DNA of 64,000 bases from Buttiauxella massiliensis. GTDB taxonomy: Bacteria > Pseudomonadota > Gammaproteobacteria > Enterobacterales > Enterobacteriaceae. The DNA is taken from the NCBI RefSeq assembly GCF_902500225.1, contig NZ_LR722665.1:1-64000 (forward strand), written 5' to 3'. The notes under the pieces were generated by a model. That model saw only the letters and a list, made by a program, of their open reading frames with translations. It searched no databases and was not told where the DNA came from. Positions within the stretch are counted from its first letter, which is position 1; each line of letters begins with the position of its first letter. Of this stretch, positions 1 to 64,000 are shown in pieces. Both the position numbers and the translations under genes were made by a program.

Positions 1-1
1 T

Positions 2-76
2 GAGGCTATGGCCATGGTCCGTGCACTGAACATAATGACGCGTGCAGGAATGCCAGAAAGTGTACGGATTGTCTGA
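2..76 (+). CDS. C-terminal tail of an unidentified gene running off the left edge
   Basis: An open frame enters from the window edge and ends at a TGA at 74-76, giving about 24 residues that end in GMPESVRIV. No family is recognisable from so short a piece. It points towards the 3' end of guaA, which has no such neighbour in the usual E. coli order. Genomic islands are known to integrate at the guaA 3' end, so this may be the last gene of an island. A chance open frame is equally possible at this length. Bases 77-249 show no further gene. Confidence 0.3.
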   Translation, partial: EAMAMVRALNIMTRAGMPESVRIV

Positions 77-249
77 GAAAATGACTGACAGTAGGATCTG
101 CTGTCTAAATTCTATTTATTCAACAAAGCCGCTAATGGCAGCATGGTATTGATTCGAAAGCATGGTATCAGGCACTCGTAATACCAATAACTATGCCATA
201 AAAAAACGGCGCTTGGCGATGCTAAAACTTACCAATCATTACCAGACAT

Positions 250-281
250 AAAAACAAAAAAGCCCGCAATTACGCGGGCTT
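250..281 (-). terminator. Rho-independent terminator of guaBA
   Basis: A 7-bp GC-rich stem (AGCCCGC at 261-267 with GCGGGCT at 274-280) is followed on the minus strand by a T-rich run (complement of 250-260). It lies about 50 bases past the guaA stop codon and ends the guaB-guaA transcript. Confidence 0.85.
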
Positions 282-327
282 AGGTATTTTTAATGCTTAT
301 CGGTGCCAGCTGTAGCCAGACGCGAAA

Positions 328-1905
328 TCATTCCCACTCGATAGTTGCTGGCGGTTTGCCAGAAATATCGTAAACCACGCGGGAAATGCCGTTAACTTCG
401 TTGATAATGCGGTTGGATACACGGCCAAGGAAATCGTATGGCAGGTGTGCCCAATGCGCGGTCATAAAGTCGATGGTTTCAACTGCACGCAGTGATACAA
501 CCCAATCGTATTTACGGCCATCGCCCATCACGCCAACAGAACGCACCGGCAAGAACACGGTGAATGCCTGGCTCACTTTGTTGTAGAGATCTGCTTTGTG
601 CAGTTCTTCAATAAAGATCGCATCAGCACGACGCAGCAGGTCGCAATACTCTTTCTTCACTTCGCCCAGTACTCGCACGCCAAGACCTGGCCCCGGGAAC
701 GGGTGACGATACAGCATGTCGTAAGGCAGGCCGAGTTCCAGGCCGATTTTACGCACTTCGTCTTTGAACAGCTCACGCAACGGCTCAACCAGCCCCATCT
801 TCATCTCTTTCGGCAAGCCGCCCACGTTGTGGTGAGATTTGATGACATGTGCTTTACCGGTAGCTGAGGCAGCAGATTCGATAACGTCAGGGTAAATGGT
901 GCCCTGAGCCAACCACTTCACATCTTCCAGTTTCAGTGCTTCTTCATCGAACACTTCAACGAACACACGGCCGATGATTTTACGTTTCGCTTCTGGATCG
1001 TTCTCGCCTTTCAACGCGGACAGGAAACGCTCTTCGCCTTTAACGTGAATAATATTCAGGCCAAAGTGGTCGCCAAACATATCCATCACTTGCTCTGCTT
1101 CATTCAAACGCAGCAGCCCGTTATCTACGAACACGCAAGTCAGACGGTCACCAATGGCGCGGTGCAGCAGCATCGCGGTAACGGAAGAATCCACGCCACC
1201 GGACAGGCCAAGAATCACCTTGTCGTTGCCGACTTGTTCACGCAGGCGAACAATCGCATCTTCGATAATTTTTGCCGGAGTCCACAGCGCTTCGCAGCCG
1301 CAGATATCCAGAACAAAACGCTCCAGCAAACGCTGGCCCTGGCGGGTATGGGTCACTTCCGGGTGGAACTGCACGCCATAAAAACGTTTTTCTTCGTTTG
1401 CCATAATTGCAAACGGGCAAGTCTCAGTACTGGCAACGGTCACGAAGTCCGAAGGAATCGCGGTGACTTTATCGCCGTGGCTCATCCAGACATCCAGCAA
1501 TGGTTTGCCATCTGCACTCAGAGAATCTTCGATACCGCGAACCAGTGCGCTGTCAGTTTTCACCTCAACCTGCGCATAGCCGAACTCACGTTCGTTGGAA
1601 CCTTCAACATGGCCGCCAAGCTGCATCGCCATGGTCTGCATGCCGTAGCACACGCCAAATACAGGCACGCCAGCGGTAAAGACATATTCAGGAGCGCGTG
1701 GGCTGTTCAGCTCAGTAGTACTTTCCGGGCCACCAGAAAGGATGATACCGCTTGGATTGAATTCACGAATCTGTGCTTCCGTGACATCCCATGCCCACAG
1801 CTCACAGTAAACGCCCAACTCACGCACACGGCGCGCAACCAGTTGGGTGTACTGAGAACCGAAATCAAGGATAAGTATGCGATGTTTATGGATATTTTCC
1901 GTCAT
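328..1905 (-). CDS. guaA: GMP synthase (glutamine-hydrolysing)
   Basis: Converts XMP to GMP using ATP and glutamine, the last step of guanine nucleotide synthesis in the cytosol. The 525-residue length is that of the E. coli enzyme. The N-terminal class I glutamine amidotransferase domain carries the nucleophile Cys86 (GVCYGMQ) and the His/Glu of QFHPEVTHT. The ATP-pyrophosphatase domain has the P-loop LSGGVDSS near residue 235, and the C-terminal dimerisation domain ends in ATIEWE. It is the second gene of the guaBA operon, separated from guaB by an ERIC element. The 3' end of guaA is a known island integration site, which makes the flanking sequence worth checking. Confidence 0.98.
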
Positions 1906-1961
1906 TGACGCTTATTCCGAGGCAAGTGAAACAGATAAAGTAAATCGCCCTAAACATTGGC

Positions 1962-2084
1962 TCTAAATAATTCGAGTTGCAAAAAGGTGGCAAGCTCGTG
2001 AATCCCCAGGAGCTTACATAAGTAAGTGACTGGGGTGAGCGAGTGCAGCCAACGCATTTGCAGCTCGAAGTATGACGAGCAATC
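1962..2084. repeat. ERIC (enterobacterial repetitive intergenic consensus) element
   Basis: A roughly 123-base imperfect palindrome fills most of the guaB-guaA gap. Its central part, 1998-2041, is identical to the two classical ERIC-PCR primer sites joined together. Outer arms (AATTCGAGTTGCA and TGCAGCTCGAAGTAT) pair with each other. It lies inside the guaBA transcript and would fold as a long hairpin in the mRNA. Confidence 0.97.
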
Positions 2085-2097
2085 AGGTCGAAAAGAA

Positions 2098-3564
2098 TTA
2101 AGAGCCCATGCGGTAATTTGGGGACTCTTTAGTGATCGTCACATCGTGCACATGACTTTCCTGAATGCCCGCACCACTGATGCGTACAAATTCCGCTTTG
2201 GTACGCAGGTCGTCGATGGTAGCACAGCCGGTCAGGCCCATACAGGAACGCAGGCCCCCCATCTGCTGATGAACGATCGCTTTCAGGTGACCTTTGTACG
2301 CCACACGACCTTCGATACCTTCCGGTACCAGTTTGTCGGCTGCGTTGTCAGTCTGGAAGTAACGGTCAGAAGAGCCTTTGGACATCGCGCCCAGAGAACC
2401 CATACCGCGGTAGGATTTGAAAGAACGGCCCTGGTAAAGTTCGATTTCACCTGGAGATTCTTCAGTCCCTGCCAACATGCCGCCAACCATTACCGCAGAT
2501 GCACCAGCAGCGATAGCTTTAGCAATGTCACCAGAGAAACGAATACCGCCGTCAGCGATAACAGGAATGCCCGTCCCTTCCAGTGCTTCAACAGCATCAG
2601 CAACCGCAGTAATTTGCGGAACACCTACGCCGGTAACGATACGAGTAGTACAGATTGAACCTGGACCGATACCCACTTTAACCGCACTCACACCGGCATC
2701 AGCCAGAGCGCGAGCGCCAGCAGCAGTCGCGACGTTACCGCCGATGATTTGCAGGTCAGGATATTTAGCACGAGTATCACGAATACGTTGCAGAACGCCT
2801 TCGGAATGGCCATGAGAGGAGTCAATCAGTAAAACATCGACACCAGCGGCCACCAGAGCGTCGATACGCTCTTCGTTGCCAGCACCTGCGCCAACGGCTG
2901 CCCCAACACGCAGACGGCCCTGGTCGTCCTTACAGGCGTTAGGTTTACGTTCTGCTTTCTGGAAGTCTTTTACGGTGATCATGCCGAGCAGATGGAAATT
3001 GCTGTCTACAACCAGCGCTTTCTCAACACGTTTTTCGTGCATCTTGGATAACACGACATCACGCGCTTCGCCTTCTTTCACGGTAACCAGACGCTCTTTC
3101 GGAGTCATATACACGCTAACAGGCTGGCTCAGGTCGGTAACGAAACGAATATCACGGCCAGTAATAATACCAACCAGTTCGTTACCTTCGGTCACGACAG
3201 GGTAACCCGCAAAGCCGTTACGCTCGGTGAGTTCTTTAATTTCGTGCAGGGTGGTTGTCGGCAACACGGTCTGTGGGTCAGTAACAACACCACTTTCGTG
3301 TTTTTTCACGCGTTTGACTTCAGAAGCCTGGCGTTCAATCGACATGTTTTTGTGAATGAAACCAAGTCCACCTTCCTGAGCCAATGCAATGGCCAGACGG
3401 GCTTCCGTTACAGTATCCATGGCTGCGGACAGCATAGGGATATTCAAACGAATAGTTTTGGTTAATTGGGTGCTGAGATCGGCCGTGTTAGGCAGAACTG
3501 TAGAGTGAGCTGGAACGAGGAGAACGTCATCAAACGTCAGTGCTTCTTTAGCGATTCGTAGCAT
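2098..3564 (-). CDS. guaB: IMP dehydrogenase
   Basis: Oxidises IMP to XMP with NAD+, the committed step of GMP synthesis. The 488 residues match the E. coli length. The (beta/alpha)8 barrel is split by a pair of CBS domains (about residues 95-205, including [12 protein letters not shown]). The catalytic loop [13 protein letters not shown] carries the active-site Cys near residue 305, and the flap region lies around [10 protein letters not shown]. First gene of guaBA, transcribed divergently from xseA. The upstream region holds a TATAAT box, a GC-rich discriminator typical of growth-rate control, and a distal CRP-like site. Confidence 0.98.
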
Positions 3565-3615
3565 GGCAATATCTCAACCTGGGGTGAATGAGAACAGATA
3601 AAATATTGCCGCGGC

Positions 3616-3644
3616 ATTATACAGAGCGGAATCGATTGCATCCA
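3616..3644 (-). promoter_or_regulatory. guaBA promoter
   Basis: On the minus strand a perfect TATAAT (complement of 3616-3621) is followed by the GC-rich discriminator GCCGCGGC. A weak -35 (TGGATG, complement of 3639-3644) sits 17 bases upstream. A strong -10 with a GC-rich start region is the layout of the stringently controlled E. coli guaB promoter. Confidence 0.7.
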
Positions 3645-3718
3645 CACTTTTTTCAGAAAACTCCTTGCCAAGTGCGATATGAAAGATACTATTGACCGAA
3701 TAACCCGCTGATTTAAAA

Positions 3719-3734
3719 TTTGATCTGGCTCACA
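3719..3734. promoter_or_regulatory. CRP-type site upstream of guaB, touching the xseA start codon
   Basis: Read on the minus strand, the site is TGTGAGCCAGATCAAA, which matches the CRP consensus TGTGA-N6-TCACA except for one base. Its centre is about 117 bases from the predicted guaB start point, the distance reported for the CRP site of the E. coli guaB promoter. Its last base is the A of the xseA ATG. Confidence 0.65.
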
Positions 3735-5116
3735 TGTCATCGATAAATTCCCCTTCAATTTTTACCGTCAGCCGTCTGAATCAGACGGTCCGCATGCTGC
3801 TGGAACAAGAGATGGGGCAAGTCTGGATCAGCGGTGAAATCTCCAACTTTACCCAACCGGCTTCCGGTCACTGGTACTTCACACTTAAAGACGATACAGC
3901 TCAGATTCGCGGAGCAATGTTTCGCAACAGTAATCGGCGAGTGACTTTCCGCCCGCAACATGGGCAGCAGGTTTTGGTGCGTGCCACCATCACGCTTTAT
4001 GAACCGCGTGGTGATTACCAGATAATCGTTGAAAGTATGCAGCCTGCCGGTGAAGGGCTGTTGCAGCAGCAATATGAAGAATTAAAACAGCGCCTCACCG
4101 TTGAAGGTTTGTTCGACCAAATCCACAAGCAGCCATTGCCGACGCCTGCACGTCAGGTTGGCGTCATCACGTCAAAAACCGGTGCTGCACTGCATGATAT
4201 TTTGCATGTGCTAAAACGTCGTGATCCCTCTTTGCCGGTGATCATTTACCCGACAGCGGTACAGGGCAACGATGCGCCAATGCAAATTGTTCGCGCCATC
4301 GAACTTGCGAACCTGCGCAAAGAGTGTGATGTGCTGATTGTTGGGCGCGGCGGCGGTTCACTGGAAGACTTGTGGAGCTTTAACGATGAGCGCGTGGCAC
4401 GGGCGATTTTCGCCAGTGCGATTCCGGTTGTTAGCGCCGTAGGGCATGAAACTGACGTCACGATCGCCGATTTTGTGGCAGATGTTCGTGCACCCACGCC
4501 ATCCGCTGCGGCAGAGATTATCAGCCGTAACCAGCTTGAATTATTGCGCCAGATTCAGTCCCACCAGCAGCGTATGGAAATGGCGATGGATTACTATCTC
4601 GCCCAACGCACGCAGCGTTTCACTCGTTTGTATCACCGTTTGCAGCAGCAGCATCCACAACTGCGCCTGGCTCGCCAGCAAACTACACTTGAGCGTTTGC
4701 AGCAGCGCCTGAATGCCGCGATGGACACAAAGCTGCGCCGCGGTACCCAACTGCAGCAACGCCTGATGCAGCGTTTGAATCAGCAACAACCGCAACCAAG
4801 AATCCATCGTGCGCAGACTCGCCTGCAACAGCTTGAATATCGTTTATCGCAGGTTGTTACCGCACAGCTGAACAATACCCGGCAGCGCTTTGGCACCGCT
4901 ATCGCGCAGCTTGAAGCTGTCAGCCCGCTGGCAACGCTCGCTCGTGGCTATAGCGTAACAACGGCGACAGACGGCAAAGTGCTGAAGAAAACCAAACAGG
5001 TGCATTCCGGGGATACGCTGACTACGCGTCTTGAAGATGGCTGGGTGGAAAGCCAGGTCACCGGCATTACACCGATGAAACCTGTTCGCAAACGTAAAAT
5101 TGCGGCGGAAAGTTAG
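3734..5116 (+). CDS. xseA: Exodeoxyribonuclease VII large subunit
   Basis: Catalytic subunit of exonuclease VII, which with XseB degrades single-stranded DNA from both ends in repair. The 460-residue protein has an N-terminal OB fold (residues 1-100, [15 protein letters not shown] onwards), the catalytic core with [15 protein letters not shown] and [15 protein letters not shown], and a long Gln/Arg-rich coiled coil (about 290-400). The first ATG aligns with the E. coli N-terminus although no clear Shine-Dalgarno precedes it. The gene is divergent from guaB and convergent with yfgJ, with three bases between the stop codons. Confidence 0.97.
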
Positions 5117-5119
5117 AAC

Positions 5120-5341
5120 TTAGTCAGCAACGGGCACGAATTCGACGCGTTTTTTTGAAATCAACCCGTGGCCGTTCTGGCAGAAATAGTCGACGGCCCC
5201 ACAAGCTTTTAAGACTTCCAACGGTTTGTGGCAATCCGGGCAGCGGGCCTCCAGGTGAAATTCCTGCTGGCATCTTTCGCAGTGCGCACCTGAGTCTGTT
5301 TGCTGTAGCAGTTGTTCACACACTGGGCATTTAATTTCCAT
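5120..5341 (-). CDS. yfgJ: Zinc-ribbon protein YfgJ
   Basis: Small cytosolic zinc-ribbon protein of unknown function, conserved at this spot in enterobacteria. Two CxxC pairs near the N-terminus (CPVC and CERC) and a third at CPDC form zinc knuckles, and the C-terminal half with KACGAVDYFCQNGHGLISKKRVEF is nearly invariant. Three in-frame starts exist (GTG 5347, ATG 5344, ATG 5341). The ATG at 5341 is chosen because AGGAG then lies five bases upstream and because it aligns with the E. coli MELHCP start. Confidence 0.9.
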   Translation of the reverse strand: MEIKCPVCEQLLQQTDSGAHCERCQQEFHLEARCPDCHKPLEVLKACGAVDYFCQNGHGLISKKRVEFVPVAD

Positions 5342-5375
5342 CATCACTCCTTACAACACTTCTATGAAAGCCTGA

Positions 5376-5408
5376 GCCTGTTGTCTTCGATGATAAAGAC
5401 AAACAGGC
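5376..5408. other. Inverted repeat upstream of the eat-eutBC operon
   Basis: GCCTGTTGTCTT (5376-5387) pairs with AAAGACAAACAGGC (5395-5408), a stem of about 12 bp with one or two bulged bases and a short loop. No T-tract follows on either strand, so it is not an obvious terminator. It could be an operator or part of the yfgJ 5' leader. It sits about 150 bases before the sigma-54 promoter. Confidence 0.4.
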
Positions 5409-5552
5409 GAATAAGCATCATTAACGCTCTTTGTCGCCTACTCTCCCAAATGTAACAATATCGCACCCCAAAACAGTGCAACACACTTCAACACTTCCCG
5501 TTTTGTTCATCCAGACATCACTATATATATGATTAATTTTAATTTTATATTC

Positions 5553-5568
5553 TGGCATTCTGTTTGCA
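5553..5568 (+). promoter_or_regulatory. Sigma-54 promoter of eat-eutBC
   Basis: TGGCATTCTGTTTGCA matches the -24/-12 consensus TGGCAY-N5-TTGCA, with GG and GC exactly ten bases apart. It lies 42 bases before the eat ATG. The stretch just upstream (5520-5550) is very AT-rich and could bend or bind IHF. A GCAC-N9-GTGC motif at 5463-5479 resembles an NtrC site but has spacing two bases too long. Nitrogen-limited induction of ethanolamine use is the natural reading. Confidence 0.75.
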
Positions 5569-5609
5569 TCGCCTTACAAATACTGTGACTAATGGCGAGG
5601 CAGTAAATA

Positions 5610-6989
5610 ATGACAACGCAAACAACAACACTAAAAAGAACACTGGGCAGCTTCCGTCTTTGGGGAATTGCTGTAGGGCTGGTGATATCCGGGGAGTATT
5701 TCGGCTGGAGTTATGGCTGGGCTCAGGCGGGAACGATGGGGTTCCTGATTGTCGCAATCGCGATTGCCGCAATGTACTGCGCGTTTATCTTTAGCTTCAC
5801 CGAACTGACTACGGCAATTCCTCATGCCGGTGGGCCGTTTGCTTACGCTTACCGGGCATTTGGGCCTACCGGAGGATTCATTGCTGGTTTCGCGACGCTT
5901 ATCGAATTTGTTTTCGCACCGCCCGCCATTGCCATGGCAATTGGCGCCTATCTCAATGTTCAATTCCCGGCGATTGATCCTAAGTGGATAGCCTGCGGCG
6001 CGTATCTCATCTTTATGCTCCTCAATATTCTTGGCGTCGGTATTGCCGCCACCTTTGAATTAATTGTCACGCTGCTGGCTATCTTCGAGTTGCTGGTATT
6101 TATGGGCGTGGTAGCACCGGGCTTCTCGTGGGAGAATTTCACGGCCAATGGCTGGGCTGGCTCAAATAGTTTCAGCGAGCTGGCATTACCTGGGATGTTT
6201 GCCGCAATTCCCTTTGCTATCTGGTTTTTCCTCGCCATTGAAGGCGCTTCAATGGCGGCAGAAGAAGCAAAAGACCCACAACGCACCATTCCACGCGCAC
6301 TTGGCGGCGGTATTATCACTCTGACTGTTCTGGCCATTGGCGTGATGGTTTTCGCTGGCGGCGTCGGCGACTGGCGTACGCTAGCTAACATTAACGACCC
6401 GCTACCGCAGGCAATGAAAGTGGTAGTTGGCAGTAACAGCGGTTGGTTGCATATGTTGGTTTGGCTGGGATTGTTCGGCTTAGTTGCCTCGTTCCACGGC
6501 ATTATTATGGGCTATTCCCGCCAAATTTATTCTCTGGCACGAGCGGGCTATCTACCGGCAAGTCTCGCCAAACTTAATAGCCGGACTCGCACACCGACGC
6601 TGGCAATTCTTGCAGGCGGTGTTGTGGGAATCGCAGCTATTTTTTCTGACTCACTTATCACCATCAGTGGAATGCCGCTCACCGCCTGTATTGTGACAAT
6701 GTCAGTATTTGGCGCGATTGTTATGTACATCACATCGATGGCGGCACTGTTTAAATTGCGCCGCAGCGAGCCAAATCTCATCCGCCCGTTCAGAGCCCCA
6801 CTCTTCCCGTTTGCCCCTGCCTTTGCCCTGGCGATGGCCGTCTTGTGTCTGGCTGCGATGGTATACTACAACACATTACTGGCGATGATTTTCGCCGCCA
6901 TGATGCTTGCAGGTTATATCTGGTTCAGAACCACAGCGAGTGCACGAGAGCGTGCGGCATTGGATCCACAACTTCGGGCAATCTCCTGA
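5610..6989 (+). CDS. eat: Ethanolamine permease (APC family)
   Basis: Inner-membrane transporter of about 12 hydrophobic helices, 459 residues, in the amino acid-polyamine-organocation superfamily. The opening LWGIAVGLVISGEYFGWSYG and the segment AIWFFLAIEGASMAAEEAKDP are typical of the Eat branch found beside eutBC in Pseudomonas and Acinetobacter. It probably imports ethanolamine for the lyase encoded next. The gene begins the eat-eutB-eutC operon, with nine bases to eutB. In the E. coli order nothing lies between yfgJ and der, so the operon is an insertion. Confidence 0.92.
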   Translation: MTTQTTTLKRTLGSFRLWGIAVGLVISGEYFGWSYGWAQAGTMGFLIVAIAIAAMYCAFIFSFTELTTAIPHAGGPFAYAYRAFGPTGGFIAGFATLIEFVFAPPAIAMAIGAYLNVQFPAIDPKWIACGAYLIFMLLNILGVGIAATFELIVTLLAIFELLVFMGVVAPGFSWENFTANGWAGSNSFSELALPGMFAAIPFAIWFFLAIEGASMAAEEAKDPQRTIPRALGGGIITLTVLAIGVMVFAGGVGDWRTLANINDPLPQAMKVVVGSNSGWLHMLVWLGLFGLVASFHGIIMGYSRQIYSLARAGYLPASLAKLNSRTRTPTLAILAGGVVGIAAIFSDSLITISGMPLTACIVTMSVFGAIVMYITSMAALFKLRRSEPNLIRPFRAPLFPFAPAFALAMAVLCLAAMVYYNTLLAMIFAAMMLAGYIWFRTTASARERAALDPQLRAIS

Positions 6990-6998
6990 GGAGGAGAA

Positions 6999-8387
6999 AT
7001 GTATAACACCACTCTGGCGCATCGCAGTTATCGGTTCGCCAGCCTCAAGGCGCTAATGGCTAAAGCATCCCCGGCGAGATCCGGGGATAACCTGGCAAGA
7101 ATCGCAGCAGAATCAGCTGAAGAGCGGATGGCCGCAAAAATAGCGTTGGCTGACGTACCATTGCGTGAAATTCTCGATAACCCGCTAATTGCCTACGAAG
7201 ATGACGAAGTCACCCGCCTGATTATTGATACTCACGATAAAACTGCTTTCAAGACCATCAGCCATTTAACCGTAGGTGATTTTCGTGATTGGCTGCTTGC
7301 TGACACCACCGATAGTGAGACCTTACGCAGCGTCGCAAAAGGCATCACACCGGAAATGGCAGCAGCAGTAAGTAAGTTGATGCGCAACCAGGATTTGATC
7401 CTGACAGCGAGCAAGTGCCAGGTGACGACAAAATTTCGCAATACCATCGGATTACCTGGCCGGCTCAGCGTACGTTTGCAACCCAATCACCCAACCGATG
7501 ATTTAAAAGGCATAGCTGCCAGTATGCTCGATGGATTACTGTACGGTGCAGGTGATGCGGTGGTGGGCATTAATCCGGCAAGCGATAGCCTGCCAGTGCT
7601 TGAACGACTGAACTACATGATGGATGACATCATCAGCCGTTTTGCCATTCCGACTCAATCCTGCGTATTAACTCATGTGACTAACACATTGCAGCTGATT
7701 GAACGTGGTGCCCCCGTAGATTTAGTTTTTCAGTCTGTAGCGGGAACCGAAGCCGCCAACAGTGGTTTTGGAATTAATCTGGCGTTGTTGCAAGAGGCTT
7801 ATGATGCCGCGTTAAGTTTAAATCGCGGCACGCTCGGCAATAACGTGATGTATTTCGAAACCGGCCAGGGCAGTTGCCTGTCTTCTAATGCGCATCATGG
7901 TGTTGATCAGCAAACTTGCGAAGCCCGCGCCTATTCTGTCGCACGTCATTTCAATCCGTTGCTGGTAAACACAGTCGTAGGATTTATTGGCCCTGAATAT
8001 CTGTATGACGGTAAACAAATTATTCGTGCCGGCCTGGAGGATCATTTCTGTGGCAAGTTGATGGGGCTGCCGTTGGGTTGTGATGTTTGCTACACCAATC
8101 ACGCCGAAGCGGACCAGGATGATATGGATACCTTGCTTACTCTGCTGTGCAACGCCGGGCTCACCTTTTTAATCGGTGTGCCGGGTGCTGATGACATCAT
8201 GCTCAACTATCAAAGCACTTCATTCCACGACGCCCTGTATGTCCGCCGCTTGTTGGGACTTAAACATGCACCTGAGTTCGCCGAATGGCTGATCCGTATG
8301 CAGATCATTGATACTCATGGGCAGCTTCGCTTAAACGGGATCAACCATCCACTGCTAACCGCTCTCCCTCAAGTGGTAAACTTATGA
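6999..8387 (+). CDS. eutB: Ethanolamine ammonia-lyase large subunit
   Basis: Adenosylcobalamin-dependent enzyme splitting ethanolamine into acetaldehyde and ammonia. At 462 residues it is slightly longer than the microcompartment-linked E. coli EutB (453). Signature segments are TIGLPGRLSVRLQPNHP, LYGAGDAVVGINP, YFETGQGSCLSSNAHHG, VVGFIGPEYLYDG and LEDHFCGKLMGLPLGCDVC. A strong GAGGAG precedes the ATG. No shell protein, reactivase (eutA) or EutR gene is nearby, so this is the short non-microcompartment form of the pathway. It overlaps eutC by four bases (ATGA). Confidence 0.95.
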   Translation: MYNTTLAHRSYRFASLKALMAKASPARSGDNLARIAAESAEERMAAKIALADVPLREILDNPLIAYEDDEVTRLIIDTHDKTAFKTISHLTVGDFRDWLLADTTDSETLRSVAKGITPEMAAAVSKLMRNQDLILTASKCQVTTKFRNTIGLPGRLSVRLQPNHPTDDLKGIAASMLDGLLYGAGDAVVGINPASDSLPVLERLNYMMDDIISRFAIPTQSCVLTHVTNTLQLIERGAPVDLVFQSVAGTEAANSGFGINLALLQEAYDAALSLNRGTLGNNVMYFETGQGSCLSSNAHHGVDQQTCEARAYSVARHFNPLLVNTVVGFIGPEYLYDGKQIIRAGLEDHFCGKLMGLPLGCDVCYTNHAEADQDDMDTLLTLLCNAGLTFLIGVPGADDIMLNYQSTSFHDALYVRRLLGLKHAPEFAEWLIRMQIIDTHGQLRLNGINHPLLTALPQVVNL

Positions 8388-9157
8388 ATTCAGATGCCTG
8401 GACATTGCTACGGGAGTTCACCGATGCGCGCATCGCACTTGGACGCAGTGGCGCAAGTCTGCCAACCAAAGAAGTGCTGAATTTTGGCCTTGCTCACGCG
8501 CAGGCCAGGGACGCAGTTCATCAACCATTCCATAGTGATGAGATCAGCAACGAATTAGCCGAATTGGGCCTAATGACCTTAACAGTTAAGAGTGCAGCTG
8601 AAGACAGACACATCTATTTGAACCGGCCCGATTTAGGTCGCCAGTTGAGTGATGGAAGTCGGAATACGCTACTAACCAGCAATATTGGAAGTTACGACCT
8701 GTTGCTGGTGATTGGTGACGGGCTTTCTTCTCATGCGGTCCACCGTCAATCTGTTGCGTTAATTCGTGAACTTCTGCCCTATGTAAAAACGCTTGGGCTT
8801 ACGCTTGCCCCAGTCGTACTGGCACATCAGGCGCGTGTTGCACTTGGAGATGATATTGGTGAGATACTAAATTGCAAAGCCGTAGCAATGCTGATTGGCG
8901 AGCGCCCCGGGCTTTCATCGCCTGATAGTTTGGGCGTGTATCTGACGTGGAAACCAGAGCGAGAACGACTGGAGTCAGAACGCAACTGTATTTCTAATAT
9001 TCGCCCGGAAGGGCTGAGTCATTGTGCTGGCGCATTTAAACTCGCCTGGTTACTAGAGCAAGCATTTTTGCGCCGTTTAACTGGTGTAAAACTGAAAGAT
9101 GAAAGCGATAACCCCGCCTTGCAGCAGAGAATTAAGCCACTCATCGGTTTAGAATAG
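8384..9157 (+). CDS. eutC: Ethanolamine ammonia-lyase small subunit
   Basis: Partner of EutB and contributor to cobalamin binding. The 257 residues lack the longer N-terminus of the E. coli protein (295) but keep the core SYDLLLVIGDGLSSHAVH, LSSPDSLGVYLTW and the C-terminal CISNIRPEGLSHCAGA segment. Its ATG overlaps the eutB stop (ATGA), implying translational coupling. Its 3' end overlaps the end of the following minus-strand gene by nine bases. A cobalamin supply is assumed to come from elsewhere in the genome. Confidence 0.95.
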   Translation: MNSDAWTLLREFTDARIALGRSGASLPTKEVLNFGLAHAQARDAVHQPFHSDEISNELAELGLMTLTVKSAAEDRHIYLNRPDLGRQLSDGSRNTLLTSNIGSYDLLLVIGDGLSSHAVHRQSVALIRELLPYVKTLGLTLAPVVLAHQARVALGDDIGEILNCKAVAMLIGERPGLSSPDSLGVYLTWKPERERLESERNCISNIRPEGLSHCAGAFKLAWLLEQAFLRRLTGVKLKDESDNPALQQRIKPLIGLE

Positions 9158-10068
9158 TTTTTTATGGGCCAGCGAAGGATATTGAACGTTCCATTTCGCT
9201 ATTTCCTGCTTCAAACGAGCTGGCATCGGCATATTAATTAAAATGTTATCCGGTGGTACTGGCGATAAAAACCATTTGTTATAAATCTTGTCAAATTCGT
9301 TAGTAAAAAACATTTCCATCATTGCATTATTAACTGCTTTTTGCAGCGTAATTGATTGACGGAGCAACGCTAATGCAAATGGTTGTGCAGCAATAAGATT
9401 ATCCTGGGAGATATTATAGCAACCCGTTTTTTCACTTGCAGCCTTGAGCGAATACAGCAAAACATCATCAGCAACAAATACAGAATTATTGGTCACTTTC
9501 ATCTCCTCAAACCCCGACACCGCCGATTGAGAAAGAGGGGTAAAAAGCGAATAGCCTAACCTAACATTTAACTTTGCTACAGTCTCCACGGCGATATCAC
9601 CGGAAGTGACAAAAATAGTATGGCCGGACAACATTTTGATGCTGCCGAGGTGATCCTCTTTATGTGAAATAAATGCTGTAGATGCATAAAATAAGGCATT
9701 GAAAAATAATATAAATTTCCTTCGATCACTGGTATTAGTTATGTTCGAACATTCAACATCAGATTTATAAGTCAGCAGTGACTGGAAATGTGCGGCTGGA
9801 GATACTTTAATCCAATGAATCTCCAGTGGTTCCCCCCCAGTTCCTTCCCAATATGTTCAGCCACGCTTTTGCATAAATCAATAGCTATACCCGTGGGTTT
9901 ACCTGCCATTGTATAGGAAAATGGAAACTCACCATCCAAGTAGGAAAAAGTAATGCTGTGATTATTTTTAATATTAGTTATCGAATCATCTGACCTGATA
10001 ATAAATGAAAATAAAGAAAAAAACAAAATCACAACATATTTCATCAGGCCAAGTATTGACTTTAACAT
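9149..10068 (-). pseudogene. GltI-like amino-acid binding protein, frameshifted
   Basis: Two open pieces (10068 to about 9772, and about 9840 to 9149) together encode a family 3 periplasmic solute-binding protein like glutamate/aspartate-binding GltI. The first has a signal sequence (MKYVVILFFSLFSF) and SITFSYLDGEFPFSY. The second carries CSNITNTSDRR, MLSGHTIFVTSGD and a C-terminal FDKIYNKWFLSPVPPDN. The frames meet at seven G (C at 9832-9838 on the plus strand). Adding one base there restores a single frame of about 306 residues, against 302 for GltI. No permease or ATPase gene is adjacent. The break may be a real inactivation, phase variation in a homopolymer, or a sequencing error. Confidence 0.85.
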
Positions 10069-10366
10069 TTTGATTACTCGCCAATGTGTTCTCTTTTATT
10101 AAGTAATACATAGAGAGGTTTGATGATGCAATACTTCAGGTGATTAAAATCCGCTCGTTTAGAAAGGATATAGATAATGCATCATTTTTGTATTTTTTGT
10201 TATGAATGCATTATCGGCTCATTAATAACAAAGTGATATTTATTTATGGGTTTTTATATTATTTGAGTTATAAAACCTCAATTATATGAGACCTTATTAT
10301 ATTTTATTTTTCTTTTTATATTATAATCATTAGTAAAATATCACTGCTTTAACCTAAGGTTTGATC
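10069..10366. other. AT-rich divergent intergenic region
   Basis: About 300 bases between the binding-protein pseudogene and the secreted inhibitor-like gene. It is far richer in A and T than its surroundings, especially 10240-10345, and must hold the promoters of both. No gene or clear operator is visible. The composition suggests acquired, H-NS-silenced DNA, which is an inference. Confidence 0.5.
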
Positions 10367-10978
10367 ATGAAAAAGTACACTCTCATTGCACTTGCCCTAC
10401 TTCCTCTGGCTTCATTCGCCGCTCCGCCACAGGCATTCAATTTTAGCTGTGGGAAAACTACTGGCGTGTACAGCGACGGCAACGGCGGCGTTTGGGTTGA
10501 TGGCAAAAAAGCGACGGTTAAACAGAGCAGCCCATCCTACTGGGAAGCAACCAGTGGAAAAACGGTTATCAGTATTGTGCGTTCAACAGAAGGTAATCCT
10601 GACATTTCGTTCACAGGTCCAAACCGTATCCATGGGGTCTGTTTAGCCGAGGATGAAGTGAGTTTTGCGCCGACTGCACAGAAGAAAACCCCAGCTAAAG
10701 CTGGCCCATCATTTTCTTGTGCTGCGGTAACTAAAGGCAGCATGGAAGATCTTGTCTGCCAAAGCTCCACGCTATCAGCAATGGATCTTAAATTGACCGA
10801 AACCTACAAACAGGCGCTGGTAAAATCCCATAATAATTCAACGCTTAAAGCCGAGCAGCGTGGATGGATTAAAGGAAGAAATGAGTGCTGGAAGGAAGAC
10901 GATAAAAACGCATGCCTTGCAGACTCTTATCAACAGCGTTTGAGTGAACTGCAAAGTAAGTATCAAATTAAGGAATAA
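10367..10978 (+). CDS. Secreted protein with MliC-like and LprI-like (DUF1311) domains
   Basis: A 203-residue periplasmic protein with a signal peptide (MKKYTLIALALLPLASFA) cleaved near residue 18-20. Residues 25-95 resemble a MliC-type lysozyme-inhibitor domain bounded by Cys28 and Cys92. A Pro/Ala/Lys linker follows (about 101-114). Residues 115-200 form an LprI/DUF1311 domain with Cys118, Cys131, Cys174 and Cys183 and the helical pattern EQRGWIKGRNECW. Both families include lysozyme inhibitors, so protection against host lysozyme is a reasonable guess. The ATG at 10367 is preferred because AAGGT lies seven bases upstream; TTG at 10361 is the longer alternative. The LprI call is firmer than the MliC call. 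Confidence 0.75.
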   Translation: MKKYTLIALALLPLASFAAPPQAFNFSCGKTTGVYSDGNGGVWVDGKKATVKQSSPSYWEATSGKTVISIVRSTEGNPDISFTGPNRIHGVCLAEDEVSFAPTAQKKTPAKAGPSFSCAAVTKGSMEDLVCQSSTLSAMDLKLTETYKQALVKSHNNSTLKAEQRGWIKGRNECWKEDDKNACLADSYQQRLSELQSKYQIKE

Positions 10979-10985
10979 CGGTTAT

Positions 10986-11016
10986 AAAAAAACCCGGTGT
11001 GAAAACCGGGTTTTTA
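10986..11016. terminator. Bidirectional terminator between the LprI-like gene and der
   Basis: AACCCGGT (10991-10998) pairs with ACCGGGTT (11005-11012). The stem is flanked by A's on the left and T's on the right, so it can end both the plus-strand gene and the minus-strand der transcript. Confidence 0.85.
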
Positions 11017-11046
11017 CTTTTCGTAAGCGGTTATCTCCGCAACAAA

Positions 11047-12552
11047 TTATTTGCTTTTCTTGATGTGTTTAATCAAGCGCTGACGTTTACGCATCTGGTT
11101 CGGCGTCAGGGTGTTACGTTTGTTAGCAAACGGGTTCTCCCCTTCCTTGAACTGGATACGAATTGGCGTACCCATTACATCCAGCGATTTGCGGAAGTAG
11201 TTCATCAGATAGCGTTTGTAGGAGTCTGGCAGGTCTTTTACCTGGTTACCGTGAATCACAACAATTGGTGGGTTATAACCACCGGCGTGAGCATATTTCA
11301 GCTTAACGCGACGGCCACGTACCAACGGTGGCTGGTGATCTTCAGCAGCCATAGACATGATACGAGTCAGTAACGCCGTGCTTACGCGACGAGTAGAGCT
11401 GTCATACGCTTCACGAACAGACTCAAACAAGTTGCCTACACCGCTACCGTGCAGCGCAGAGATGAAGTGTACGCGAGCAAAGTCGATGAAGCCCAGACGA
11501 TAATCCAGCGTCTCTTTAACTTGCTCTCTGACTTCGTTGCTCAGGCCATCCCACTTATTGACAACAATTACCAGTGAGCGCCCACTATTCAGGATAAAGC
11601 CGAGCAGAGAGAGATCCTGATCGGAAATACCTTCACGCGCATCAATCACCAGCAATACAACGTTGGCATCTTCAATCGCTTGCAGCGTTTTGATTACCGA
11701 GAATTTCTCAACGGTTTCAGTGATTTTCCCACGCTTACGTACACCTGCGGTGTCGATAAGAATGAATTCACGTTCGTCACGTTCCATTGGGATGTAGATG
11801 CTGTCACGGGTGGTGCCCGGCATGTCGTAAACCACAACGCGGTCTTCGCCAAGAATACGGTTAGTAAGCGTTGACTTACCTACGTTAGGACGGCCAACAA
11901 TCGCCAGCTTGATGGGTAAATCAATAGGGTTGAAGGCTTCTTCTTCCTCTTCTTCTTCCATCTCATCATCTTCAGACACAATGCCATTTTTAGCATTGAA
12001 TGCCGCCCAGTAGGCTGCATCTTCATCGATTTCTTCTTCCGGCTCACGCGGATTTTTTTCGTCGATGAAAGGAATCAGAACGTGTTCGAGAAGAGTTGTC
12101 ACGCCGCGGCCATGAGAAGCAGCAATCGGGTGAATTTCACCTAAACCCAAGGAGTAGAAATCAATAACCGCCTGGTCAGGGTCCATACCATCAGTTTTAT
12201 TCGCTACCAGGAAGGTAGGCTTCTGACGTGAGCGCAGGTGTTTAGCGATAGCTTCATCGGCAGGCATCAGGCCTGCACGCGCATCAACCATAAACAGCAC
12301 GACATCGGCTTCTTCAATCGCCAACAACGATTGTGCCGCCATATGCGTTTCAACGCCGTCTTCCGTGCCATCAATACCACCGGTATCAATAGCAATAAAT
12401 TCGCGGCCTTCCACTTCAGCACGACCATACTTGCGGTCGCGAGTCAGCCCCGGGAAATCCGCGACCAGCGCATCTCGGGTACGCGTCAAGCGGTTAAACA
12501 ACGTGGATTTTCCGACATTAGGGCGCCCGACAAGCGCAACCACAGGTACCAT
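11047..12552 (-). CDS. der: Ribosome-associated GTPase Der (EngA)
   Basis: Essential double GTPase needed for assembly of the 50S subunit. Two Ras-like G domains are present, each starting with [10 protein letters not shown], with switch motifs DTGGI and DTAGV and NKTD and NKWD specificity motifs. They are joined by a strongly acidic linker (runs of Glu), and a KH-like C-terminal domain ends in a Lys/Arg-rich tail. The start at 12552 ([11 protein letters not shown], 501 residues) matches E. coli; a GAGG lies upstream. An upstream in-frame start would add seven unlikely residues. Confidence 0.97.
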
Positions 12553-12610
12553 GATTAAAACCTCATAACTCAAAATTCATCTTCAAACGACGTCAAATCA
12601 CATCGTTTCT

Positions 12611-12649
12611 AAAAACAGGAAACGGCTCCTGGACTACCGGAACCGTTTC
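12611..12649 (-). terminator. Terminator after bamB
   Basis: On the minus strand GAAACGG...TCC/GGA...CCGTTTC (12619-12649) folds into a stem with one mismatch, followed by CTGTTTTTA. It lies between bamB and der, so der probably has readthrough or its own promoter. Confidence 0.75.
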
Positions 12650-12673
12650 GCACTTAAAATACTTCAGGCAAAT

Positions 12674-13855
12674 TTAACGCTTGATAGCGTACAACGTACC
12701 GTCTTTCGCCTGAATCAGCAGCTTGTCGCTGGCAACAACTGGCTCAGTCTGGAAGCCAGAACTGTCCACTTTTTGTTGAGCAACAAAGCGGCCGTCGTCG
12801 GCATTGATCCAGTGCATATACCCTTCGCTGTCACCTACAACCAGATAACCGTTGTACAGAACAGGAGAGGTCAGATTACGGTGCAGCAGGTCGCTTTGCG
12901 TCCACAGCGTTACACCGCCATCAGCATTCAGAGCAACAACGCGGTCATTCTGATCGACAAGGAAAATACGGTTCGCATCAACGATGAAGTCGTTTACTGA
13001 ACCCAGTTCACGTTTCCACATCACCTGGCCTGAACGTAAGTCCAGTGCAGTCAGGTTACCGTTATATGCCAGAGCATAGACCACACCATTAACAATAACA
13101 GGTGTGGTATCAACATCGCTCAGACGGTCAATTTCGGTAGCACCGGTTGCCTGAGAGATACGCTGTTGCCAAATAAGCTGGCCTTGTTTCATTAACACAG
13201 CGCTAACGCGACCGTTATCACCACCAACAACTGCGGCACCGAACGCTATTGCAGGTGCAGATTCGCCGCGCAGAGAAAGTGCTGGCATATCCAGGTTTAC
13301 GGTCCATTTCACTGCACCGTCAGTTTCATCAAATGCCTGAAGCTGGCCATTGCTGGTGTGAACCAGAACTAAACCGTCGCTGACCACAGGACGAGAGAGG
13401 ACTTCGCCTGCAGCTTTGCTTTGCCACGCAATACTACCATCAGAGGTGTTAAGCGCATAAACCTGCGCTTTCTCACTACCAATGTATACATGCGCACCAT
13501 CAACCGTTACACCACCAGAAAGCAGTGCTGGCAGGTTGCTGGAGTAGAAGTTTGTCTTTTCAGACAGATCAACAGACCAGACTTCTTTACCATCATCCGC
13601 GTTAACGGCTTTAACGGTACCACGGCGGTCTGCGGCGTAAATATTGCCGTCCTGCCATGCTGGATGCAGATTGGAATAGAAATCACCAATACCGCTACCA
13701 ACAGAAGTACTCCATGATTTTTCAGGTTCAAACTGGTTTTCAACTGTCGGCAGTGGAGACATCTTTACCACGTCTTCTTCACCGCTAAACAGTGAACAAC
13801 CGCTGAGCAGCGTCAGAGAAATCAGCCCTGGTACAAGTAGTTTACGCAATTGCAT
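12674..13855 (-). CDS. bamB: Outer membrane assembly lipoprotein BamB
   Basis: Lipoprotein of the BAM complex that inserts beta-barrel proteins into the outer membrane. The 393-residue precursor has a lipoprotein signal with lipobox LLSGC (Cys20), followed by an eight-bladed PQQ-type beta-propeller. Repeated blade motifs such as VYALNTSDGSIAWQ, LQAFDETDGAVKW and LTALDLRSGQVMWK are visible. Located 10 bases after yfgM in the usual yfgM-bamB-der order. Confidence 0.97.
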   Translation of the reverse strand: MQLRKLLVPGLISLTLLSGCSLFSGEEDVVKMSPLPTVENQFEPEKSWSTSVGSGIGDFYSNLHPAWQDGNIYAADRRGTVKAVNADDGKEVWSVDLSEKTNFYSSNLPALLSGGVTVDGAHVYIGSEKAQVYALNTSDGSIAWQSKAAGEVLSRPVVSDGLVLVHTSNGQLQAFDETDGAVKWTVNLDMPALSLRGESAPAIAFGAAVVGGDNGRVSAVLMKQGQLIWQQRISQATGATEIDRLSDVDTTPVIVNGVVYALAYNGNLTALDLRSGQVMWKRELGSVNDFIVDANRIFLVDQNDRVVALNADGGVTLWTQSDLLHRNLTSPVLYNGYLVVGDSEGYMHWINADDGRFVAQQKVDSSGFQTEPVVASDKLLIQAKDGTLYAIKR

Positions 13856-13865
13856 CGGGTCCCTC

Positions 13866-14486
13866 TTAGCTCGACAAATTATTAATTTTCATCTGCATCA
13901 TTTCGCGCAGGGCTGGAGAAGCATCAGTTTGTGAGCCTTTGCTCCACGCATCGCGTGCACCTTGCTTGTCCCCTTTGCTGAGCAGCGCTTCACCGCGCAA
14001 ATCAGCAACAATCGCTACCCAACCTTCGCCTTTAATACTGTCGAGGGTTTTCAGCGCCGCATCAGATTGCTTTTGTTGTATTTGAATACGTGCCAGACGT
14101 GCGTTGATAAGCGCCTGCAAATTTGCATCGCTGGTGCTGCTCAGGCCTTGCTGCAATTGGGCTGCCGCTTTCGCCAGATCATTGTTATCAGCATATTTCT
14201 GAGCCAATTCCAATGACGCTAAAGCACCATATGTATTCTTTGTGCCGGCAGCGAATTTCTCTGCAGCACTCAGTGTTGCAGGTTGATCGGCACGCACAGC
14301 ATCTGTCACAGTTTGATATTCGAGAGAAGAAGCCATCGAGCTTTCAACCTGATGACCGTTCCAGTAACGCCAACCAACCAGTGCGCCAATACCTAATACG
14401 ACACCAACCACTAGCGCTTTGCCGTTTTCAGCAAAGAAGCGTTTTACTGCATCAACCTGTTCGTTATCGTTTTCGTAAATTTCCAC
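13866..14486 (-). CDS. yfgM: Ancillary SecYEG translocon subunit YfgM
   Basis: Inner-membrane protein of 206 residues that associates with SecYEG and PpiD and influences envelope stress control through RcsB. A short cytosolic N-terminus (MEIYENDNEQVDAVKRFF) precedes one membrane helix (ALVVGVVLGIGALVGW, about 24-40). The rest is a periplasmic TPR-like domain. It lies between hisS and bamB as in E. coli. Confidence 0.95.
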   Translation of the reverse strand: MEIYENDNEQVDAVKRFFAENGKALVVGVVLGIGALVGWRYWNGHQVESSMASSLEYQTVTDAVRADQPATLSAAEKFAAGTKNTYGALASLELAQKYADNNDLAKAAAQLQQGLSSTSDANLQALINARLARIQIQQKQSDAALKTLDSIKGEGWVAIVADLRGEALLSKGDKQGARDAWSKGSQTDASPALREMMQMKINNLSS

Positions 14487-14522
14487 GCAGTCCTTCTCCT
14501 TAACGATTTATCACTGGGGAAA

Positions 14523-15797
14523 TTAACCCAGTAGCGCCTGCAAATGAGCGACCGCGTTTACTTGCTCAACGGTAGTTTGCTCACCTGTGCGCAGATCCTT
14601 CACGACGACCTGACCACTTGCAACTTCGGTTTCGCCAAGCACCAGGGCTACACGTGCGCCCCACTTATCTGCACGGACGAACTGCTTCTTGAAGTTGCCA
14701 CCGCCATAGTTGGTCATCAGCTTGATAGCCGGGACCTGATCACGTAATTGCTCAGCTAACAGCATTGCTGCAGCTTGCGTTCCCTGACCTGACGATATCA
14801 GGTAAATATCGACAACAGATTCGGCTTTAAATTCCGGGTTGATAGCTTGAACCAGTAAAACAAGTCGTTCCAGACCCATAGCGAAGCCAACAGCAGGTGC
14901 CGCGCGGCCACCCAGTTGCTCGACCAAACCGTCGTAACGGCCACCCGCGCAAACGGTGCCTTGGGAACCAAGACTGCTTGTCACCCATTCGAAAACGGTA
15001 CGGTTGTAGTAATCCAGACCGCGTACCAGGCGCTGATTCACGGTGTACGCGATACCGGCAGCATCAAGGTATTGGCATAGACCTGCGAAATGCTCACGGG
15101 ACTCTTCGTCCAGATAGTCGCCAAGCGTCGGCGCATCATCCAGCAGAGCCTGAACTTCAGGATTTTTAGAGTCCAGTACGCGCAATGGGTTGCTGTACAT
15201 GCGACGCTGGCAATCTTCGTCAAGCTTCTCTTTATGCTGTTCCAGGAACGCGACCAGCGCATCACGGTAGTTGGCACGCGCTTCAAGCGAACCAATTGAG
15301 TTCAATTCCAGGTGTACGTGCTTGTCGATACCCAATGCACGCCACCAGCGAGCAGTCAGCATGATCAGTTCAGCGTCAATATCTGGCCCTTGCAGACCAA
15401 ATACTTCGACACCCAACTGATTAAACTGACGGTAACGCCCTTTTTGCGGACGCTCATGGCGGAACATCGGCCCGATGTACCACAAGCGCTGTTCCTGATT
15501 GTACAGAAGACCATGTTCGATACCGGCACGCACGCAGCCCGCGGTGCCTTCAGGACGCAAAGTCAGGCTATCGCCGTTGCGGTCCTCAAAGGTATACATC
15601 TCTTTTTCAACCACGTCGGTGACTTCACCGATTGCGCGTTTGAATAACGGGGTCTGCTCTACAATCGGCAAACGGATTTCACTGTAACCGTAGCTGCCGA
15701 GCACCTGTTTCAGAATGCCTTCAATGCGCTGCCAAATGGCGGTTTCGCCAGGCAGGTAATCGTTCATGCCGCGGATGGCTTGAATGTTTTTTGCCAC
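14523..15797 (-). CDS. hisS: Histidyl-tRNA synthetase
   Basis: Class II aminoacyl-tRNA synthetase that charges tRNA-His. The 424-residue length matches the family. Motif 1 region ([15 protein letters not shown]), motif 2 ([15 protein letters not shown]), the His-specific loop [15 protein letters not shown] and motif 3 ([13 protein letters not shown]) are present in order, followed by the anticodon-binding C-terminal domain. Separated from ispG by an expanded gap carrying a palindromic repeat. Confidence 0.98.
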
Positions 15798-15817
15798 GTT
15801 TATTCTCTACCAAATTT

Positions 15818-15940
15818 TACCCGTCGCCCTTCAAGATACAGGGTTGTTGGCTGCTTTCGTTCACCCGAATCACTTACTCAAGTAAGCTCATCGGGATTCA
15901 TTCGATTGCCGCCTACCTGGATCTTGAAGTAGGTTGGGTA
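15818..15940. repeat. ERIC-sized palindromic repeat, second family (copy 1)
   Basis: About 123 bases in the ispG-hisS gap form a long imperfect palindrome. The ends TACCC/GGGTA, the arms CTTCAAGATACAGG/CCTGGATCTTGAAG and a central CCCGAATCACTTACTC/AAGTAAGCTCATCGGG all pair. A second copy lies at 40158-40270. Size, terminal bases and architecture resemble ERIC, but the internal sequence differs. Confidence 0.85.
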
Positions 15941-16038
15941 TATACAAAAAATGAACCCGAAATCAGACTGTTTGCTTTCACAAAACGTCTGGCGGGTTCA
16001 ATCATACACGGGAAGCCGAATGCTTCCCATGTTTCGCA

Positions 16039-17160
16039 CTATTTTTCCAACTGCTGGATACTAATCCGCTGCGATTCATCAAGCATGGAAGCCTTGGCAC
16101 GAATACGCGCTTCAAGCTGCGCAATCATGTTTTCGTTATCCATTCGCTCGCGCTGACGCACACCGTCTTCGTAGAAACCACTCATTTTGTGGCCACCGGT
16201 CACGCCCAAAGTGGAAACCAGCGCTTCGCCCGGCCCGTTCACCACACAACCAATAATTGAAACATCCATTGGCGTGATGATGTCTTCCAGGCGCTCTTCG
16301 AGAGCGTTCACGGTACCAATAACATCGAACTCCTGGCGTGAACACGTTGGGCAGGCGATAAAGTTAATACCGCGAGCACGGATCCGCAAAGATTTCAGAA
16401 TGTCGAAACCGACCTTGATCTCTTCAACCGGATCGGCAGCAAGTGATACGCGCAGCGTGTCACCGATGCCTTCGGAAAGGAGTAAGCCAAGGCCAATCGC
16501 CGATTTCACTGAGCCGCTACGCATGCCGCCAGCTTCGGTGATCCCCAGATGCAGCGGTTGATCAATTTGCTTAGCCAGTAAACGATAGGATTCAACCGCC
16601 AGAAAAACGTCGGAGGCTTTTACGCTCACTTTGAACTGATCAAAGTTGAGACGATCCAGATGATCGACATGACGCATCGCTGATTCTAACAACGCCTGGG
16701 GCGTTGGCTCGCCATACTTCTCTTGCAGATCTTTTTCCAGCGATCCGGCATTAACACCGATACGGATCGGAATATTTTTGTCCCGGGCACAATCTACAAC
16801 GGCGCGAATACGCTCTTCGTTGCCAATGTTGCCAGGGTTGATGCGTAAGCAATCGACGCCATACTCAGCAACTTTGAGGGCGATACGATAGTCAAAATGG
16901 ATATCAGCGACCAACGGGACGTTGACCTGCTGTTTGATGAGCTTGAACGCTTCTGCTGCGTCCATTGTTGGCACGGATATACGAACGATATCTGCCCCAA
17001 CTCTTTCTAAGGCTCGAATCTGGTTAACAGTAGCTTCAACATCCGTAGTACGGGTGTTGGTCATAGACTGAACGGCGATCGGTGCCCCGTCGCCGATTGG
17101 CACATTCCCTACGTAGATCCGTTTGGATTTTCTACGTTGAATTGGGGCTTGATTATGCAT
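16039..17160 (-). CDS. ispG: 4-hydroxy-3-methylbut-2-enyl diphosphate synthase (flavodoxin)
   Basis: Fourth-last enzyme of the MEP route to isoprenoids, reducing MEcPP to HMBPP with a 4Fe-4S cluster. The start at 17160 ([12 protein letters not shown], 373 residues) fits E. coli and has GGAGA upstream; five codons further upstream are open but unlikely. A TIM-barrel N-terminal domain is followed by the cluster domain with [13 protein letters not shown] and [13 protein letters not shown], which hold the three cysteine ligands and the neighbouring Glu. Confidence 0.97.
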
Positions 17161-17197
17161 TATAAATCTCCACAATTACGCGTCATGCTGGCTGCGA

Positions 17198-18214
17198 TTA
17201 TTCAGCACTTACTGTCAGACGTGCAACCTGGCTAGTTCTGATAAAGCGACTCAAATCGACAGGTTTACCCTGGAATTGAATCTGAACCGCAGCTGGAGCA
17301 CCAATTTTCAACTTATACGGTGCCTGGCCGGCTAAATTCAAATTGCCATCTTTACGCTGCATACCGCTGAACAATTTCTTGCCGGTTGCGTCAGTCACTT
17401 CAAGCCAGCAATCGGCGTTAAAGTTCATCACTAATGCATTCGGGTCAGCTGCAGGAGCCGTAGTCACAGCAGCCTGATCGGTAGGGAGTGCGGCATTTTG
17501 CGCCGGAGCCGCTGGTGTTGCAGTGGCTTGCGCATTATCTACAGGTGCCTGGCTTGGTGCCACTACTGCGGAAGAATCCGCTGTAGTGGTTTGCTGAGCC
17601 GTTTCTGCCGGAGCCTGATTTGATGCTGAGTCAGTCACTGGAGCAGGCTGCGATGCCGCTGGAGTCTGCACAGGTTGCTGTGCAGAAGTATCAGCAGTAG
17701 ATGAATCGCTGGTAGTTAAAGGTACTGACTGAGAGTTGCTGTTGCTGGCAGAAAGTTCAGCTGAAGATTGATCGGCCATAGTCGAAATCTCTTCCTGCTG
17801 CGCTTTGTGGTTTTGCCACCACCATGCACCTGTCAGGCCGACAACGACAAACAACACGAGCCAGGTAAAGCTCATCAGCCAACCGTCACGTTTCTTACGG
17901 CGTTTCCCCAGTGAAAAACTTTGCATCGGAGCCACTTTAGCAGCCCTGATAGGTGCCTGTTTTTCCATCATTGGCAACAGTTCTTCTTCCGGAATACGCA
18001 CAAGACGTGCATAAGAACGGATATAACCACGCAGGAAGGTAGACGCTAACTCGGCAGGTGCCTTGTCATCTTCAATATCCCGAACGGTAGAAACTTTCAG
18101 GCACAGGCGTTCGGCCACGGCTTGTTGGCTAAGACCGAGTTCTTCACGGGCAACACGTAAACGTTCACCCGTGGTTTTTTCTGCATTTGATTCGTGAGTG
18201 GCTTCAGTATTCAT
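17198..18214 (-). CDS. rodZ: Cytoskeletal membrane protein RodZ
   Basis: Links MreB to the membrane and maintains rod shape. The 338 residues show an N-terminal Xre-type helix-turn-helix that contacts MreB ([20 protein letters not shown]), a basic juxtamembrane stretch ([12 protein letters not shown]), one membrane helix ([18 protein letters not shown], about 115-132), a long low-complexity Ala/Pro/Gln/Thr/Ser periplasmic linker (about 145-255) and a C-terminal DUF4115 beta domain. Upstream of ispG as in E. coli. Confidence 0.96.
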
Positions 18215-18655
18215 TAGCTACAATTGCTGGGACTGTTCGATTGAGGAATTAGGCAGGAGTCTTGTAGCACAGCGTTTCCGCTTGACCACGCTCTCCCGCT
18301 TCGCGAAACAAATCTGTGTTCTGGAAGGTAAAACTCCAGACAACATAACATTCAGCTCAAACTACTTGTTCACATAAATATGCTGCATTTTGTGAACGAC
18401 TTAATCACTGATGAGTTAACCATAGACACCATTTTTAATGTTGTCAGTCAATTGCGACCAGCGATGGCTTAAATAGATGCGCCTAAACTATTGTTGTACC
18501 GTTACATACTGCCTTAAAGTAAGGTGAAACGCACCGTAATTATTAATCTTAAAGTCACTAGCCAAACTTGCATAACTGCAAGATATAACTATGTGTTTTT
18601 TGAACCCCGCAGCATCACTGCCACAGGGTTCTTATCTGACTAGCGCAATAGTTTA
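18215..18655. other. Gene-free region between rlmN and rodZ
   Basis: About 440 bases without a credible gene on either strand. A hairpin at about 18602-18632 (GAACCC with GGGTTC, plus an inner GCAG/CTGC) has no T-tract behind it in either direction. The region must hold the rodZ promoter and the end of the rlmN transcript. No operator is recognised. Confidence 0.5.
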
Positions 18656-19822
18656 TCAGACTGCTTTAACATCAATAGGTTCACCTTGCATACGCTTACG
18701 TAACGTACGTTTGGTGCGGTCAATCACTTCGCCAGCCAACTGACCACAAGCCGCGTCAATATCATCGCCACGTGTTTTACGCACGATGGTAGTGAAGCCA
18801 TAACTCATTAATACTTTTGAGAAACGGTCGATACGGCTGTTGGAGCTACGGCCATATGGCGCCCCAGGGAACGGGTTCCATGGGATCAAGTTAATTTTAC
18901 ATGGCGTATCTTTCAGGCATTCTGCCAATTGATGCGCATGCTCAGTACCATCGTTGACGTGATCCAGCAGAACGTATTCCACAGTGACACGGCCCTGATT
19001 GGCGTTGGATTTCTCCAGATAACGACGCACAGAGGACAGGAAAGTCTCGATGTTGTACTTTTTGTTGATAGGCATGATCTGGTCGCGAATTTCGTCGGTC
19101 GGAGCATGCAGCGAAATGGCTAATGCCACATCAATCATGTCACCCAACTTATCCAGCGCCGGAACCACACCTGAAGTAGAAAGAGTAACGCGACGTTTGG
19201 AAAGCCCGAAACCAAAGTCATCAAGCATGATTTCCATTGCTGGAACCACGTTGTTGAGATTCAGCAGCGGTTCACCCATGCCCATCATCACGACGTTGGT
19301 AATAGGACGTACGCCAGTTTTCTTTTGTGCGCCGATAATTTTCGCCGCACGCCATACCTGACCGATGATTTCAGAAACACGCAGGTTACGGTTGAAGCCT
19401 TGCTGAGCTGTTGAGCAGAATTTACATTCCAGAGCACACCCAACCTGGGAAGAAACGCATAGTGTGGCGCGGTCTTCTTCAGGGATATACACCGTTTCAA
19501 CGAGCTGGTCAGCTATGCGGATTGCCCATTTAATGGTGCCATCGGCAGAACGCTGTTCTTCGGCAACTTCAGGAGCGCGGATTTCAGCGACTTCTTTAAG
19601 TCTGTTACGCAGAACTTTGTTGATGTCAGTCATTTCATCGAAGTCATCACTGCAATAGTGATACATCCATTTCATGACCTGATCGGCGCGGAATGGTTTT
19701 TCGCCCATTTCGGCAAAAAACTCACGCAGTTGCTGGCGGTTAAGGTCCAACAGGTTAATTTTTTCGGACTTGTTGGAAACGACTGAAACTGGTGTCTCAG
19801 GAGTGACAATTTGCTCTGACAT
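18656..19822 (-). CDS. rlmN: Dual-specificity 23S rRNA/tRNA methyltransferase RlmN
   Basis: Radical SAM enzyme that methylates C2 of A2503 in 23S rRNA and A37 in some tRNAs. The 388-residue protein carries the CxxxCxxC cluster motif ([13 protein letters not shown]). It also has the glycine-rich SAM contact [10 protein letters not shown] and a C-terminal [11 protein letters not shown], which includes the methyl-carrying cysteine of the family. Between ndk and rodZ as in E. coli. Confidence 0.97.
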
Positions 19823-19867
19823 AATTTCTTCCGGCCTCGTTGTTACACGTTACGGCCCCAGGTGGGT

Positions 19868-19908
19868 TAAAAAGATACGCCCCGAAGAGCAAGCTCATCC
19901 GGGGCGTA
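19868..19908 (-). terminator. Terminator of ndk
   Basis: On the minus strand ACGCCCCG (complement of 19901-19908) pairs with CGGGGCGT (complement of 19878-19885), followed by ATCTTTTT. It lies about 90 bases past the ndk stop codon. Confidence 0.8.
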
Positions 19909-19998
19909 GCATTGTACAAATTCTATGGCACAGAAGCCATGGCTGAAAGCGACGTACATACAAATAAAATGTAACTGTAGCTTAACAGTTAATGCTTA

Positions 19999-20430
19999 TT
20001 AGCGAGTGCGTGGGCAAACTTCGCCTTCCGCGAAGAAATAAGCGATTTCACGCGCAGCAGATTCAGCAGAATCAGAACCGTGAGTGCCGTTTTCGGTGAA
20101 GCTGTCAGCGTAATCTGCTCGCAGAGTACCAGCCAAAGCGTTAGCCGGATTTGTTGCACCCAGGATGTCACGGTGACGCTGAACGGCATTTTCACCTTCC
20201 AGTACGCTAACCATGATTGGGCCGGAAGTCATGAATGCAACCAGACCGTCGAAGAAAGGCTTGCCTTCGTGCTCAGCATAGAAACCCTGAGCCTGTTCAG
20301 AAGTCAGGTGCAGCATTTTTGCGCCAACAATCTTAAACCCTGCGGATTCAAAACGAGCATAAATATTACCAATAACGTTTTTTGCCACCGCGTTTGGTTT
20401 GATGATGGAAAAAGTACGTTCAATAGCCAT
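19999..20430 (-). CDS. ndk: Nucleoside diphosphate kinase
   Basis: Transfers the gamma phosphate of ATP to (d)NDPs through a phospho-histidine. The 143 residues match the family. N-terminal [12 protein letters not shown] and the active-site [16 protein letters not shown], with the catalytic His of NGTH, are clear. Monocistronic, with its own terminator and a gap of about 180 bases to pbpC. Confidence 0.98.
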
Positions 20431-20607
20431 GATTACCTCTGTGTCTGTTCTGTTTGCCCGGACCCTCTAGGGATTACCGGTTATGATTTGGCGCCGATTA
20501 TAATGAGCAAGTCTCGCGTTGCCTATGGATGCGGGTAACATTTTTTTAAAATAAGATGAACATCGGCAACATTTTTAATGCAAACGCCTAAAAATTAGAC
20601 TGGCGCT

Positions 20608-22929
20608 CTACTGTAATACAAAATGAGCAGCGGCAATCTGCCCAGCTTCATCAAGAACCAAAACCTGGTACGCTCCCGGTTTATCCAGATTTAGTGTGAT
20701 TCCGCTACTATTTCCACTAACCGGTTCACCGTTCAAAAACCACCAGCGATCGCCCTGTCCTCCCTGAGCACTTAAACGAAGCGGTAAACGCAACTCACCA
20801 GGAAGACGCTTCAAAATAGCGCCCTCGCGAACCCCTAACAACAATAAAGGCGTAACTTCATCTTTCTGCTGGGGCGGGCATTGTTCTGACACTTCCGGCA
20901 AACGGGCCGTACGTCTTTCACTTATCGGTAACCATGGTTCAAGCGGCAGCGGCCACAAAGAGATAATCTGCTGCCTGGCTCCCGAGCAATCAGCAGCCAC
21001 ACGTTTTCCCTGTTCATCTAACCAGATGACCTTTCTTAACCCCTGAATCCCCTCCTGGCCCGGTGCTTCAAGCGTGGGCGGCTCGCTGTTATCGAGTAAC
21101 CAGCCTGTTAATCTGCGCCGACAATTACGGTCTGTGGCTGGCAAATTCTGCCCACCCGGCCAGCAAATTTGCCCTTCGGAAACAGAAGGCGGACGAGGGT
21201 CAACCGGCAGACGCGCCTGCTGCACCGCGGAGCTGGCTTGTAGTAAGTTGTTAACCTGATTAAGTAGCGGTACAGCACTTCCTAAGCCAAACTGCCCCGC
21301 AACCGGTGTGCTATCCGGGCGCCCTGTCCAGATACCAATCACATAACGTGGGTTAATTCCAAGTGCCCACGCATCTCGATATCCATAGCTGGTGCCTGTT
21401 TTCCAGGCTAAAGGCACGATTGCTGGCAATGTGGCATCGGGCTGCGGCTGCGCCTCTCCCGCAAGAATGCGGCGAATAATCCAGGCAGCGCCAGCCGACA
21501 TCAAGGGGCGTTCAACTAATGGTTGCTCTGGCTGTAAACGTAACTGCGCGGCTCGACCATGGCGAGCAAAAGCGCTATATGCAGCGACAATCTGATCAAG
21601 GCGCGCACCGCCGCCGCCAAGGATCAGCGAGAGATTAGGTTCACTGCCTTGCGGGAACCGCAAATCCAAACCAATGTTTCGCAATTGCGCAGCAAAACGT
21701 TTAGGGCCGTACGCTTCTAGCACCTGAACTGCCGGGAGATTAAGCGAACGCACCAACGCTTCACTCATACTCACCGGGCCATGAAAACCGGTATCAAAAT
21801 TCCCTGGCCGATAATCACCAAAGCGGCGCGGCACGTCCTGTAACAATGACGTGGCGTGAATCAGCCCATCATCCAGCGCCAGACCATAAACAAAGGGTTT
21901 CAGCACCGATCCGGGCGAACGAATGGCAGTCACCATATCGACGTGCCCGAAACGGCTTTGATCGGTTATATCGGCTGAACCTACCCAGCCACGCACTTCC
22001 ATCGTGGTGTGATCGACGACCAGTATCGCCATTGATGAGCGAGGCGGGAGCTGAGCTTTCCAGTTGAGTGCCAGTTCTTCCAACTGGCGCTGCAATGGCG
22101 CATCGAGCGTCGTCGTTATTTTCTGATCTTTGCTGCGATTCACCAAATAGCGTGAAAGCAACGGGGCCAATTGCGGCATTTGCCGTGGCGCCAGCCATAC
22201 CGGTTCTTCGAGAGATTCTTTTACCTGCTGTGGCTCCCAGACGGCTTGCTCAGCCATACGCATAAGAACTTTGTTACGTGCGGCTTGAGCCCGCTCAGGC
22301 CAGCGATCCGGGCGCAAACGGCTTGGTGCTTGCGGAAGAACCGCCAGTAAAGCGGCTTCAGCATAACTCAGGTGTTGCGGGGATTTTCCGAGGTAAACCC
22401 AACTGGCAGCCCCCACTCCCTGTAACGTCCCGCCAAACGGTGCGCGGTTAAGGTAGAGCGTGAGAATTTGTTCTTTCGATAGATGCCATTCGAGTTGCAA
22501 AGCGCGCCAAACCTGGCGGATTTTGCCCCCAAATGTACGAGGGTGCGGGTCAAGCAAGCGGGCGACTTGCATCGTCAATGTACTGCCACCGGAAATCACT
22601 TTGCCGCTAAGCAAATCCTGCCCGGCTGCACGCAAAATCGATAGAGGATTAATTCCCGGATGATCCCAGAACCAGCGATCTTCATAGTTGATTAAGGCTT
22701 CGAGATAACGAGGTGAAACATCGTTTAACGTAACCGGATAGCGCCAGATCCCGTTCTCATCAGCGAAACGCCACAATGGAGTACCATCAGCCGCGACGAC
22801 AACTCGAGCGGGATTAGCCTGAGAAAGCGGCAGCGGCCAAAGCTTGTCTGCCAGCCAAATCCCCAGACATAAAATAATTGGCAGCACCACCAGGAAATAG
22901 CGGTGCCGCCAGCGAAATGGCTTTAGCAT
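20608..22929 (-). CDS. pbpC: Penicillin-binding protein 1C
   Basis: Bifunctional peptidoglycan synthase of 773 residues. After a membrane anchor (YFLVVLPIILCLGIWLA) comes a glycosyltransferase family 51 domain with catalytic Glu83 (NYEDRWFWDH) and GGSTLTMQVARLL. The transpeptidase domain has Ser341 in SPGSVLKP and KTGTSYGYRD near residue 510. A C-terminal BiPBP_C domain follows. The start is 13 bases after yfhM; the two form the usual yfhM-pbpC pair, in which the macroglobulin is thought to guard the periplasm while PBP1C repairs the wall. Confidence 0.96.
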   Translation of the reverse strand: MLKPFRWRHRYFLVVLPIILCLGIWLADKLWPLPLSQANPARVVVAADGTPLWRFADENGIWRYPVTLNDVSPRYLEALINYEDRWFWDHPGINPLSILRAAGQDLLSGKVISGGSTLTMQVARLLDPHPRTFGGKIRQVWRALQLEWHLSKEQILTLYLNRAPFGGTLQGVGAASWVYLGKSPQHLSYAEAALLAVLPQAPSRLRPDRWPERAQAARNKVLMRMAEQAVWEPQQVKESLEEPVWLAPRQMPQLAPLLSRYLVNRSKDQKITTTLDAPLQRQLEELALNWKAQLPPRSSMAILVVDHTTMEVRGWVGSADITDQSRFGHVDMVTAIRSPGSVLKPFVYGLALDDGLIHATSLLQDVPRRFGDYRPGNFDTGFHGPVSMSEALVRSLNLPAVQVLEAYGPKRFAAQLRNIGLDLRFPQGSEPNLSLILGGGGARLDQIVAAYSAFARHGRAAQLRLQPEQPLVERPLMSAGAAWIIRRILAGEAQPQPDATLPAIVPLAWKTGTSYGYRDAWALGINPRYVIGIWTGRPDSTPVAGQFGLGSAVPLLNQVNNLLQASSAVQQARLPVDPRPPSVSEGQICWPGGQNLPATDRNCRRRLTGWLLDNSEPPTLEAPGQEGIQGLRKVIWLDEQGKRVAADCSGARQQIISLWPLPLEPWLPISERRTARLPEVSEQCPPQQKDEVTPLLLLGVREGAILKRLPGELRLPLRLSAQGGQGDRWWFLNGEPVSGNSSGITLNLDKPGAYQVLVLDEAGQIAAAHFVLQ

Positions 22930-22942
22930 TTTGCCTTGCCAG

Positions 22943-25900
22943 TTACGGATGAACAGTCATCATGCCGGTGCTGGTTCCTGTTGCCCGCCACTGAGGTACA
23001 TACATCGACTCCACTTGTGAAACCGGCACGTTATAGCTTCCCGGAGTCACAGCGCGAGCAAGATAAACCAGGGTCGCATGCTGCCCTTCATTGAGCGGTA
23101 ACGCGGCAACAAAGCGATCGTCACGGAACTCCATATGCTGGATATCCGCCTGCTGCATCTGGTTTAACAGACCCTGAACCTGGCTATCACTGTCACGTAG
23201 GTTGGCGCTGCTTTCAGAAAGGTTCTGGTTTTCCAGTTCAAGCCCGGCAGGCAACAAATCGACCACCAGTGCATCAGGCACATTTTTATCTGCCCATACA
23301 TCCAGCCAGACCATCACCAGTTCACCACTTTTCAATTCTGACAACGACTTGCTATTTCCTTTCGCATCAAGGAAATGGCGTTCGATGTGCAACACGTTGC
23401 TGTAAGGCGCAGGGGCCTGTTGCGGATAACCAACCGTATCTAATCGAAGATAGAGATTCCCCGTCCCGGTATTAGTAATCTGTAGGCCAGCGAGTTGTTC
23501 AGCAGACAAATTACGAGTCACAGATTGTTTACCTGATAATGATTCGGTTGCAAAAGATACCTGTGACTGCCAATCCCCTTTCGCCGTTTGCCAATTGCGA
23601 CCCGCCAGGAACAATGCATTACTTTCCTGCGTGGAAAGCCAGCGTTGGCTGTATGCAAGATTAGAGAGGTCCATCAGCAATTGATTCTGCTGTTCTGGTA
23701 GCAATTTGTTCTCTTCAAGCAGACTTAGCATCATCGCTTTATCACGCAACTCACTGCCATAATCTGCCATCCAGATACGCTCGTCGCTACGACTGGTTTG
23801 CAAACCTAACTTGATAGCTTCATCGCCTCGTGGTGCGTCCCCCATCAACTTCAATGCCACACCAAGTTGTACCAGCGGTAAGCCTGCACGAGCGCTGCTA
23901 TGGCGCAACCAAAGTTCACGCAAGGCACCCAATGGCGCTTTTTGCTGACGGGCTAATACCTGAGCGGCGTACGCTTGAACAGCAAATTTACTGGCAGCAG
24001 CATCATCGCTGTAGCGTAAAGCGATAACTCCGGAATCCTGGAGATAACGTAGCAGGCGCTGGTTAGCTTTGTTTAGCGAATCAGTATTAACGCTATAACC
24101 CTGCTCACTCGCACGAACAAGGAAATCGGTCACATACGCTGTTAGCCAGTATTCTTCTGGCCCTTCTTTGTCCCATAGCCCAAAACTGCCGTTGTCGCGT
24201 TGCATATCCAGCAGTCGAGCAATCCCCAGGTCGATTGCAGCGCGGCGCTGTTCATCGCTAGTTCCTGTAATACTCAGAGCTGCTAACTGTGCCTGGTTGG
24301 TATAAAGCGACGGGAACAACCCACTAGTCGTCTGTTCCAGGCAGCCATATGGATAGGCTTTCAGTTCCCGGATATAGCGAGCGAGGTTTAGCGGCGGCCG
24401 ACCACTTAATAGCAACTGGCCTTCAAGTGTTGCAGGTGCCAGGCCGGAAATATGCTGCGGTGGAATATCCCACACTTCACCCGCTGCAAGCACAGCACCA
24501 CTGTTGATGTTTTGCGCCGGGAACGGAGGACGGACACCTAATTTCCACTGTTTTTGCTGTGCGGCAAAAGTTTCACCCGGCAAGCTAAGCCCAGTAATTT
24601 GTGCTGTTAATTCCCCATCACCGAAACCGTCCAATGCACGAACCGGAATAAACACGGTTTTACGCGCACCTGGTAATAACGTCACGGATTGCACTGAAGC
24701 AGAGTTCAGCGCAATCAAGCCGGTAGTTTTCAGGTTAATACTGAGTTGTTGAGGTTGGTCTGTCAGGTTGGTGAGATCCATAGCCAGGCGGCTGCTGTCC
24801 CCACTGGCCATAAAGCGTGGTGCTGCAAGTTCAGTAACCAACGGAGCCGCAACAACAACTTTTTCCTCACTGTTACCAAAATGGTCATCGGTCCAGGCTT
24901 GCGCCATTACCCGTAGCTCACCATTAAAATCACCAATAGGGAGCGTGACAGTACCTTCACCCTTTTCATCCAGTTGTACAGGTTGAGCTTGCTGAGCAAT
25001 GATAGTGACATGGTTTACCGGCTTTTTACCGCCACGGCTTAATTCGTCACCTTCATCGCCATCACCACCAAAACGTAAAGCTGCAAGCCGCCCTTCACCC
25101 TCAATAACCTGGCCATAGATATCGTATAAATCCGCTCCATAACGTTTACGGCCAAAGAAGGCTTCCCACGGATCTGGGGTTTTATAGTCGGTAATATTCA
25201 GTACGCCGCTATCAACAGCTGAAACCAGCACATGAATTTGCTTTGGCATTTCACCGTTAATCGGCTTGGTTTTTACTTTTACCGTGAGGTTTTGATTCGG
25301 ACGCATTTTGGCTGGTGCTTCTAAAGAAAGCGCCAGTCTGCGACTTTCATCTCCCAGTGGCAGATGCAAAATCCCAACAGAACGTTTTGGCGTGGAGGCG
25401 CGGCTCTTATCCCCAGGTCGAATAACAAGCGTACTGAGATAGAGATCATGCCGCTGCCAACTTTTATCGACCGGAATCGCGATATCCAGACCTTTCTCCG
25501 GAACATCAATTTCTTTCCACCACAGCGGGCCATCGCTGGATTCAACCATTGCATAGCCTTTGCCAGCCGCCGGAGCAGAAATATGCAGATTGATGGTGTC
25601 ACCAGGCTTATAACTCGGTTTATCAATTTTCAGCGTTACACGGTCAGGGCGCACAGCCCCCTCTCCATCGCTGTTGTCCTGCCAGCTGTAGCCTGCCCAA
25701 AAGCGAATGCTGCTGACGATTTTAGTGTCAGGATCGCGAACTTCCAGACGATAGGAACCCCACTCAACCGGGAAAGCCACTTTGCCCGTTTCACCTGCGG
25801 CAAGATCCTGTTTTTGCTCAGCCTCTACGAGATCTTTCTGATCGTATTGCGACTGCCAACCCTGGCCCTCTTCCCAGTTCCAGAAGTAATCCCGACGTTC

Positions 25901-27907
25901 GCGAATTAAACGCACATCAAGACCAGAAACCGCCAGTTTCTCACCTTTAGCATTGGCATAAACAATATCAAAACCAGCGTTCGTGTCCTCGTCGACTATC
26001 GGTTGGATTCGTGTGCTGTCAGTGCGGTAATCGTAGATTTCTTTACTAGCAAATTGAGGACGAATGCCTGGCAGTGCTTCAGCAGGCCAGATAGCTTGCT
26101 CTGCACGGCGTGTTACCGGACGGCCACCTGATTCCAGTAAGCTGGCTTGCAGCACCAGTCGTAATGGAGAGTGAACATCTGCCCATTGGCTATCTGTGCT
26201 TACCGTTGTTTTGCCTTGTTCATCAAGCTGAAGCTGAACCTCATCAAGATTTCGGGTGAGGTTTTCCTCGTTGATGTCGCCAAACTGGAAACCTGGTAAG
26301 GATGATACAGCTTCACGTAATGGACGCAGGAACAATTGCCCTTGCAAGCTGTTCCCCGAGGCTGGTGCACCATAGAGATACCGCCCGGCAATCTGGAAGC
26401 TTACAGACTCATCAGGGCCAATGGATTGCGATTGGTTTGTGATGTTCAGAGCCATACGCTCCGGCATGAAGTCTTCAACTTTAAAAGCCCAAATACGTGG
26501 CTGGTTATCACCTGTATTTACACGCACTTGCCAGTTACCCGTTTGTGCATCCTGGCTTAGCGGATAACTGAACTGATATAAGCCATTTTCTGATTTCCAG
26601 ACCTGCGTTCTGGCGACTTGACCATCAGGTTTTACAACTTCCAGTTTTACTGGCTGTGCTGGTAATACCTTCCCATCACTATCACGTAACAATGCATTCA
26701 ACAGTACTGTTTCCCCTGGGCGATAGAGATCCCTTGGGCCAAACATAAACAGCTCCTTACTGAAACCGGGTTCTCCAGCAATGTTAAACTCGGCCAGATC
26801 CAGCGCCGGGCGGTTTAAGTCCAGCATGGTAGTCTGCTCGCTTGTTCTCGCCAGCAACAACGTGCCTTTTTCTATTTTTTCAAGCACCGCGTGACCATCG
26901 CCATCACTCTTAGCCTGTGCCAGCGAGTGCCCTTTTTCATCAAGCAACGTGATTTCGACATTTGATTGTGCAGCGCCATTTTCAAGGCTTTGAGTAAACA
27001 CATCCAGGCGGTCATGGTAACGATGCGCTGACACCCCGACGTCACTCAAAGAGAACAACGTTGCCGCGTTACTGTAACTGTATTGCCCCGCCTGATTCAT
27101 AATCGCGATATAAACGCCTGGCTGTTGCAGCGGCTTAATCTCGCCTAACGGTAGCAATAGTTTTTCACGGGTATTACGCGCAGGATTAAGATCGAACCTG
27201 CCGCTGTAAACTAAGTCAGCAAGTTTTAATAAATTGTCTGATTCCCAATTAGATACTGAGTTTCGGTATTGCCACTGGCTAATAAAGGAACCTAGTGATT
27301 CACTTTTTATGCGGTAGAAATTGACATCAATTTTATCGACGTTGAGCGCCATGACCGGTAAACCGGCAATAACTTTAGTGGGAAGTAATGACCCCCGGCT
27401 GGCAAAACCAACGCTCGGTTGAATATCACGGGTTGAAATTTGCTTATCAAAATTACTATCGAATGTCGCTTTATTGAGCGCAACCAGCCCACTATCCACG
27501 GTCAAAATCAGTTCACGTTTCGGCTCGAGATGGCGTAAACGCAATTCTTTGAGGTCGGCTGAAAGCTCCCACGCACCATCAACTTTCCCGCTGGTTTTAT
27601 CGACTAAATGCGCCACCCGGGAGAAATCCTGGTTGGGATCTAAGGGAATAGAAAATGTGAGGACCAACGTGCTTGCGCCATCAAGCTGTACTTCAGAGGC
27701 ATCAAGCAATTTAAGCGGCTTGCCTGCTGAATCCTTCGCCAGTTTTTCAAGCTGCGAGGCATCAGGCTTAACTGGGGTAGCAACCTGTTGCTGAGCGGAA
27801 GTTTCGCTCTTCGCCACCGGTTTTGGTTTGTCGTTATTGTCACAGCCCGCAAGCGCTAATGCAGCCATTAGCGTTGCTGCCAGTCCTACCAGACGAATTG
27901 ATCTCAT
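22943..27907 (-). CDS. yfhM: Bacterial alpha-2-macroglobulin lipoprotein
   Basis: Periplasmic protease trap of 1654 residues, anchored to the membrane by a lipoprotein signal with lipobox LAGC (Cys22). A string of MG-type beta domains precedes the thioester domain with YPYGCLEQTTSG near residue 1190, whose Cys and Gln form the reactive thioester. The GGxxR-rich alpha/alpha toroid follows. Length and thioester agree with E. coli YfhM (ECAM). It is co-oriented with pbpC and divergent from the PTS gene that replaces sseA as neighbour. Confidence 0.96.
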   Translation of the reverse strand: MRSIRLVGLAATLMAALALAGCDNNDKPKPVAKSETSAQQQVATPVKPDASQLEKLAKDSAGKPLKLLDASEVQLDGASTLVLTFSIPLDPNQDFSRVAHLVDKTSGKVDGAWELSADLKELRLRHLEPKRELILTVDSGLVALNKATFDSNFDKQISTRDIQPSVGFASRGSLLPTKVIAGLPVMALNVDKIDVNFYRIKSESLGSFISQWQYRNSVSNWESDNLLKLADLVYSGRFDLNPARNTREKLLLPLGEIKPLQQPGVYIAIMNQAGQYSYSNAATLFSLSDVGVSAHRYHDRLDVFTQSLENGAAQSNVEITLLDEKGHSLAQAKSDGDGHAVLEKIEKGTLLLARTSEQTTMLDLNRPALDLAEFNIAGEPGFSKELFMFGPRDLYRPGETVLLNALLRDSDGKVLPAQPVKLEVVKPDGQVARTQVWKSENGLYQFSYPLSQDAQTGNWQVRVNTGDNQPRIWAFKVEDFMPERMALNITNQSQSIGPDESVSFQIAGRYLYGAPASGNSLQGQLFLRPLREAVSSLPGFQFGDINEENLTRNLDEVQLQLDEQGKTTVSTDSQWADVHSPLRLVLQASLLESGGRPVTRRAEQAIWPAEALPGIRPQFASKEIYDYRTDSTRIQPIVDEDTNAGFDIVYANAKGEKLAVSGLDVRLIRERRDYFWNWEEGQGWQSQYDQKDLVEAEQKQDLAAGETGKVAFPVEWGSYRLEVRDPDTKIVSSIRFWAGYSWQDNSDGEGAVRPDRVTLKIDKPSYKPGDTINLHISAPAAGKGYAMVESSDGPLWWKEIDVPEKGLDIAIPVDKSWQRHDLYLSTLVIRPGDKSRASTPKRSVGILHLPLGDESRRLALSLEAPAKMRPNQNLTVKVKTKPINGEMPKQIHVLVSAVDSGVLNITDYKTPDPWEAFFGRKRYGADLYDIYGQVIEGEGRLAALRFGGDGDEGDELSRGGKKPVNHVTIIAQQAQPVQLDEKGEGTVTLPIGDFNGELRVMAQAWTDDHFGNSEEKVVVAAPLVTELAAPRFMASGDSSRLAMDLTNLTDQPQQLSINLKTTGLIALNSASVQSVTLLPGARKTVFIPVRALDGFGDGELTAQITGLSLPGETFAAQQKQWKLGVRPPFPAQNINSGAVLAAGEVWDIPPQHISGLAPATLEGQLLLSGRPPLNLARYIRELKAYPYGCLEQTTSGLFPSLYTNQAQLAALSITGTSDEQRRAAIDLGIARLLDMQRDNGSFGLWDKEGPEEYWLTAYVTDFLVRASEQGYSVNTDSLNKANQRLLRYLQDSGVIALRYSDDAAASKFAVQAYAAQVLARQQKAPLGALRELWLRHSSARAGLPLVQLGVALKLMGDAPRGDEAIKLGLQTSRSDERIWMADYGSELRDKAMMLSLLEENKLLPEQQNQLLMDLSNLAYSQRWLSTQESNALFLAGRNWQTAKGDWQSQVSFATESLSGKQSVTRNLSAEQLAGLQITNTGTGNLYLRLDTVGYPQQAPAPYSNVLHIERHFLDAKGNSKSLSELKSGELVMVWLDVWADKNVPDALVVDLLPAGLELENQNLSESSANLRDSDSQVQGLLNQMQQADIQHMEFRDDRFVAALPLNEGQHATLVYLARAVTPGSYNVPVSQVESMYVPQWRATGTSTGMMTVHP

Positions 27908-28228
27908 TTTTATCCCTGGCCGATAAGGCCCATTAAATCACCAAGTTCTACAACTATTATGCGGGTTCATCAGAAAAACGAAAGTATCCAAATTCTGCAT
28001 TGCGTACTCGCTCGCAAAGGGAAGCTGGCATCGTGCAACGGTTTCATCAGTAAACAGTGTCAAAGTGCATGCGCGATCACAGCCTGAAAGGTCACATGTT
28101 ACCTTGTGAGTCATTTGTTTTTAAAACAATAAGATAGATGGATAACCTGCCTTTTTTCTTGCTACATTTCGCTCTGAGTCGCTGCCTCAACGCGGTGTTT
28201 AGCCAAAGTAATAATAAGAGACTGCTAA
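27908..28228. promoter_or_regulatory. Divergent control region between yfhM and the alpha-glucoside PTS
   Basis: About 320 bases without a gene. The best element is an 18-base near-perfect palindrome at 28088-28105 (AAGGTCACATGTTACCTT, 16 of 18 positions symmetrical), 124 bases before the PTS ATG. It overlaps TCACA and TGTGA half-sites, but their order is not that of a normal CRP site. It is a candidate operator for the RpiR-type regulator encoded after sseA; this is inference from position and symmetry. Confidence 0.5.
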
Positions 28229-29773
28229 ATGAAAAGTGCCGTTAACGCTCTACAAAACTTCGGAAAATCACTCTACGGGCCTGTGCTTATTTTACCCATC
28301 GTCGGTTTATTTATCGCGTTTGGTAATGTATTGGGCAATGGCAACCTGGCCGAATATTTACCGTTCCTCGGCCATTCCTCTATTCAGCACACAGGCGTTC
28401 TCATCTCCAAATCAGCGGTATCGGTTCTGGCGAACCTGGCGCTGGTATTTGGCGTAGGTATTCCCATTGGTCTCGCTGCAAAAGACAAAGGGTATGCTGC
28501 ATTAATTGGTCTGGTTACTTTTATCGTCTTCATTAATGCGATGAACGTAACGTTACAGCTTCAAGGCGAACTGGCTCCAGCCGACCAAATGCGAGCCGCA
28601 GGGCAAAGCATGGTTTTAGGCGTGCAAGTGCTTGAAATGGGCGTATTCGCCGGGATCCTCACTGGCGCGCTTTCAGGATATCTGTACAACCGATATTCGG
28701 GTGTACAGTTTTCTGGTGCGATGGCGATTTACTCCGGGCACTGTTTTGTCGCCATTATCATGCTTCCGGTTTCAATGCTACTTGGCGTAGTGATGAGCGA
28801 GCTTTGGCCGTTTGCTCAACATGGCATCAGCGCACTGGCGCTGGCGATTAAAGGTGCCGGGGCGTTTGGCGTAGCCATCTACGGTTTCCTGGAACGCATT
28901 CTGGTACCAACGGGCCTGCATCACCTTGTTTATACCCCATTCCTGTATACCGAATTAGGCGGTACGGCCGATGTTTGCGGCAATATTTACCAGGGCGCGC
29001 GCAATATTTACTTTGCAGAAATGGCCTGTCCGAGCGTGCATCAACTGAGCAGCACTGTGGTGTGGGACGCCCGTGGAATCAGCAAAATGTTCGGCCTCCC
29101 TGCGGCAGCACTCGCCATGTATATGACGGCAAAACCCGAACGCAAAGCTGCGGCCAAAGCGATTCTCATCCCGGCAGCGCTGACATCCATGCTGGTTGGG
29201 GTCACGGAGCCGCTGGAGTTTTCCTTCCTGTTTGTCGCCCCGCTGCTGTTCGGCGTACATGCGGTTCTGACCGGCATTGGCATGATGCTGTTCTATCTGC
29301 TGGGCGTTCACGCTATCGGCGCAAACGGCATTATCGACTTCATTCTTTATAACCTGCCGCTGGGCACCGAAAAATCCAACTGGCCGATGTATATCGCCGT
29401 TGGCCTGACGATGTCGGTGATTTATTTCCTGGTGTTCCGCTTCCTGATTCGCCGTTTCGATATGAAAACGCCGGGTCGCGAAAGCGACGACGAAGAGACA
29501 AAACTGTATAGCAAACAAGAGTATCAAGCCAAAGGCAGCAACGACGGCTTAGGCGAAGCGATTATCGAAGGCCTCGGAGGCCGCGCCAATATTGAAGTGG
29601 TCGACAACTGTTACACCCGCCTGCGAGTTACGGTGCGCGACGTGTCGGTTATCGACGAGCCCCGCCTGAAATCGACCGGCGCAAAAGGGGTCATCAAACA
29701 AGGTAATAACGTTCAGGTGGTCTACGGGCTGCATGTCAAAAAAATGCGTGAAGCAGTAGAGACGTTTCTCTAA
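28229..29773 (+). CDS. PTS alpha-glucoside transporter, EIICB
   Basis: Inner-membrane sugar permease and kinase of the glucose/alpha-glucoside PTS family (GlvC/AglA type), 514 residues. Residues 1-405 form the EIIC domain with about ten membrane helices and the conserved GVTEPLEFSFLF. A linker leads to the EIIB domain with phosphorylated Cys461 (VVDNCYTRLRVTV). No EIIA is fused or adjacent, so the phosphate is likely supplied by EIIA-Glc (Crr), as for other members. The GH4 enzyme encoded eight bases downstream indicates alpha-linked disaccharides such as maltose or sucrose isomers as substrates. Confidence 0.9.
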   Translation: MKSAVNALQNFGKSLYGPVLILPIVGLFIAFGNVLGNGNLAEYLPFLGHSSIQHTGVLISKSAVSVLANLALVFGVGIPIGLAAKDKGYAALIGLVTFIVFINAMNVTLQLQGELAPADQMRAAGQSMVLGVQVLEMGVFAGILTGALSGYLYNRYSGVQFSGAMAIYSGHCFVAIIMLPVSMLLGVVMSELWPFAQHGISALALAIKGAGAFGVAIYGFLERILVPTGLHHLVYTPFLYTELGGTADVCGNIYQGARNIYFAEMACPSVHQLSSTVVWDARGISKMFGLPAAALAMYMTAKPERKAAAKAILIPAALTSMLVGVTEPLEFSFLFVAPLLFGVHAVLTGIGMMLFYLLGVHAIGANGIIDFILYNLPLGTEKSNWPMYIAVGLTMSVIYFLVFRFLIRRFDMKTPGRESDDEETKLYSKQEYQAKGSNDGLGEAIIEGLGGRANIEVVDNCYTRLRVTVRDVSVIDEPRLKSTGAKGVIKQGNNVQVVYGLHVKKMREAVETFL

Positions 29774-29781
29774 AGGAGTCA

Positions 29782-31152
29782 ATGATGTTTAAACCCCCAT
29801 TTATTTTGTCCATTGCCGGTGGCGGTAGCACTTACACGCCGGGCATTGTTAAAAGCCTGATGGTGCGCCTGGCCGATTTCCCGTTAGCTGAAATTCGCCT
29901 CTACGATATTGATGGCGAGCGCCAGGCGGTGATTGCACCGGTGGTTGAGAAAGTGATTCGTGACCATAGCCAGAGCATAAAATTCACTGTTACTACAGAC
30001 CCGGAAGTGGCGTTTAGTGGTGCCCATTTTGTCTTCGCACAAATGCGCGTTGGGCAATACAAGATGCGTGAGCAGGATGAAAAAATCCCTCTACGCCATG
30101 GTGTGGTTGGGCAAGAAACCTGCGGGCCAGGCGGGCTGGCGTATGGCCTGCGCACCATTCTGCCGATGGTCGAGTTATGTGATTTTGTTGAGCGTTACGC
30201 CCATCAAAAAGCGTGGATTGTGAACTATTCCAACCCGGCGGCAATTGTGGCTGAAGGCGTGCGCCGCCTGCGTCCAAACGCACGAGTGCTCAATATTTGT
30301 GATATGCCGGTTGCGGCAATGCGCAATATGGGTGCCATCCTCGGGGTTGATCGCCATAAGCTCGAAGTTGATTACTTCGGCCTGAACCATTTCGGCTGGT
30401 TTACCCGTGTGCTGGTTGATGGTGAAGACCGCCTGCCAGAGCTGCGTCGCCATATCGCTAAGTTTGGACTGCTGACAGAAGATGCCGCGCAAACCGATCC
30501 GCAGCATTCCGACCCGTCGTGGGTGAAAACCTGGCGTCACATTAAGCCGATTATGGACCATTTCCCGGAATATCTGCCGAACCCGTATTTGCAGTATTAC
30601 CTGATGCCAAACGACATCGTTGAGCACCAAAACCCTGATTACACTCGTGCCAACGAAGTGATGGATGGGCGCGAGAAGAAACTGTTTTCTGCCGCCGCTG
30701 AATATAAGCAAACCGGGATTTTGCCGGACGCATTCCATGTCGGTGTACACGGTGCCTTTATTGTTGACGTTGCCTGCTCTCTGGCCTTTGATTTACGCCA
30801 GCGACACCTGGTAATTGTTGAAAACAAAGGGGCGATTGCCAACCTGCCTTATGACGCCATGGTGGAAGTACCAGCTTACATCACCTCGGAAGGCCCAGAA
30901 CCTGTGCGCATGGGGGCGGTTCCTCTATTTCATCAAACATTGTTGATGCAGCAGTTAGCCTCCGAGCAGTTGCTGGTTGAAGCTACTATCGAGGGCAGTT
31001 ACGAGAAGGCGTTGCAGGCGTTTACGCTTAACCGCACCGTGCCGACCATGCAGCATGCAAAAGCCATTCTCGACGATATGATTGAAGCTAATCGCGATTA
31101 CTGGCCACAGTTACAGCAAGCGTGGAAAAATGGCGAAGCTGTGAAAGTCTAA
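29782..31152 (+). CDS. 6-phospho-alpha-glucosidase (GH4)
   Basis: NAD+- and metal-dependent hydrolase of phosphorylated alpha-glucosides delivered by the preceding PTS. The 456-residue protein has the Rossmann motif IAGGGSTYTPG (about 11-21), the metal-ligand region with Cys173 in ICDMP and His203 in GLNHFGW. The CDMP signature is the one found in alpha- rather than beta-specific phospho-glucosidases of the family. Two starts are adjacent (29782 and 29785); AGGAG upstream favours the second. It resembles GlvA of E. coli and AglB of Klebsiella. Confidence 0.92.
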   Translation: MMFKPPFILSIAGGGSTYTPGIVKSLMVRLADFPLAEIRLYDIDGERQAVIAPVVEKVIRDHSQSIKFTVTTDPEVAFSGAHFVFAQMRVGQYKMREQDEKIPLRHGVVGQETCGPGGLAYGLRTILPMVELCDFVERYAHQKAWIVNYSNPAAIVAEGVRRLRPNARVLNICDMPVAAMRNMGAILGVDRHKLEVDYFGLNHFGWFTRVLVDGEDRLPELRRHIAKFGLLTEDAAQTDPQHSDPSWVKTWRHIKPIMDHFPEYLPNPYLQYYLMPNDIVEHQNPDYTRANEVMDGREKKLFSAAAEYKQTGILPDAFHVGVHGAFIVDVACSLAFDLRQRHLVIVENKGAIANLPYDAMVEVPAYITSEGPEPVRMGAVPLFHQTLLMQQLASEQLLVEATIEGSYEKALQAFTLNRTVPTMQHAKAILDDMIEANRDYWPQLQQAWKNGEAVKV

Positions 31153-31247
31153 ATTTACGGCGCACTTCGCAGCAGTAGATATGGTTGCTTGTCGGTTTGC
31201 TGAAAAACACCGACAATCCGGTAATGTGCAATAAATCGGAGGCAACC

Positions 31248-32096
31248 ATGTCCACTACTTTCTTCGTTGCGGGCGACTGGCTCGCAGAACATATTAATGA
31301 TGAGAATATCCAGATTATTGATGCTCGCATGTTGCCTCCAGGCCAGGAGCATCGTGACATCGCTGGCGAATACCGTGCCGGCCACCTGCCAGGCGCGGTG
31401 TTTTTCGATATTGAAGCCCTTTCCGACCACACCAGCCCTTTGCCACATATGATGCCGCGCGCTGAAGCCTTTGCTGTCGCCATGCGAGAGCTGGGTATCA
31501 GTAGTGATAAACATCTGGTCGTTTACGATGAAGGCAACCTGTTCTCCGCGCCGCGTGCATGGTGGATGCTGCGTACTTTCGGTGTGGAAAATGTATCGAT
31601 TCTGGCAGGTGGCCTGGCCGACTGGCAGCGCGAAGAATTTCCCCTCCAGCAGGGTGATGTTGAATTGCCGGAAGGTGAGTTCGACGTGAATTTCGACCCG
31701 ATGGTGATTAAGCGCCTGACCGATGTCTTACTGGTCAGCCATGAATGCACCGCACAAATTGTTGATGCCCGCCCTGCTCCGCGTTTTAACGCGCAAGTAG
31801 ACGAACCGCGCCCAGGCTTAAGGCGTGGGCATATTCCAGGTGCGGTGAACGTGCCGTGGAACGATCTGGTGGAAAATGGCTCGTTGAAAACCACCGACGA
31901 GCTAAATGAAATTTTCACCCGCCAGGGTGTCAGTTTTGATAAACCGATTATCGCCAGTTGTGGTTCAGGCGTAACGGCCGCAGTGGTTGTTCTGGCGCTA
32001 ACCACGCTTGGCGTTAACGGTGTTTCACTCTACGACGGGTCCTGGAGTGAATGGGGTGCACGACCGGATTTACCCGTCGAACCTGCTGCACAGTAA
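31248..32096 (+). CDS. sseA: 3-mercaptopyruvate sulfurtransferase
   Basis: Transfers sulfur from 3-mercaptopyruvate to cyanide or thiols. Two rhodanese domains make up 282 residues; the second holds the active-site loop CGSGVTA with the persulfide-forming cysteine. The ATG at 31248 follows GGAGG and matches the E. coli start; 21 upstream in-frame codons are not needed. sseA is the ancestral neighbour of yfhM and sseB, but here it is framed by alpha-glucoside genes: the GH4 gene before it and an RpiR regulator whose ATG overlaps its stop codon (TAATG). Confidence 0.96.
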   Translation: MSTTFFVAGDWLAEHINDENIQIIDARMLPPGQEHRDIAGEYRAGHLPGAVFFDIEALSDHTSPLPHMMPRAEAFAVAMRELGISSDKHLVVYDEGNLFSAPRAWWMLRTFGVENVSILAGGLADWQREEFPLQQGDVELPEGEFDVNFDPMVIKRLTDVLLVSHECTAQIVDARPAPRFNAQVDEPRPGLRRGHIPGAVNVPWNDLVENGSLKTTDELNEIFTRQGVSFDKPIIASCGSGVTAAVVVLALTTLGVNGVSLYDGSWSEWGARPDLPVEPAAQ

Positions 32097-32869
32097 TGGA
32101 CAACCGACTGGCAGGCTTGCTGGAGCGCGGGGATTCTTTAACCCGCGCTGAATACCGCGTTCTCTCGCATCTGACAAACCATCCACTGCTGGTAGGTAAT
32201 ATCACCGTGCGGGAACTTGCTCAGGTGACGTTTGTTTCCAGTGCGACCATTATGCGGCTGTGCCAGAAGCTCGGATTTAGCGGTTACAGCGAGTTTATCT
32301 GGCACTGTAAGCAGCTACTTTCCAGTACTCCGCATATTGCTAACCAACCTGCTCAGTCCGCCAGCGAACTGCCGGTTTTATTTGATCAGTTTGTCGATAA
32401 TTACCGCCAGACTTTCCGTTGGGTAACGCCGGAATTAATGGCGCAGTTCGCCGCATTGCTACGCGAAAAAGAGAGCTTCTTTTTGTACGGTGCTGGTTTT
32501 TCTTATTTGTTCGCGGAATATCTGACAAAGAAACTTCAGGTGCTGGGAAAAACTGCCTTTATTTCCGGGCCAGGCGATAGCCGGGGAATATTTCTAAGTA
32601 ATGCCTCGAAGTATCAAGTATTCATCGCCATTTCTCGTAGCGGTGAAACTGAGCAGGTGTTGGATAAGGCGAGAATTGCGCAAAATGTGGGGATGTCGAT
32701 TGTGGCATTTACTCGAGCTTCGCCAAACAGTTTATCAGGGCTGGCTGACGTGCATTTTGCACTGTACGACGAGGCGATTCACTATGCGGCCGAAGCCGCA
32801 GGCATTACGTCTTTTGAGTCGAATCTGGTGATGCTGATTGATTTACTGCTGTTACAAGCAACAGCATAA
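32096..32869 (+). CDS. MurR/RpiR family transcriptional regulator
   Basis: A 257-residue regulator with an N-terminal RpiR helix-turn-helix (residues 1-75, TVRELAQVTFVSSATIMRLC) and a C-terminal SIS sugar-phosphate-binding domain (about 110-250, including FISGPGDSRGIFLSNASKY and AISRSGETEQVLD). Such proteins regulate PTS sugar operons such as glv, so it most likely controls the EIICB-GH4 pair 2 kb upstream. The ATG at 32096 shares one base with the sseA stop, suggesting coupled translation. An upstream in-frame ATG at 32051 inside sseA would add an implausible Cys/Thr-rich stretch. Confidence 0.88.
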   Translation: MDNRLAGLLERGDSLTRAEYRVLSHLTNHPLLVGNITVRELAQVTFVSSATIMRLCQKLGFSGYSEFIWHCKQLLSSTPHIANQPAQSASELPVLFDQFVDNYRQTFRWVTPELMAQFAALLREKESFFLYGAGFSYLFAEYLTKKLQVLGKTAFISGPGDSRGIFLSNASKYQVFIAISRSGETEQVLDKARIAQNVGMSIVAFTRASPNSLSGLADVHFALYDEAIHYAAEAAGITSFESNLVMLIDLLLLQATA

Positions 32870-32873
32870 ACCA

Positions 32874-33650
32874 TCAAATAATGCGGTTGGTTTTGAAATC
32901 GCGCAGGAAACTTCCCCAACGGCGTTCGTAGAAAGGTGTGATGTGCGCCATCATAAAGTGGCTAATACCTTTCTCGCCTTCTACGACCTGGCAAATATCA
33001 ACCGGTTCATCTCCCGGTAAGGTATCGGTCGCGACACTTCCCGCCTGGCGAATAATCGCTTCGATTTCCCCTTCTGCTTCAATGCCAATCAACAAGTTAG
33101 GCTGCTCGTCGGCGTGCTCTTTGATAGAGCAGATAAACGCGCGCTTCACGGTTTTCAGGTTTTTAAACAGCGTAGTCAGGGAGTCGACCATTTGTGCTGG
33201 CGGTTCAGCTACTTCGGAAAGCAGCAAAGAAGTCCCGCCATCCAGCACTTCTTGCTGAGTTAACGGGTCGCTTTCATCACTGATTAAATGGGTGATTTCA
33301 CGCGGGGTGAATTCTTTGCCAGTTGGCAATTTAGCGTTCAGAAACAGCGTCGCGCCCTGCGTCATCTCGAAGAGGGTGCGCACTGGCATTACGACAAATG
33401 CCTGCTCGTGGCTGATGGCTTGTTGCAGCGCCTCAACAGAAGTGAAGAACGGAATGACTGAGGTGCCATCGTCTTTTTCCCAGTGCTGCAATTCAACGGC
33501 ACTATCCGCGTCAATGGCCTCGCCTTCAGCGGCGGTACCCGGTACCCAAACGGTGGATTCCAGTAACACGCGGAAGAATGCCGGGCGATGCGCAGGTTCA
33601 GTGGCCGCCTGCTCAAGCAGGGTTTCGAGTTCGTTTTTGAGTTCTGACAT
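32874..33650 (-). CDS. sseB: Enhanced serine sensitivity protein SseB
   Basis: Protein of 258 residues, identical in length to E. coli SseB, whose overexpression alters serine sensitivity; its molecular role is not established. N-terminal ELETLLEQAATEPAHRPAFF and C-terminal FYERRWGSFLRDFKTNRII are conserved. The ATG at 33650 fits E. coli; seven further upstream codons are open. It converges with the RpiR gene, four bases apart. Confidence 0.94.
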   Translation of the reverse strand: MSELKNELETLLEQAATEPAHRPAFFRVLLESTVWVPGTAAEGEAIDADSAVELQHWEKDDGTSVIPFFTSVEALQQAISHEQAFVVMPVRTLFEMTQGATLFLNAKLPTGKEFTPREITHLISDESDPLTQQEVLDGGTSLLLSEVAEPPAQMVDSLTTLFKNLKTVKRAFICSIKEHADEQPNLLIGIEAEGEIEAIIRQAGSVATDTLPGDEPVDICQVVEGEKGISHFMMAHITPFYERRWGSFLRDFKTNRII

Positions 33651-33674
33651 GGTCGTTCCAGGGGAAAGCATAAT

Positions 33675-33753
33675 TTGTAGCGCGGATTAGCGAAGTGCCA
33701 TCCACCATTTACTTGAAAAAGTGGCGGATGGCGCAAGCTTATCCGCCCTACAA
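33675..33753. repeat. REP/BIME-like element between sseB and pepB
   Basis: Two inverted REP-type units face each other: GTAGCGCGGATTAGCG... near 33677, and GGCGGATGGCGCAAGC...TTATCCGCC at 33723-33748. The layout is that of a bacterial interspersed mosaic element in the 3' region of pepB. Confidence 0.75.
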
Positions 33754-33761
33754 AAGTAGTG

Positions 33762-35048
33762 TTACTGACTAACCAACAGATTCGCAATCGCGCGCACACC
33801 AATGCCTGTTGCGCCAGCAGACCACTGCTCAACCGCACCTTTACGGTAAGTAGCAGAGCAGTCAATGTGCAGCCAACCTTCGTGATAGTTTTCCACGAAG
33901 TGGGACAAGAACCCGGCAGCCGTGCTCGCACCCGCAGGGAAGGACGCGTTGGAGGTGTTGTTCAGCTCGGCAAAATTAGACGGCAGCTGGTTGCGGTGGA
34001 ACTCAGCCAGCGGCAAGCGCCAGAATGGCTCGTTTTCTGCCGCAGCGCTTTCCATCAAACGGTTTACCAACCCATCGTCGAAGCTGAACAGCGCGTGGTA
34101 ATCGTTACCCAACGCGGTTTTCGCCGCACCGGTTAAGGTTGCGCAGTCGATGATCAGTTCTGGTTTTTGTGCACAAGCGTCAATCAGGCCATCAGCCAAC
34201 ACCAGGCGGCCTTCCGCATCGGTGTTCATGATCTCAACGGTTTTGCCGTTGCGATATTTAATGATGTCACCCAATTTGAAGGCATTACCGCTTACCAGGT
34301 TATCAGCACAGCACAGGTAGAGTTTCACGCGCTTGTCCAGGCCGCGAGTGATAGCAAACGCCAGTGCACCGGTAATGGTGGCAGCGCCGCCCATATCGGA
34401 TTTCATGGAATCCATGAACGCGCTTTGCTTCATGCTGTAGCCACCGGAATCGAAGGTGATACCTTTACCGACCAGGCAGGCATAAACCGGTGCATCCGGG
34501 TTGCCGGTTGGGTTGTAATCCAGTGCCAGTAGTACTGGTGGGCGCTCCGAACCACGGCCAACAGTATGAATACCCATATAGTTCTGCTCGCGCAGATCTT
34601 CGCCTTTGGTGATGCGGTAAGAAACGTTGTCGCAGGCGACATCACACAGCAGGTCAACCGCGCGAGAAGCGAGTTGCTCTGGGCCGAGTTCTTCGGCTGG
34701 TGTGTTGATGGTGTGGCGAACCCAATCAATGATTTTCAGGCGGTTATTGAGTTCTTTTTGTTCTTCGTCGCTCAGTACAGCCCAGTCAACTTTACGGCTG
34801 CCTTTTGGCGCACGGTAACCCTGCCAGAATGCCCAGCTTTTCTCGACATCCCAGCCATCACCCGCCAGCTGTACGTGCTTCAAACCCTGGCCGTCAATTT
34901 TACGTGCCGCACGTTGGATTAGCCCCAGGTCATCTTTGCCTGTCAGGTGCAGAGTAATTCCTTCGTCATTAATACTATAAGCGGCTTTTTCGCCCCAACG
35001 CGCATCGGCAGGCGACGTGGATAGCGTGATTTTCATGGCTTCTGACAT
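33762..35048 (-). CDS. pepB: Peptidase B (leucyl aminopeptidase family)
   Basis: Cytosolic M17 aminopeptidase with broad specificity, active as a hexamer with two divalent metals per subunit. The 428 residues include [29 protein letters not shown] and the signature [14 protein letters not shown], which provide metal and substrate ligands. The start [10 protein letters not shown] matches E. coli. It lies downstream of iscX beyond a terminator. Confidence 0.97.
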
Positions 35049-35085
35049 TTTCTTTTCCTTATATTTTTCAGCTCATGCTTCATAG

Positions 35086-35114
35086 AAAAACGGGCCGCCA
35101 GAGGCAGCCCGTTG
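35086..35114 (-). terminator. Terminator at the end of the isc operon
   Basis: On the minus strand AACGGGC (complement of 35107-35113) pairs with GCCCGTT (complement of 35089-35095) and is followed by TTTCT. It lies between iscX and pepB and should separate pepB from the isc transcript, at least partly. Confidence 0.75.
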
Positions 35115-35118
35115 ATTT

Positions 35119-35319
35119 TTATTCCGCTTCATCTAACCAGACTAACAGAATAGCTTCCAGAACTTTTTCATTGGATGCGCCTGGCTCGTCGTCAAAATCT
35201 TCGAGTTCGCAGATCCACTGATGCATATCGGTAAAACGTACCGTTTTTGGATCAAGATCTGGACGGCTGTCATACAGAGCTTCACCAATTTCGCGGCTAT
35301 CGGTCCATTTCAGTCCCAT
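35119..35319 (-). CDS. iscX: Iron-sulfur assembly protein IscX
   Basis: Small acidic protein of 66 residues ([17 protein letters not shown]) that binds iron and IscS and modulates cluster assembly. Conserved [20 protein letters not shown] is visible. Last gene of the isc operon, 12 bases after fdx. Confidence 0.96.
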
Positions 35320-35331
35320 AAGCTACTCCTG

Positions 35332-35667
35332 TTAGTGCTCACGTGCATGGTTGATGGTGTAACGTGGCATTTCAACCACCAGATCTTCATCCGTTACACG
35401 CGCCTGGCAGCTTAAGCGGCTTTCAGGTTCGAGACCCCATGCTTTGTCCAGCATGTCGTCTTCGTCTTCCGTGCTTTCAGCCAGGGAGTCGAAACCTTCA
35501 CGCACCACACAGTGGCAAGTGGTGCAGGCGCAGGATTTTTCACAGGCGTGTTCAATCTCAATACCGTTGCGCAGCGCAACATCAAGAATGGTTTCACCGA
35601 CATTCGCTTCCAAAACTGCGCCATCTGGACACAAATCCTGATGAGGCAGAAAAACAATCTTTGGCAT
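35332..35667 (-). CDS. fdx: 2Fe-2S ferredoxin of the ISC system
   Basis: Adrenodoxin-type ferredoxin of 111 residues that supplies electrons for cluster formation on IscU. The four cluster cysteines are recognisable in HACEKSCACTTCHC and the later RLSCQARV. It lies one base beyond the hscA stop, typical for this operon. Confidence 0.97.
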   Translation of the reverse strand: MPKIVFLPHQDLCPDGAVLEANVGETILDVALRNGIEIEHACEKSCACTTCHCVVREGFDSLAESTEDEDDMLDKAWGLEPESRLSCQARVTDEDLVVEMPRYTINHAREH

Positions 35668-35668
35668 G

Positions 35669-37519
35669 TTAAACCTCGTCCACGGAGTGACCTTTCAGCG
35701 CCTTACGGATTGATTCATCCATACGACGAGCGGCAAAATCCTGTGTTTGTTTGTCTACGTTTTTAATGGCTTGTTCAATCGCATCAATGTCTTCACCGGC
35801 AGCAGCAGCATGGAGTGCCACCATTGCCGCGTCGATATCTGCGCGTTCTGCACCGCTCAACAGCGCAGCATCTGTAGCTAATGCACCCTGCAAACTTTCC
35901 AGCACGCGGGCCGCATCGACTTTTTGTTCTGCGAGCATGCGCGCTTTCACGTCATGCTCGGCATAGCTCATGGAATCCTGAATCATGCTGGCGATTTCGC
36001 CATCGCTCAGGCCATAAGAAGGTTTCACCTGGATTGATGCTTCAACGCCGGTGGATTTCTCCATCGCGGTGACGCTCAGTAAACCGTCAGCATCAACCTG
36101 GAAGGTAACGCGAATATGCGCCCCACCCGCTGGCATCGCCGGAATACCACGCAGCGCAAAACGCGCCAGTGAACGGCAATCTTGTACCAGTTCGCGCTCG
36201 CCCTGCATCACGTGAATCGACATTGCCGTCTGGCCGTCTTTGAAGGTCGTAAAGTCCTGCGCACGTGCAACCGGAATAGTGGTGTTACGTGGAATCACTT
36301 TCTCAACCAGGCCGCCCATGGTTTCGAGGCCGAGCGACAGTGGAATCACATCCAGTAGCAGCATTTCGCTGTCTGGCTTGTTACCCACCAGAATATCCGC
36401 CTGAATTGCCGCACCAATGGCGACAACTTTATCCGGGTCGATTGAGGTCAGCGGCGTGCGGCCAAAGAATTCGCCTACACGTTCGCGCACTAATGGCACA
36501 CGAGTTGAACCTCCAACCATTACCACTTCCAACACTTCATCTGCTTCAACGCCTGCGTCTTTCAGCGCACGCCGGCAAGCCAGTAAAGTACGTTTAACCA
36601 GCGCTGCAATCAGTTCGTTGAACTGCTCGCGCGTCACGGTGCCAGTCCAGCCAGCGACTTTAACCGTCGCGGTTTCGGCATCGCTCAGAGCGATCTTCGC
36701 AGCAATCGCGGCGTCCAGTAACTGGCGTTGCACACGGTCATCGCTACGGTCAGCAACACTGGCTTGCTCACGCAGCCAGTCGGCTAACAGGTGGTCAAAG
36801 TCATCGCCGCCCAGGGCAGAATCGCCACCGGTTGCCATAACTTCAAACACGCCGCGGCTTAAACGCAGAATGGAGATATCAAAAGTACCGCCGCCCAAAT
36901 CGTAGACCGCGATAACGCCTTCTTTGCCCGAGTCTAGGCCGTAGGCGATAGCCGCTGCGGTCGGTTCGTTAAGCAGACGCAACACATGCAGGCCAGCCAG
37001 ACGCGCAGCGTCTTTGGTGCCCTGGCGTTGTGCATCGTCGAAATAAGCAGGAACGGTAATCACCACGCCATCAAGTTCACCTTCTAACGCTTCGGTTGCG
37101 CGAGCGGAAAGTGCTTTAAGGATGTCGGATGAAATACGAATAGGGTTCAGCAGCCCGGCCGGGGTATCTAACATCGGCAGGCCGTTTTCACTCGCTTTGA
37201 ATGAATAAGGCAGATGCGGGTAACGCGCCTGGATATCGGCAAGCGAACGGCCCATCAGACGTTTTACGGAGCTGATGGTGTTTGCCGGATCTGTTGCGGC
37301 TTGCGCACGCGCGTCCCAGCCCACATTCAGGCCTTGTTGCTGATAATGCACCACCGAAGGTAACAGGTGACGCCCTTCATGGTCAGGCAGCGTTTCGGCT
37401 TGCCCGCTACGAACAGTTGCAACCAGTGAATTGGTGGTGCCTAAATCGATACCCGCCGCAAGCTTACGCTGATGGGGTGCCGCACTCAGACCCGGCTCAC
37501 TAATTTGTAATAACGCCAT
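35669..37519 (-). CDS. hscA: Fe-S protein assembly chaperone HscA
   Basis: Hsp70 homologue specialised for IscU; ATP hydrolysis helps cluster transfer to target proteins. The 616 residues show the nucleotide-binding domain ([46 protein letters not shown]) and the substrate-binding domain ([14 protein letters not shown]) that recognises the LPPVK motif of IscU. Co-transcribed with hscB upstream and fdx downstream. Confidence 0.97.
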
Positions 37520-37532
37520 ATTGAGCTTCCAG

Positions 37533-38048
37533 TTAAAAATCGAGCAGCTTTTCTTCGAGTTGTTCTATTTGGCTGCGCAGTTTATCGAGAAAACGCAGTT
37601 TACGCACAGTATCCGCCGCCTGCGTCCAGTCCTGATTATCCAACTGCTCTACCATCAAAGCCATGCGGGTTTTCACCATCGCATTAACATTGGCGCTGAA
37701 GGATTCCAGGCGGTCGCTATCTTTGGCGTGCTCGATATTATCAAGCTCTTCGCGCAATTCGAGTTGTTCCATCAAAAAAGCGGTATCACGCACGGTATGC
37801 TGTTCGTTCGCCAGATCAAAACCGTTGAGAGAGAGGATGTACTCTGCGCGTGGCAATGGATGACGCAGTGTTTGCCATGCCTGATTGATGGTCGCAGACT
37901 GTTGCACCGCCAGCAGAATTTCTGCCTGAGGGCGACTGGCGTATTTATCAGGATGGAACTGGCGTTGCAGCTCCTGGTAACGGGTAGCCAACAGCTCAGT
38001 GTTGAGGGCAAATTCTGGCGGTAACCCAAAGAGGGTGAAGTAATCCAT
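37533..38048 (-). CDS. hscB: Co-chaperone HscB
   Basis: J-domain protein of 171 residues that delivers IscU to HscA and stimulates its ATPase. The N-terminal J domain has the diagnostic HPD ([10 protein letters not shown]), followed by a three-helix C-terminal domain that binds IscU. Begins with [10 protein letters not shown] as in E. coli. Confidence 0.97.
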
Positions 38049-38078
38049 AACAGACTCGGGGTTTCATAGTAGAGCGTG

Positions 38079-38110
38079 ATACCCCGTACAACTAACGTTA
38101 CACGGGGTAT
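38079..38110. other. Intercistronic hairpin between iscA and hscB
   Basis: ATACCCCGT (38079-38087) pairs with ACGGGGTAT (38102-38110) around a 14-base loop. No T-tract follows, so it is more likely an mRNA-stability or processing element within the isc transcript than a terminator. Confidence 0.5.
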
Positions 38111-38119
38111 TTGCGAGTA

Positions 38120-38443
38120 TCAGACGTGGAAGCTTTCACCGCAGCCACACTCATCTTTCACGTTAGGGTTAGTAAATTTAAACCCTTCGTTAAGACCTTC
38201 TTTGACGAAGTCGAGCTCGGTACCGTCTAAAAATTGCAGGCTTTTACCATCGACGACCACTTTCACGCCTTTGTCTTCGAACACAGTGTCTTCTGCCATC
38301 GGTGCGTCAACAAATTCCAGAACATAAGCCATGCCGGAGCAACCAGAAGTACGAACGCCTAAACGCAGACCAAAACCTTTACCGCGATTGGACAGGAAGG
38401 CATTCACGCGTGCAGCAGCACTGTCGCTAAGGGTAATCGACAT
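38120..38443 (-). CDS. iscA: Iron-sulfur carrier IscA
   Basis: A-type carrier of 107 residues that binds iron or clusters. The three conserved cysteines are in [13 protein letters not shown] and the C-terminal DECGCGESF. The ATG at 38443 ([13 protein letters not shown]) matches E. coli and has GAGG upstream; the seven extra in-frame codons upstream are unlikely. Confidence 0.97.
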
Positions 38444-38467
38444 ACAACAACCTCTACTCAACAATAA

Positions 38468-38854
38468 TTATTTAGCTTCACGTTTGCTTTTGTAATCCGC
38501 GATAGCCGCTTTGATAGCGTCTTCTGCAAGGATTGAGCAGTGAATCTTCACCGGTGGCAGTTCGAGTTCTTCTGCAATGTCGGTATTTTTGATTGCCTGC
38601 GCTTCATCCAGAGATTTACCTTTGACCCATTCGGTCACCAGCGAGCTGGAAGCGATGGCAGAGCCACAGCCGTAGGTTTTGAAGCGAGCGTCTTCAATAA
38701 TACCTTCATTGTTGACTTTGATCTGCAACTTCATCACGTCGCCACACGCTGGTGCACCCACCATGCCGGAACCGACGTTATCATCGCTGTTATCAAAAGA
38801 ACCAACGTTGCGTGGGTTTTCGTAGTGATCGATTACTTTTTCGCTGTAAGCCAT
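38468..38854 (-). CDS. iscU: Iron-sulfur cluster scaffold IscU
   Basis: Scaffold on which 2Fe-2S and 4Fe-4S clusters are built from IscS-derived sulfur. The 128 residues have the three ligand cysteines in APACGD, YGCGSA and KIHCSI, and the HscA-recognition motif LPPVK. The start at 38854 (MAYSEKVIDHYENP) matches E. coli; a longer upstream open frame reaches into the iscS gap and is not credible. Confidence 0.97.
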   Translation of the reverse strand: MAYSEKVIDHYENPRNVGSFDNSDDNVGSGMVGAPACGDVMKLQIKVNNEGIIEDARFKTYGCGSAIASSSLVTEWVKGKSLDEAQAIKNTDIAEELELPPVKIHCSILAEDAIKAAIADYKSKREAK

Positions 38855-38897
38855 TTTTAATTTTCCTGAATCCGATATCGACGTTCGAAACGAACGA

Positions 38898-40112
38898 TTA
38901 GTGATGAGCCCATTCGATGGAGTTAATATCCACGCCCTGCTTAAACATGTCCCACAGTGGAGAAAGTTCGCGCAGACGGCCAATGGACTTACGTACCAGT
39001 TCGATGGTGTAGTCGATCTCTTCTTCAGTAGTAAAACGACCCAAAGAGAAACGGATAGAGCTGTGAGCCAGTTCGTCGGTCATGCCCAGTGCGCGTAGCA
39101 CATAGGATGGCTCGAGGCTTGCTGATGTACAGGCAGAACCGGAAGAAACCGCAAGGTCTTTCAGAGCCATAATCAGCGACTCGCCTTCAACGTAGTTAAA
39201 GCTCACGTTGAGGATAGTTGGCACGCCATTTTCCAGGTCGCCATTCAGATAGACTTCTTCCATATCTTTCACGCCGTTCCACAAACGGTTACGCAGCGTG
39301 CGCAGACGGGACATTTCTGTCTCCATCTCTTCTTTTGCGATACGGTAAGCTTCGCCCATGCCCGCAATCTGGTGGACAGGCAGAGTACCAGAACGCATAC
39401 CGCGCTCGTGACCGCCACCGTGTACCTGAGCTTCGATACGAATACGTGGTTTACGGCGAACATACAGCGCGCCGATACCTTTTGGACCATAAATTTTATG
39501 ACCAGAGAAAGACATCAGGTCAACTTTCAGGGTGCTCAGGTCGATTGGCAGTTTGCCCACGCTCTGAGTCGCATCCACGTGATAGATAATGCCACGCGCA
39601 CGACACATTTCGCCGATTGCCGCGATATCTTGCACCACGCCGATTTCGTTATTCACGTGCATGATAGAAACCAGAATGGTGTCGTCACGCATCGCCGCTT
39701 CCAGCACGTTCAGGTCAACGATACCGTTGCTCTGTGGTGCCAAATAAGTCACTTCAAAACCTTCACGCTCAAGCTGGCGACAAGTGTCCAGCACAGCTTT
39801 GTGTTCGGTTTTAACGGTGATGATGTGCTTGCCTTTCTTCTGATAGAAGTTAGCCGCACCTTTGATGGCGAGGTTATCAGATTCAGTTGCACCGGAGGTA
39901 AAGACGATTTCACGCGGGTCTGCACCAACCAGTTCAGCGATTTGGTTACGGGCGATATCTACAGCTTCTTCTGCCTGCCAACCGAAACGGTGAGAACGAG
40001 AAGCCGGGTTACCGAAGGTTCCGTCCATAGTCAAAAACTGCATCATTTTCTGCGCAACACGCGGGTCAACCGGCGTAGTCGCAGAGTAATCGAGATAAAT
40101 CGGTAATTTCAT
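38898..40112 (-). CDS. iscS: Cysteine desulfurase IscS
   Basis: PLP enzyme that takes sulfur from cysteine for Fe-S clusters, tRNA thiolation and other uses. At 404 residues it has the PLP lysine in [12 protein letters not shown] and the mobile-loop catalytic cysteine in [14 protein letters not shown]. The C-terminus ends SIEWAHH, the IscU-binding end. Separated from iscR by an unusually long gap with two palindromic repeats. Confidence 0.98.
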
Positions 40113-40157
40113 TGCTCTTAAGCTCCGTACATCACTTCAATTCAAAATCCCCTTCAT

Positions 40158-40270
40158 CTTTCAAGTTACAGATGCGTTGGCTGCTCTCATTCACCCGAAT
40201 CACTTAGTTTACTAAGCTCATCGGGACTCATTCGTTTGCCGCCTTCCTGCAACTTGAAATATTTTGGGAA
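40158..40270. repeat. ERIC-sized palindromic repeat, second family (copy 2)
   Basis: Closely related to the element at 15818-15940: shared GTTGGCTGCT, TTCACCCGAATCACTTA, CTAAGCTCATCGGGA and TGCCGCC blocks. The outer arms TTTCAAGTTACAG and CTGCAACTTGAAA pair. It lies in the iscR-iscS gap, 50 bases from an ERIC element. Confidence 0.85.
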
Positions 40271-40319
40271 TTGCCGTTCTTTAAGAAACGACAAGCATTC
40301 TAAAATTCTATTTTATCTT

Positions 40320-40445
40320 TACCCTAAATAGTTCGTGTTGCAGCAAGGCGGCAAACTTGAGAGTCCCCAGGAGCTTACATCAAGTAAGTGACTGGGGTGA
40401 ACAAGTGCGGCCAACACAGTTGCAACCCGAAATATGACGGGTAAA
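40320..40445. repeat. ERIC element between iscR and iscS
   Basis: A 126-base ERIC starting TACCCTAAATAG and ending ATGACGGGTA, with the central CCCCAGGAGCTTACAT and AAGTAAGTGACTGGGGTGA. It diverges from the consensus at a few positions compared with the copy at 1962. It ends directly at the iscR stop codon, so it lies in the iscR-iscS mRNA. Confidence 0.95.
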
Positions 40446-40934
40446 TTAGGCCCGCAGTTTGACGTCGATTGCGTCTTGAGAGCGCGTACTGCGATGGTTT
40501 TCATTTTGCTGACGGCCAGAGACGTCCAACACTTCCTGGTTATTCACCAGTTCACCCAAGGTGATGTTATTCAGAAAACCGGTCAGACGATCGCTCAGAT
40601 CGCGCCACAGTGCGTGAGTCAGGCACTTATCGCCGCCCTGACAACCGCCTTTGCCCGCGCAACGCGTGGCATCAACAGATTCATCTACAGCACTGATAAC
40701 TTCGCCAACTGCGATGCTGTTTGCTTCTTTACCCAGCAGATAACCACCGCCTGGACCACGTACGCTGGCAACCAGGCCATTTTTACGCAGACGGGAGAAT
40801 AACTGCTCCAGGTAGGAGAGAGAGATTCCCTGACGTTCAGAAATATCAGCCAACGGTACCGGGCCTGATTCGGAGTTCAACGCAACGTCAAGCATTGCGG
40901 TCACGGCATAACGTCCTTTCGATGTCAGTCTCAT
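40446..40934 (-). CDS. iscR: Fe-S cluster-sensing regulator IscR
   Basis: Rrf2-family regulator of 162 residues. With its 2Fe-2S cluster it represses the isc operon at type 1 sites, and the apo form acts at type 2 sites. A winged helix occupies residues 1-60. The cluster ligands Cys92, Cys98, Cys104 and His107 lie in [20 protein letters not shown]. First gene of the isc operon. Confidence 0.98.
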
Positions 40935-41007
40935 GTCTTACTTAACCTCAAATCGCCCCTCGAACCGGGGGTTTTTTATAAATGTGATTGTCACATAGCA
41001 GGTCGCA

Positions 41008-41065
41008 AGTCTGACATTCCCGAGTAAATTGGTCAACTATTTAACCTAGTAATTTACTCAGGTAT
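41008..41065 (-). promoter_or_regulatory. isc operon promoter with two IscR type 1 sites
   Basis: On the minus strand a -35 TTGACC (complement of 41031-41036) and a -10 CAGACT (complement of 41008-41013) are 17 bases apart. A 25-base IscR type 1-like site at 41016-41040 overlaps the -35. A second at 41041-41065 adjoins it and runs up to the trmJ stop codon. Layout and sequence resemble the autorepressed E. coli iscR promoter. Confidence 0.75.
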
Positions 41066-41805
41066 TATTTGCCGGATTTTTTCTCGTTATCAATAGAAGA
41101 AAGCATGCCGCGCAGAATGTTAAGTTCTTGAGTTTCCGGGCGTGCACGGTTATACAAGCGGCGTAATTTGCTCATAATCTGGCCCGGATGGCTGGTGCGA
41201 ATAAAGCCCGTTTTCAGCAATACTTGCTCCAGGTGAACGTAAAAACGCTCGAGATCGTCAGCCGATGGATACTGAGTCTGGTCCTCAACAACGACCGCTT
41301 CTTTGCCTTCTTCTTGTGTAGCAAGCCAGGCGATGCGCACTTCATAAGCGAGGATTTGTACCGCCATCGCCAGGTTCAGTGAACTGTATTCCGGGTTAGC
41401 CTGAATCGCGACGTGATAATGGCATTTCTGCAATTCGTCATTGGTCAAACCAACACGTTCACGGCCAAACACAATCGCCACTGGCGCATCTTGCGCTTCA
41501 GAAATGGTCTTTAGACCACATTCGCGCGGATCGAGCATAGGCCATGGCAGCGTGCGTGAACGAGCGCTCGTTCCTACCACCAGACTACAACCCGCCAGGG
41601 CTTCATCCAGCGTATCGACAATTTTCGCTTCACCAATAACATCACTGGCTCCCGCAGCGAGCGCGATTGCCTGAGAGTCAGGTTTCACCAGTGGATTAAC
41701 CAACCACAGATTTGTCAGCCCCATGGTTTTCATTGCACGGGCTACGGAGCCCATGTTGCCGGTGTGGGAGGTTTCAACCAGCACTATACGTACGTTTTGC
41801 AGCAT
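41065..41805 (-). CDS. trmJ: tRNA (cytidine/uridine-2'-O)-methyltransferase TrmJ
   Basis: SPOUT-class enzyme methylating the 2'-hydroxyl of nucleotide 32 in several tRNAs. The 246-residue protein has the N-terminal catalytic domain with [19 protein letters not shown] and the trefoil-knot SAM site near [18 protein letters not shown] helical C-terminal extension follows. Upstream of iscR and divergent from suhB. Confidence 0.96.
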
Positions 41806-41854
41806 CGTTGACTCATAGCCTGAAAAGATTATCGCGATATCCTATCATAACCCT

Positions 41855-41883
41855 GGGACATATTCCGAACGCTCTGCTATACT
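41855..41883 (+). promoter_or_regulatory. suhB promoter
   Basis: GGGACA (41855-41860) and TATACT (41878-41883) are separated by 17 bases and followed by a GC-rich CCGCCGCG discriminator. The ATG of suhB is about 40 bases downstream. Confidence 0.65.
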
Positions 41884-41924
41884 CCGCCGCGTTTTCCCGT
41901 TCTTTAACATCCAGAGAGAGACCG

Positions 41925-42728
41925 ATGCATCCGATGCTCACCATCGCCGTGCGCGCAGCGCGCAAGGCGGGCAATTTAATTGTCAAGAACTACGAAACCC
42001 CTGACGCTGTAGAAGCGAGTCAAAAAGGGAGTAACGATTTTGTGACTAACGTAGATAGAGACGCCGAGCGTCTGATTATCGAAATTATCCGCAAATCCTA
42101 CCCGCAACACACCATTATCGCTGAAGAATCAGGCGAACTGGCGGGTACCGAGCAGGATGTGCAATGGGTTATCGATCCTCTGGATGGCACTTCAAACTTC
42201 ATCAAACGTTTGCCACACTTCTCTGTATCTATCGCTGTCCGTGTTAAGGGCCGCACCGAAGTTGCTGTTGTTTATGACCCAATGCGTAATGAGCTGTTCA
42301 CAGCTGTTCGTGGTCAAGGCGCACAGCTGAACGGTTACCGTCTGCGCGGCAGCAATGCACGCGACCTCGATGGCACCATTCTGGCAACTGGCTTCCCGTT
42401 CAAACTGAAGCAACACGCTACTCCTTATATGAACATCATGACCAAACTGTTCACGCAGTGTGCTGACTTCCGTCGCACCGGTTCTGCTGCGCTGGATCTG
42501 GCATACGTTGCGGCTGGCCGTGTTGATGGTTTCTTCGAGATTGGCCTGAAGCCTTGGGATTTCGCAGCAGGTGAACTGATTGCTCGCGAATCTGGTAGCC
42601 TGGTATGTGATTTCACCGGCGGCCACAACTACCTGACCAGCGGCAACATCGTTGCAGGTAACCCACGTGTTGTTAAAGCGATGCTGGCAACAATGCGTGA
42701 TGAACTGAGCGAAGCGCTGAAGCGTTAA
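41925..42728 (+). CDS. suhB: Inositol-1-monophosphatase SuhB
   Basis: Mg-dependent phosphatase that also acts as a Nus factor in rRNA antitermination. The 267 residues equal E. coli SuhB. Metal-binding motifs are EESGE, DPLDGTSNF and the C-terminal KPWDFAAGELI. The start at 41925 (MHPMLTIAVRAARKAG) is preceded by AGAGAGAG; the open frame extends much further upstream, across the trmJ start, but that part is not coding. Confidence 0.97.
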   Translation: MHPMLTIAVRAARKAGNLIVKNYETPDAVEASQKGSNDFVTNVDRDAERLIIEIIRKSYPQHTIIAEESGELAGTEQDVQWVIDPLDGTSNFIKRLPHFSVSIAVRVKGRTEVAVVYDPMRNELFTAVRGQGAQLNGYRLRGSNARDLDGTILATGFPFKLKQHATPYMNIMTKLFTQCADFRRTGSAALDLAYVAAGRVDGFFEIGLKPWDFAAGELIARESGSLVCDFTGGHNYLTSGNIVAGNPRVVKAMLATMRDELSEALKR

Positions 42729-42736
42729 TCTCGGAA

Positions 42737-42761
42737 AATGCCTTCCCGTCGGGAAGGCATT
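42737..42761. terminator. Hairpin terminator between suhB and zevB
   Basis: An 11-bp perfect stem, AATGCCTTCCC with GGGAAGGCATT, around a 3-base loop lies between the convergent stops. The T-run is short on both strands, so termination may be modest. Confidence 0.65.
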
Positions 42762-42764
42762 CAA

Positions 42765-43748
42765 TTAAAACGGTCGAATCCCACGCATTACCGGTTGAGC
42801 ACTCAGCCACATCACCACTGCTGCTAATACTAAAATTCCACCACCTGCAAATGCCAGTGTCGCCCAGGCGACTTGCCGCCATAAAACGGGTGCTTTATTC
42901 CCGCTAATGCGTACCGCAAGCTGACGGAAACCGTGGACTAAAAAAGCCAGGCCAGAAATGGTAATAGATGTACCTGCAGCCATCGCAAGCGTCGACAACA
43001 CTCCCCAGCTATACACACCAATCACTTTGCTAAACAGCAGCACCATAATTGCCCCAGAGCATGGGCGCATACCCATGGATAAAACAATCATCATTCGGGC
43101 ACGCCAGTCTTCTCCTGTTGCAAGCTGTTCCTGCGTGGGTAAATGCTGATGGCCACAGCCACATTTTTCATCATGTACATGATGAGGCGTGAATGAAGTG
43201 AAACGCTTCGGTTTTCGCAGCACACGTTGCAATTTACCCAGGGCTCGACCGCACAACATCACACCTAAAACACCCACCAGCAAATAGCTTCCCTTCTCGA
43301 GCCAAAAACTGCTCATGTGCAATTGGCGCGAAGGTAGAGCCAAAATTCCCAGCACTACCGTTACCAACCCAATCGCCACCACTCCTTGCAATAAAGATGC
43401 TGCAAACGTCAATTTAAGGCTGCTTTTCAAGCGCGAAGGATGTGTCGCAAGCCAGGTCGTAATAACTATTTTCCCATGGCCTGGCCCCAATGCGTGAAGC
43501 ACACCGTAAACAAAACTAAATGACAGCAATGACCAACCCGCCCGGGTAGGGTTCTCGGCAACCTCACGCAGGAGGGTGCTCATTTGTTGGTTAATCGATT
43601 TCTGCCACATCGCACTTTCGATGAGGATTTGCGGCCAGTAATGCCACAAGCTGTAAAGTGCTCCTGCACAAACCAGCAGGAAAAATGCCAGCGGCCACAG
43701 GTGGAGCCAACGGCGTGAATGGGGTTTAGCTGAAGGCATTACTGACAT
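42765..43748 (-). CDS. zevB: NicO-family metal transporter, ZevB-like
   Basis: Polytopic inner-membrane protein of 327 residues in the nickel/cobalt transporter (NicO/RcnA) family. Membrane segments include LHLWPLAFFLLVCAGALYSLW and others; the family motif HALGPGHGKIVI and a metal-binding loop rich in His and Cys (HHVHDEKCGCGHQH) are present. It overlaps the DUF1007 gene; the ATG at 43739 forms TAATG with the zevA stop and is a good alternative start. Pairing with DUF1007 is that of the zinc-uptake ZevAB of Haemophilus; nickel or cobalt remain possible substrates. Confidence 0.8.
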   Translation of the reverse strand: MSVMPSAKPHSRRWLHLWPLAFFLLVCAGALYSLWHYWPQILIESAMWQKSINQQMSTLLREVAENPTRAGWSLLSFSFVYGVLHALGPGHGKIVITTWLATHPSRLKSSLKLTFAASLLQGVVAIGLVTVVLGILALPSRQLHMSSFWLEKGSYLLVGVLGVMLCGRALGKLQRVLRKPKRFTSFTPHHVHDEKCGCGHQHLPTQEQLATGEDWRARMMIVLSMGMRPCSGAIMVLLFSKVIGVYSWGVLSTLAMAAGTSITISGLAFLVHGFRQLAVRISGNKAPVLWRQVAWATLAFAGGGILVLAAVVMWLSAQPVMRGIRPF

Positions 43749-44386
43749 TGCAATATCACCTGTTGAGCAAACTGTTTACCCAGTTCCATATCTTCGGGAG
43801 GGGCATCGGCTTTATCCAGCGATTGTGCGAAGGCCAGCGTATCTTCGTTCGGCTGCGGGGTTTTCACTGAAATTTTGCAAAGTGAGGCTAATGTTTTCGG
43901 CAATTTGGCATCACTGGAGTTGTCGTAACTCATATCGACAAAATAGGTCGGGTCGAACGTCGCAAACTGATACGTCTGCCCCTTCAATGGCTGCGGATGT
44001 GCAAGCGGTAAAACAAAGGTCAACACCGCCTGGTGCCCTACCCGTGCAAGACCATATTCCGGTGGCAGGTTATTAAAGGTCACTTTTTTACCTTTATGCC
44101 AGAATTCGGTGAAGTAATGCTGGCCTAAAACATTGGCCATGACTTCGGCTGCCAACTTCTTCCACACCGGTGAGTCCGGTTTGGCATTACCTGCGTCATA
44201 CAGTAGATCTGCTGAAGTGATTTCATCCATCGTCCACTGCATTTTAAGACCAGTAAGCTGGTCATTTTCGGTCATCACCGTCGTCACAAGGGTGATAAAA
44301 CTATGTGGATGTGCCAAAGCCACTGGGCTAAAAAGCACGCTATTTAAGGCGAAAAACGCAATTCTGTTACACATTTTCCTGCTCAT
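43739..44386 (-). CDS. zevA: DUF1007 periplasmic protein, ZevA-like
   Basis: A 215-residue secreted protein with a signal peptide (MCNRIAFFALNSVLFSPVALA) and a mature start HPHSFI typical of DUF1007. In Haemophilus the homologue ZevA works with ZevB in zinc uptake, and the N-terminal His-x-His is probably exposed as a metal ligand after cleavage. First gene of the zevAB pair, divergent from csiE. No Zur- or NikR-type palindrome is seen in the 119-base upstream gap. Confidence 0.8.
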   Translation of the reverse strand: MSRKMCNRIAFFALNSVLFSPVALAHPHSFITLVTTVMTENDQLTGLKMQWTMDEITSADLLYDAGNAKPDSPVWKKLAAEVMANVLGQHYFTEFWHKGKKVTFNNLPPEYGLARVGHQAVLTFVLPLAHPQPLKGQTYQFATFDPTYFVDMSYDNSSDAKLPKTLASLCKISVKTPQPNEDTLAFAQSLDKADAPPEDMELGKQFAQQVILQCQ

Positions 44387-44505
44387 TATTCTCTCAAGCT
44401 TAAAATTCTGTGAGCCAGTCAGAATTACGTAATTAAAAAGCTCAAATGTGACTCTCTACGACAAAAGGTTTAGCTACTCTTAGCATTAATTACTTTGACT
44501 CGGTT

Positions 44506-45792
44506 ATGCGGATGATGACACTACTCTCCCCACCACCATCTGTACTCTCCAGTCCGCAGCGCCGTTGCCACCTGCTTTTGTTGCTATACATACCGGGCCA
44601 AACCGTCACTCCTGAGATCCTCGCAAGACTCAACGGGGTCGATGACACCAAAGCCCTGCAAGATATAGCCGACACGGGTGATGAAATCCAGCGCTATCAC
44701 CGGCTGAGGCTTATCACGCAACAGGATGGTAGCTATCGGATTGAGGGCACGCCTTTAGACCGCCGTCTGTGCTTATTGCATTGGCTACGCCGTGCATTGC
44801 GTTTGTGCCCACACTTTGTGCAGCAGCATTTTACCCCGGCGCTCAAAATACAGCTTAAACAGCAAGGAATTCTGACCGCGTTATATGACGAGAAGAACCT
44901 CCAGGCGCTGATCGGGCTTTGCGCACGACGCTTGCAAAGGCAATTTGATAGCCGTGATGTGCAATTTTTAACGCTGTTTTTGCAGTACTGCTTGCACCAG
45001 CACCATGCTGGGATCACGCCAGAATTCACCGAGCAGCAACGCGCGTGGACACAAATTCGCCCGGAGTTTGTGGCAGCACTTGAGATTGCCCGCCATTGGA
45101 AGCGTCGCGTGCTGCAATCAGCCAACGAAAACGAGCAATTATTCCTGGCGCTATTATTCCAGTTACTACGTACTCCCGACCCGATTCGTGACAATCATGA
45201 GCAAGATTTACGCTTACGCTCGGCCATTTTCGGAATGACTGCGCGCTTTCGCGAGCTGGCGGGTATGTCCTTTAGCGATGAACAAGGCCTGAGCGACCAG
45301 CTCTACATCCATCTTGCTCAGGCATTGGATCGTTGCCAGTTCGGTATTGGGATTGATAACAGCCTACCGGAAGAAATAACTCGTCTTTACCCACGCCTGA
45401 TGCGCACCACACGTGAAGCGTTCAATGATTTTGAAAACCATTTTGAAATGCGTTTTTCAGATGAAGAGGTGGGACTGGTGGCGGTGATCTTCGGAGCGTG
45501 GTTAATGCAGGAAAATGATCTGCATGAAAAGCAGGTTTTGCTGCTCACTGGCAACAACATTGAACTTGAACAAAGTATTGAACAGCAGCTGCGTGAGCTA
45601 ACGTTACTGCCGCTCAATATTAAACATCTGACGATTCACAGTTACCAAAAAGAGGGAGCGCCGAAAGAAGTGGTGTTGGTGATTACACCCTACTTTACCA
45701 CTTTACCACTTTACTCACCGCCACTGATTCACGTAACGCTGCCGCTGGGTGAACACCAGCAGCAGCAGATCCGTAAGATTATTGAGTGTTAA
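44506..45792 (+). CDS. csiE: Stationary-phase-inducible protein CsiE
   Basis: A 428-residue protein related to PRD-containing antiterminators, under RpoS/CRP control in E. coli; its role is unknown. PSVLSSPQRRCHLLLLLYIPG opens a helix-turn-helix-like part. The C-terminal half has a PRD-like segment (DEEVGLVAVIFGAWLMQENDLHEKQ) and an EIIB-like tail. Its last 14 bases overlap the end of convergent hcaT. Confidence 0.92.
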   Translation: MRMMTLLSPPPSVLSSPQRRCHLLLLLYIPGQTVTPEILARLNGVDDTKALQDIADTGDEIQRYHRLRLITQQDGSYRIEGTPLDRRLCLLHWLRRALRLCPHFVQQHFTPALKIQLKQQGILTALYDEKNLQALIGLCARRLQRQFDSRDVQFLTLFLQYCLHQHHAGITPEFTEQQRAWTQIRPEFVAALEIARHWKRRVLQSANENEQLFLALLFQLLRTPDPIRDNHEQDLRLRSAIFGMTARFRELAGMSFSDEQGLSDQLYIHLAQALDRCQFGIGIDNSLPEEITRLYPRLMRTTREAFNDFENHFEMRFSDEEVGLVAVIFGAWLMQENDLHEKQVLLLTGNNIELEQSIEQQLRELTLLPLNIKHLTIHSYQKEGAPKEVVLVITPYFTTLPLYSPPLIHVTLPLGEHQQQQIRKIIEC

Positions 45793-46930
45793 CGCAATAT
45801 GAGATGGGACGTGGCCGAATGAACAATGCAGGAACGGCCACCAACGCCATAATCCAGAACACCCCACCCTGCATATGCTGGTAAAGGTAGCCGGAGAACA
45901 TCGTCATAATGGCAATACCACCACCCATTGCTACCGCTGAATAGACGGCCTGCAAACGGATGACTTCGTTACCCTCGCGAGCCGAGATATAACGCATCGC
46001 CGCCAGGTGGCAAACAGTGAAGCTGCCGCAGTGAAGGATTTGCGCAGCAATCAGCCACGGCAAATCGGTCGTATACGCCATCAGGCTCCAGCGCAGTATT
46101 CCAGTCACACCAGAAAGCAGCAGCAAGTCACGCGCACTCCAGTTACGGAACAGCTTGTTGCTCAGAGCAAAAATCACAATTTCCGCAACAACACCCAGCG
46201 ACCACAGATACCCAACAACCGACGCGGAATAGCCCGCTCCTTGCCAGTAAATCGCACTGAATCCGTAGTAAGCCGCGTGTGCGCCTTGAAGTAATGTCAC
46301 GCAGGCCAGGAATCGCCATGAACCGAGCACCAGGTTCTTCCACGCAGGCCAACCCGCACCTTCTTTATGGCGAGTTTCACCTTGCGGCATTACGGATGGG
46401 CGCAGCATCATGCCGATTAACATCGACGCGACACCAATACTCAGCAGCACCAGAATTGCCTGGTAGCTATACATGCTCACCAGCTTACCCGTCATGGCGG
46501 AGCCAATCACAAACGCCAGCGATCCCCACAGGCGCACACGACCATAATCCATGGTGATTTGACGCTGCCAGGTTCCGGCCAACGCATCGGTAAGCGGCAC
46601 CAGCGGTGAGAAGAACAGGTTAAAACCGACCATCACAATCAAAAGCCAGGTGGCGGTTTGTCCGAACCAGAAAGCAACGGCAAATAGCAAAGTGAGTAAG
46701 GCGAGTAAACGCAAAGCAAAGACAAGTCGGGAAGGGTCGGTAACACGAGGGGCAAGAAGCAAACTACCAAGGAAACGGGCGATTAATCCAGCCCCTAACA
46801 ATAGCCCTATGGTTTCAGGGGGCAGACCAACTCCGGCAAGCCAGACACTCCAGAATGGCAGGAAAATCCCGTAGCTAAAGAAGTAGGTAAAATAACTGAG
46901 CGCCAGCCAGCGCGTTGAATGCAAAACCAT
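45779..46930 (-). CDS. hcaT: Major facilitator HcaT
   Basis: Predicted 3-phenylpropionate transporter of the MFS with 12 membrane helices, 383 residues from the ATG at 46930 (MVLHSTRWLALSYFTYFF), which has GGGAGG upstream. Conserved LPFWSVWLAGVGL and HAAYYGFSAIYWQ match E. coli HcaT. The hca catabolic operon that follows it in E. coli is absent here: the next genes upstream are the sugar locus. The substrate is therefore less certain. Confidence 0.9.
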   Translation of the reverse strand: MVLHSTRWLALSYFTYFFSYGIFLPFWSVWLAGVGLPPETIGLLLGAGLIARFLGSLLLAPRVTDPSRLVFALRLLALLTLLFAVAFWFGQTATWLLIVMVGFNLFFSPLVPLTDALAGTWQRQITMDYGRVRLWGSLAFVIGSAMTGKLVSMYSYQAILVLLSIGVASMLIGMMLRPSVMPQGETRHKEGAGWPAWKNLVLGSWRFLACVTLLQGAHAAYYGFSAIYWQGAGYSASVVGYLWSLGVVAEIVIFALSNKLFRNWSARDLLLLSGVTGILRWSLMAYTTDLPWLIAAQILHCGSFTVCHLAAMRYISAREGNEVIRLQAVYSAVAMGGGIAIMTMFSGYLYQHMQGGVFWIMALVAVPALFIRPRPISYCVNTQ

Positions 46931-47040
46931 GATCCCTCCCGTTTTGGAGGCGCTAGTGTGTCCGAGCGCTGGCGTGCTTGCAAGCATTCATTAACAGACT
47001 AATAACACCTGATAATTAAATGGCCTTATTGATTTACCAG

Positions 47041-47104
47041 GGTGGATAAGCGACAGCGTCATCCAGCAGAATTGTCGGATGACACTGACGTTTATTCGAC
47101 CTAC
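47041..47104. repeat. REP-like element touching the epimerase stop codon
   Basis: GGTGGATAAGCGACAGCGTCATCC and GTCGGATGACACTGACG...TTCGACCTAC form facing REP-type units between hcaT and the aldose epimerase gene. The right unit overlaps the epimerase stop codon (47101-47103). Confidence 0.6.
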
Positions 47105-47922
47105 AAAACCATCATTTCCATTGCTAGCCGTGTCGTTTCTCCCTGCCCCAAACACACCAGTCCCGGCTGCCCGGCCATATTATGGGCATTCACCGGGTGG
47201 CTTTGTGGCTCAAGGCAAATAAATGGTTCATCTGCCATACGGAATACCATCAAGTACGGCGTGGAACATTTTAGTTGCACAAGCAGGTCACCAGATTCAA
47301 TCAACGCCAAACCGTTCCAACCGGAATAGCCAACATTCAGCCAGTGGTTGTCCGGAATTTTCGCCGTGATGAAATTGGTTTGTGCCGTCAGTTGGTCACT
47401 CCACTCAAGAGGTAAGTGACTCTCTCCTTCAGGCCAGAAGCCCGTTGCTCCAAACTGCACGTGTGTCGCAGGTGTGAGATGGAAAAAGGGATGAAAACCC
47501 AGCCCATAAACCATCGGCTTACTTCCCCGGTGAGTGAGTTGAAGCTCCGCGATAAAACATTTACCTTCCAGCCGGTAAACCAGCCGCGCGTGATAATCAA
47601 ACCCGCACTCATGCTGACTATCCAGCGTTAAAACAATCTGCTGACTATCCTCGGTTTCGACCTGCCAGCTTTTCAGCCAGCCATCCCCATGGAGAAAAAA
47701 TTGTTCATCGACCGGACTTTTCGGCAGTGTGACCATTTCTCCGTGTAGCCGAAAGCAATTCCCGGCGACTCGGTTTGCCAGCGGCAGCATCGGGAATAAT
47801 GCTTTTTCAGCTGTATAAAGAATCGGTTGCTGGTGCTTTAGCGAGTCCAGGCTGAGGATTGCCGCCCCTTGCGGGGCGACGGTTAAACGTAGATAGTCAC
47901 TTTCAAGTAACAAGCTTTGCAT
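47101..47922 (-). CDS. Aldose 1-epimerase family protein
   Basis: A 273-residue protein of the galactose-mutarotase superfamily, expected to interconvert sugar anomers in the cytosol. LFPMLPLANRVAGNCFRLHG, GLGFHPFFHLTP (with the catalytic-type His) and FICLEPQSHPVNAHN, including the conserved Glu region, are visible. It lies 14 bases after the DUF5107 gene and is likely co-transcribed, which suggests a galactoside- or related hexose-processing role. Confidence 0.88.
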   Translation of the reverse strand: MQSLLLESDYLRLTVAPQGAAILSLDSLKHQQPILYTAEKALFPMLPLANRVAGNCFRLHGEMVTLPKSPVDEQFFLHGDGWLKSWQVETEDSQQIVLTLDSQHECGFDYHARLVYRLEGKCFIAELQLTHRGSKPMVYGLGFHPFFHLTPATHVQFGATGFWPEGESHLPLEWSDQLTAQTNFITAKIPDNHWLNVGYSGWNGLALIESGDLLVQLKCSTPYLMVFRMADEPFICLEPQSHPVNAHNMAGQPGLVCLGQGETTRLAMEMMVL

Positions 47923-47936
47923 ACCTTAATACACCT

Positions 47937-50900
47937 TTATTCAGCAAAAACACCGCGCTGCGTTGCCAGTTGCAGCAAGTGCGCTTTGTCGTGTGCCGGG
48001 TTTTGTGACAGTAAAGCTGTCAGCGCGGCTTCGAACTCAGTGACTTCGCCTAATCCCAGATGCCCAAGAGCAGTGACAAACAGGCAGTGCTGTTTATGCA
48101 AGGCCTGGCGATCGGCATCCAGCGCCACTAAGTCCGGCAGTGAAACGGCAAAGAAATCAGGTTCAGACAGGTCGTTAAAGTGCGCATCAGCCCAGGTAAT
48201 AAAGTTGCGGAATTGCAGCTCGGCCTGCTCTTTTTCTCCGATACGAGCCAGCGCCATAGCCTGATAGAACAGGTAATCCACCGGTTGGTCGTTGTAATAA
48301 CGTCCGACTTCGAGGGTAGAGCCGCCTTCCAGTGCACGTTGGTAATAATGTTGGGCGCGTTCCGGCTGTTGATTTTGCTGCGCACACCAGCCAAGCAGAT
48401 ACCAGATGTCGTTATCGCTCTGGCCGACTAAGCGCCCTTCGCCGAGGTTTTCCGGGTAACTCAGCGCCTGCTGGAGTAACTCTTCTGCTTTTCCAAACTG
48501 CTGTTCAGCGATACACGCCAGCGCCCGGCGTTGCAGGTTGATGAGATATTGTCCGGTGACTTTGCCCTCGCCGCCTTCCCACGGGTGGAATTTACGCTGG
48601 GCTAAAACCTGCGCGGCGGCGTCAGTTTCACCGTGAATGTTCCACAGGCTGAGTAATTCCGCGGTTAAGTCATCACGCTTAAGCACTACATCGCGGCGTG
48701 GGGCAAGATTTGCCAGGCGCTGCTCCGTCGCACGACCGGTGAGTTTTTGCAGATAATCGAGTTCAAACAGGAAGCGGGCGTTGTCCGGCTCCAGTTCGAC
48801 TGCGCGTTGGAGATATTGCTCAGCCAGTTTAGCATCATACTGTTTGTTCCAGGCGTGGATACCGAGAACTCGCTGCACCGCAGCAAATTCCGGAAGTTGC
48901 TGTGCGGCGAATTGCCAGCAAGCCACCGCTTCGTGATAGCGGCGTTTGCTGTACCAGAAACAGCCGAGCAGATATTGCGCGAAGCCATCGTGCGGCAGAC
49001 GCTGCAGCATCTGTACTTCTTCAAGCGTGTTCGGGAAGCGCACTTTGCGGGCAAAGTTTTCCTGCGCCAACTGTACAAACGCATGTTGCTGGGCGTGGTC
49101 AGTTTCTAGCGAAGCACGCCATAACAGCGGCATTGCTTCCTGGGAATCGAGCACTTTGAGCAGGTATTTCGCCGCCGCATCTTTGCCCATACTCACCAGC
49201 CAGCCCGCTAACACACTGGCATTCACGCCGCGTTTGCCTGTGACACGCAATAGTTCGGCGCGATCCGTTTCACTTTGTGTGATAACCCAGCGAGCGTAAT
49301 GCAGCACGTAACTCAGCGGATATTCTTCGAGCTGCTGCGCAATCCAGGCCAGTGCCTGCGGTTGCGGCAATACCAGCGCTTTCAGCCCCATCGCCAGGTT
49401 GTTGCTGGCGTTAAATTTCAGGCTTTGGTTTACAAACGCCAATGCCTGAGCAGTCTCGCCCTTACGCAGCCCCAGGCGAGCAAGGGCATAAAACGCCGCG
49501 TCACGGCAGTTACCGCTCCAGCTTGCTTTAAAGTAATCGTCGAACGCACCGTCGAACTCGCCCTGCTTCTCTTTGGCGGCACCGCGCAACATGCTGGCGT
49601 CACCGTTTTGTGGGTTTTTGTTCAGACGATGCGCCCGTTTCAGCGCGACATCTGCGTGTTTTTCGGCAAACGTCCAGTTGCCACGGTTAAGCTCAAGCTG
49701 CCCAAGCGCCACGTTGCAGCGGTAATCTTCTGCATCCAGCGCCAGCGCACGCTGGTAGTAATCAAACGCCGAACGGCTGGCGTGCAGATATTGCTCAAGA
49801 TGCTGGCCGATAAAATACAGCTCGTCGCAGTTGGTGATGTCCTGTGGTTTCGCCGGAACACTAGCGGGCTGTGGCAGCGGCAAATCTTCAGGAACATGCT
49901 CGCAATAACTGAGAATGAGATTGCCCTGTGCATCACGTAGATTGAGCGTCAGTCGTTGCGGCCAGGTGTCGTTGACCGTTTCTTGCCACGCCTGCGCCGG
50001 TTGCAGTGAAAGCGTGGTTTTCCACAGCGTTGTCCCTGCGGATTCAATTTCCAGCGACACGCCTGCAAGCGGTGCTATGGCGTACACGCCGAGGTACAGT
50101 TCGCCGTTGTGACGTTCGAGTTTTATCGCCGCCTGAGTGTTGGCGTTTTGCAGCGTGCCAAGCTGGCTGTAAGGCAGGAAGTTTTGGACGAAGACTTTCT
50201 CTTCGTAAGGCGCAATCCAGGTGAAGTCCGGCTGGTTGTCGGTAAACACACCAGTCATTAATTCGATATACGGGCCATTTTCATCGGTCAGATTGCGATC
50301 CCACGCTTGGCCGAAATCGCAATTGCCCCACGTCCACTGTTTCTTGCCCGGTGAAACATGGTGGTCGGCAATGTGCAGCAAACCGCCCTGCTCGCCGTGA
50401 TGGTAAGCGCCGACAAAATCGTAATTTGATTTATCTGCCATGTAAGACGTTGGCACCGGGATGTTTTTGTAGCGCGAGATATCGACGCCAGCGGAGTAAT
50501 CAACTTTGTAGTAAGTCCCGTGAGCGATCGGGAAGGCAGAAACATCGCGTTTGCCGTGGTCGAATACCGCCGTGACATCGGGCGGGAATACACTTTGGTG
50601 TTCATCACCGCCTTTCACCGCCGGGTTTGCCCACCACAGGAAATGGCGCGGCGTAGCGTTGCCGTTGAACACTTTGCCAGTGATTTCAATCAGCGCTTTT
50701 TCCGGGTAGAGCGTAAAGCCAGTCATCACCTGCAAGCCGCGCATCGGCTCGACTTCACCGAGCCAGACGGTTTGCGCGCCGTTTTCATGTTTCTGGAAAG
50801 TCACGTCGACGGGCATGAAGGTGGTTGGGCGATGATGCTGCGGCCAGTTAAATTCGATGCCGCCAGAAATCCACGGCCCGACCAAACCCACCAACGCCGG

Positions 50901-51203
50901 TTTCACTACTTCGTTGTAGTAAACGAAATCGCGCTCCATCACTTTGTCATAAGCGCGGTGAATACGGCCGCCCAACTCCGGCAGCAGCATGACGCGGATA
51001 AAGTCGTTTTCAATCCACACGGCATTGTAGTCACGCATCTCGCGCTGGCCGGTGAGCGTGTCGATGACGCCGTAAGGATAAACCGCACCGGACGAACCCT
51101 GGTAAACGCGGTTTTCCAGAAACATAGGATTCGGGTCTTCCGCACCGGTAGTCCAAGTGGGTAAAGCAATAGTCTCTTGCCAGACGTTAACGGCTCCGAA
51201 CAT
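47937..51203 (-). CDS. DUF5107 and TPR protein of unknown function
   Basis: A large cytosolic-looking protein of 1088 residues with no signal peptide. The N-terminal third (about residues 30-380) is a DUF5107 beta-sandwich domain related to the mutarotase/glycosidase fold, with LLPELGGRIHRAYDKV and WPQHHRPTTFMPVDV. From about residue 460 to the end runs a superhelix of TPR units (for example YYQRALALDAEDYRCNVALG). The ATG at 51203 has GGAG upstream. It heads an operon with the aldose epimerase and is divergent from a ROK regulator. Role in handling an oligosaccharide is likely, but the exact reaction is unknown. Confidence 0.85.
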   Translation of the reverse strand: MFGAVNVWQETIALPTWTTGAEDPNPMFLENRVYQGSSGAVYPYGVIDTLTGQREMRDYNAVWIENDFIRVMLLPELGGRIHRAYDKVMERDFVYYNEVVKPALVGLVGPWISGGIEFNWPQHHRPTTFMPVDVTFQKHENGAQTVWLGEVEPMRGLQVMTGFTLYPEKALIEITGKVFNGNATPRHFLWWANPAVKGGDEHQSVFPPDVTAVFDHGKRDVSAFPIAHGTYYKVDYSAGVDISRYKNIPVPTSYMADKSNYDFVGAYHHGEQGGLLHIADHHVSPGKKQWTWGNCDFGQAWDRNLTDENGPYIELMTGVFTDNQPDFTWIAPYEEKVFVQNFLPYSQLGTLQNANTQAAIKLERHNGELYLGVYAIAPLAGVSLEIESAGTTLWKTTLSLQPAQAWQETVNDTWPQRLTLNLRDAQGNLILSYCEHVPEDLPLPQPASVPAKPQDITNCDELYFIGQHLEQYLHASRSAFDYYQRALALDAEDYRCNVALGQLELNRGNWTFAEKHADVALKRAHRLNKNPQNGDASMLRGAAKEKQGEFDGAFDDYFKASWSGNCRDAAFYALARLGLRKGETAQALAFVNQSLKFNASNNLAMGLKALVLPQPQALAWIAQQLEEYPLSYVLHYARWVITQSETDRAELLRVTGKRGVNASVLAGWLVSMGKDAAAKYLLKVLDSQEAMPLLWRASLETDHAQQHAFVQLAQENFARKVRFPNTLEEVQMLQRLPHDGFAQYLLGCFWYSKRRYHEAVACWQFAAQQLPEFAAVQRVLGIHAWNKQYDAKLAEQYLQRAVELEPDNARFLFELDYLQKLTGRATEQRLANLAPRRDVVLKRDDLTAELLSLWNIHGETDAAAQVLAQRKFHPWEGGEGKVTGQYLINLQRRALACIAEQQFGKAEELLQQALSYPENLGEGRLVGQSDNDIWYLLGWCAQQNQQPERAQHYYQRALEGGSTLEVGRYYNDQPVDYLFYQAMALARIGEKEQAELQFRNFITWADAHFNDLSEPDFFAVSLPDLVALDADRQALHKQHCLFVTALGHLGLGEVTEFEAALTALLSQNPAHDKAHLLQLATQRGVFAE

Positions 51204-51249
51204 TTCATTTCTCCAGTAAACAAACAACAGTGAAATACGTTATGGTTGC

Positions 51250-51261
51250 AGTGTAGAGAAC
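51250..51261 (-). promoter_or_regulatory. Candidate operator/promoter element of the DUF5107 operon
   Basis: GTTCTCTACACT on the minus strand is identical to the 12-mer at 52631-52642 and lies 47 bases before the DUF5107 ATG. Its last six bases (TACACT) could serve as a -10. It also lies just upstream of the divergent ROK gene, allowing autoregulation. A direct repeat TTGCAG flanks it at 51246 and 51265. Confidence 0.55.
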
Positions 51262-51318
51262 TCATTGCAGCTTAAAGTGCTTAATGCTCACGCAATAAAG
51301 TTAACGGGGTTTAGTGAA

Positions 51319-52515
51319 ATGCAATCTTCAGGGCTGAATAATCAACGCGTACGGCAACTCAATCGCCAGACGGTAATGAAACTGGTATGGCAGCATAAGC
51401 TGCTTAGTAAATCGCAGTTTTCTCAGCACACAGGGCTCTCTATTCCGGCGGTGAGCAATATTCTTGAGGAGTTGGTTAATGATGGAAAGCTGAGCCACTC
51501 CAGTGAAAACCTCAGCAAACGTGGCATTAACAGCGGGAGCTACCAAATCCCGCCAGACGGAGATTTTATTCTCTGCATGAATGTCACCCCTACCAGCATT
51601 GAAAGCCAACTTTGCGATGCGCAACTTTCACCCAATGGTGAATTTGAACGTATGCAGGTGAATGCCTCCACACCCCAGGCATTGCTGGCCGCCATTGAAA
51701 ATATCTGGCGCAATCAATGCAAAACCTGGCCGAAAAAGACAATTAATCTGGCATTGGGTATTCACGGGCAGGTCGATCCGGTGACCGGCGTGTCGCAAAC
51801 CATGCCGCAAGCTCCGTGGCGTGAGCCAGTAGAAATCAAATATCTACTTGAAGAAAAACTGGGTGTATCGGTACGTCTGGATAACGATTGCGTGATGTTG
51901 GCGCTGGCAGAGAAATGGCAAAACCCAGCCAGTCGCCAGGATTTTTGCGTGATAAACGTGGATTACGGGATTGGTTCGTCATTTGTGATTAACGGGCAAA
52001 TTTATCGCGGCAGTTTGTACGGCAGCGGGCAAATTGGCCACACCATTGTGAACCCAGATGGCATAGCTTGTGACTGCGGAAGGTATGGCTGCCTTGAAAC
52101 TGTGGCCTCACTTTCGGCACTAAAAAAGCAGGCGCGTATATGGCTGAAATCACAACCCTATTCATCCAAACTTGACCCTGAAACATTAACATCAATGCAG
52201 TTAATTGCCGCCTGGCACGATGGCAACGAGCAGGTGCGGCGCTGGGTTGATAACTCAGCCAACGCCATCGGGCTTAGCTTGTATAATTTTCTAAACATCC
52301 TGAATATCAACCAGATTTGGTTTTATGGCAGGAGCTGTGGGTTTGGTGATGAATGGCTTGCAACCATCGACCGACAGATTGGATTTACTCCCTTTGATCA
52401 CGGGGATGTATTAAAAAATAAGGCAACACAGATTAATTTCGGTCCCTTAAATCGCACTCAGCAGGTGATGGGGATTGGCTATTTGTATGTTGAGTCGATG
52501 CTTGAGAAAGAATGA
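51319..52515 (+). CDS. ROK-family transcriptional regulator
   Basis: A 398-residue sugar-sensing repressor of the NagC/Mlc/XylR type. Residues 12-60 are a winged helix-turn-helix (LLSKSQFSQHTGLSIPAVSN). The ROK domain follows with the zinc-binding signature CDCGRYGCLE (Cys251, Cys253, Cys258) and DYGIGSSFVINGQIYRG. ATG at 51319 is chosen; an upstream TTG at 51265 is also in frame. Placed between two sugar operons that share a 12-base motif, it probably controls both. Confidence 0.9.
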   Translation: MQSSGLNNQRVRQLNRQTVMKLVWQHKLLSKSQFSQHTGLSIPAVSNILEELVNDGKLSHSSENLSKRGINSGSYQIPPDGDFILCMNVTPTSIESQLCDAQLSPNGEFERMQVNASTPQALLAAIENIWRNQCKTWPKKTINLALGIHGQVDPVTGVSQTMPQAPWREPVEIKYLLEEKLGVSVRLDNDCVMLALAEKWQNPASRQDFCVINVDYGIGSSFVINGQIYRGSLYGSGQIGHTIVNPDGIACDCGRYGCLETVASLSALKKQARIWLKSQPYSSKLDPETLTSMQLIAAWHDGNEQVRRWVDNSANAIGLSLYNFLNILNINQIWFYGRSCGFGDEWLATIDRQIGFTPFDHGDVLKNKATQINFGPLNRTQQVMGIGYLYVESMLEKE

Positions 52516-52630
52516 AATATTTTTATCCAGGATAAGATCTGCGGCTCATGCCACATTCTTTACGTTCAATGTGATTAGTAATCTCAGTTAACTAAAATCT
52601 AACGTTTTGCGCAAAGTTATCCGCAATCTG

Positions 52631-52642
52631 GTTCTCTACACT
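52631..52642 (+). promoter_or_regulatory. Candidate operator/promoter element of the symporter-glycosidase operon
   Basis: GTTCTCTACACT in the 160-base gap before the symporter gene is an exact copy of the 12-mer upstream of the DUF5107 operon, in the same orientation to its target and 52 bases before the symporter ATG. Both copies have GCAAT a few bases upstream. Shared control by the ROK protein is inferred. Confidence 0.55.
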
Positions 52643-52694
52643 TTTCATCACTCCCGAACTACAGGGTATTCTAAAAATGATAAGGATTCCCGAT

Positions 52695-53924
52695 ATGATA
52701 CATAGTAAAAGAAACTACATAACATTAAGTATATTTGACTTTCTCTATCTGTTTACATGGTCAGCAGCCATGTCCTTTTTTGTCATATGGTTGAATCAAG
52801 CCTTAAATATTAACAGTACAAATACCGGTTTTCTTTATATGGGTATGAGTATTTGTGCTATGGTATTACAACCTTTTTTTGGCTACATCTCCGATAAATT
52901 TGGATTACGTAAAAATTTCGTTTATGCAATTCTTTTTATATTAATCCCAATCGGACCATTTTTTATCTATGTTTATGCCCCGTTGTTAGTTAGCCACTTC
53001 TGGATTGGATTGCTGATAGGTTCAATTTACCTGTCATTAGTTTTTAACGCAGGATATGGCGTTATTGATTCATACATTGATAAGGTTTCAAGGAAGTGCG
53101 GATTTGAATATGGTCGGGTGCGTATGTGGGGTTCTCTCGGATGGGCAGCGGCAACATTTATTGTTGGTCGCGCTATTACTCACACGCCTGATTTCGCATT
53201 TTGGTTTGCATCAGCATCCGCTATCCTTGCATTAATATTTTTCTGGTTAACTAAAGTAGATGTCTCTGATGTTGACATCAACACCTCCAGTTCTGTTTCC
53301 ATTAAAGATGTCAGTAATCTAATCCAGAACAAACAATTTTGGTATCTGCTGGTGTTTGGTATTGGTGTCAGTTGCGTCTATGAGGTTTACGACCAACAAT
53401 TTGGTAATTATTTTGTTTCATTCTTCGCATCTAAAGAAGAAGGAAATAAGTGGTTTGGTGATCTGGCATCTGTTCAGGTTGTTGGTGAAACAATCTTCCT
53501 TTGTTTAATGCCTTTTATCGTGAATAAGTTTGGTGCTAAAAACTGCTTAATTCTGGCTGGATTTATTATGTCATTCAGAATTATCGGTTCAGCAATGCCA
53601 TGGGGTACAGTATGGATCGCCGCCATGAAAATGTTACATGCTATAGAGAAACCACTTATTGTGGTAACGATATTTAAATATATATCATTCAACTTTAATA
53701 GCAAAATGGCCTCAACAACCTATCTTTCCTATTTGTTTAGCATGTCATTAGCCACGGCCATTCTCTCCCCAATAATTGGCCACATGTATGAAGTTCTTGA
53801 TTACAGGAAAACCTACATGATCTTAGGTGTTATAAGTTTAACATTTACAACATTTGCATTGCTGACATTAAAATCTGATAAAAATAGTTTGACTAAAGAA
53901 ATTCAAAAAGAGGTTGTGTTATGA
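52695..53924 (+). CDS. LacY-like oligosaccharide:H+ symporter
   Basis: MFS permease of 409 residues with 12 helices in the LacY/RafB/CscB family. Residues known to be essential in LacY are conserved by alignment: Arg144 in EYGRVRMWG, Trp151 in SLGWAA, Glu269 in SKEEGNKWFG, Arg302 in SFRIIGS, and His322 and Glu325 in MLHAIEKP. LacY Glu126 is replaced by Asp (GVIDSY), a conservative change. This points to a beta- or alpha-galactoside as substrate. The ATG at 52695 has AAGGA eight bases upstream and fits the LacY N-terminus; ATG 52677 is also in frame. Base composition is markedly more AT-rich than the surrounding core. It overlaps the next gene by four bases. Confidence 0.9.
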   Translation: MIHSKRNYITLSIFDFLYLFTWSAAMSFFVIWLNQALNINSTNTGFLYMGMSICAMVLQPFFGYISDKFGLRKNFVYAILFILIPIGPFFIYVYAPLLVSHFWIGLLIGSIYLSLVFNAGYGVIDSYIDKVSRKCGFEYGRVRMWGSLGWAAATFIVGRAITHTPDFAFWFASASAILALIFFWLTKVDVSDVDINTSSSVSIKDVSNLIQNKQFWYLLVFGIGVSCVYEVYDQQFGNYFVSFFASKEEGNKWFGDLASVQVVGETIFLCLMPFIVNKFGAKNCLILAGFIMSFRIIGSAMPWGTVWIAAMKMLHAIEKPLIVVTIFKYISFNFNSKMASTTYLSYLFSMSLATAILSPIIGHMYEVLDYRKTYMILGVISLTFTTFALLTLKSDKNSLTKEIQKEVVL

Positions 53925-56221
53925 ATCGAATAAATTTGATTAATGCAGATAAGAATATCTTTAACATCAATATGTCGACGCATATTGATAGCAATCAAGA
54001 GAAAAAGGTAAACTTCACTAATTATTTCATGACAATTGAAGATAAACCTTTTTATGGCATCAGCGGTGAGTTTCACTTCAGCAGATATGAGCACACTCAG
54101 TGGGAAGATGAAATCATCAAAATAAAGATGTGTGGTATCAATATCATCCCCACGTATATCATCTGGAATCATCACGAAGAAATGAAAGGAGTGTACAACT
54201 GGAATGACAATTTAAATATTAATAAATTCATTTCTCTTTGTGCAAAACATGATTTATATGTAATTATTAGAATTGGACCTTTTTGTCATGGAGAGATCCG
54301 CAATGGTGGTTTTCCTGATTGGCTATATGGAGAACCATGTCGAGTAAGAAGCAACGACCCTGACTATCTAAAACTAGTTGACCGCCTGTATGGTGAAATC
54401 GGTCAACAGGTAAAGGGATTTTTCATTAAAGATGGCGGACCCATTATTGGTGTACAGCTTGAAAATGAATTTGGTCACTCGAGCGCCCCATGGGAGATAA
54501 CTACCGGTACCAGCAATGAATGGTGTACCACTGGTGAAGATGGCTATGAGCATATTGATGAATTAAAGAGAATTGCTCTCAAACATGATATAAACCCTGC
54601 ATTCTATACTGGAACTGGCTGGGGGGGTTCATTTGCCAGACCTGACCAAGTATTGCCACTCTGGGGGGGATATGCATATTGGCCATGGATATTTTATGGT
54701 GATGTTAGCGAACATCCATTAACGCCTGAATTTATATATCGAGACTTTCATAATAATGAAATAGGTTCGACATATAACTTTGAGCCTCTTTATGAGCCGG
54801 AGCAAGTTCCTTATGCTTGCTGCGAAATGGCAGGTGGGATGACTGTTTTTTATAACTATCGATTCCAATTACCTTATAAAAGCATTGATGCAATGTCTAA
54901 CATCAAGATTGCTGGCGGATGTAATTTACTTGGCTATTATGTTTTTCATGGTGGTTCAAACCCAACTGGGAAACTGACTCCTTACCTGAATGAAACAGTT
55001 ACACCAAAAATATCATATGATTATCAAGCCGCGATAGGTGAATTTGGACAAGTACGTGAGTCGTACAAACGACTAAAGCGCCTGCATTATTTCCTTAACA
55101 CGTACAGCGAAGAATTCTGTTCGATGAAAACATTTCTTCCAGAGAACTCTCAATCTATCAATCCCGATGATCTCGAAACCATTAGATTTGCTGTGAGAGC
55201 CAAAGAAGACCGTGGTTTCTTGTTCATCAATAACTTCCAGGATCACATTGAAAACATTAACAAGGACAATTTTGATATTAACATTGACCTTAGAGACGGT
55301 CAGCTTGCTTTAAAGGGTTTATCACTGAAAAAAGAAGAGAACTGTATCCTTCCATTTAACTTTAAAATGGGCTCGACAACACTTAGATACGCCACGTGTC
55401 AATTAATTACTCACATTTTTCAAAATGGGGTAAATAAATATTTATTTTTCACTCCTGATGGCATGCCAGGTGAGTATTATTTTAAACGAGAAAGTATCTT
55501 CACCGATGCAGTGACTAACAATATAAGTGATGATCTAATTGCAATATCTGGTTCAGTACCATTCAAATTCCATGATCTAGAAAACAATCAATTTGAAATT
55601 ATCACACTGTCAGAAAATGAAAGTGAAAATTTGTGGGTATTTGATTTTGAAGGACAGAAACAAGTTATTATAACAAACGCTGTAGTTTTAGCAGAAAAAG
55701 ATAAAGTCAGATTTGAATCTGACAGTAATGTTATTGATATTTGTACTTTAATTAATTTACCCTGTACGTCTATCATTCAAAAACTTGAGCAATCAGGCGA
55801 TAAAAAAACCGTAGGTGAGAGGGTGTATTACAAACTATCTAAAGATGCAATAAACATTGGTATTGAGAAACAGTTTAGTAATAATGGAAAACATTGTCGT
55901 TTATCTATTGATAGCAATGCATTGCAACTAATTAAAGATGCTCGCCTTCATATTAAATACCTGGGTGACATTGGCTATTCATTTATTAATAATAAACTTA
56001 TTCATGATAATTATCACAATGGTGATGACTGGGTTATTGGTCTTAAAAAGCATCTTTTACCATTATCAGAACATGAAATATTTTTGAAAATATCGCCTGT
56101 CCGCGAAGGTAAGCATGTTAAAACTGACTCTCCAATGGCAGCAAGAAGTGAAAGTGCAGTGAGTGAAATTGCTGAATTCGTCGAAATAAGGGTACAACCA
56201 GTTTACGAGTTCACTTTATAA
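53921..56221 (+). CDS. GH35-like beta-galactosidase
   Basis: A 766-residue glycosidase without a signal peptide, so it acts on sugar brought in by the preceding symporter. The N-terminal (beta/alpha)8 domain holds RIGPFCHGEIRNGGFPDWL and GGPIIGVQLENEFG (about residues 172-185), the GH35 acid/base region. CCEMAGG near residue 302 is the probable nucleophile, by comparison with GH35 members reading ELGGG. NLLGYYVFHGGSNPTGKLT is also typical of the family. The C-terminal 350 residues are beta-rich and poorly recognisable. ATGA overlap with the symporter gene and similar low GC indicate joint acquisition. Confidence 0.85.
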   Translation: MNRINLINADKNIFNINMSTHIDSNQEKKVNFTNYFMTIEDKPFYGISGEFHFSRYEHTQWEDEIIKIKMCGINIIPTYIIWNHHEEMKGVYNWNDNLNINKFISLCAKHDLYVIIRIGPFCHGEIRNGGFPDWLYGEPCRVRSNDPDYLKLVDRLYGEIGQQVKGFFIKDGGPIIGVQLENEFGHSSAPWEITTGTSNEWCTTGEDGYEHIDELKRIALKHDINPAFYTGTGWGGSFARPDQVLPLWGGYAYWPWIFYGDVSEHPLTPEFIYRDFHNNEIGSTYNFEPLYEPEQVPYACCEMAGGMTVFYNYRFQLPYKSIDAMSNIKIAGGCNLLGYYVFHGGSNPTGKLTPYLNETVTPKISYDYQAAIGEFGQVRESYKRLKRLHYFLNTYSEEFCSMKTFLPENSQSINPDDLETIRFAVRAKEDRGFLFINNFQDHIENINKDNFDINIDLRDGQLALKGLSLKKEENCILPFNFKMGSTTLRYATCQLITHIFQNGVNKYLFFTPDGMPGEYYFKRESIFTDAVTNNISDDLIAISGSVPFKFHDLENNQFEIITLSENESENLWVFDFEGQKQVIITNAVVLAEKDKVRFESDSNVIDICTLINLPCTSIIQKLEQSGDKKTVGERVYYKLSKDAINIGIEKQFSNNGKHCRLSIDSNALQLIKDARLHIKYLGDIGYSFINNKLIHDNYHNGDDWVIGLKKHLLPLSEHEIFLKISPVREGKHVKTDSPMAARSESAVSEIAEFVEIRVQPVYEFTL

Positions 56222-56237
56222 TATTATTAGTAAATAG

Positions 56238-56295
56238 CAGGTCCCCCCTAAATAAAGCGGTGGACCTGACTGATTATTATTTTGGGGTTGTTTTT
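56238..56295 (+). terminator. Probable terminator of the symporter-glycosidase operon
   Basis: CAGGTCC (56238-56244) pairs with GGACCTG (56262-56268), with partial pairing inside. A T-rich stretch ending in GTTTTTT follows, starting 17 bases past the glycosidase stop codon. Confidence 0.55.
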
Positions 56296-56344
56296 TATCG
56301 AAATGCTAACCTGGCAGCTCGGAAGCAGTAACCTTCAACATAGC

Positions 56345-56368
56345 AAAGCCCACGAGTATGTGGGCTTT
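56345..56368. terminator. Hairpin downstream of glyA
   Basis: AAAGCCCAC (56345-56353) pairs perfectly with GTGGGCTTT (56360-56368). It lies about 35 bases past the glyA stop on the minus strand and has built-in A/T flanks, so it may stop both converging transcripts. Confidence 0.6.
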
Positions 56369-56403
56369 GAGCAATTAAGCAGGTAAATCTTGTGCACGAA
56401 AGA

Positions 56404-57657
56404 TTATGCGTACACAGGTAAACGTGCGCAGATATCGAGAACTTTTTGCTTGGTGCGTTCGATAACAGCTTCGTCGTTGATGCTATCAAGCACATCACAC
56501 ATCCAGCCAGCCAGTTCACGAACGTCTGCTTCATTGAAGCCACGGCGAGTTACCGCTGGAGTACCGATACGGATACCAGAAGTCACAAACGGGCTCTTCG
56601 GATCGTTTGGCACGCTGTTTTTGTTCACGGTGATATTCGCGCGACCCAATGCAGCATCTGCTTCTTTACCGGTCAGGTTTTTATCAACCAGATCCAGCAG
56701 GAACAGGTGGTTGTCAGTACCGCCAGAAACCACTTTGTAACCGCGATCCAGGAACACAGAAACCATTGCTTTTGCATTCTTAGCAACTTGCTGCTGGTAA
56801 GTTTTGAACTCAGGTTCCATTGCTTCTTTCAGTGCAACAGCTTTACCCGCGATGACGTGCATCAGTGGGCCGCCCTGCGCGCCTGGGAACACAGCGGAGT
56901 TCAGTTTCTTATACAGCTCTTCGCTGCCGCCTTTCGCGAGGATTAAACCACCGCGTGGGCCTGCCAGAGTTTTGTGCGTAGTGGTTGTCACAACGTGCGC
57001 ATGTGGAACCGGGTTCGGGTAAACGCCCGCGGCAATCAGGCCAGCAACGTGTGCCATGTCCACGAACAGTTTGGCATCAACCATGTCCGCGATTTCACGC
57101 ATTTTTGCCCAATCAACCACGCCGGAATAAGCAGAGAAGCCACCGATGATCATTTTCGGCTTATGGGCTTTAGCTTGTTTTTCCAGGTCTGCGTAGTCGA
57201 TATGACCGCTTTCATCGATACCATAAGGAACGATGTTGTACAGCTTACCGGAGAAGTTTACCGGGGAGCCGTGAGTCAGGTGGCCGCCGTGTGCCAGGTT
57301 CATACCCAGAACGGTGTCGCCTGGTTCCAGCAAAGTGGTGTATACCGCGAAGTTAGCCTGTGAACCGGAGTGCGGTTGCACGTTAGCGTAATCAGCGCCG
57401 AACAACTCTTTTGCACGGTCGATAGCCAGTTGTTCAACCACATCAACGTATTCGCAACCGCCGTAGTAGCGTTTGCCTGGGTAGCCTTCAGCGTATTTGT
57501 TGGTTAACTGAGAACCCTGAGCCTGCATCACGCGTGGGCTGGTGTAGTTTTCGGAGGCGATCAGTTCAATGTGCTCTTCCTGACGTACTTTTTCTTGCTC
57601 CATGGCCTGCCATAAATCGGCATCGTAATCGGCAATGTTCATTTCACGTTTTAACAT
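56404..57657 (-). CDS. glyA: Serine hydroxymethyltransferase
   Basis: PLP enzyme that converts serine and tetrahydrofolate to glycine and methylene-tetrahydrofolate, the main one-carbon source. The 417 residues match E. coli. The PLP lysine is in [16 protein letters not shown] and the N-terminal [15 protein letters not shown] is conserved. The ATG at 57657 ([12 protein letters not shown]) has GGAGA upstream; an extra in-frame start lies two codons earlier. Divergent from hmp across a 345-base control region. Confidence 0.98.
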
Positions 57658-57775
57658 TCGCATCTCCAGACTCAGCTAACAGTAAAAATTCGAACAGCTT
57701 TGAGGGCTCTCTCAAACAACGGGCAACAGTGTAAACCGAATTGGTATCAGGTGATAGGTCTTGACAGAGGTTTTT

Positions 57776-57791
57776 ACGCAAACGATTGGCT
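57776..57791. promoter_or_regulatory. PurR-like operator upstream of glyA
   Basis: ACGCAAACGATTGGCT resembles the purine repressor consensus ACGCAAACGTTTNCNT, with a well matched left half. glyA is a known PurR target in E. coli. The rest of the 57658-58002 gap holds both promoters; MetR half-sites are plausible but not clear. Confidence 0.55.
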
Positions 57792-57947
57792 CGGCATCCA
57801 GCAAGGGTTTGAAGCCAAAAGTGGCAAGCTATTTCTGCGGATATTAATTCATCATCAACATGCAGAAATTTCATGTTCTGTGAGCCGAATCGACTCAGTA
57901 AGTATCCATTTACAATGTAGTACTTTTATTTTGGCGGCGAGTTTTAT

Positions 57948-57970
57948 AAGATGCATTTAAAATACATCAT
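57948..57970. promoter_or_regulatory. NsrR operator at the hmp promoter
   Basis: A 23-base inverted repeat, AAGATGCATTT followed by AAAATACATCAT, closely resembles the NsrR site of E. coli hmp. A TATAAG -10 (57944-57949) overlaps its left edge, so binding would block transcription until NO removes the NsrR cluster. Confidence 0.75.
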
Positions 57971-58002
57971 TTAAAAAACCTGCCCGAAAATGGAGAAATA
58001 CC

Positions 58003-59193
58003 ATGCTTGATGCACAAACCATCGCTACAGTGAAATCGACTATTCCCCTGCTTGCAGCAACCGGTCCAAAACTTACCGCGCACTTTTACGATCGCATGTT
58101 CAGCCATAATCCTGAGTTGAAAGAGATCTTCAATATGAGCAACCAGCGCAATGGCGATCAGCGTGAAGCGCTGTTCAATGCCATCTGTGCTTACGCGACT
58201 AACATTGAAAATCTGGCGGTGTTACTACCAGCGGTAGAAAAAATCGCGCAGAAACACACCAGTTTCCAGATTAAACCGGAGCAGTACGACATCGTCGGTG
58301 GTCACCTGTTAGCAACGCTGGATGAAATGTTTAGCCCGGGCCAGGAAGTATTGGATGCGTGGGGCAAAGCGTATGGCGTGCTGGCGGGCGTGTTTATCAA
58401 TCGTGAAGCGGAAATCTACCAGGATAACGCGGCAAAAAATGGCGGCTGGGAAGGCACTCGCGCGTTCCGTATTGTGGCAAAAGAGCCACAAAGCGCACTT
58501 ATCACCAGTTTTGAATTTGAACCGGTGGATGCTAAACCGGTCGCGGATTATCAACCAGGCCAATACCTTGGCGTATGGCTCAAACCTGAAGGCTTCCCGC
58601 ATCAGGAGATTCGCCAATATTCCCTGACCCGCAAGCCAGATGGCAAAAGCTATCGCATTGCGGTGAAACGCGAAGATTTAGGCCAGGTTTCAAGCTGGTT
58701 ACACAATCACGCGCAAGTGGGCGATGAAGTGCATCTGGCTGCGCCTGCTGGTGATTTCTTTATGGACGTGAACGCGCAAACACCGGTTACGTTGATTTCA
58801 GCAGGTGTTGGCCAAACGCCGATGCTGGCAATGCTCGATACGCTGGCGAAAAATGATCATAGCGCGCAGGTGAACTGGTTCCATGCAGCTGAACATGGTG
58901 ACGTACATGCATTTGCGGATGAAGTGAATCACCTGGGTGAACAGTTGCCACGCTTTGAGCGCCACGTATGGTATCGCACACCATCCGAACGTTGCCGTGC
59001 GCAGGCAAAATTTGATAGCGAAGGGCTGATGGATTTAGTCGCACTTGAGAGCAAAATCAGCGCGCCAGATATGCAGTTTTATCTGTGCGGCCCGTTGAGT
59101 TTTATGCGTTTTGCTGCTGAGCAATTGGTGAAGTTGGGTGTTGAGCAAGACCAGATTCATTATGAATGTTTTGGTCCGCATAAAGTGATGTGA
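58003..59193 (+). CDS. hmp: Flavohaemoglobin, nitric oxide dioxygenase
   Basis: Detoxifies NO to nitrate with O2 and NAD(P)H. The 396 residues are those of E. coli Hmp. A globin domain (1-138) carries the proximal His in the [13 protein letters not shown] region. The FAD domain has [10 protein letters not shown], and the NAD(P)H domain has [13 protein letters not shown] and a C-terminal CFGPHKVM. Preceded by an NsrR-type operator and followed by a BIME. Confidence 0.97.
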
Positions 59194-59201
59194 TCAAAAA
59201 A

Positions 59202-59279
59202 CACGGTGGATGTCGCTCGCGCTAATCCACCGTGGCGCTGCTTTTCGTAGGTCGGATTAGCGTAAGCGACATCCGACAT
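59202..59279. repeat. REP/BIME element between hmp and glnB
   Basis: Two REP-type units with their own stems: GGTGGATGTCGCTCGCGCTAATCCACC and GTCGGATTAGCGTAAGCGACATCCGAC. They sit between the convergent hmp and glnB stops. Confidence 0.8.
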
Positions 59280-59286
59280 ACAATTA

Positions 59287-59682
<396 letters not shown>

Positions 59683-59697
59683 TCAAATTACCACAAA

Positions 59698-61035
59698 CTA
59701 CTCTTTAAAGTCATTGGCATCGAGTTCATGCCTTGAGAGTAATTTGTAGAATTCAGTACGGTTACGCCCCGCTACGCGCGCGGCCTGGGTAACATTACCT
59801 TTGGTCATTTGCAGCAATTTTCGCAGATAGTTCAGCTCGAACTGGTTACGTGCTTCAACGAAAGTAGGCAGCGCAGTATTCTCACCTTCCAGAGCCTGCT
59901 GGACCAGCGCTTCGCTGATAACGGGAGCGGATGTCAAAGCAACGCACTGTTCAATCACGTTAACCAACTGGCGCACGTTTCCAGGCCAACTTGCCGCCAT
60001 CAGGCGTTTCATTGCATCGGTCGAAAAGCTACGAACAAACGGCTTGTGGCGATCGGCAGACTGGCGCAATAAATGATTTGCCAGCAAAGGTACATCCTCC
60101 GCGCGTTCTTGCAGCGCCGGGATCTTCAGGCTCACCACGTTCAGACGGTAAAACAGATCTTCACGGAACTCACCGCGCTCCATCGCTTTGGGTAAATCGC
60201 GGTGGGTAGCGGAAAGAATACGTACGTCGATATCGAGATCGCGGTTACTGCCTAGCGGGCGCACTTTGCGCTCCTGCAACACGCGCAGTAATTTGACCTG
60301 CAAAGGAATCGGCATATCGCCAATTTCATCAAGGAATAACGTTCCGCCTTCTGCGGCCTGGAACAGCCCTTCTCTGCTGCTGACCGCGCCAGTAAATGCG
60401 CCGCGTGAATGACCAAACAGTTCGGATTCCAGCAACTGTTCCGGCAACGCGCCGCAGTTAATAGCGATAAATGCCTTCTTGCTGCGCGGACTAGCGTTGT
60501 GAATAGCCTGCGCGAGGATCTCTTTACCGGTCCCACTTTGCCCGTTGATCAGCACGCTGACATCCGACTGAGCCACCATGCGCGCCTGATCCAACAAGCG
60601 CAGCATCGTAGGGCTGCGTGTAACAATAGTGTCGCGCCACATATCATCACCGGCAGTGACCGTATGCTCGAGAGCATCGTCAATCGCCTTGTAGAGCGCG
60701 TCTTTATCAACCGGTTTAGTCAAGAAACTAAATACGCCCTGCTGTGTTGCGGCCACGGCATCCGGAATAGAACCATGAGCGGTCAGAATGATAACCGGCA
60801 TTCCCGGTTGTGCTTTCTGGATTTCGGCAAATAGTGCCATACCATCCATCTCGTCCATCCGCAGGTCGCTAATCACTAAGTCGATTTTTTCTCGTCCCAG
60901 GAGACGTAACCCTTCAGCACCACTTTCCGCGGTGGAAACGGTATAACCTTCACTGGTCAGGCGCATACCGAGAAGTTTAAGCAGGCCCGGATCGTCATCG
61001 ACCAACAGGAGTCTTGCAGGCTTACGTTGCGTCAT
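59698..61035 (-). CDS. glrR: Response regulator GlrR (QseF)
   Basis: Sigma-54-dependent activator of 445 residues, partner of GlrK, that activates glmY. The receiver domain has phospho-acceptor Asp57 (VISDLRMDEMDG). The AAA+ domain has the sigma-54 contact loop GAFTGA and Walker motif GQSGTGKE, and the C-terminus is a Fis-type helix-turn-helix (NVTQAARVAGRNRTEFYKL). It overlaps qseG by four bases. Confidence 0.97.
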   Translation of the reverse strand: MTQRKPARLLLVDDDPGLLKLLGMRLTSEGYTVSTAESGAEGLRLLGREKIDLVISDLRMDEMDGMALFAEIQKAQPGMPVIILTAHGSIPDAVAATQQGVFSFLTKPVDKDALYKAIDDALEHTVTAGDDMWRDTIVTRSPTMLRLLDQARMVAQSDVSVLINGQSGTGKEILAQAIHNASPRSKKAFIAINCGALPEQLLESELFGHSRGAFTGAVSSREGLFQAAEGGTLFLDEIGDMPIPLQVKLLRVLQERKVRPLGSNRDLDIDVRILSATHRDLPKAMERGEFREDLFYRLNVVSLKIPALQERAEDVPLLANHLLRQSADRHKPFVRSFSTDAMKRLMAASWPGNVRQLVNVIEQCVALTSAPVISEALVQQALEGENTALPTFVEARNQFELNYLRKLLQMTKGNVTQAARVAGRNRTEFYKLLSRHELDANDFKE

Positions 61036-61751
61036 GGTTTCGCCTCCTGCGCGGGCTTGGTATTGTCCGGCAACTCAGCACCGGCAGGTTTGCGGCTGGA
61101 AAGCTGGCGTTCGATGTCCGTCAGGTTTTCCAGTTTGCGAGTCGTCAGGCTGAGCTGGCCTCTGAGACGTTGCTGTTGTTCACGCAACGTATCCAGCTCG
61201 TTGTCTGACGACTGTTGTAGTTTGCTGTAGCGGGTACGTTCATCTGACAGCGCGAGCAACGATGCTTGCCCATCACGCCAGACCTGGAATAACGAGCGCA
61301 CCTGTGAAGGCACTTCTGTCGTCATCGTATCCAGCTTAACCATGTAACGGCGGCGTTCGGTTGGGCTAATTTTGGCATTCGCCAACAAAATCCCTCTTTT
61401 GAACGTGTCGCGCCAGCTATCAGATGGCCAGCGACGTGCTTCAGCTCGTGCCTGAATCGGCGCTAAACGTTCTGCGCAGTCCATCGCCCGAAGCCAATAC
61501 AGAGGGTTACTCATTGAGTCGTGGCTCTGGTTTTGCCAGATATCCTCACAATCCGTAGACAAGTAATCGGCCAGTTGCTGTTCCGGCTCTTCTGCTAGTT
61601 GTGGGTGTTTAACATCTTTTGGCACAGTATTCTGAACACAGCTCGCCAGAAGTAATGGCACAAGTAATGCGGACAGCGGGCGAATTGAAACTGGGCTGCG
61701 TAGGCATGGAATTAAGCCGTTACGCAACACGTGAAAAATAGTCGCTTTCAT
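61032..61751 (-). CDS. qseG: Outer membrane lipoprotein QseG
   Basis: Lipoprotein of 239 residues encoded between the kinase and regulator genes. In E. coli it interacts with the GlrK sensor and is needed for its signalling. The signal sequence ends in lipobox LLASC (SALLVPLLLASC). The C-terminal half is helical with a coiled-coil stretch (DNELDTLREQQQRLRGQL). It is three bases after glrK and overlaps glrR by four. Confidence 0.93.
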   Translation of the reverse strand: MKATIFHVLRNGLIPCLRSPVSIRPLSALLVPLLLASCVQNTVPKDVKHPQLAEEPEQQLADYLSTDCEDIWQNQSHDSMSNPLYWLRAMDCAERLAPIQARAEARRWPSDSWRDTFKRGILLANAKISPTERRRYMVKLDTMTTEVPSQVRSLFQVWRDGQASLLALSDERTRYSKLQQSSDNELDTLREQQQRLRGQLSLTTRKLENLTDIERQLSSRKPAGAELPDNTKPAQEAKP

Positions 61752-61754
61752 TTT

Positions 61755-63182
61755 TTATTTGTTCTCGGGAAAGACAGGTAACTCGATACGGAAGCAGACA
61801 TCTGCCGTTTCATCATCAATCAGGTGCAATTCGCCATGCATACGACGGATACAATCCTGGGCGATACTCAACCCCAGGCCGCTACCTTTAACTGCACCTT
61901 TACGCTGGTGGCTTCCCTGATAAAAAGGTTCAAAGATCATCTCTCGCTCCGCGGACGGAATGGGGTCGCCAGTGTTACCGACATCAATATAGAGCAAGTG
62001 ACCCACCTGCGAGCTTCGTAGATAAATGGTACCGGATTCAGACCCATAGTGCACCGCATTGGAATAGAGATTATCCAGCACGCTCATTAACAACATCGGC
62101 TCCGCCAGACAAGCAACCGGGCTAATATCACACTCGGTACGCATCATTTTAGCCCGTGCAGGCAAACTGTGAGAGGCAATAATGACATCCACCAGCGGTG
62201 CCAGTTCAACTTTACCCATCTCGAGTGGGACATCTGCCAGTTTACGGTTGTAATCCAGTAACTGCTCAATCAATTTTTGTAAGTGGCGGCTACTGTTATC
62301 AAGAATTTCCACCACCTCTTTTTGGTCGGTGGTCAGCGGCCCAACAACCTGATCGGCAAGCAATTCAGTACCTTCACGCATACTGGCTAGCGGTGTTTTT
62401 AATTCGTGGGAAATATGGCGCAAAAATTCGTGGCGCTGGGACTCAAGCCAGGAAAGGCGCTCACTGAGCCAGACAATTCGCTGCCCTACAGAACGTAGTT
62501 CCCTCGGTCCTTTAAACAATACCGAATTACCCAATGAACGCCCCTCACCGAGTAAATTAATCATCTTCTCGATACCTTTCACCGGGCCGATAATCATGCG
62601 CGTAAAGATAATGACCAATGCAAAGCTCAACAGGAATAACACCAGCGCCTGCCAGCCAAAGAACTGCCCGCGCTCGGCAATCTCTTGTTGAAGTTGCTGT
62701 CCGCGGGAAAACACCACCGCGCGTGTCGCTTGTACCATCTCAGCATTTTTGGCCGCGAAGTTTTCAAGGTGTGCAGCAGCAGCGGTATCTGGGCCGCTAT
62801 TTTTGCATTGTATGTTGGCAAGGTCGTTTAACGACTGGCTGAGGTCTTTATAAAGATGGTTATCAGGCAAAACACCGGAATGCGCTTCGAGCATTTGCGT
62901 GTAACGCTTACGCTGCCCCTGGTAGACCGTCTCAAGCGTTGCATCATCCAGCACACAATATTGGCGATAGCTACGTTCCATTTCCAGAGCAACGTTTGTC
63001 ATGGCTTCACTGCGGCGAGCATCAACCAGCGTGGTGCGATTCGTTAACGCAGCCTGATCGCTGAGCGCATTAAGGCTTTGCCAGGCTTGCCATGCCAGAA
63101 CCAATAGTGGAACCAACACCAGCAAAAAGGCCATCATGACGAGCTGACGTAAGGATCGCGGGAAAAAATGCCACTGGTTCAA
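61755..63182 (-). CDS. glrK: Sensor histidine kinase GlrK (QseE)
   Basis: Membrane sensor kinase of 475 residues. Two membrane helices (LVMMAFLLVLVPLLVLAW and FFGWQALVLFLLSFALVIIF) flank a periplasmic domain of about 140 residues. A HAMP linker, the phospho-acceptor box FLRHISHELKTPLASM and the ATPase domain (VLDNLYSNAVHYG, GSGLGLSIAQDC) follow. It phosphorylates GlrR. Located downstream of glmY as in E. coli. Confidence 0.97.
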   Translation of the reverse strand: MNQWHFFPRSLRQLVMMAFLLVLVPLLVLAWQAWQSLNALSDQAALTNRTTLVDARRSEAMTNVALEMERSYRQYCVLDDATLETVYQGQRKRYTQMLEAHSGVLPDNHLYKDLSQSLNDLANIQCKNSGPDTAAAAHLENFAAKNAEMVQATRAVVFSRGQQLQQEIAERGQFFGWQALVLFLLSFALVIIFTRMIIGPVKGIEKMINLLGEGRSLGNSVLFKGPRELRSVGQRIVWLSERLSWLESQRHEFLRHISHELKTPLASMREGTELLADQVVGPLTTDQKEVVEILDNSSRHLQKLIEQLLDYNRKLADVPLEMGKVELAPLVDVIIASHSLPARAKMMRTECDISPVACLAEPMLLMSVLDNLYSNAVHYGSESGTIYLRSSQVGHLLYIDVGNTGDPIPSAEREMIFEPFYQGSHQRKGAVKGSGLGLSIAQDCIRRMHGELHLIDDETADVCFRIELPVFPENK

Positions 63183-63257
63183 TAGACTTATCTCATTGGG
63201 ACTGCGGATAATTTGATGCTAGCGGGGATTGGCGGGAGTTTAAAGTCTTGAACGCAG

Positions 63258-63459
63258 AAACAACAAAGGCAGAGAATAATCTCTGCCTTTGTTCTGGAAT
63301 CAGGCGGTGCCTTACTCAACGTTTCGCCCGGAGCATGATAAAGCAGTACAAGACTGGCAATAATCAAAAGTCGGACGGCAGGCACCTTGAGTGCATCATT
63401 CTATGGTTTATGTAGCACAACCCTTGCGGGGGCTGACATAAGAAGGTGAATGAGCCACT
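63258..63459 (-). ncRNA. glmY: Small RNA GlmY
   Basis: The 5' part, starting AGTGGCTCATTCACC at 63459 and running through TTATGTCAGCCCC, matches the conserved start of GlmY. A terminator closes it: CAAAGGCAGAG pairs with CTCTGCCTTTG (63264-63291), then TTGTTTC. The predicted length of about 200 nt compares with about 184 nt in E. coli. GlmY mimics GlmZ, sequesters RapZ and so raises glmS expression when glucosamine-6-phosphate is low. Position between purL and glrK is the expected one. The exact 3' end is an estimate. Confidence 0.85.
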
Positions 63460-63470
63460 GCGCAGTATTA

Positions 63471-63486
63471 TGCATTATATGTGCCA
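63471..63486 (-). promoter_or_regulatory. Sigma-54 promoter of glmY, overlapped by a sigma-70 -10
   Basis: On the minus strand TGGCACATATAATGCA has GG and GC exactly ten bases apart, with the GC 13-14 bases before the RNA start. CATAAT partly overlaps it and could act as a sigma-70 -10 with the same start point, the dual arrangement known in enterobacterial glmY. Confidence 0.75.
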
Positions 63487-63638
63487 CAGTTGCTACAAAT
63501 TACATACATCAATGTTTCCATTATGTTTATTTGCAATAACGCACATGAATAACATAGGCTATTTTTTGAACGCACTGTCGCTATTTAGCAACACCAATAA
63601 AGCTCCGCCTCACAGACCTTTAAAATCAACAGGTTAAA

Positions 63639-63689
63639 CGTCTCCATTTGGAGACAGTAAAAAATAATGAATGTCGGGTTTTAGTGACA
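63639..63689. promoter_or_regulatory. GlrR activator sites upstream of glmY
   Basis: TGTC-N10-GACA, the GlrR recognition pattern, occurs perfectly at 63672-63689. One base deviates at 63639-63656 (TGTC-N10-GACG on the minus strand). Both lie about 180-230 bases upstream of the glmY start, as expected for an enhancer acting on sigma-54. Confidence 0.75.
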
Positions 63690-63714
63690 AAAAAATCCCT
63701 GCCGGAGCAGGGAT
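63689..63714 (-). terminator. Terminator of purL
   Basis: On the minus strand AATCCCTGC (complement of 63706-63714) pairs with GCAGGGATT (complement of 63694-63702), followed by a run of T. It lies 12 bases past the purL stop and its T-tract adjoins the distal GlrR site. Confidence 0.9.
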
Positions 63715-63725
63715 TCTATTAAGGC

Positions 63726-64000
63726 TTAACCAAGTTGCTTACGCGCATTGCGGAAAATACGCATCCACGGGCTATCTTCGCCCCACTCGGCTGGGTGCCA
63801 GGAGTTGCTAACAGTACGGAACACCCGCTCAGGGTGCGGCATCATAATGGTGACACGCCCGCTTTCGTTGGTTACCGCAGTGATACCGTTTGGTGAACCG
63901 TTCGGGTTCGCCGGGTAATTCTGCGTGACTTTACCGAAGTTATCGATGAAGCGCAGTGCCACCAGGCCTTTGCTTTCCAGCGCCGCAAGGTGTGCCGCAT
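63726..64000 (-). CDS. purL: Phosphoribosylformylglycinamidine synthase, C-terminal end
   Basis: Only the last 90 or so codons are in the window; the frame is open to the right edge. The sequence [30 protein letters not shown] and [18 protein letters not shown] is the end of the glutamine amidotransferase domain, with the catalytic His and Glu in HPE. It ends KQLG. PurL makes FGAM from FGAR in purine synthesis. Confidence 0.96.

Follow-up and report, generated by a model that had tools for sequence, protein, structure and literature searches.

In Escherichia coli K-12, the interval between hcaT and glyA carries hcaREFCBD and yphABCDEFGH. Our literature search, which left most subscription papers outside, found no paper giving a function to the K-12 yph locus, to yphG or to yphH, and none joining YphH, the ROK family and a regulon. 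Comparison is also invited by the lac operon, where a sugar symporter and a glycosidase share a single operon, by a GPH-GH36 cassette present in other yph loci, and by neighbourhoods in Bacillota, Bifidobacterium and Hufsiella that join a GH35 glycosidase to a YphG homologue.

Gene content and the importer slot

The window is the whole 64-kb stretch of DNA analysed here. By orthology and synteny, its hcaT-glyA interval contains yphB, yphG and yphH, as does that of E. coli, with the K-12 gene order, divergence, yphG-promoter palindrome and flanks. Relative to K-12, the interval is without hcaREFCBD, yphA and yphCDEF; the dehydrogenase/ABC module yphCDEF belongs to the K-12 locus, whereas a LacY-GH35 pair stands behind yphH in the window. 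An earlier note on this DNA described five adjacent genes, including a 1088-residue DUF5107/TPR protein and a mutarotase-like enzyme, and all five reading frames were confirmed as open, with profile matches to PF01263, PF17128 plus TPRs, PF00480, PF01306 and PF01301. Its statement that the genes replace the hca region was dropped, since the K-12 interval carries both gene sets and three of the five genes are native to it. Nor is the combination one without a name, as the note had it: yphB, yphG and yphH are the already known, uncharacterised yph core. The features of the locus, in window coordinates, are:

47101..47922, minus strand: yphB, aldose-1-epimerase family (PF01263), 273 aa, by profile search and orthology
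47923..47936, no strand: yphB-yphG junction, 14 nt; slot of the XylE-like porter gene in 10 genus relatives, empty in the window
47937..51203, minus strand: yphG, 1088 aa, DUF5107 (PF17128; residues 40-328) and TPR repeats
51250..51261, minus strand: GTTCTCTACACT, putative -10-like block of the yphG promoter
51299..51315, minus strand: ACTAAACCCCGTTAACT, 17-bp yphG-promoter palindrome, a predicted operator of YphH
51319..52515, plus strand: yphH, ROK/NagC-like regulator (PF00480), ATG at 51319; longest ORF from TTG at 51265
52577..52593, plus strand: AGTAATCTCAGTTAACT, second palindrome copy, upstream of the apparently acquired pair; ranks second among the sites of the 64-kb window
52631..52642, plus strand: GTTCTCTACACT, cassette-promoter copy; its distance from GTTAACT, 44 nt, equals that in the yphG promoter
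52695..53924, plus strand: LacY-type sugar symporter (PF01306), 409 aa, 35.6% GC
53921..56221, plus strand: GH35 glycosidase (PF01301), 766 aa, 35.9% GC, nearest relatives in Bacillota

The symporter stop and the GH35 start overlap in ATGA, and the two genes have a GC content of 36%, against 48-55% in neighbouring genes. A comparison of 52401-52720 with 56151-56480 for repeats flanking the cassette, in direct and inverted orientation, gave no common run of 9 or more bases. Rfam gave no match at its gathering score across 44-60 kb, which ruled out a known RNA element, and a sigma-70 scan was uninformative (16 sites against 18.4 expected).

A XylE-like sugar porter (longest ORF 479-497 aa) lies between yphB and yphG in all 10 other genomes of the genus that have yphH. 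It is missing from this position in the window, and the best porter match in the same genome, located elsewhere, reaches 36% identity. When the sample was extended beyond the genus (54 of 69 yphG genomes taken in), a transporter of the locus itself, yphDEF or a sugar porter, was found beside yphG in 63 of 66 yph loci; the window is among the three without. All three carry a symporter-glycosidase cassette behind yphH, LacY-GH35 in the window and GPH-GH36 in the other two, while two further loci combine the GPH-GH36 cassette with a native transporter. The association (3/3 against 2/63) gives a Fisher p of 2.2e-4, from a table in which L076, L100, L101 and L108 were counted as porter-bearing by hand, the automatic count having missed the porter at overlapping ORFs. 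The three loci amount to about two events, because the cassette promoters are homologous and L125 and L126 look related. The GPH-GH36 cassettes (L060, L113, L125, L126) resemble that of the window in slot, orientation, palindrome, promoter flank and the pairing of a symporter with a glycosidase; they differ in the families of both and in adding an OprD/ChiP-like porin, a c54 gene in three of the four and, in L174, which continues L125, a GH2 gene.

GH35 was found in 1 of 12 genomes of the genus, 1 of 198 of the family and 1 of 394 of the order, each time as the window's own copy. Of the DUF5107-ROK-symporter-GH35 combination that the earlier note proposed to follow across Enterobacterales, GH35 was not found in the other 393 sampled genomes. 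It appears that this strain swapped the XylE-like porter for a foreign LacY-GH35 pair, parsimony giving the direction of loss and gain.

We favour, with some confidence, a description of the locus as a variant yph unit, in which the core of YphG, YphB and the divergent ROK regulator YphH would be constant and the transport and hydrolysis module exchangeable. It also seems fairly probable that YphH controls exchangeable galactoside-uptake and hydrolysis modules feeding the YphG-YphB core. The LacY-like protein would import an intact galactoside with protons, most probably a di- or oligosaccharide of the beta-galactosyl type, and GH35 would cleave it, presumably in the cytosol. YphB would act on the released sugar together with the DUF5107 domain of YphG, whose TPR part would serve as an assembly surface, and the sugar or a derivative would lift YphH from the common palindrome, allowing core and cassette to be expressed together. 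The substrate and the YphG reaction in this scheme are what we infer. The importer swap would then provide a testable lead on YphG, which should act either on the cassette substrate itself or on a product of it. It may also illustrate how a foreign gene pair, inserted behind a regulator already in place, opens a new nutrient to a conserved metabolic core.

YphG and its gene neighbours across phyla

The co-occurrence of DUF5107 and GH35 that the earlier note proposed to look for is real and spans phyla: a YphG homologue is present in 15 of 45 GH35 loci, in Bacillota, Actinomycetota and Bacteroidota. These neighbourhoods share with the window a GH35 of the same clade and a YphG homologue (40-43% identical in 13 aligned), and differ in that no LacY-like gene was seen and that the examined ones have AraC- or LacI-type regulators and ABC or other transporters. 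GH35 need not come with DUF5107, because near GH35 relatives (L015, L004, L036, L042) sit in genomes without a DUF5107 match, the DUF5107 search covering 25 of the 45 GH35 loci. At L137 no YphG ORF was called by the ORF script, yet a DUF5107 match is present.

Elsewhere, YphG homologues lie near GH36, GH2 or galM genes, and in L009 galE adjoins yphG. In some Lachnospiraceae loci YphG has GH35, GH36, GH2 or galM nearby; in 13 of 20 yphG loci of this family GH35, GH36 and the GH2-like k7 are all missing, and some loci encode, in their place, dehydrogenases, a xylose-isomerase-like protein and an ABC importer. A further set of 24 genomes was taken in as 20 plus G401 and G409, leaving out G497 and G452. 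Tentatively, and with slightly less than even confidence, DUF5107/TPR proteins might be regarded as the centre of a sugar system that is built from modules and spans Enterobacteriaceae, Bacillota, Actinomycetota and Bacteroidota. Cassettes (GH35, GH36, GH2; LacY, GPH, sugar porter, ABC) would be swapped around the YphG reaction, and those of Enterobacteriaceae would come under YphH by a portable operator-promoter.

The constancy of YphG amid changing enzymes and transporters, and the roughly 600 residues of its TPR part, would also suit a YphG without catalytic activity, which senses sugar and, as a scaffold or modulator, binds the glycosidase or transporter by its TPR part. We regard this as rather doubtful, though with a real chance of being correct. 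Across 14 aligned sequences (L006 and L024, incomplete, were left out), the DUF5107 part is clearly better conserved than the TPR part and contains many invariant His, Asp, Glu and Lys residues, several of them also kept in 5cd6, in the manner of an active site. Fold matches of YphG are to TPR proteins, with 5cd6 third, and say little, since the structural model scores below 50 across residues 189-318 and so represents the DUF5107 core poorly.

Symporter, glycosidase and the nature of the sugar

The symporter exceeds the cut-off of the PF01306 / galactoside permease model (444.7 bits against 429) and is 36% identical to K-12 LacY. The earlier note had credited it with the LacY substrate residues. 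Among the residues that we take to serve proton coupling and sugar binding, R144, W151, D240, R302, K319, H322 and E325 are indeed kept, while E126 is replaced by D, E269 by V (with E at 272 in place of N) and K358 by M. The lac operon itself was ruled out, as LacI, the GH2 enzyme LacZ and LacA are absent from the locus genes; the regulator is moreover ROK-type, the symporter comes first, and E269 is among its changed positions.

The glycosidase has the PF01301 domain, the GH35 fold and the catalytic glutamates, E183 and E302 being invariant in 43 of 43 aligned sequences (L033, L035 and L042, incomplete or in pieces, were left out); E302 is the putative nucleophile. Its clade is distant from characterised GH35s, with His in place of the Cys of the usual PYICAEW motif. 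Hydrolysis of beta-galactosides is its proposed activity. That the glycosidase has no signal peptide, as the earlier note states, is a reading by eye. The claim that the genes import and degrade a galactoside holds as far as a sugar-uptake and degradation unit is concerned, with a galactoside as the likeliest substrate, both by comparative evidence only.

The same architecture might act on a glucosyl, arabinosyl, rare or anhydro sugar processed by YphG and YphB. A GH35 can be a beta-1,2-glucosyltransferase inactive on lactose (PMC8861115), a beta-L-arabinopyranosidase model picks up the GH36 proteins (far below its cut-off), the Lachnospiraceae yphG loci include oxidoreductase-rich ones, and PMC8753852 describes a rise of YphF on levoglucosan. 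We nevertheless consider a sugar other than galactose unlikely: GH42 occurs in the examined surroundings of six of the seven nearest LacY relatives, the alternative cassette brings GH36, YphG is accompanied in some loci by galE, galM, GH36 or GH2, and the structural matches of the glycosidase are led by GH35 beta-galactosidases.

The promoter palindrome and predicted YphH control

YphH joins a ROK domain to a NagC-like N-terminal part, the NagC model aligning from residue 28 and scoring below its equivalog cut-off. All 65 aligned yphG promoters contain the palindrome with at most three mismatches, and a scan finds it in the 66th (L088, left out of the alignment as its start was not located automatically). 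With the window left out of its construction and yphF sites out of its training, a weight matrix places the cassette site second in the 64-kb window at 15.4 bits, a score reached by none of 2000 shuffles of that intergenic region. All five cassettes score 15.4-16.8 bits, against at most 11.6 in 61 other post-yphH regions. The palindrome was not found at the c26 ABC operon behind yphH. YphH is predicted to bind the palindrome as its operator, and this one element should define the YphH regulon. The absence of the porter together with the common promoter palindrome is, at the level of sequence, the strongest evidence for a functional link of the cassette to yph.

The palindrome could instead be the site of another regulator, or promoter sequence inherited from the GPH-GH36 cassette, and say nothing on YphH. 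The five cassette promoters are homologous to one another, flanking sequence included, and because of these shared flanks the five sites are not five independent matches; sites of similar score occasionally occur within coding regions (yphH of L111, 16.6 bits; c34 of L088, 15.0). This reading is nonetheless quite improbable, as the palindrome also stands upstream of yphF in 11 of 15 loci (14.1-27.7 bits; not found in four) and of the separated porter behind yphB in 2 of 11 (L103 and L123; not found in nine), and the yphG-promoter palindrome adjoins yphH in every locus examined.

The least probable reading treats the LacY-GH35 pair as an autonomous passenger, unrelated to yph and inserted at an intergenic site that tolerates it, although the pair is AT-rich, its GH35 is private to one sampled genome and the slot behind yphH elsewhere takes other genes such as the c26 ABC operon, yphA or hca genes: against it stand the palindrome and spacing common to the yphG and cassette promoters, the missing native porter, the same-slot GPH-GH36 cassettes with a homologous promoter, and the YphG-GH35 linkage in other phyla.

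Gene content and variable modules at the yph locus

All five genes that the earlier note had read at the locus are present as described (ORF and Pfam check). Their order is hcaT - yphB - yphG - (divergent) yphH - LacY-like - GH35 - glyA, whereas E. coli K-12 has hcaT - hcaREFCBD - yphA - yphBCDEFG - (divergent) yphH - glyA. On sequence and gene order, the epimerase, DUF5107/TPR and ROK genes are identified as yphB, yphG and yphH, because the K-12 arrangement corresponds, megablast of the region matched yphH DNA in 3609 of 5426 E. coli genomes at the sensitivity used (about 75% among the best matches listed), and E. coli was the sole match among 14 control genomes in the DUF5107 family search. 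Eleven of the 12 genus genomes carry yphH; the twelfth (G200) has an hcaT-glyA interval without yph genes. That interval (L071, 10843-15418) contains an ORF of 869 aa and, after it, a pair of similar lipoprotein-like ORFs (247-250 aa), judged by eye to be a possible effector-immunity set.

A YphG homologue was found in 75 of 392 family genomes, representing 32 of 154 genera. The comparison covered 66 yph loci, of which one is that of the window, ten come from its genus, one is from K-12 and 54 come from further genomes. The presence of yphG and yphH in 66/66 follows from the selection of loci by either gene; yphB is present in 65/66, with none seen in L077. The loci differ in the XylE-like porter, the yphCDEF module and the cassette, a symporter-glycosidase module behind yphH.

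Transport modules in the compared yph loci
Porter alone: 47/66
yphCDEF alone: 7/66
Porter and yphCDEF: 7/66
Porter and cassette: 1/66
yphCDEF and cassette: 1/66
Cassette only: 3/66 (window, L125, L126)

The cassettes of L060, L113, L125 and L126 begin with a GPH symporter, GH36 and an OprD/ChiP-like porin (families named from the L126 copies, the other loci assigned by protein clusters), and sit, equally oriented, in the slot that LacY-GH35 fills in the window; the L060 cassette is followed by glyA (seen in L173). The cluster c54 follows the porin in three of these four cassettes (L126 1-1703; L174 8665-10500). It matched no Pfam or NCBIfam model, and by eye is a secreted protein, possibly of an undescribed glycosidase family. 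L174 continues L125 and adds GH2 to its cassette. A cassette occurs in 3/3 loci without a native transporter against 2/63 with one (Fisher p=2.2e-4), the three representing about two events since L125 and L126 look related.

In all ten other genus loci with yph (L060-L069) a porter gene (about 479 aa) separates yphB from yphG; the one copy scanned contains PF00083, with XylE as its best model, below that model's cut-off. The yphB-yphG gap in the window is 14 nt, with homology on both sides of the expected porter position. The porter is absent from the window locus, and its best match in the same genome (36%) lies elsewhere. Parsimony suggests that the porter was lost in the window strain. Among the compared loci, L101, L106 and L112 each have yphG divided between two ORFs, as L080 has the porter, through either decay or assembly errors.

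A palindrome shared by yph promoters

In each of the 65 aligned yphG promoters a palindrome of the pattern ACTwAAC-N3-GTTwAsT, deviating at 0 to 3 positions, lies 107-115 nt upstream of the start codon, and a TTGCGTGA-like block comes after it; the yphG-promoter palindrome of the 66th locus, L088, was located by scan. A weight matrix built from 26 distinct 17-mers, all from outside the window, has its two best sites on both strands of the 64 kb at the following positions.

51299-51315: palindrome in the yphG promoter, 27.7 bits
52577-52593: palindrome before the LacY-like gene, 15.4 bits

The third-best site reaches 12.2 bits. Copies of GTTCTCTACACT occur only at 51250 and 52631, both at up to two mismatches within 42001-62000 and at up to one mismatch in the whole window, and each lies 44 nt from the GTTAACT half.

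The five cassette promoters score 15.4-16.8 bits and the other 61 regions behind yphH at most 11.6; the cassette-promoter scores were matched by 0, 4, 0, 0 and 0 of 2000 shuffles. These promoters share the flanks ATTAGTAATC...AAAT.TAA...GCGCAAA, and thus are homologous rather than five independent matches. At yphF, which heads the ABC module and lay outside the training set, scores are 14.1-27.7 in 11 of 15 loci and at most 7.7 in the remaining four. Where the porter follows yphB, a site is found in two of 11 loci (L103, 17.4; L123, 19.7), L122 scores 8.9 and eight loci fall below 0; directly behind yphG, the porter has a site in 0/44 loci, as expected inside an operon.

Similar scores are reached inside genes at two loci (L111, 16.6, in yphH; L088, 15.0, in c34), and several sites of 9-13 bits lie within yphG. 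Single matches are therefore not proof, and it is the pattern across promoters that carries the argument. The position of the palindrome suggests YphH as the binding protein. We regard it as somewhat probable that YphH controls exchangeable galactoside uptake and hydrolysis modules feeding a YphG-YphB core, a confidence lowered slightly once the comparable scores inside genes were weighed. In L086, L096, L097, L098, L100-L103 and L116 the space behind yphH is taken by a second ABC operon with a periplasmic binding protein (c26); no palindrome of at least 9 bits was found near it, and it is apparently an unrelated tenant of this space.

Substrate and the role of YphG

The substrate is probably a galactoside, on the following evidence. 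The LacY-like protein scores above the cut-off of the galactoside permease model. Of the seven family relatives closest to it (53-57%), six have a GH42 gene in the examined region, directly beside the relative's gene in two cases and with one ORF between them in four (Pfam calls for three, BLAST for the rest). The predicted GH35 structure (pLDDT 87, pTM 0.92) has GH35 beta-galactosidases as its best fold matches, and galM, galE (L009), GH36 and GH2 genes recur around YphG. The assignment falls short of certainty because V replaces E269 of LacY and an E stands at 272, as in all seven relatives; because the window GH35 clade has His in place of the usual GH35 Cys; and because one GH35, IaSGT, is described in PMC8861115 as moving glucose, with lactose not hydrolysed.

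The N-terminal 440 residues of YphG have a sole PDB sequence match, 5cd6 (BDI_1685; E 4.5e-18), with no function named. We take the DUF5107 domain to have the galactose-mutarotase fold; the predicted structure is poor over this part. Residues invariant among 14 sequences include E117, H123, H124, R125, D209, H216, K218, H281, H282, K287 and E314. Tentatively, YphG may be a mutarotase-superfamily enzyme whose substrate is the released sugar or glycoside; the main rival reading makes it a sensor or scaffold. In the literature searched, DUF5107 is mentioned once, in one paper, and none of the nine papers naming yphG has a title on its function; yphF, yphD or yphH is named in 30. YphD is reportedly named in the abstract of a study whose title concerns antibiotic tolerance (PMC8597633). 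Two papers mention other yph products: YphF was up about 3.0- and 4.6-fold on levoglucosan versus fructose in engineered E. coli (PMC8753852), and YphH appears in a list of transcription factors whose function is unknown (PMC9308461).

Origin of GH35 and its association with YphG

GC content is 36% in the LacY-like and GH35 genes against 48-55% in hcaT, yphB, yphG, yphH, glyA and hmp. LacY-family genes are common (137/295 family genomes). Another LacY paralogue (37%) in the window's own genome (L172 7236-10705; G000:C29) adjoins a GH36-like protein that matches a beta-L-arabinopyranosidase model strongly, though below its cut-off. The earlier note had proposed a search for DUF5107-ROK-symporter-GH35 co-occurrence across Enterobacterales. 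The GH35 was found in 1/12 genus, 1/198 family and 1/394 order genomes (the window's own order, taken as Enterobacterales), each time the window's own. Of its 45 relatives in the genome contigs searched (mostly Bacillota, 34-55%), 15 have a YphG homologue, full or cut, at their locus. The two genes are adjacent in eight, separated by one ORF in five (a sugar porter in Hufsiella, Bacteroidota) and farther apart in two (Bifidobacterium L022, 5.6 kb; Paenibacillus L041, 6.8 kb). Thirteen aligned homologues show 40-43% identity to the window YphG, with the DUF5107 part strikingly conserved. Among the genomes of 25 GH35 loci, 19 contain DUF5107, 16 of them in single copy; it lies within the examined flank in 11/25 loci against about 0.1 expected by chance, an estimate from locus and genome lengths, with several of the 25 being close relatives.

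In the GH35 tree the window protein, whose composition was flagged as odd, pairs with Salibacterium (support 99/98), and Paenibacillus and Spirochaetota join next, weakly (85/70); linkage to YphG is scattered over the tree. The window pairing looks rebuilt rather than inherited, since the genomes of L015, L004, L036 and L042, near the window GH35 by tree or identity, gave no DUF5107 match, and that of L003 has DUF5107 away from GH35. The closest full-length relative by identity (54%), in a Gracilibacillus draft genome (L042 9938-12329), is spread over three overlapping ORFs, reflecting frameshifts or sequencing errors.

YphG is present in 24 of 200 genomes of Lachnospiraceae, the family of Blautia. 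Twenty of its yphG loci have GH35 nearby in three (32-34% to the window GH35), GH36 in two, the GH2-like k7 in four, galM in three and yphC/D/E/F-like genes in ten. At least one of GH35, GH36 and k7 occurs in 7/20 and none in 13/20, and 5/20 lack any labelled partner, some loci being cut. Ten extra loci from GH35-bearing genomes add GH36 (L132), k7 (L130, L133), galM (L131) and GPH (L129, L133). In Lachnospiraceae L155, L153, L148, L150 and L134, yphG stands with yphC-like dehydrogenases and yphDEF-like importers, which may represent a second, oxidative-looking context of YphG; the L155 locus also encodes Zn-dehydrogenases and SDR, xylose-isomerase-like, ROK and M24-peptidase-like proteins.
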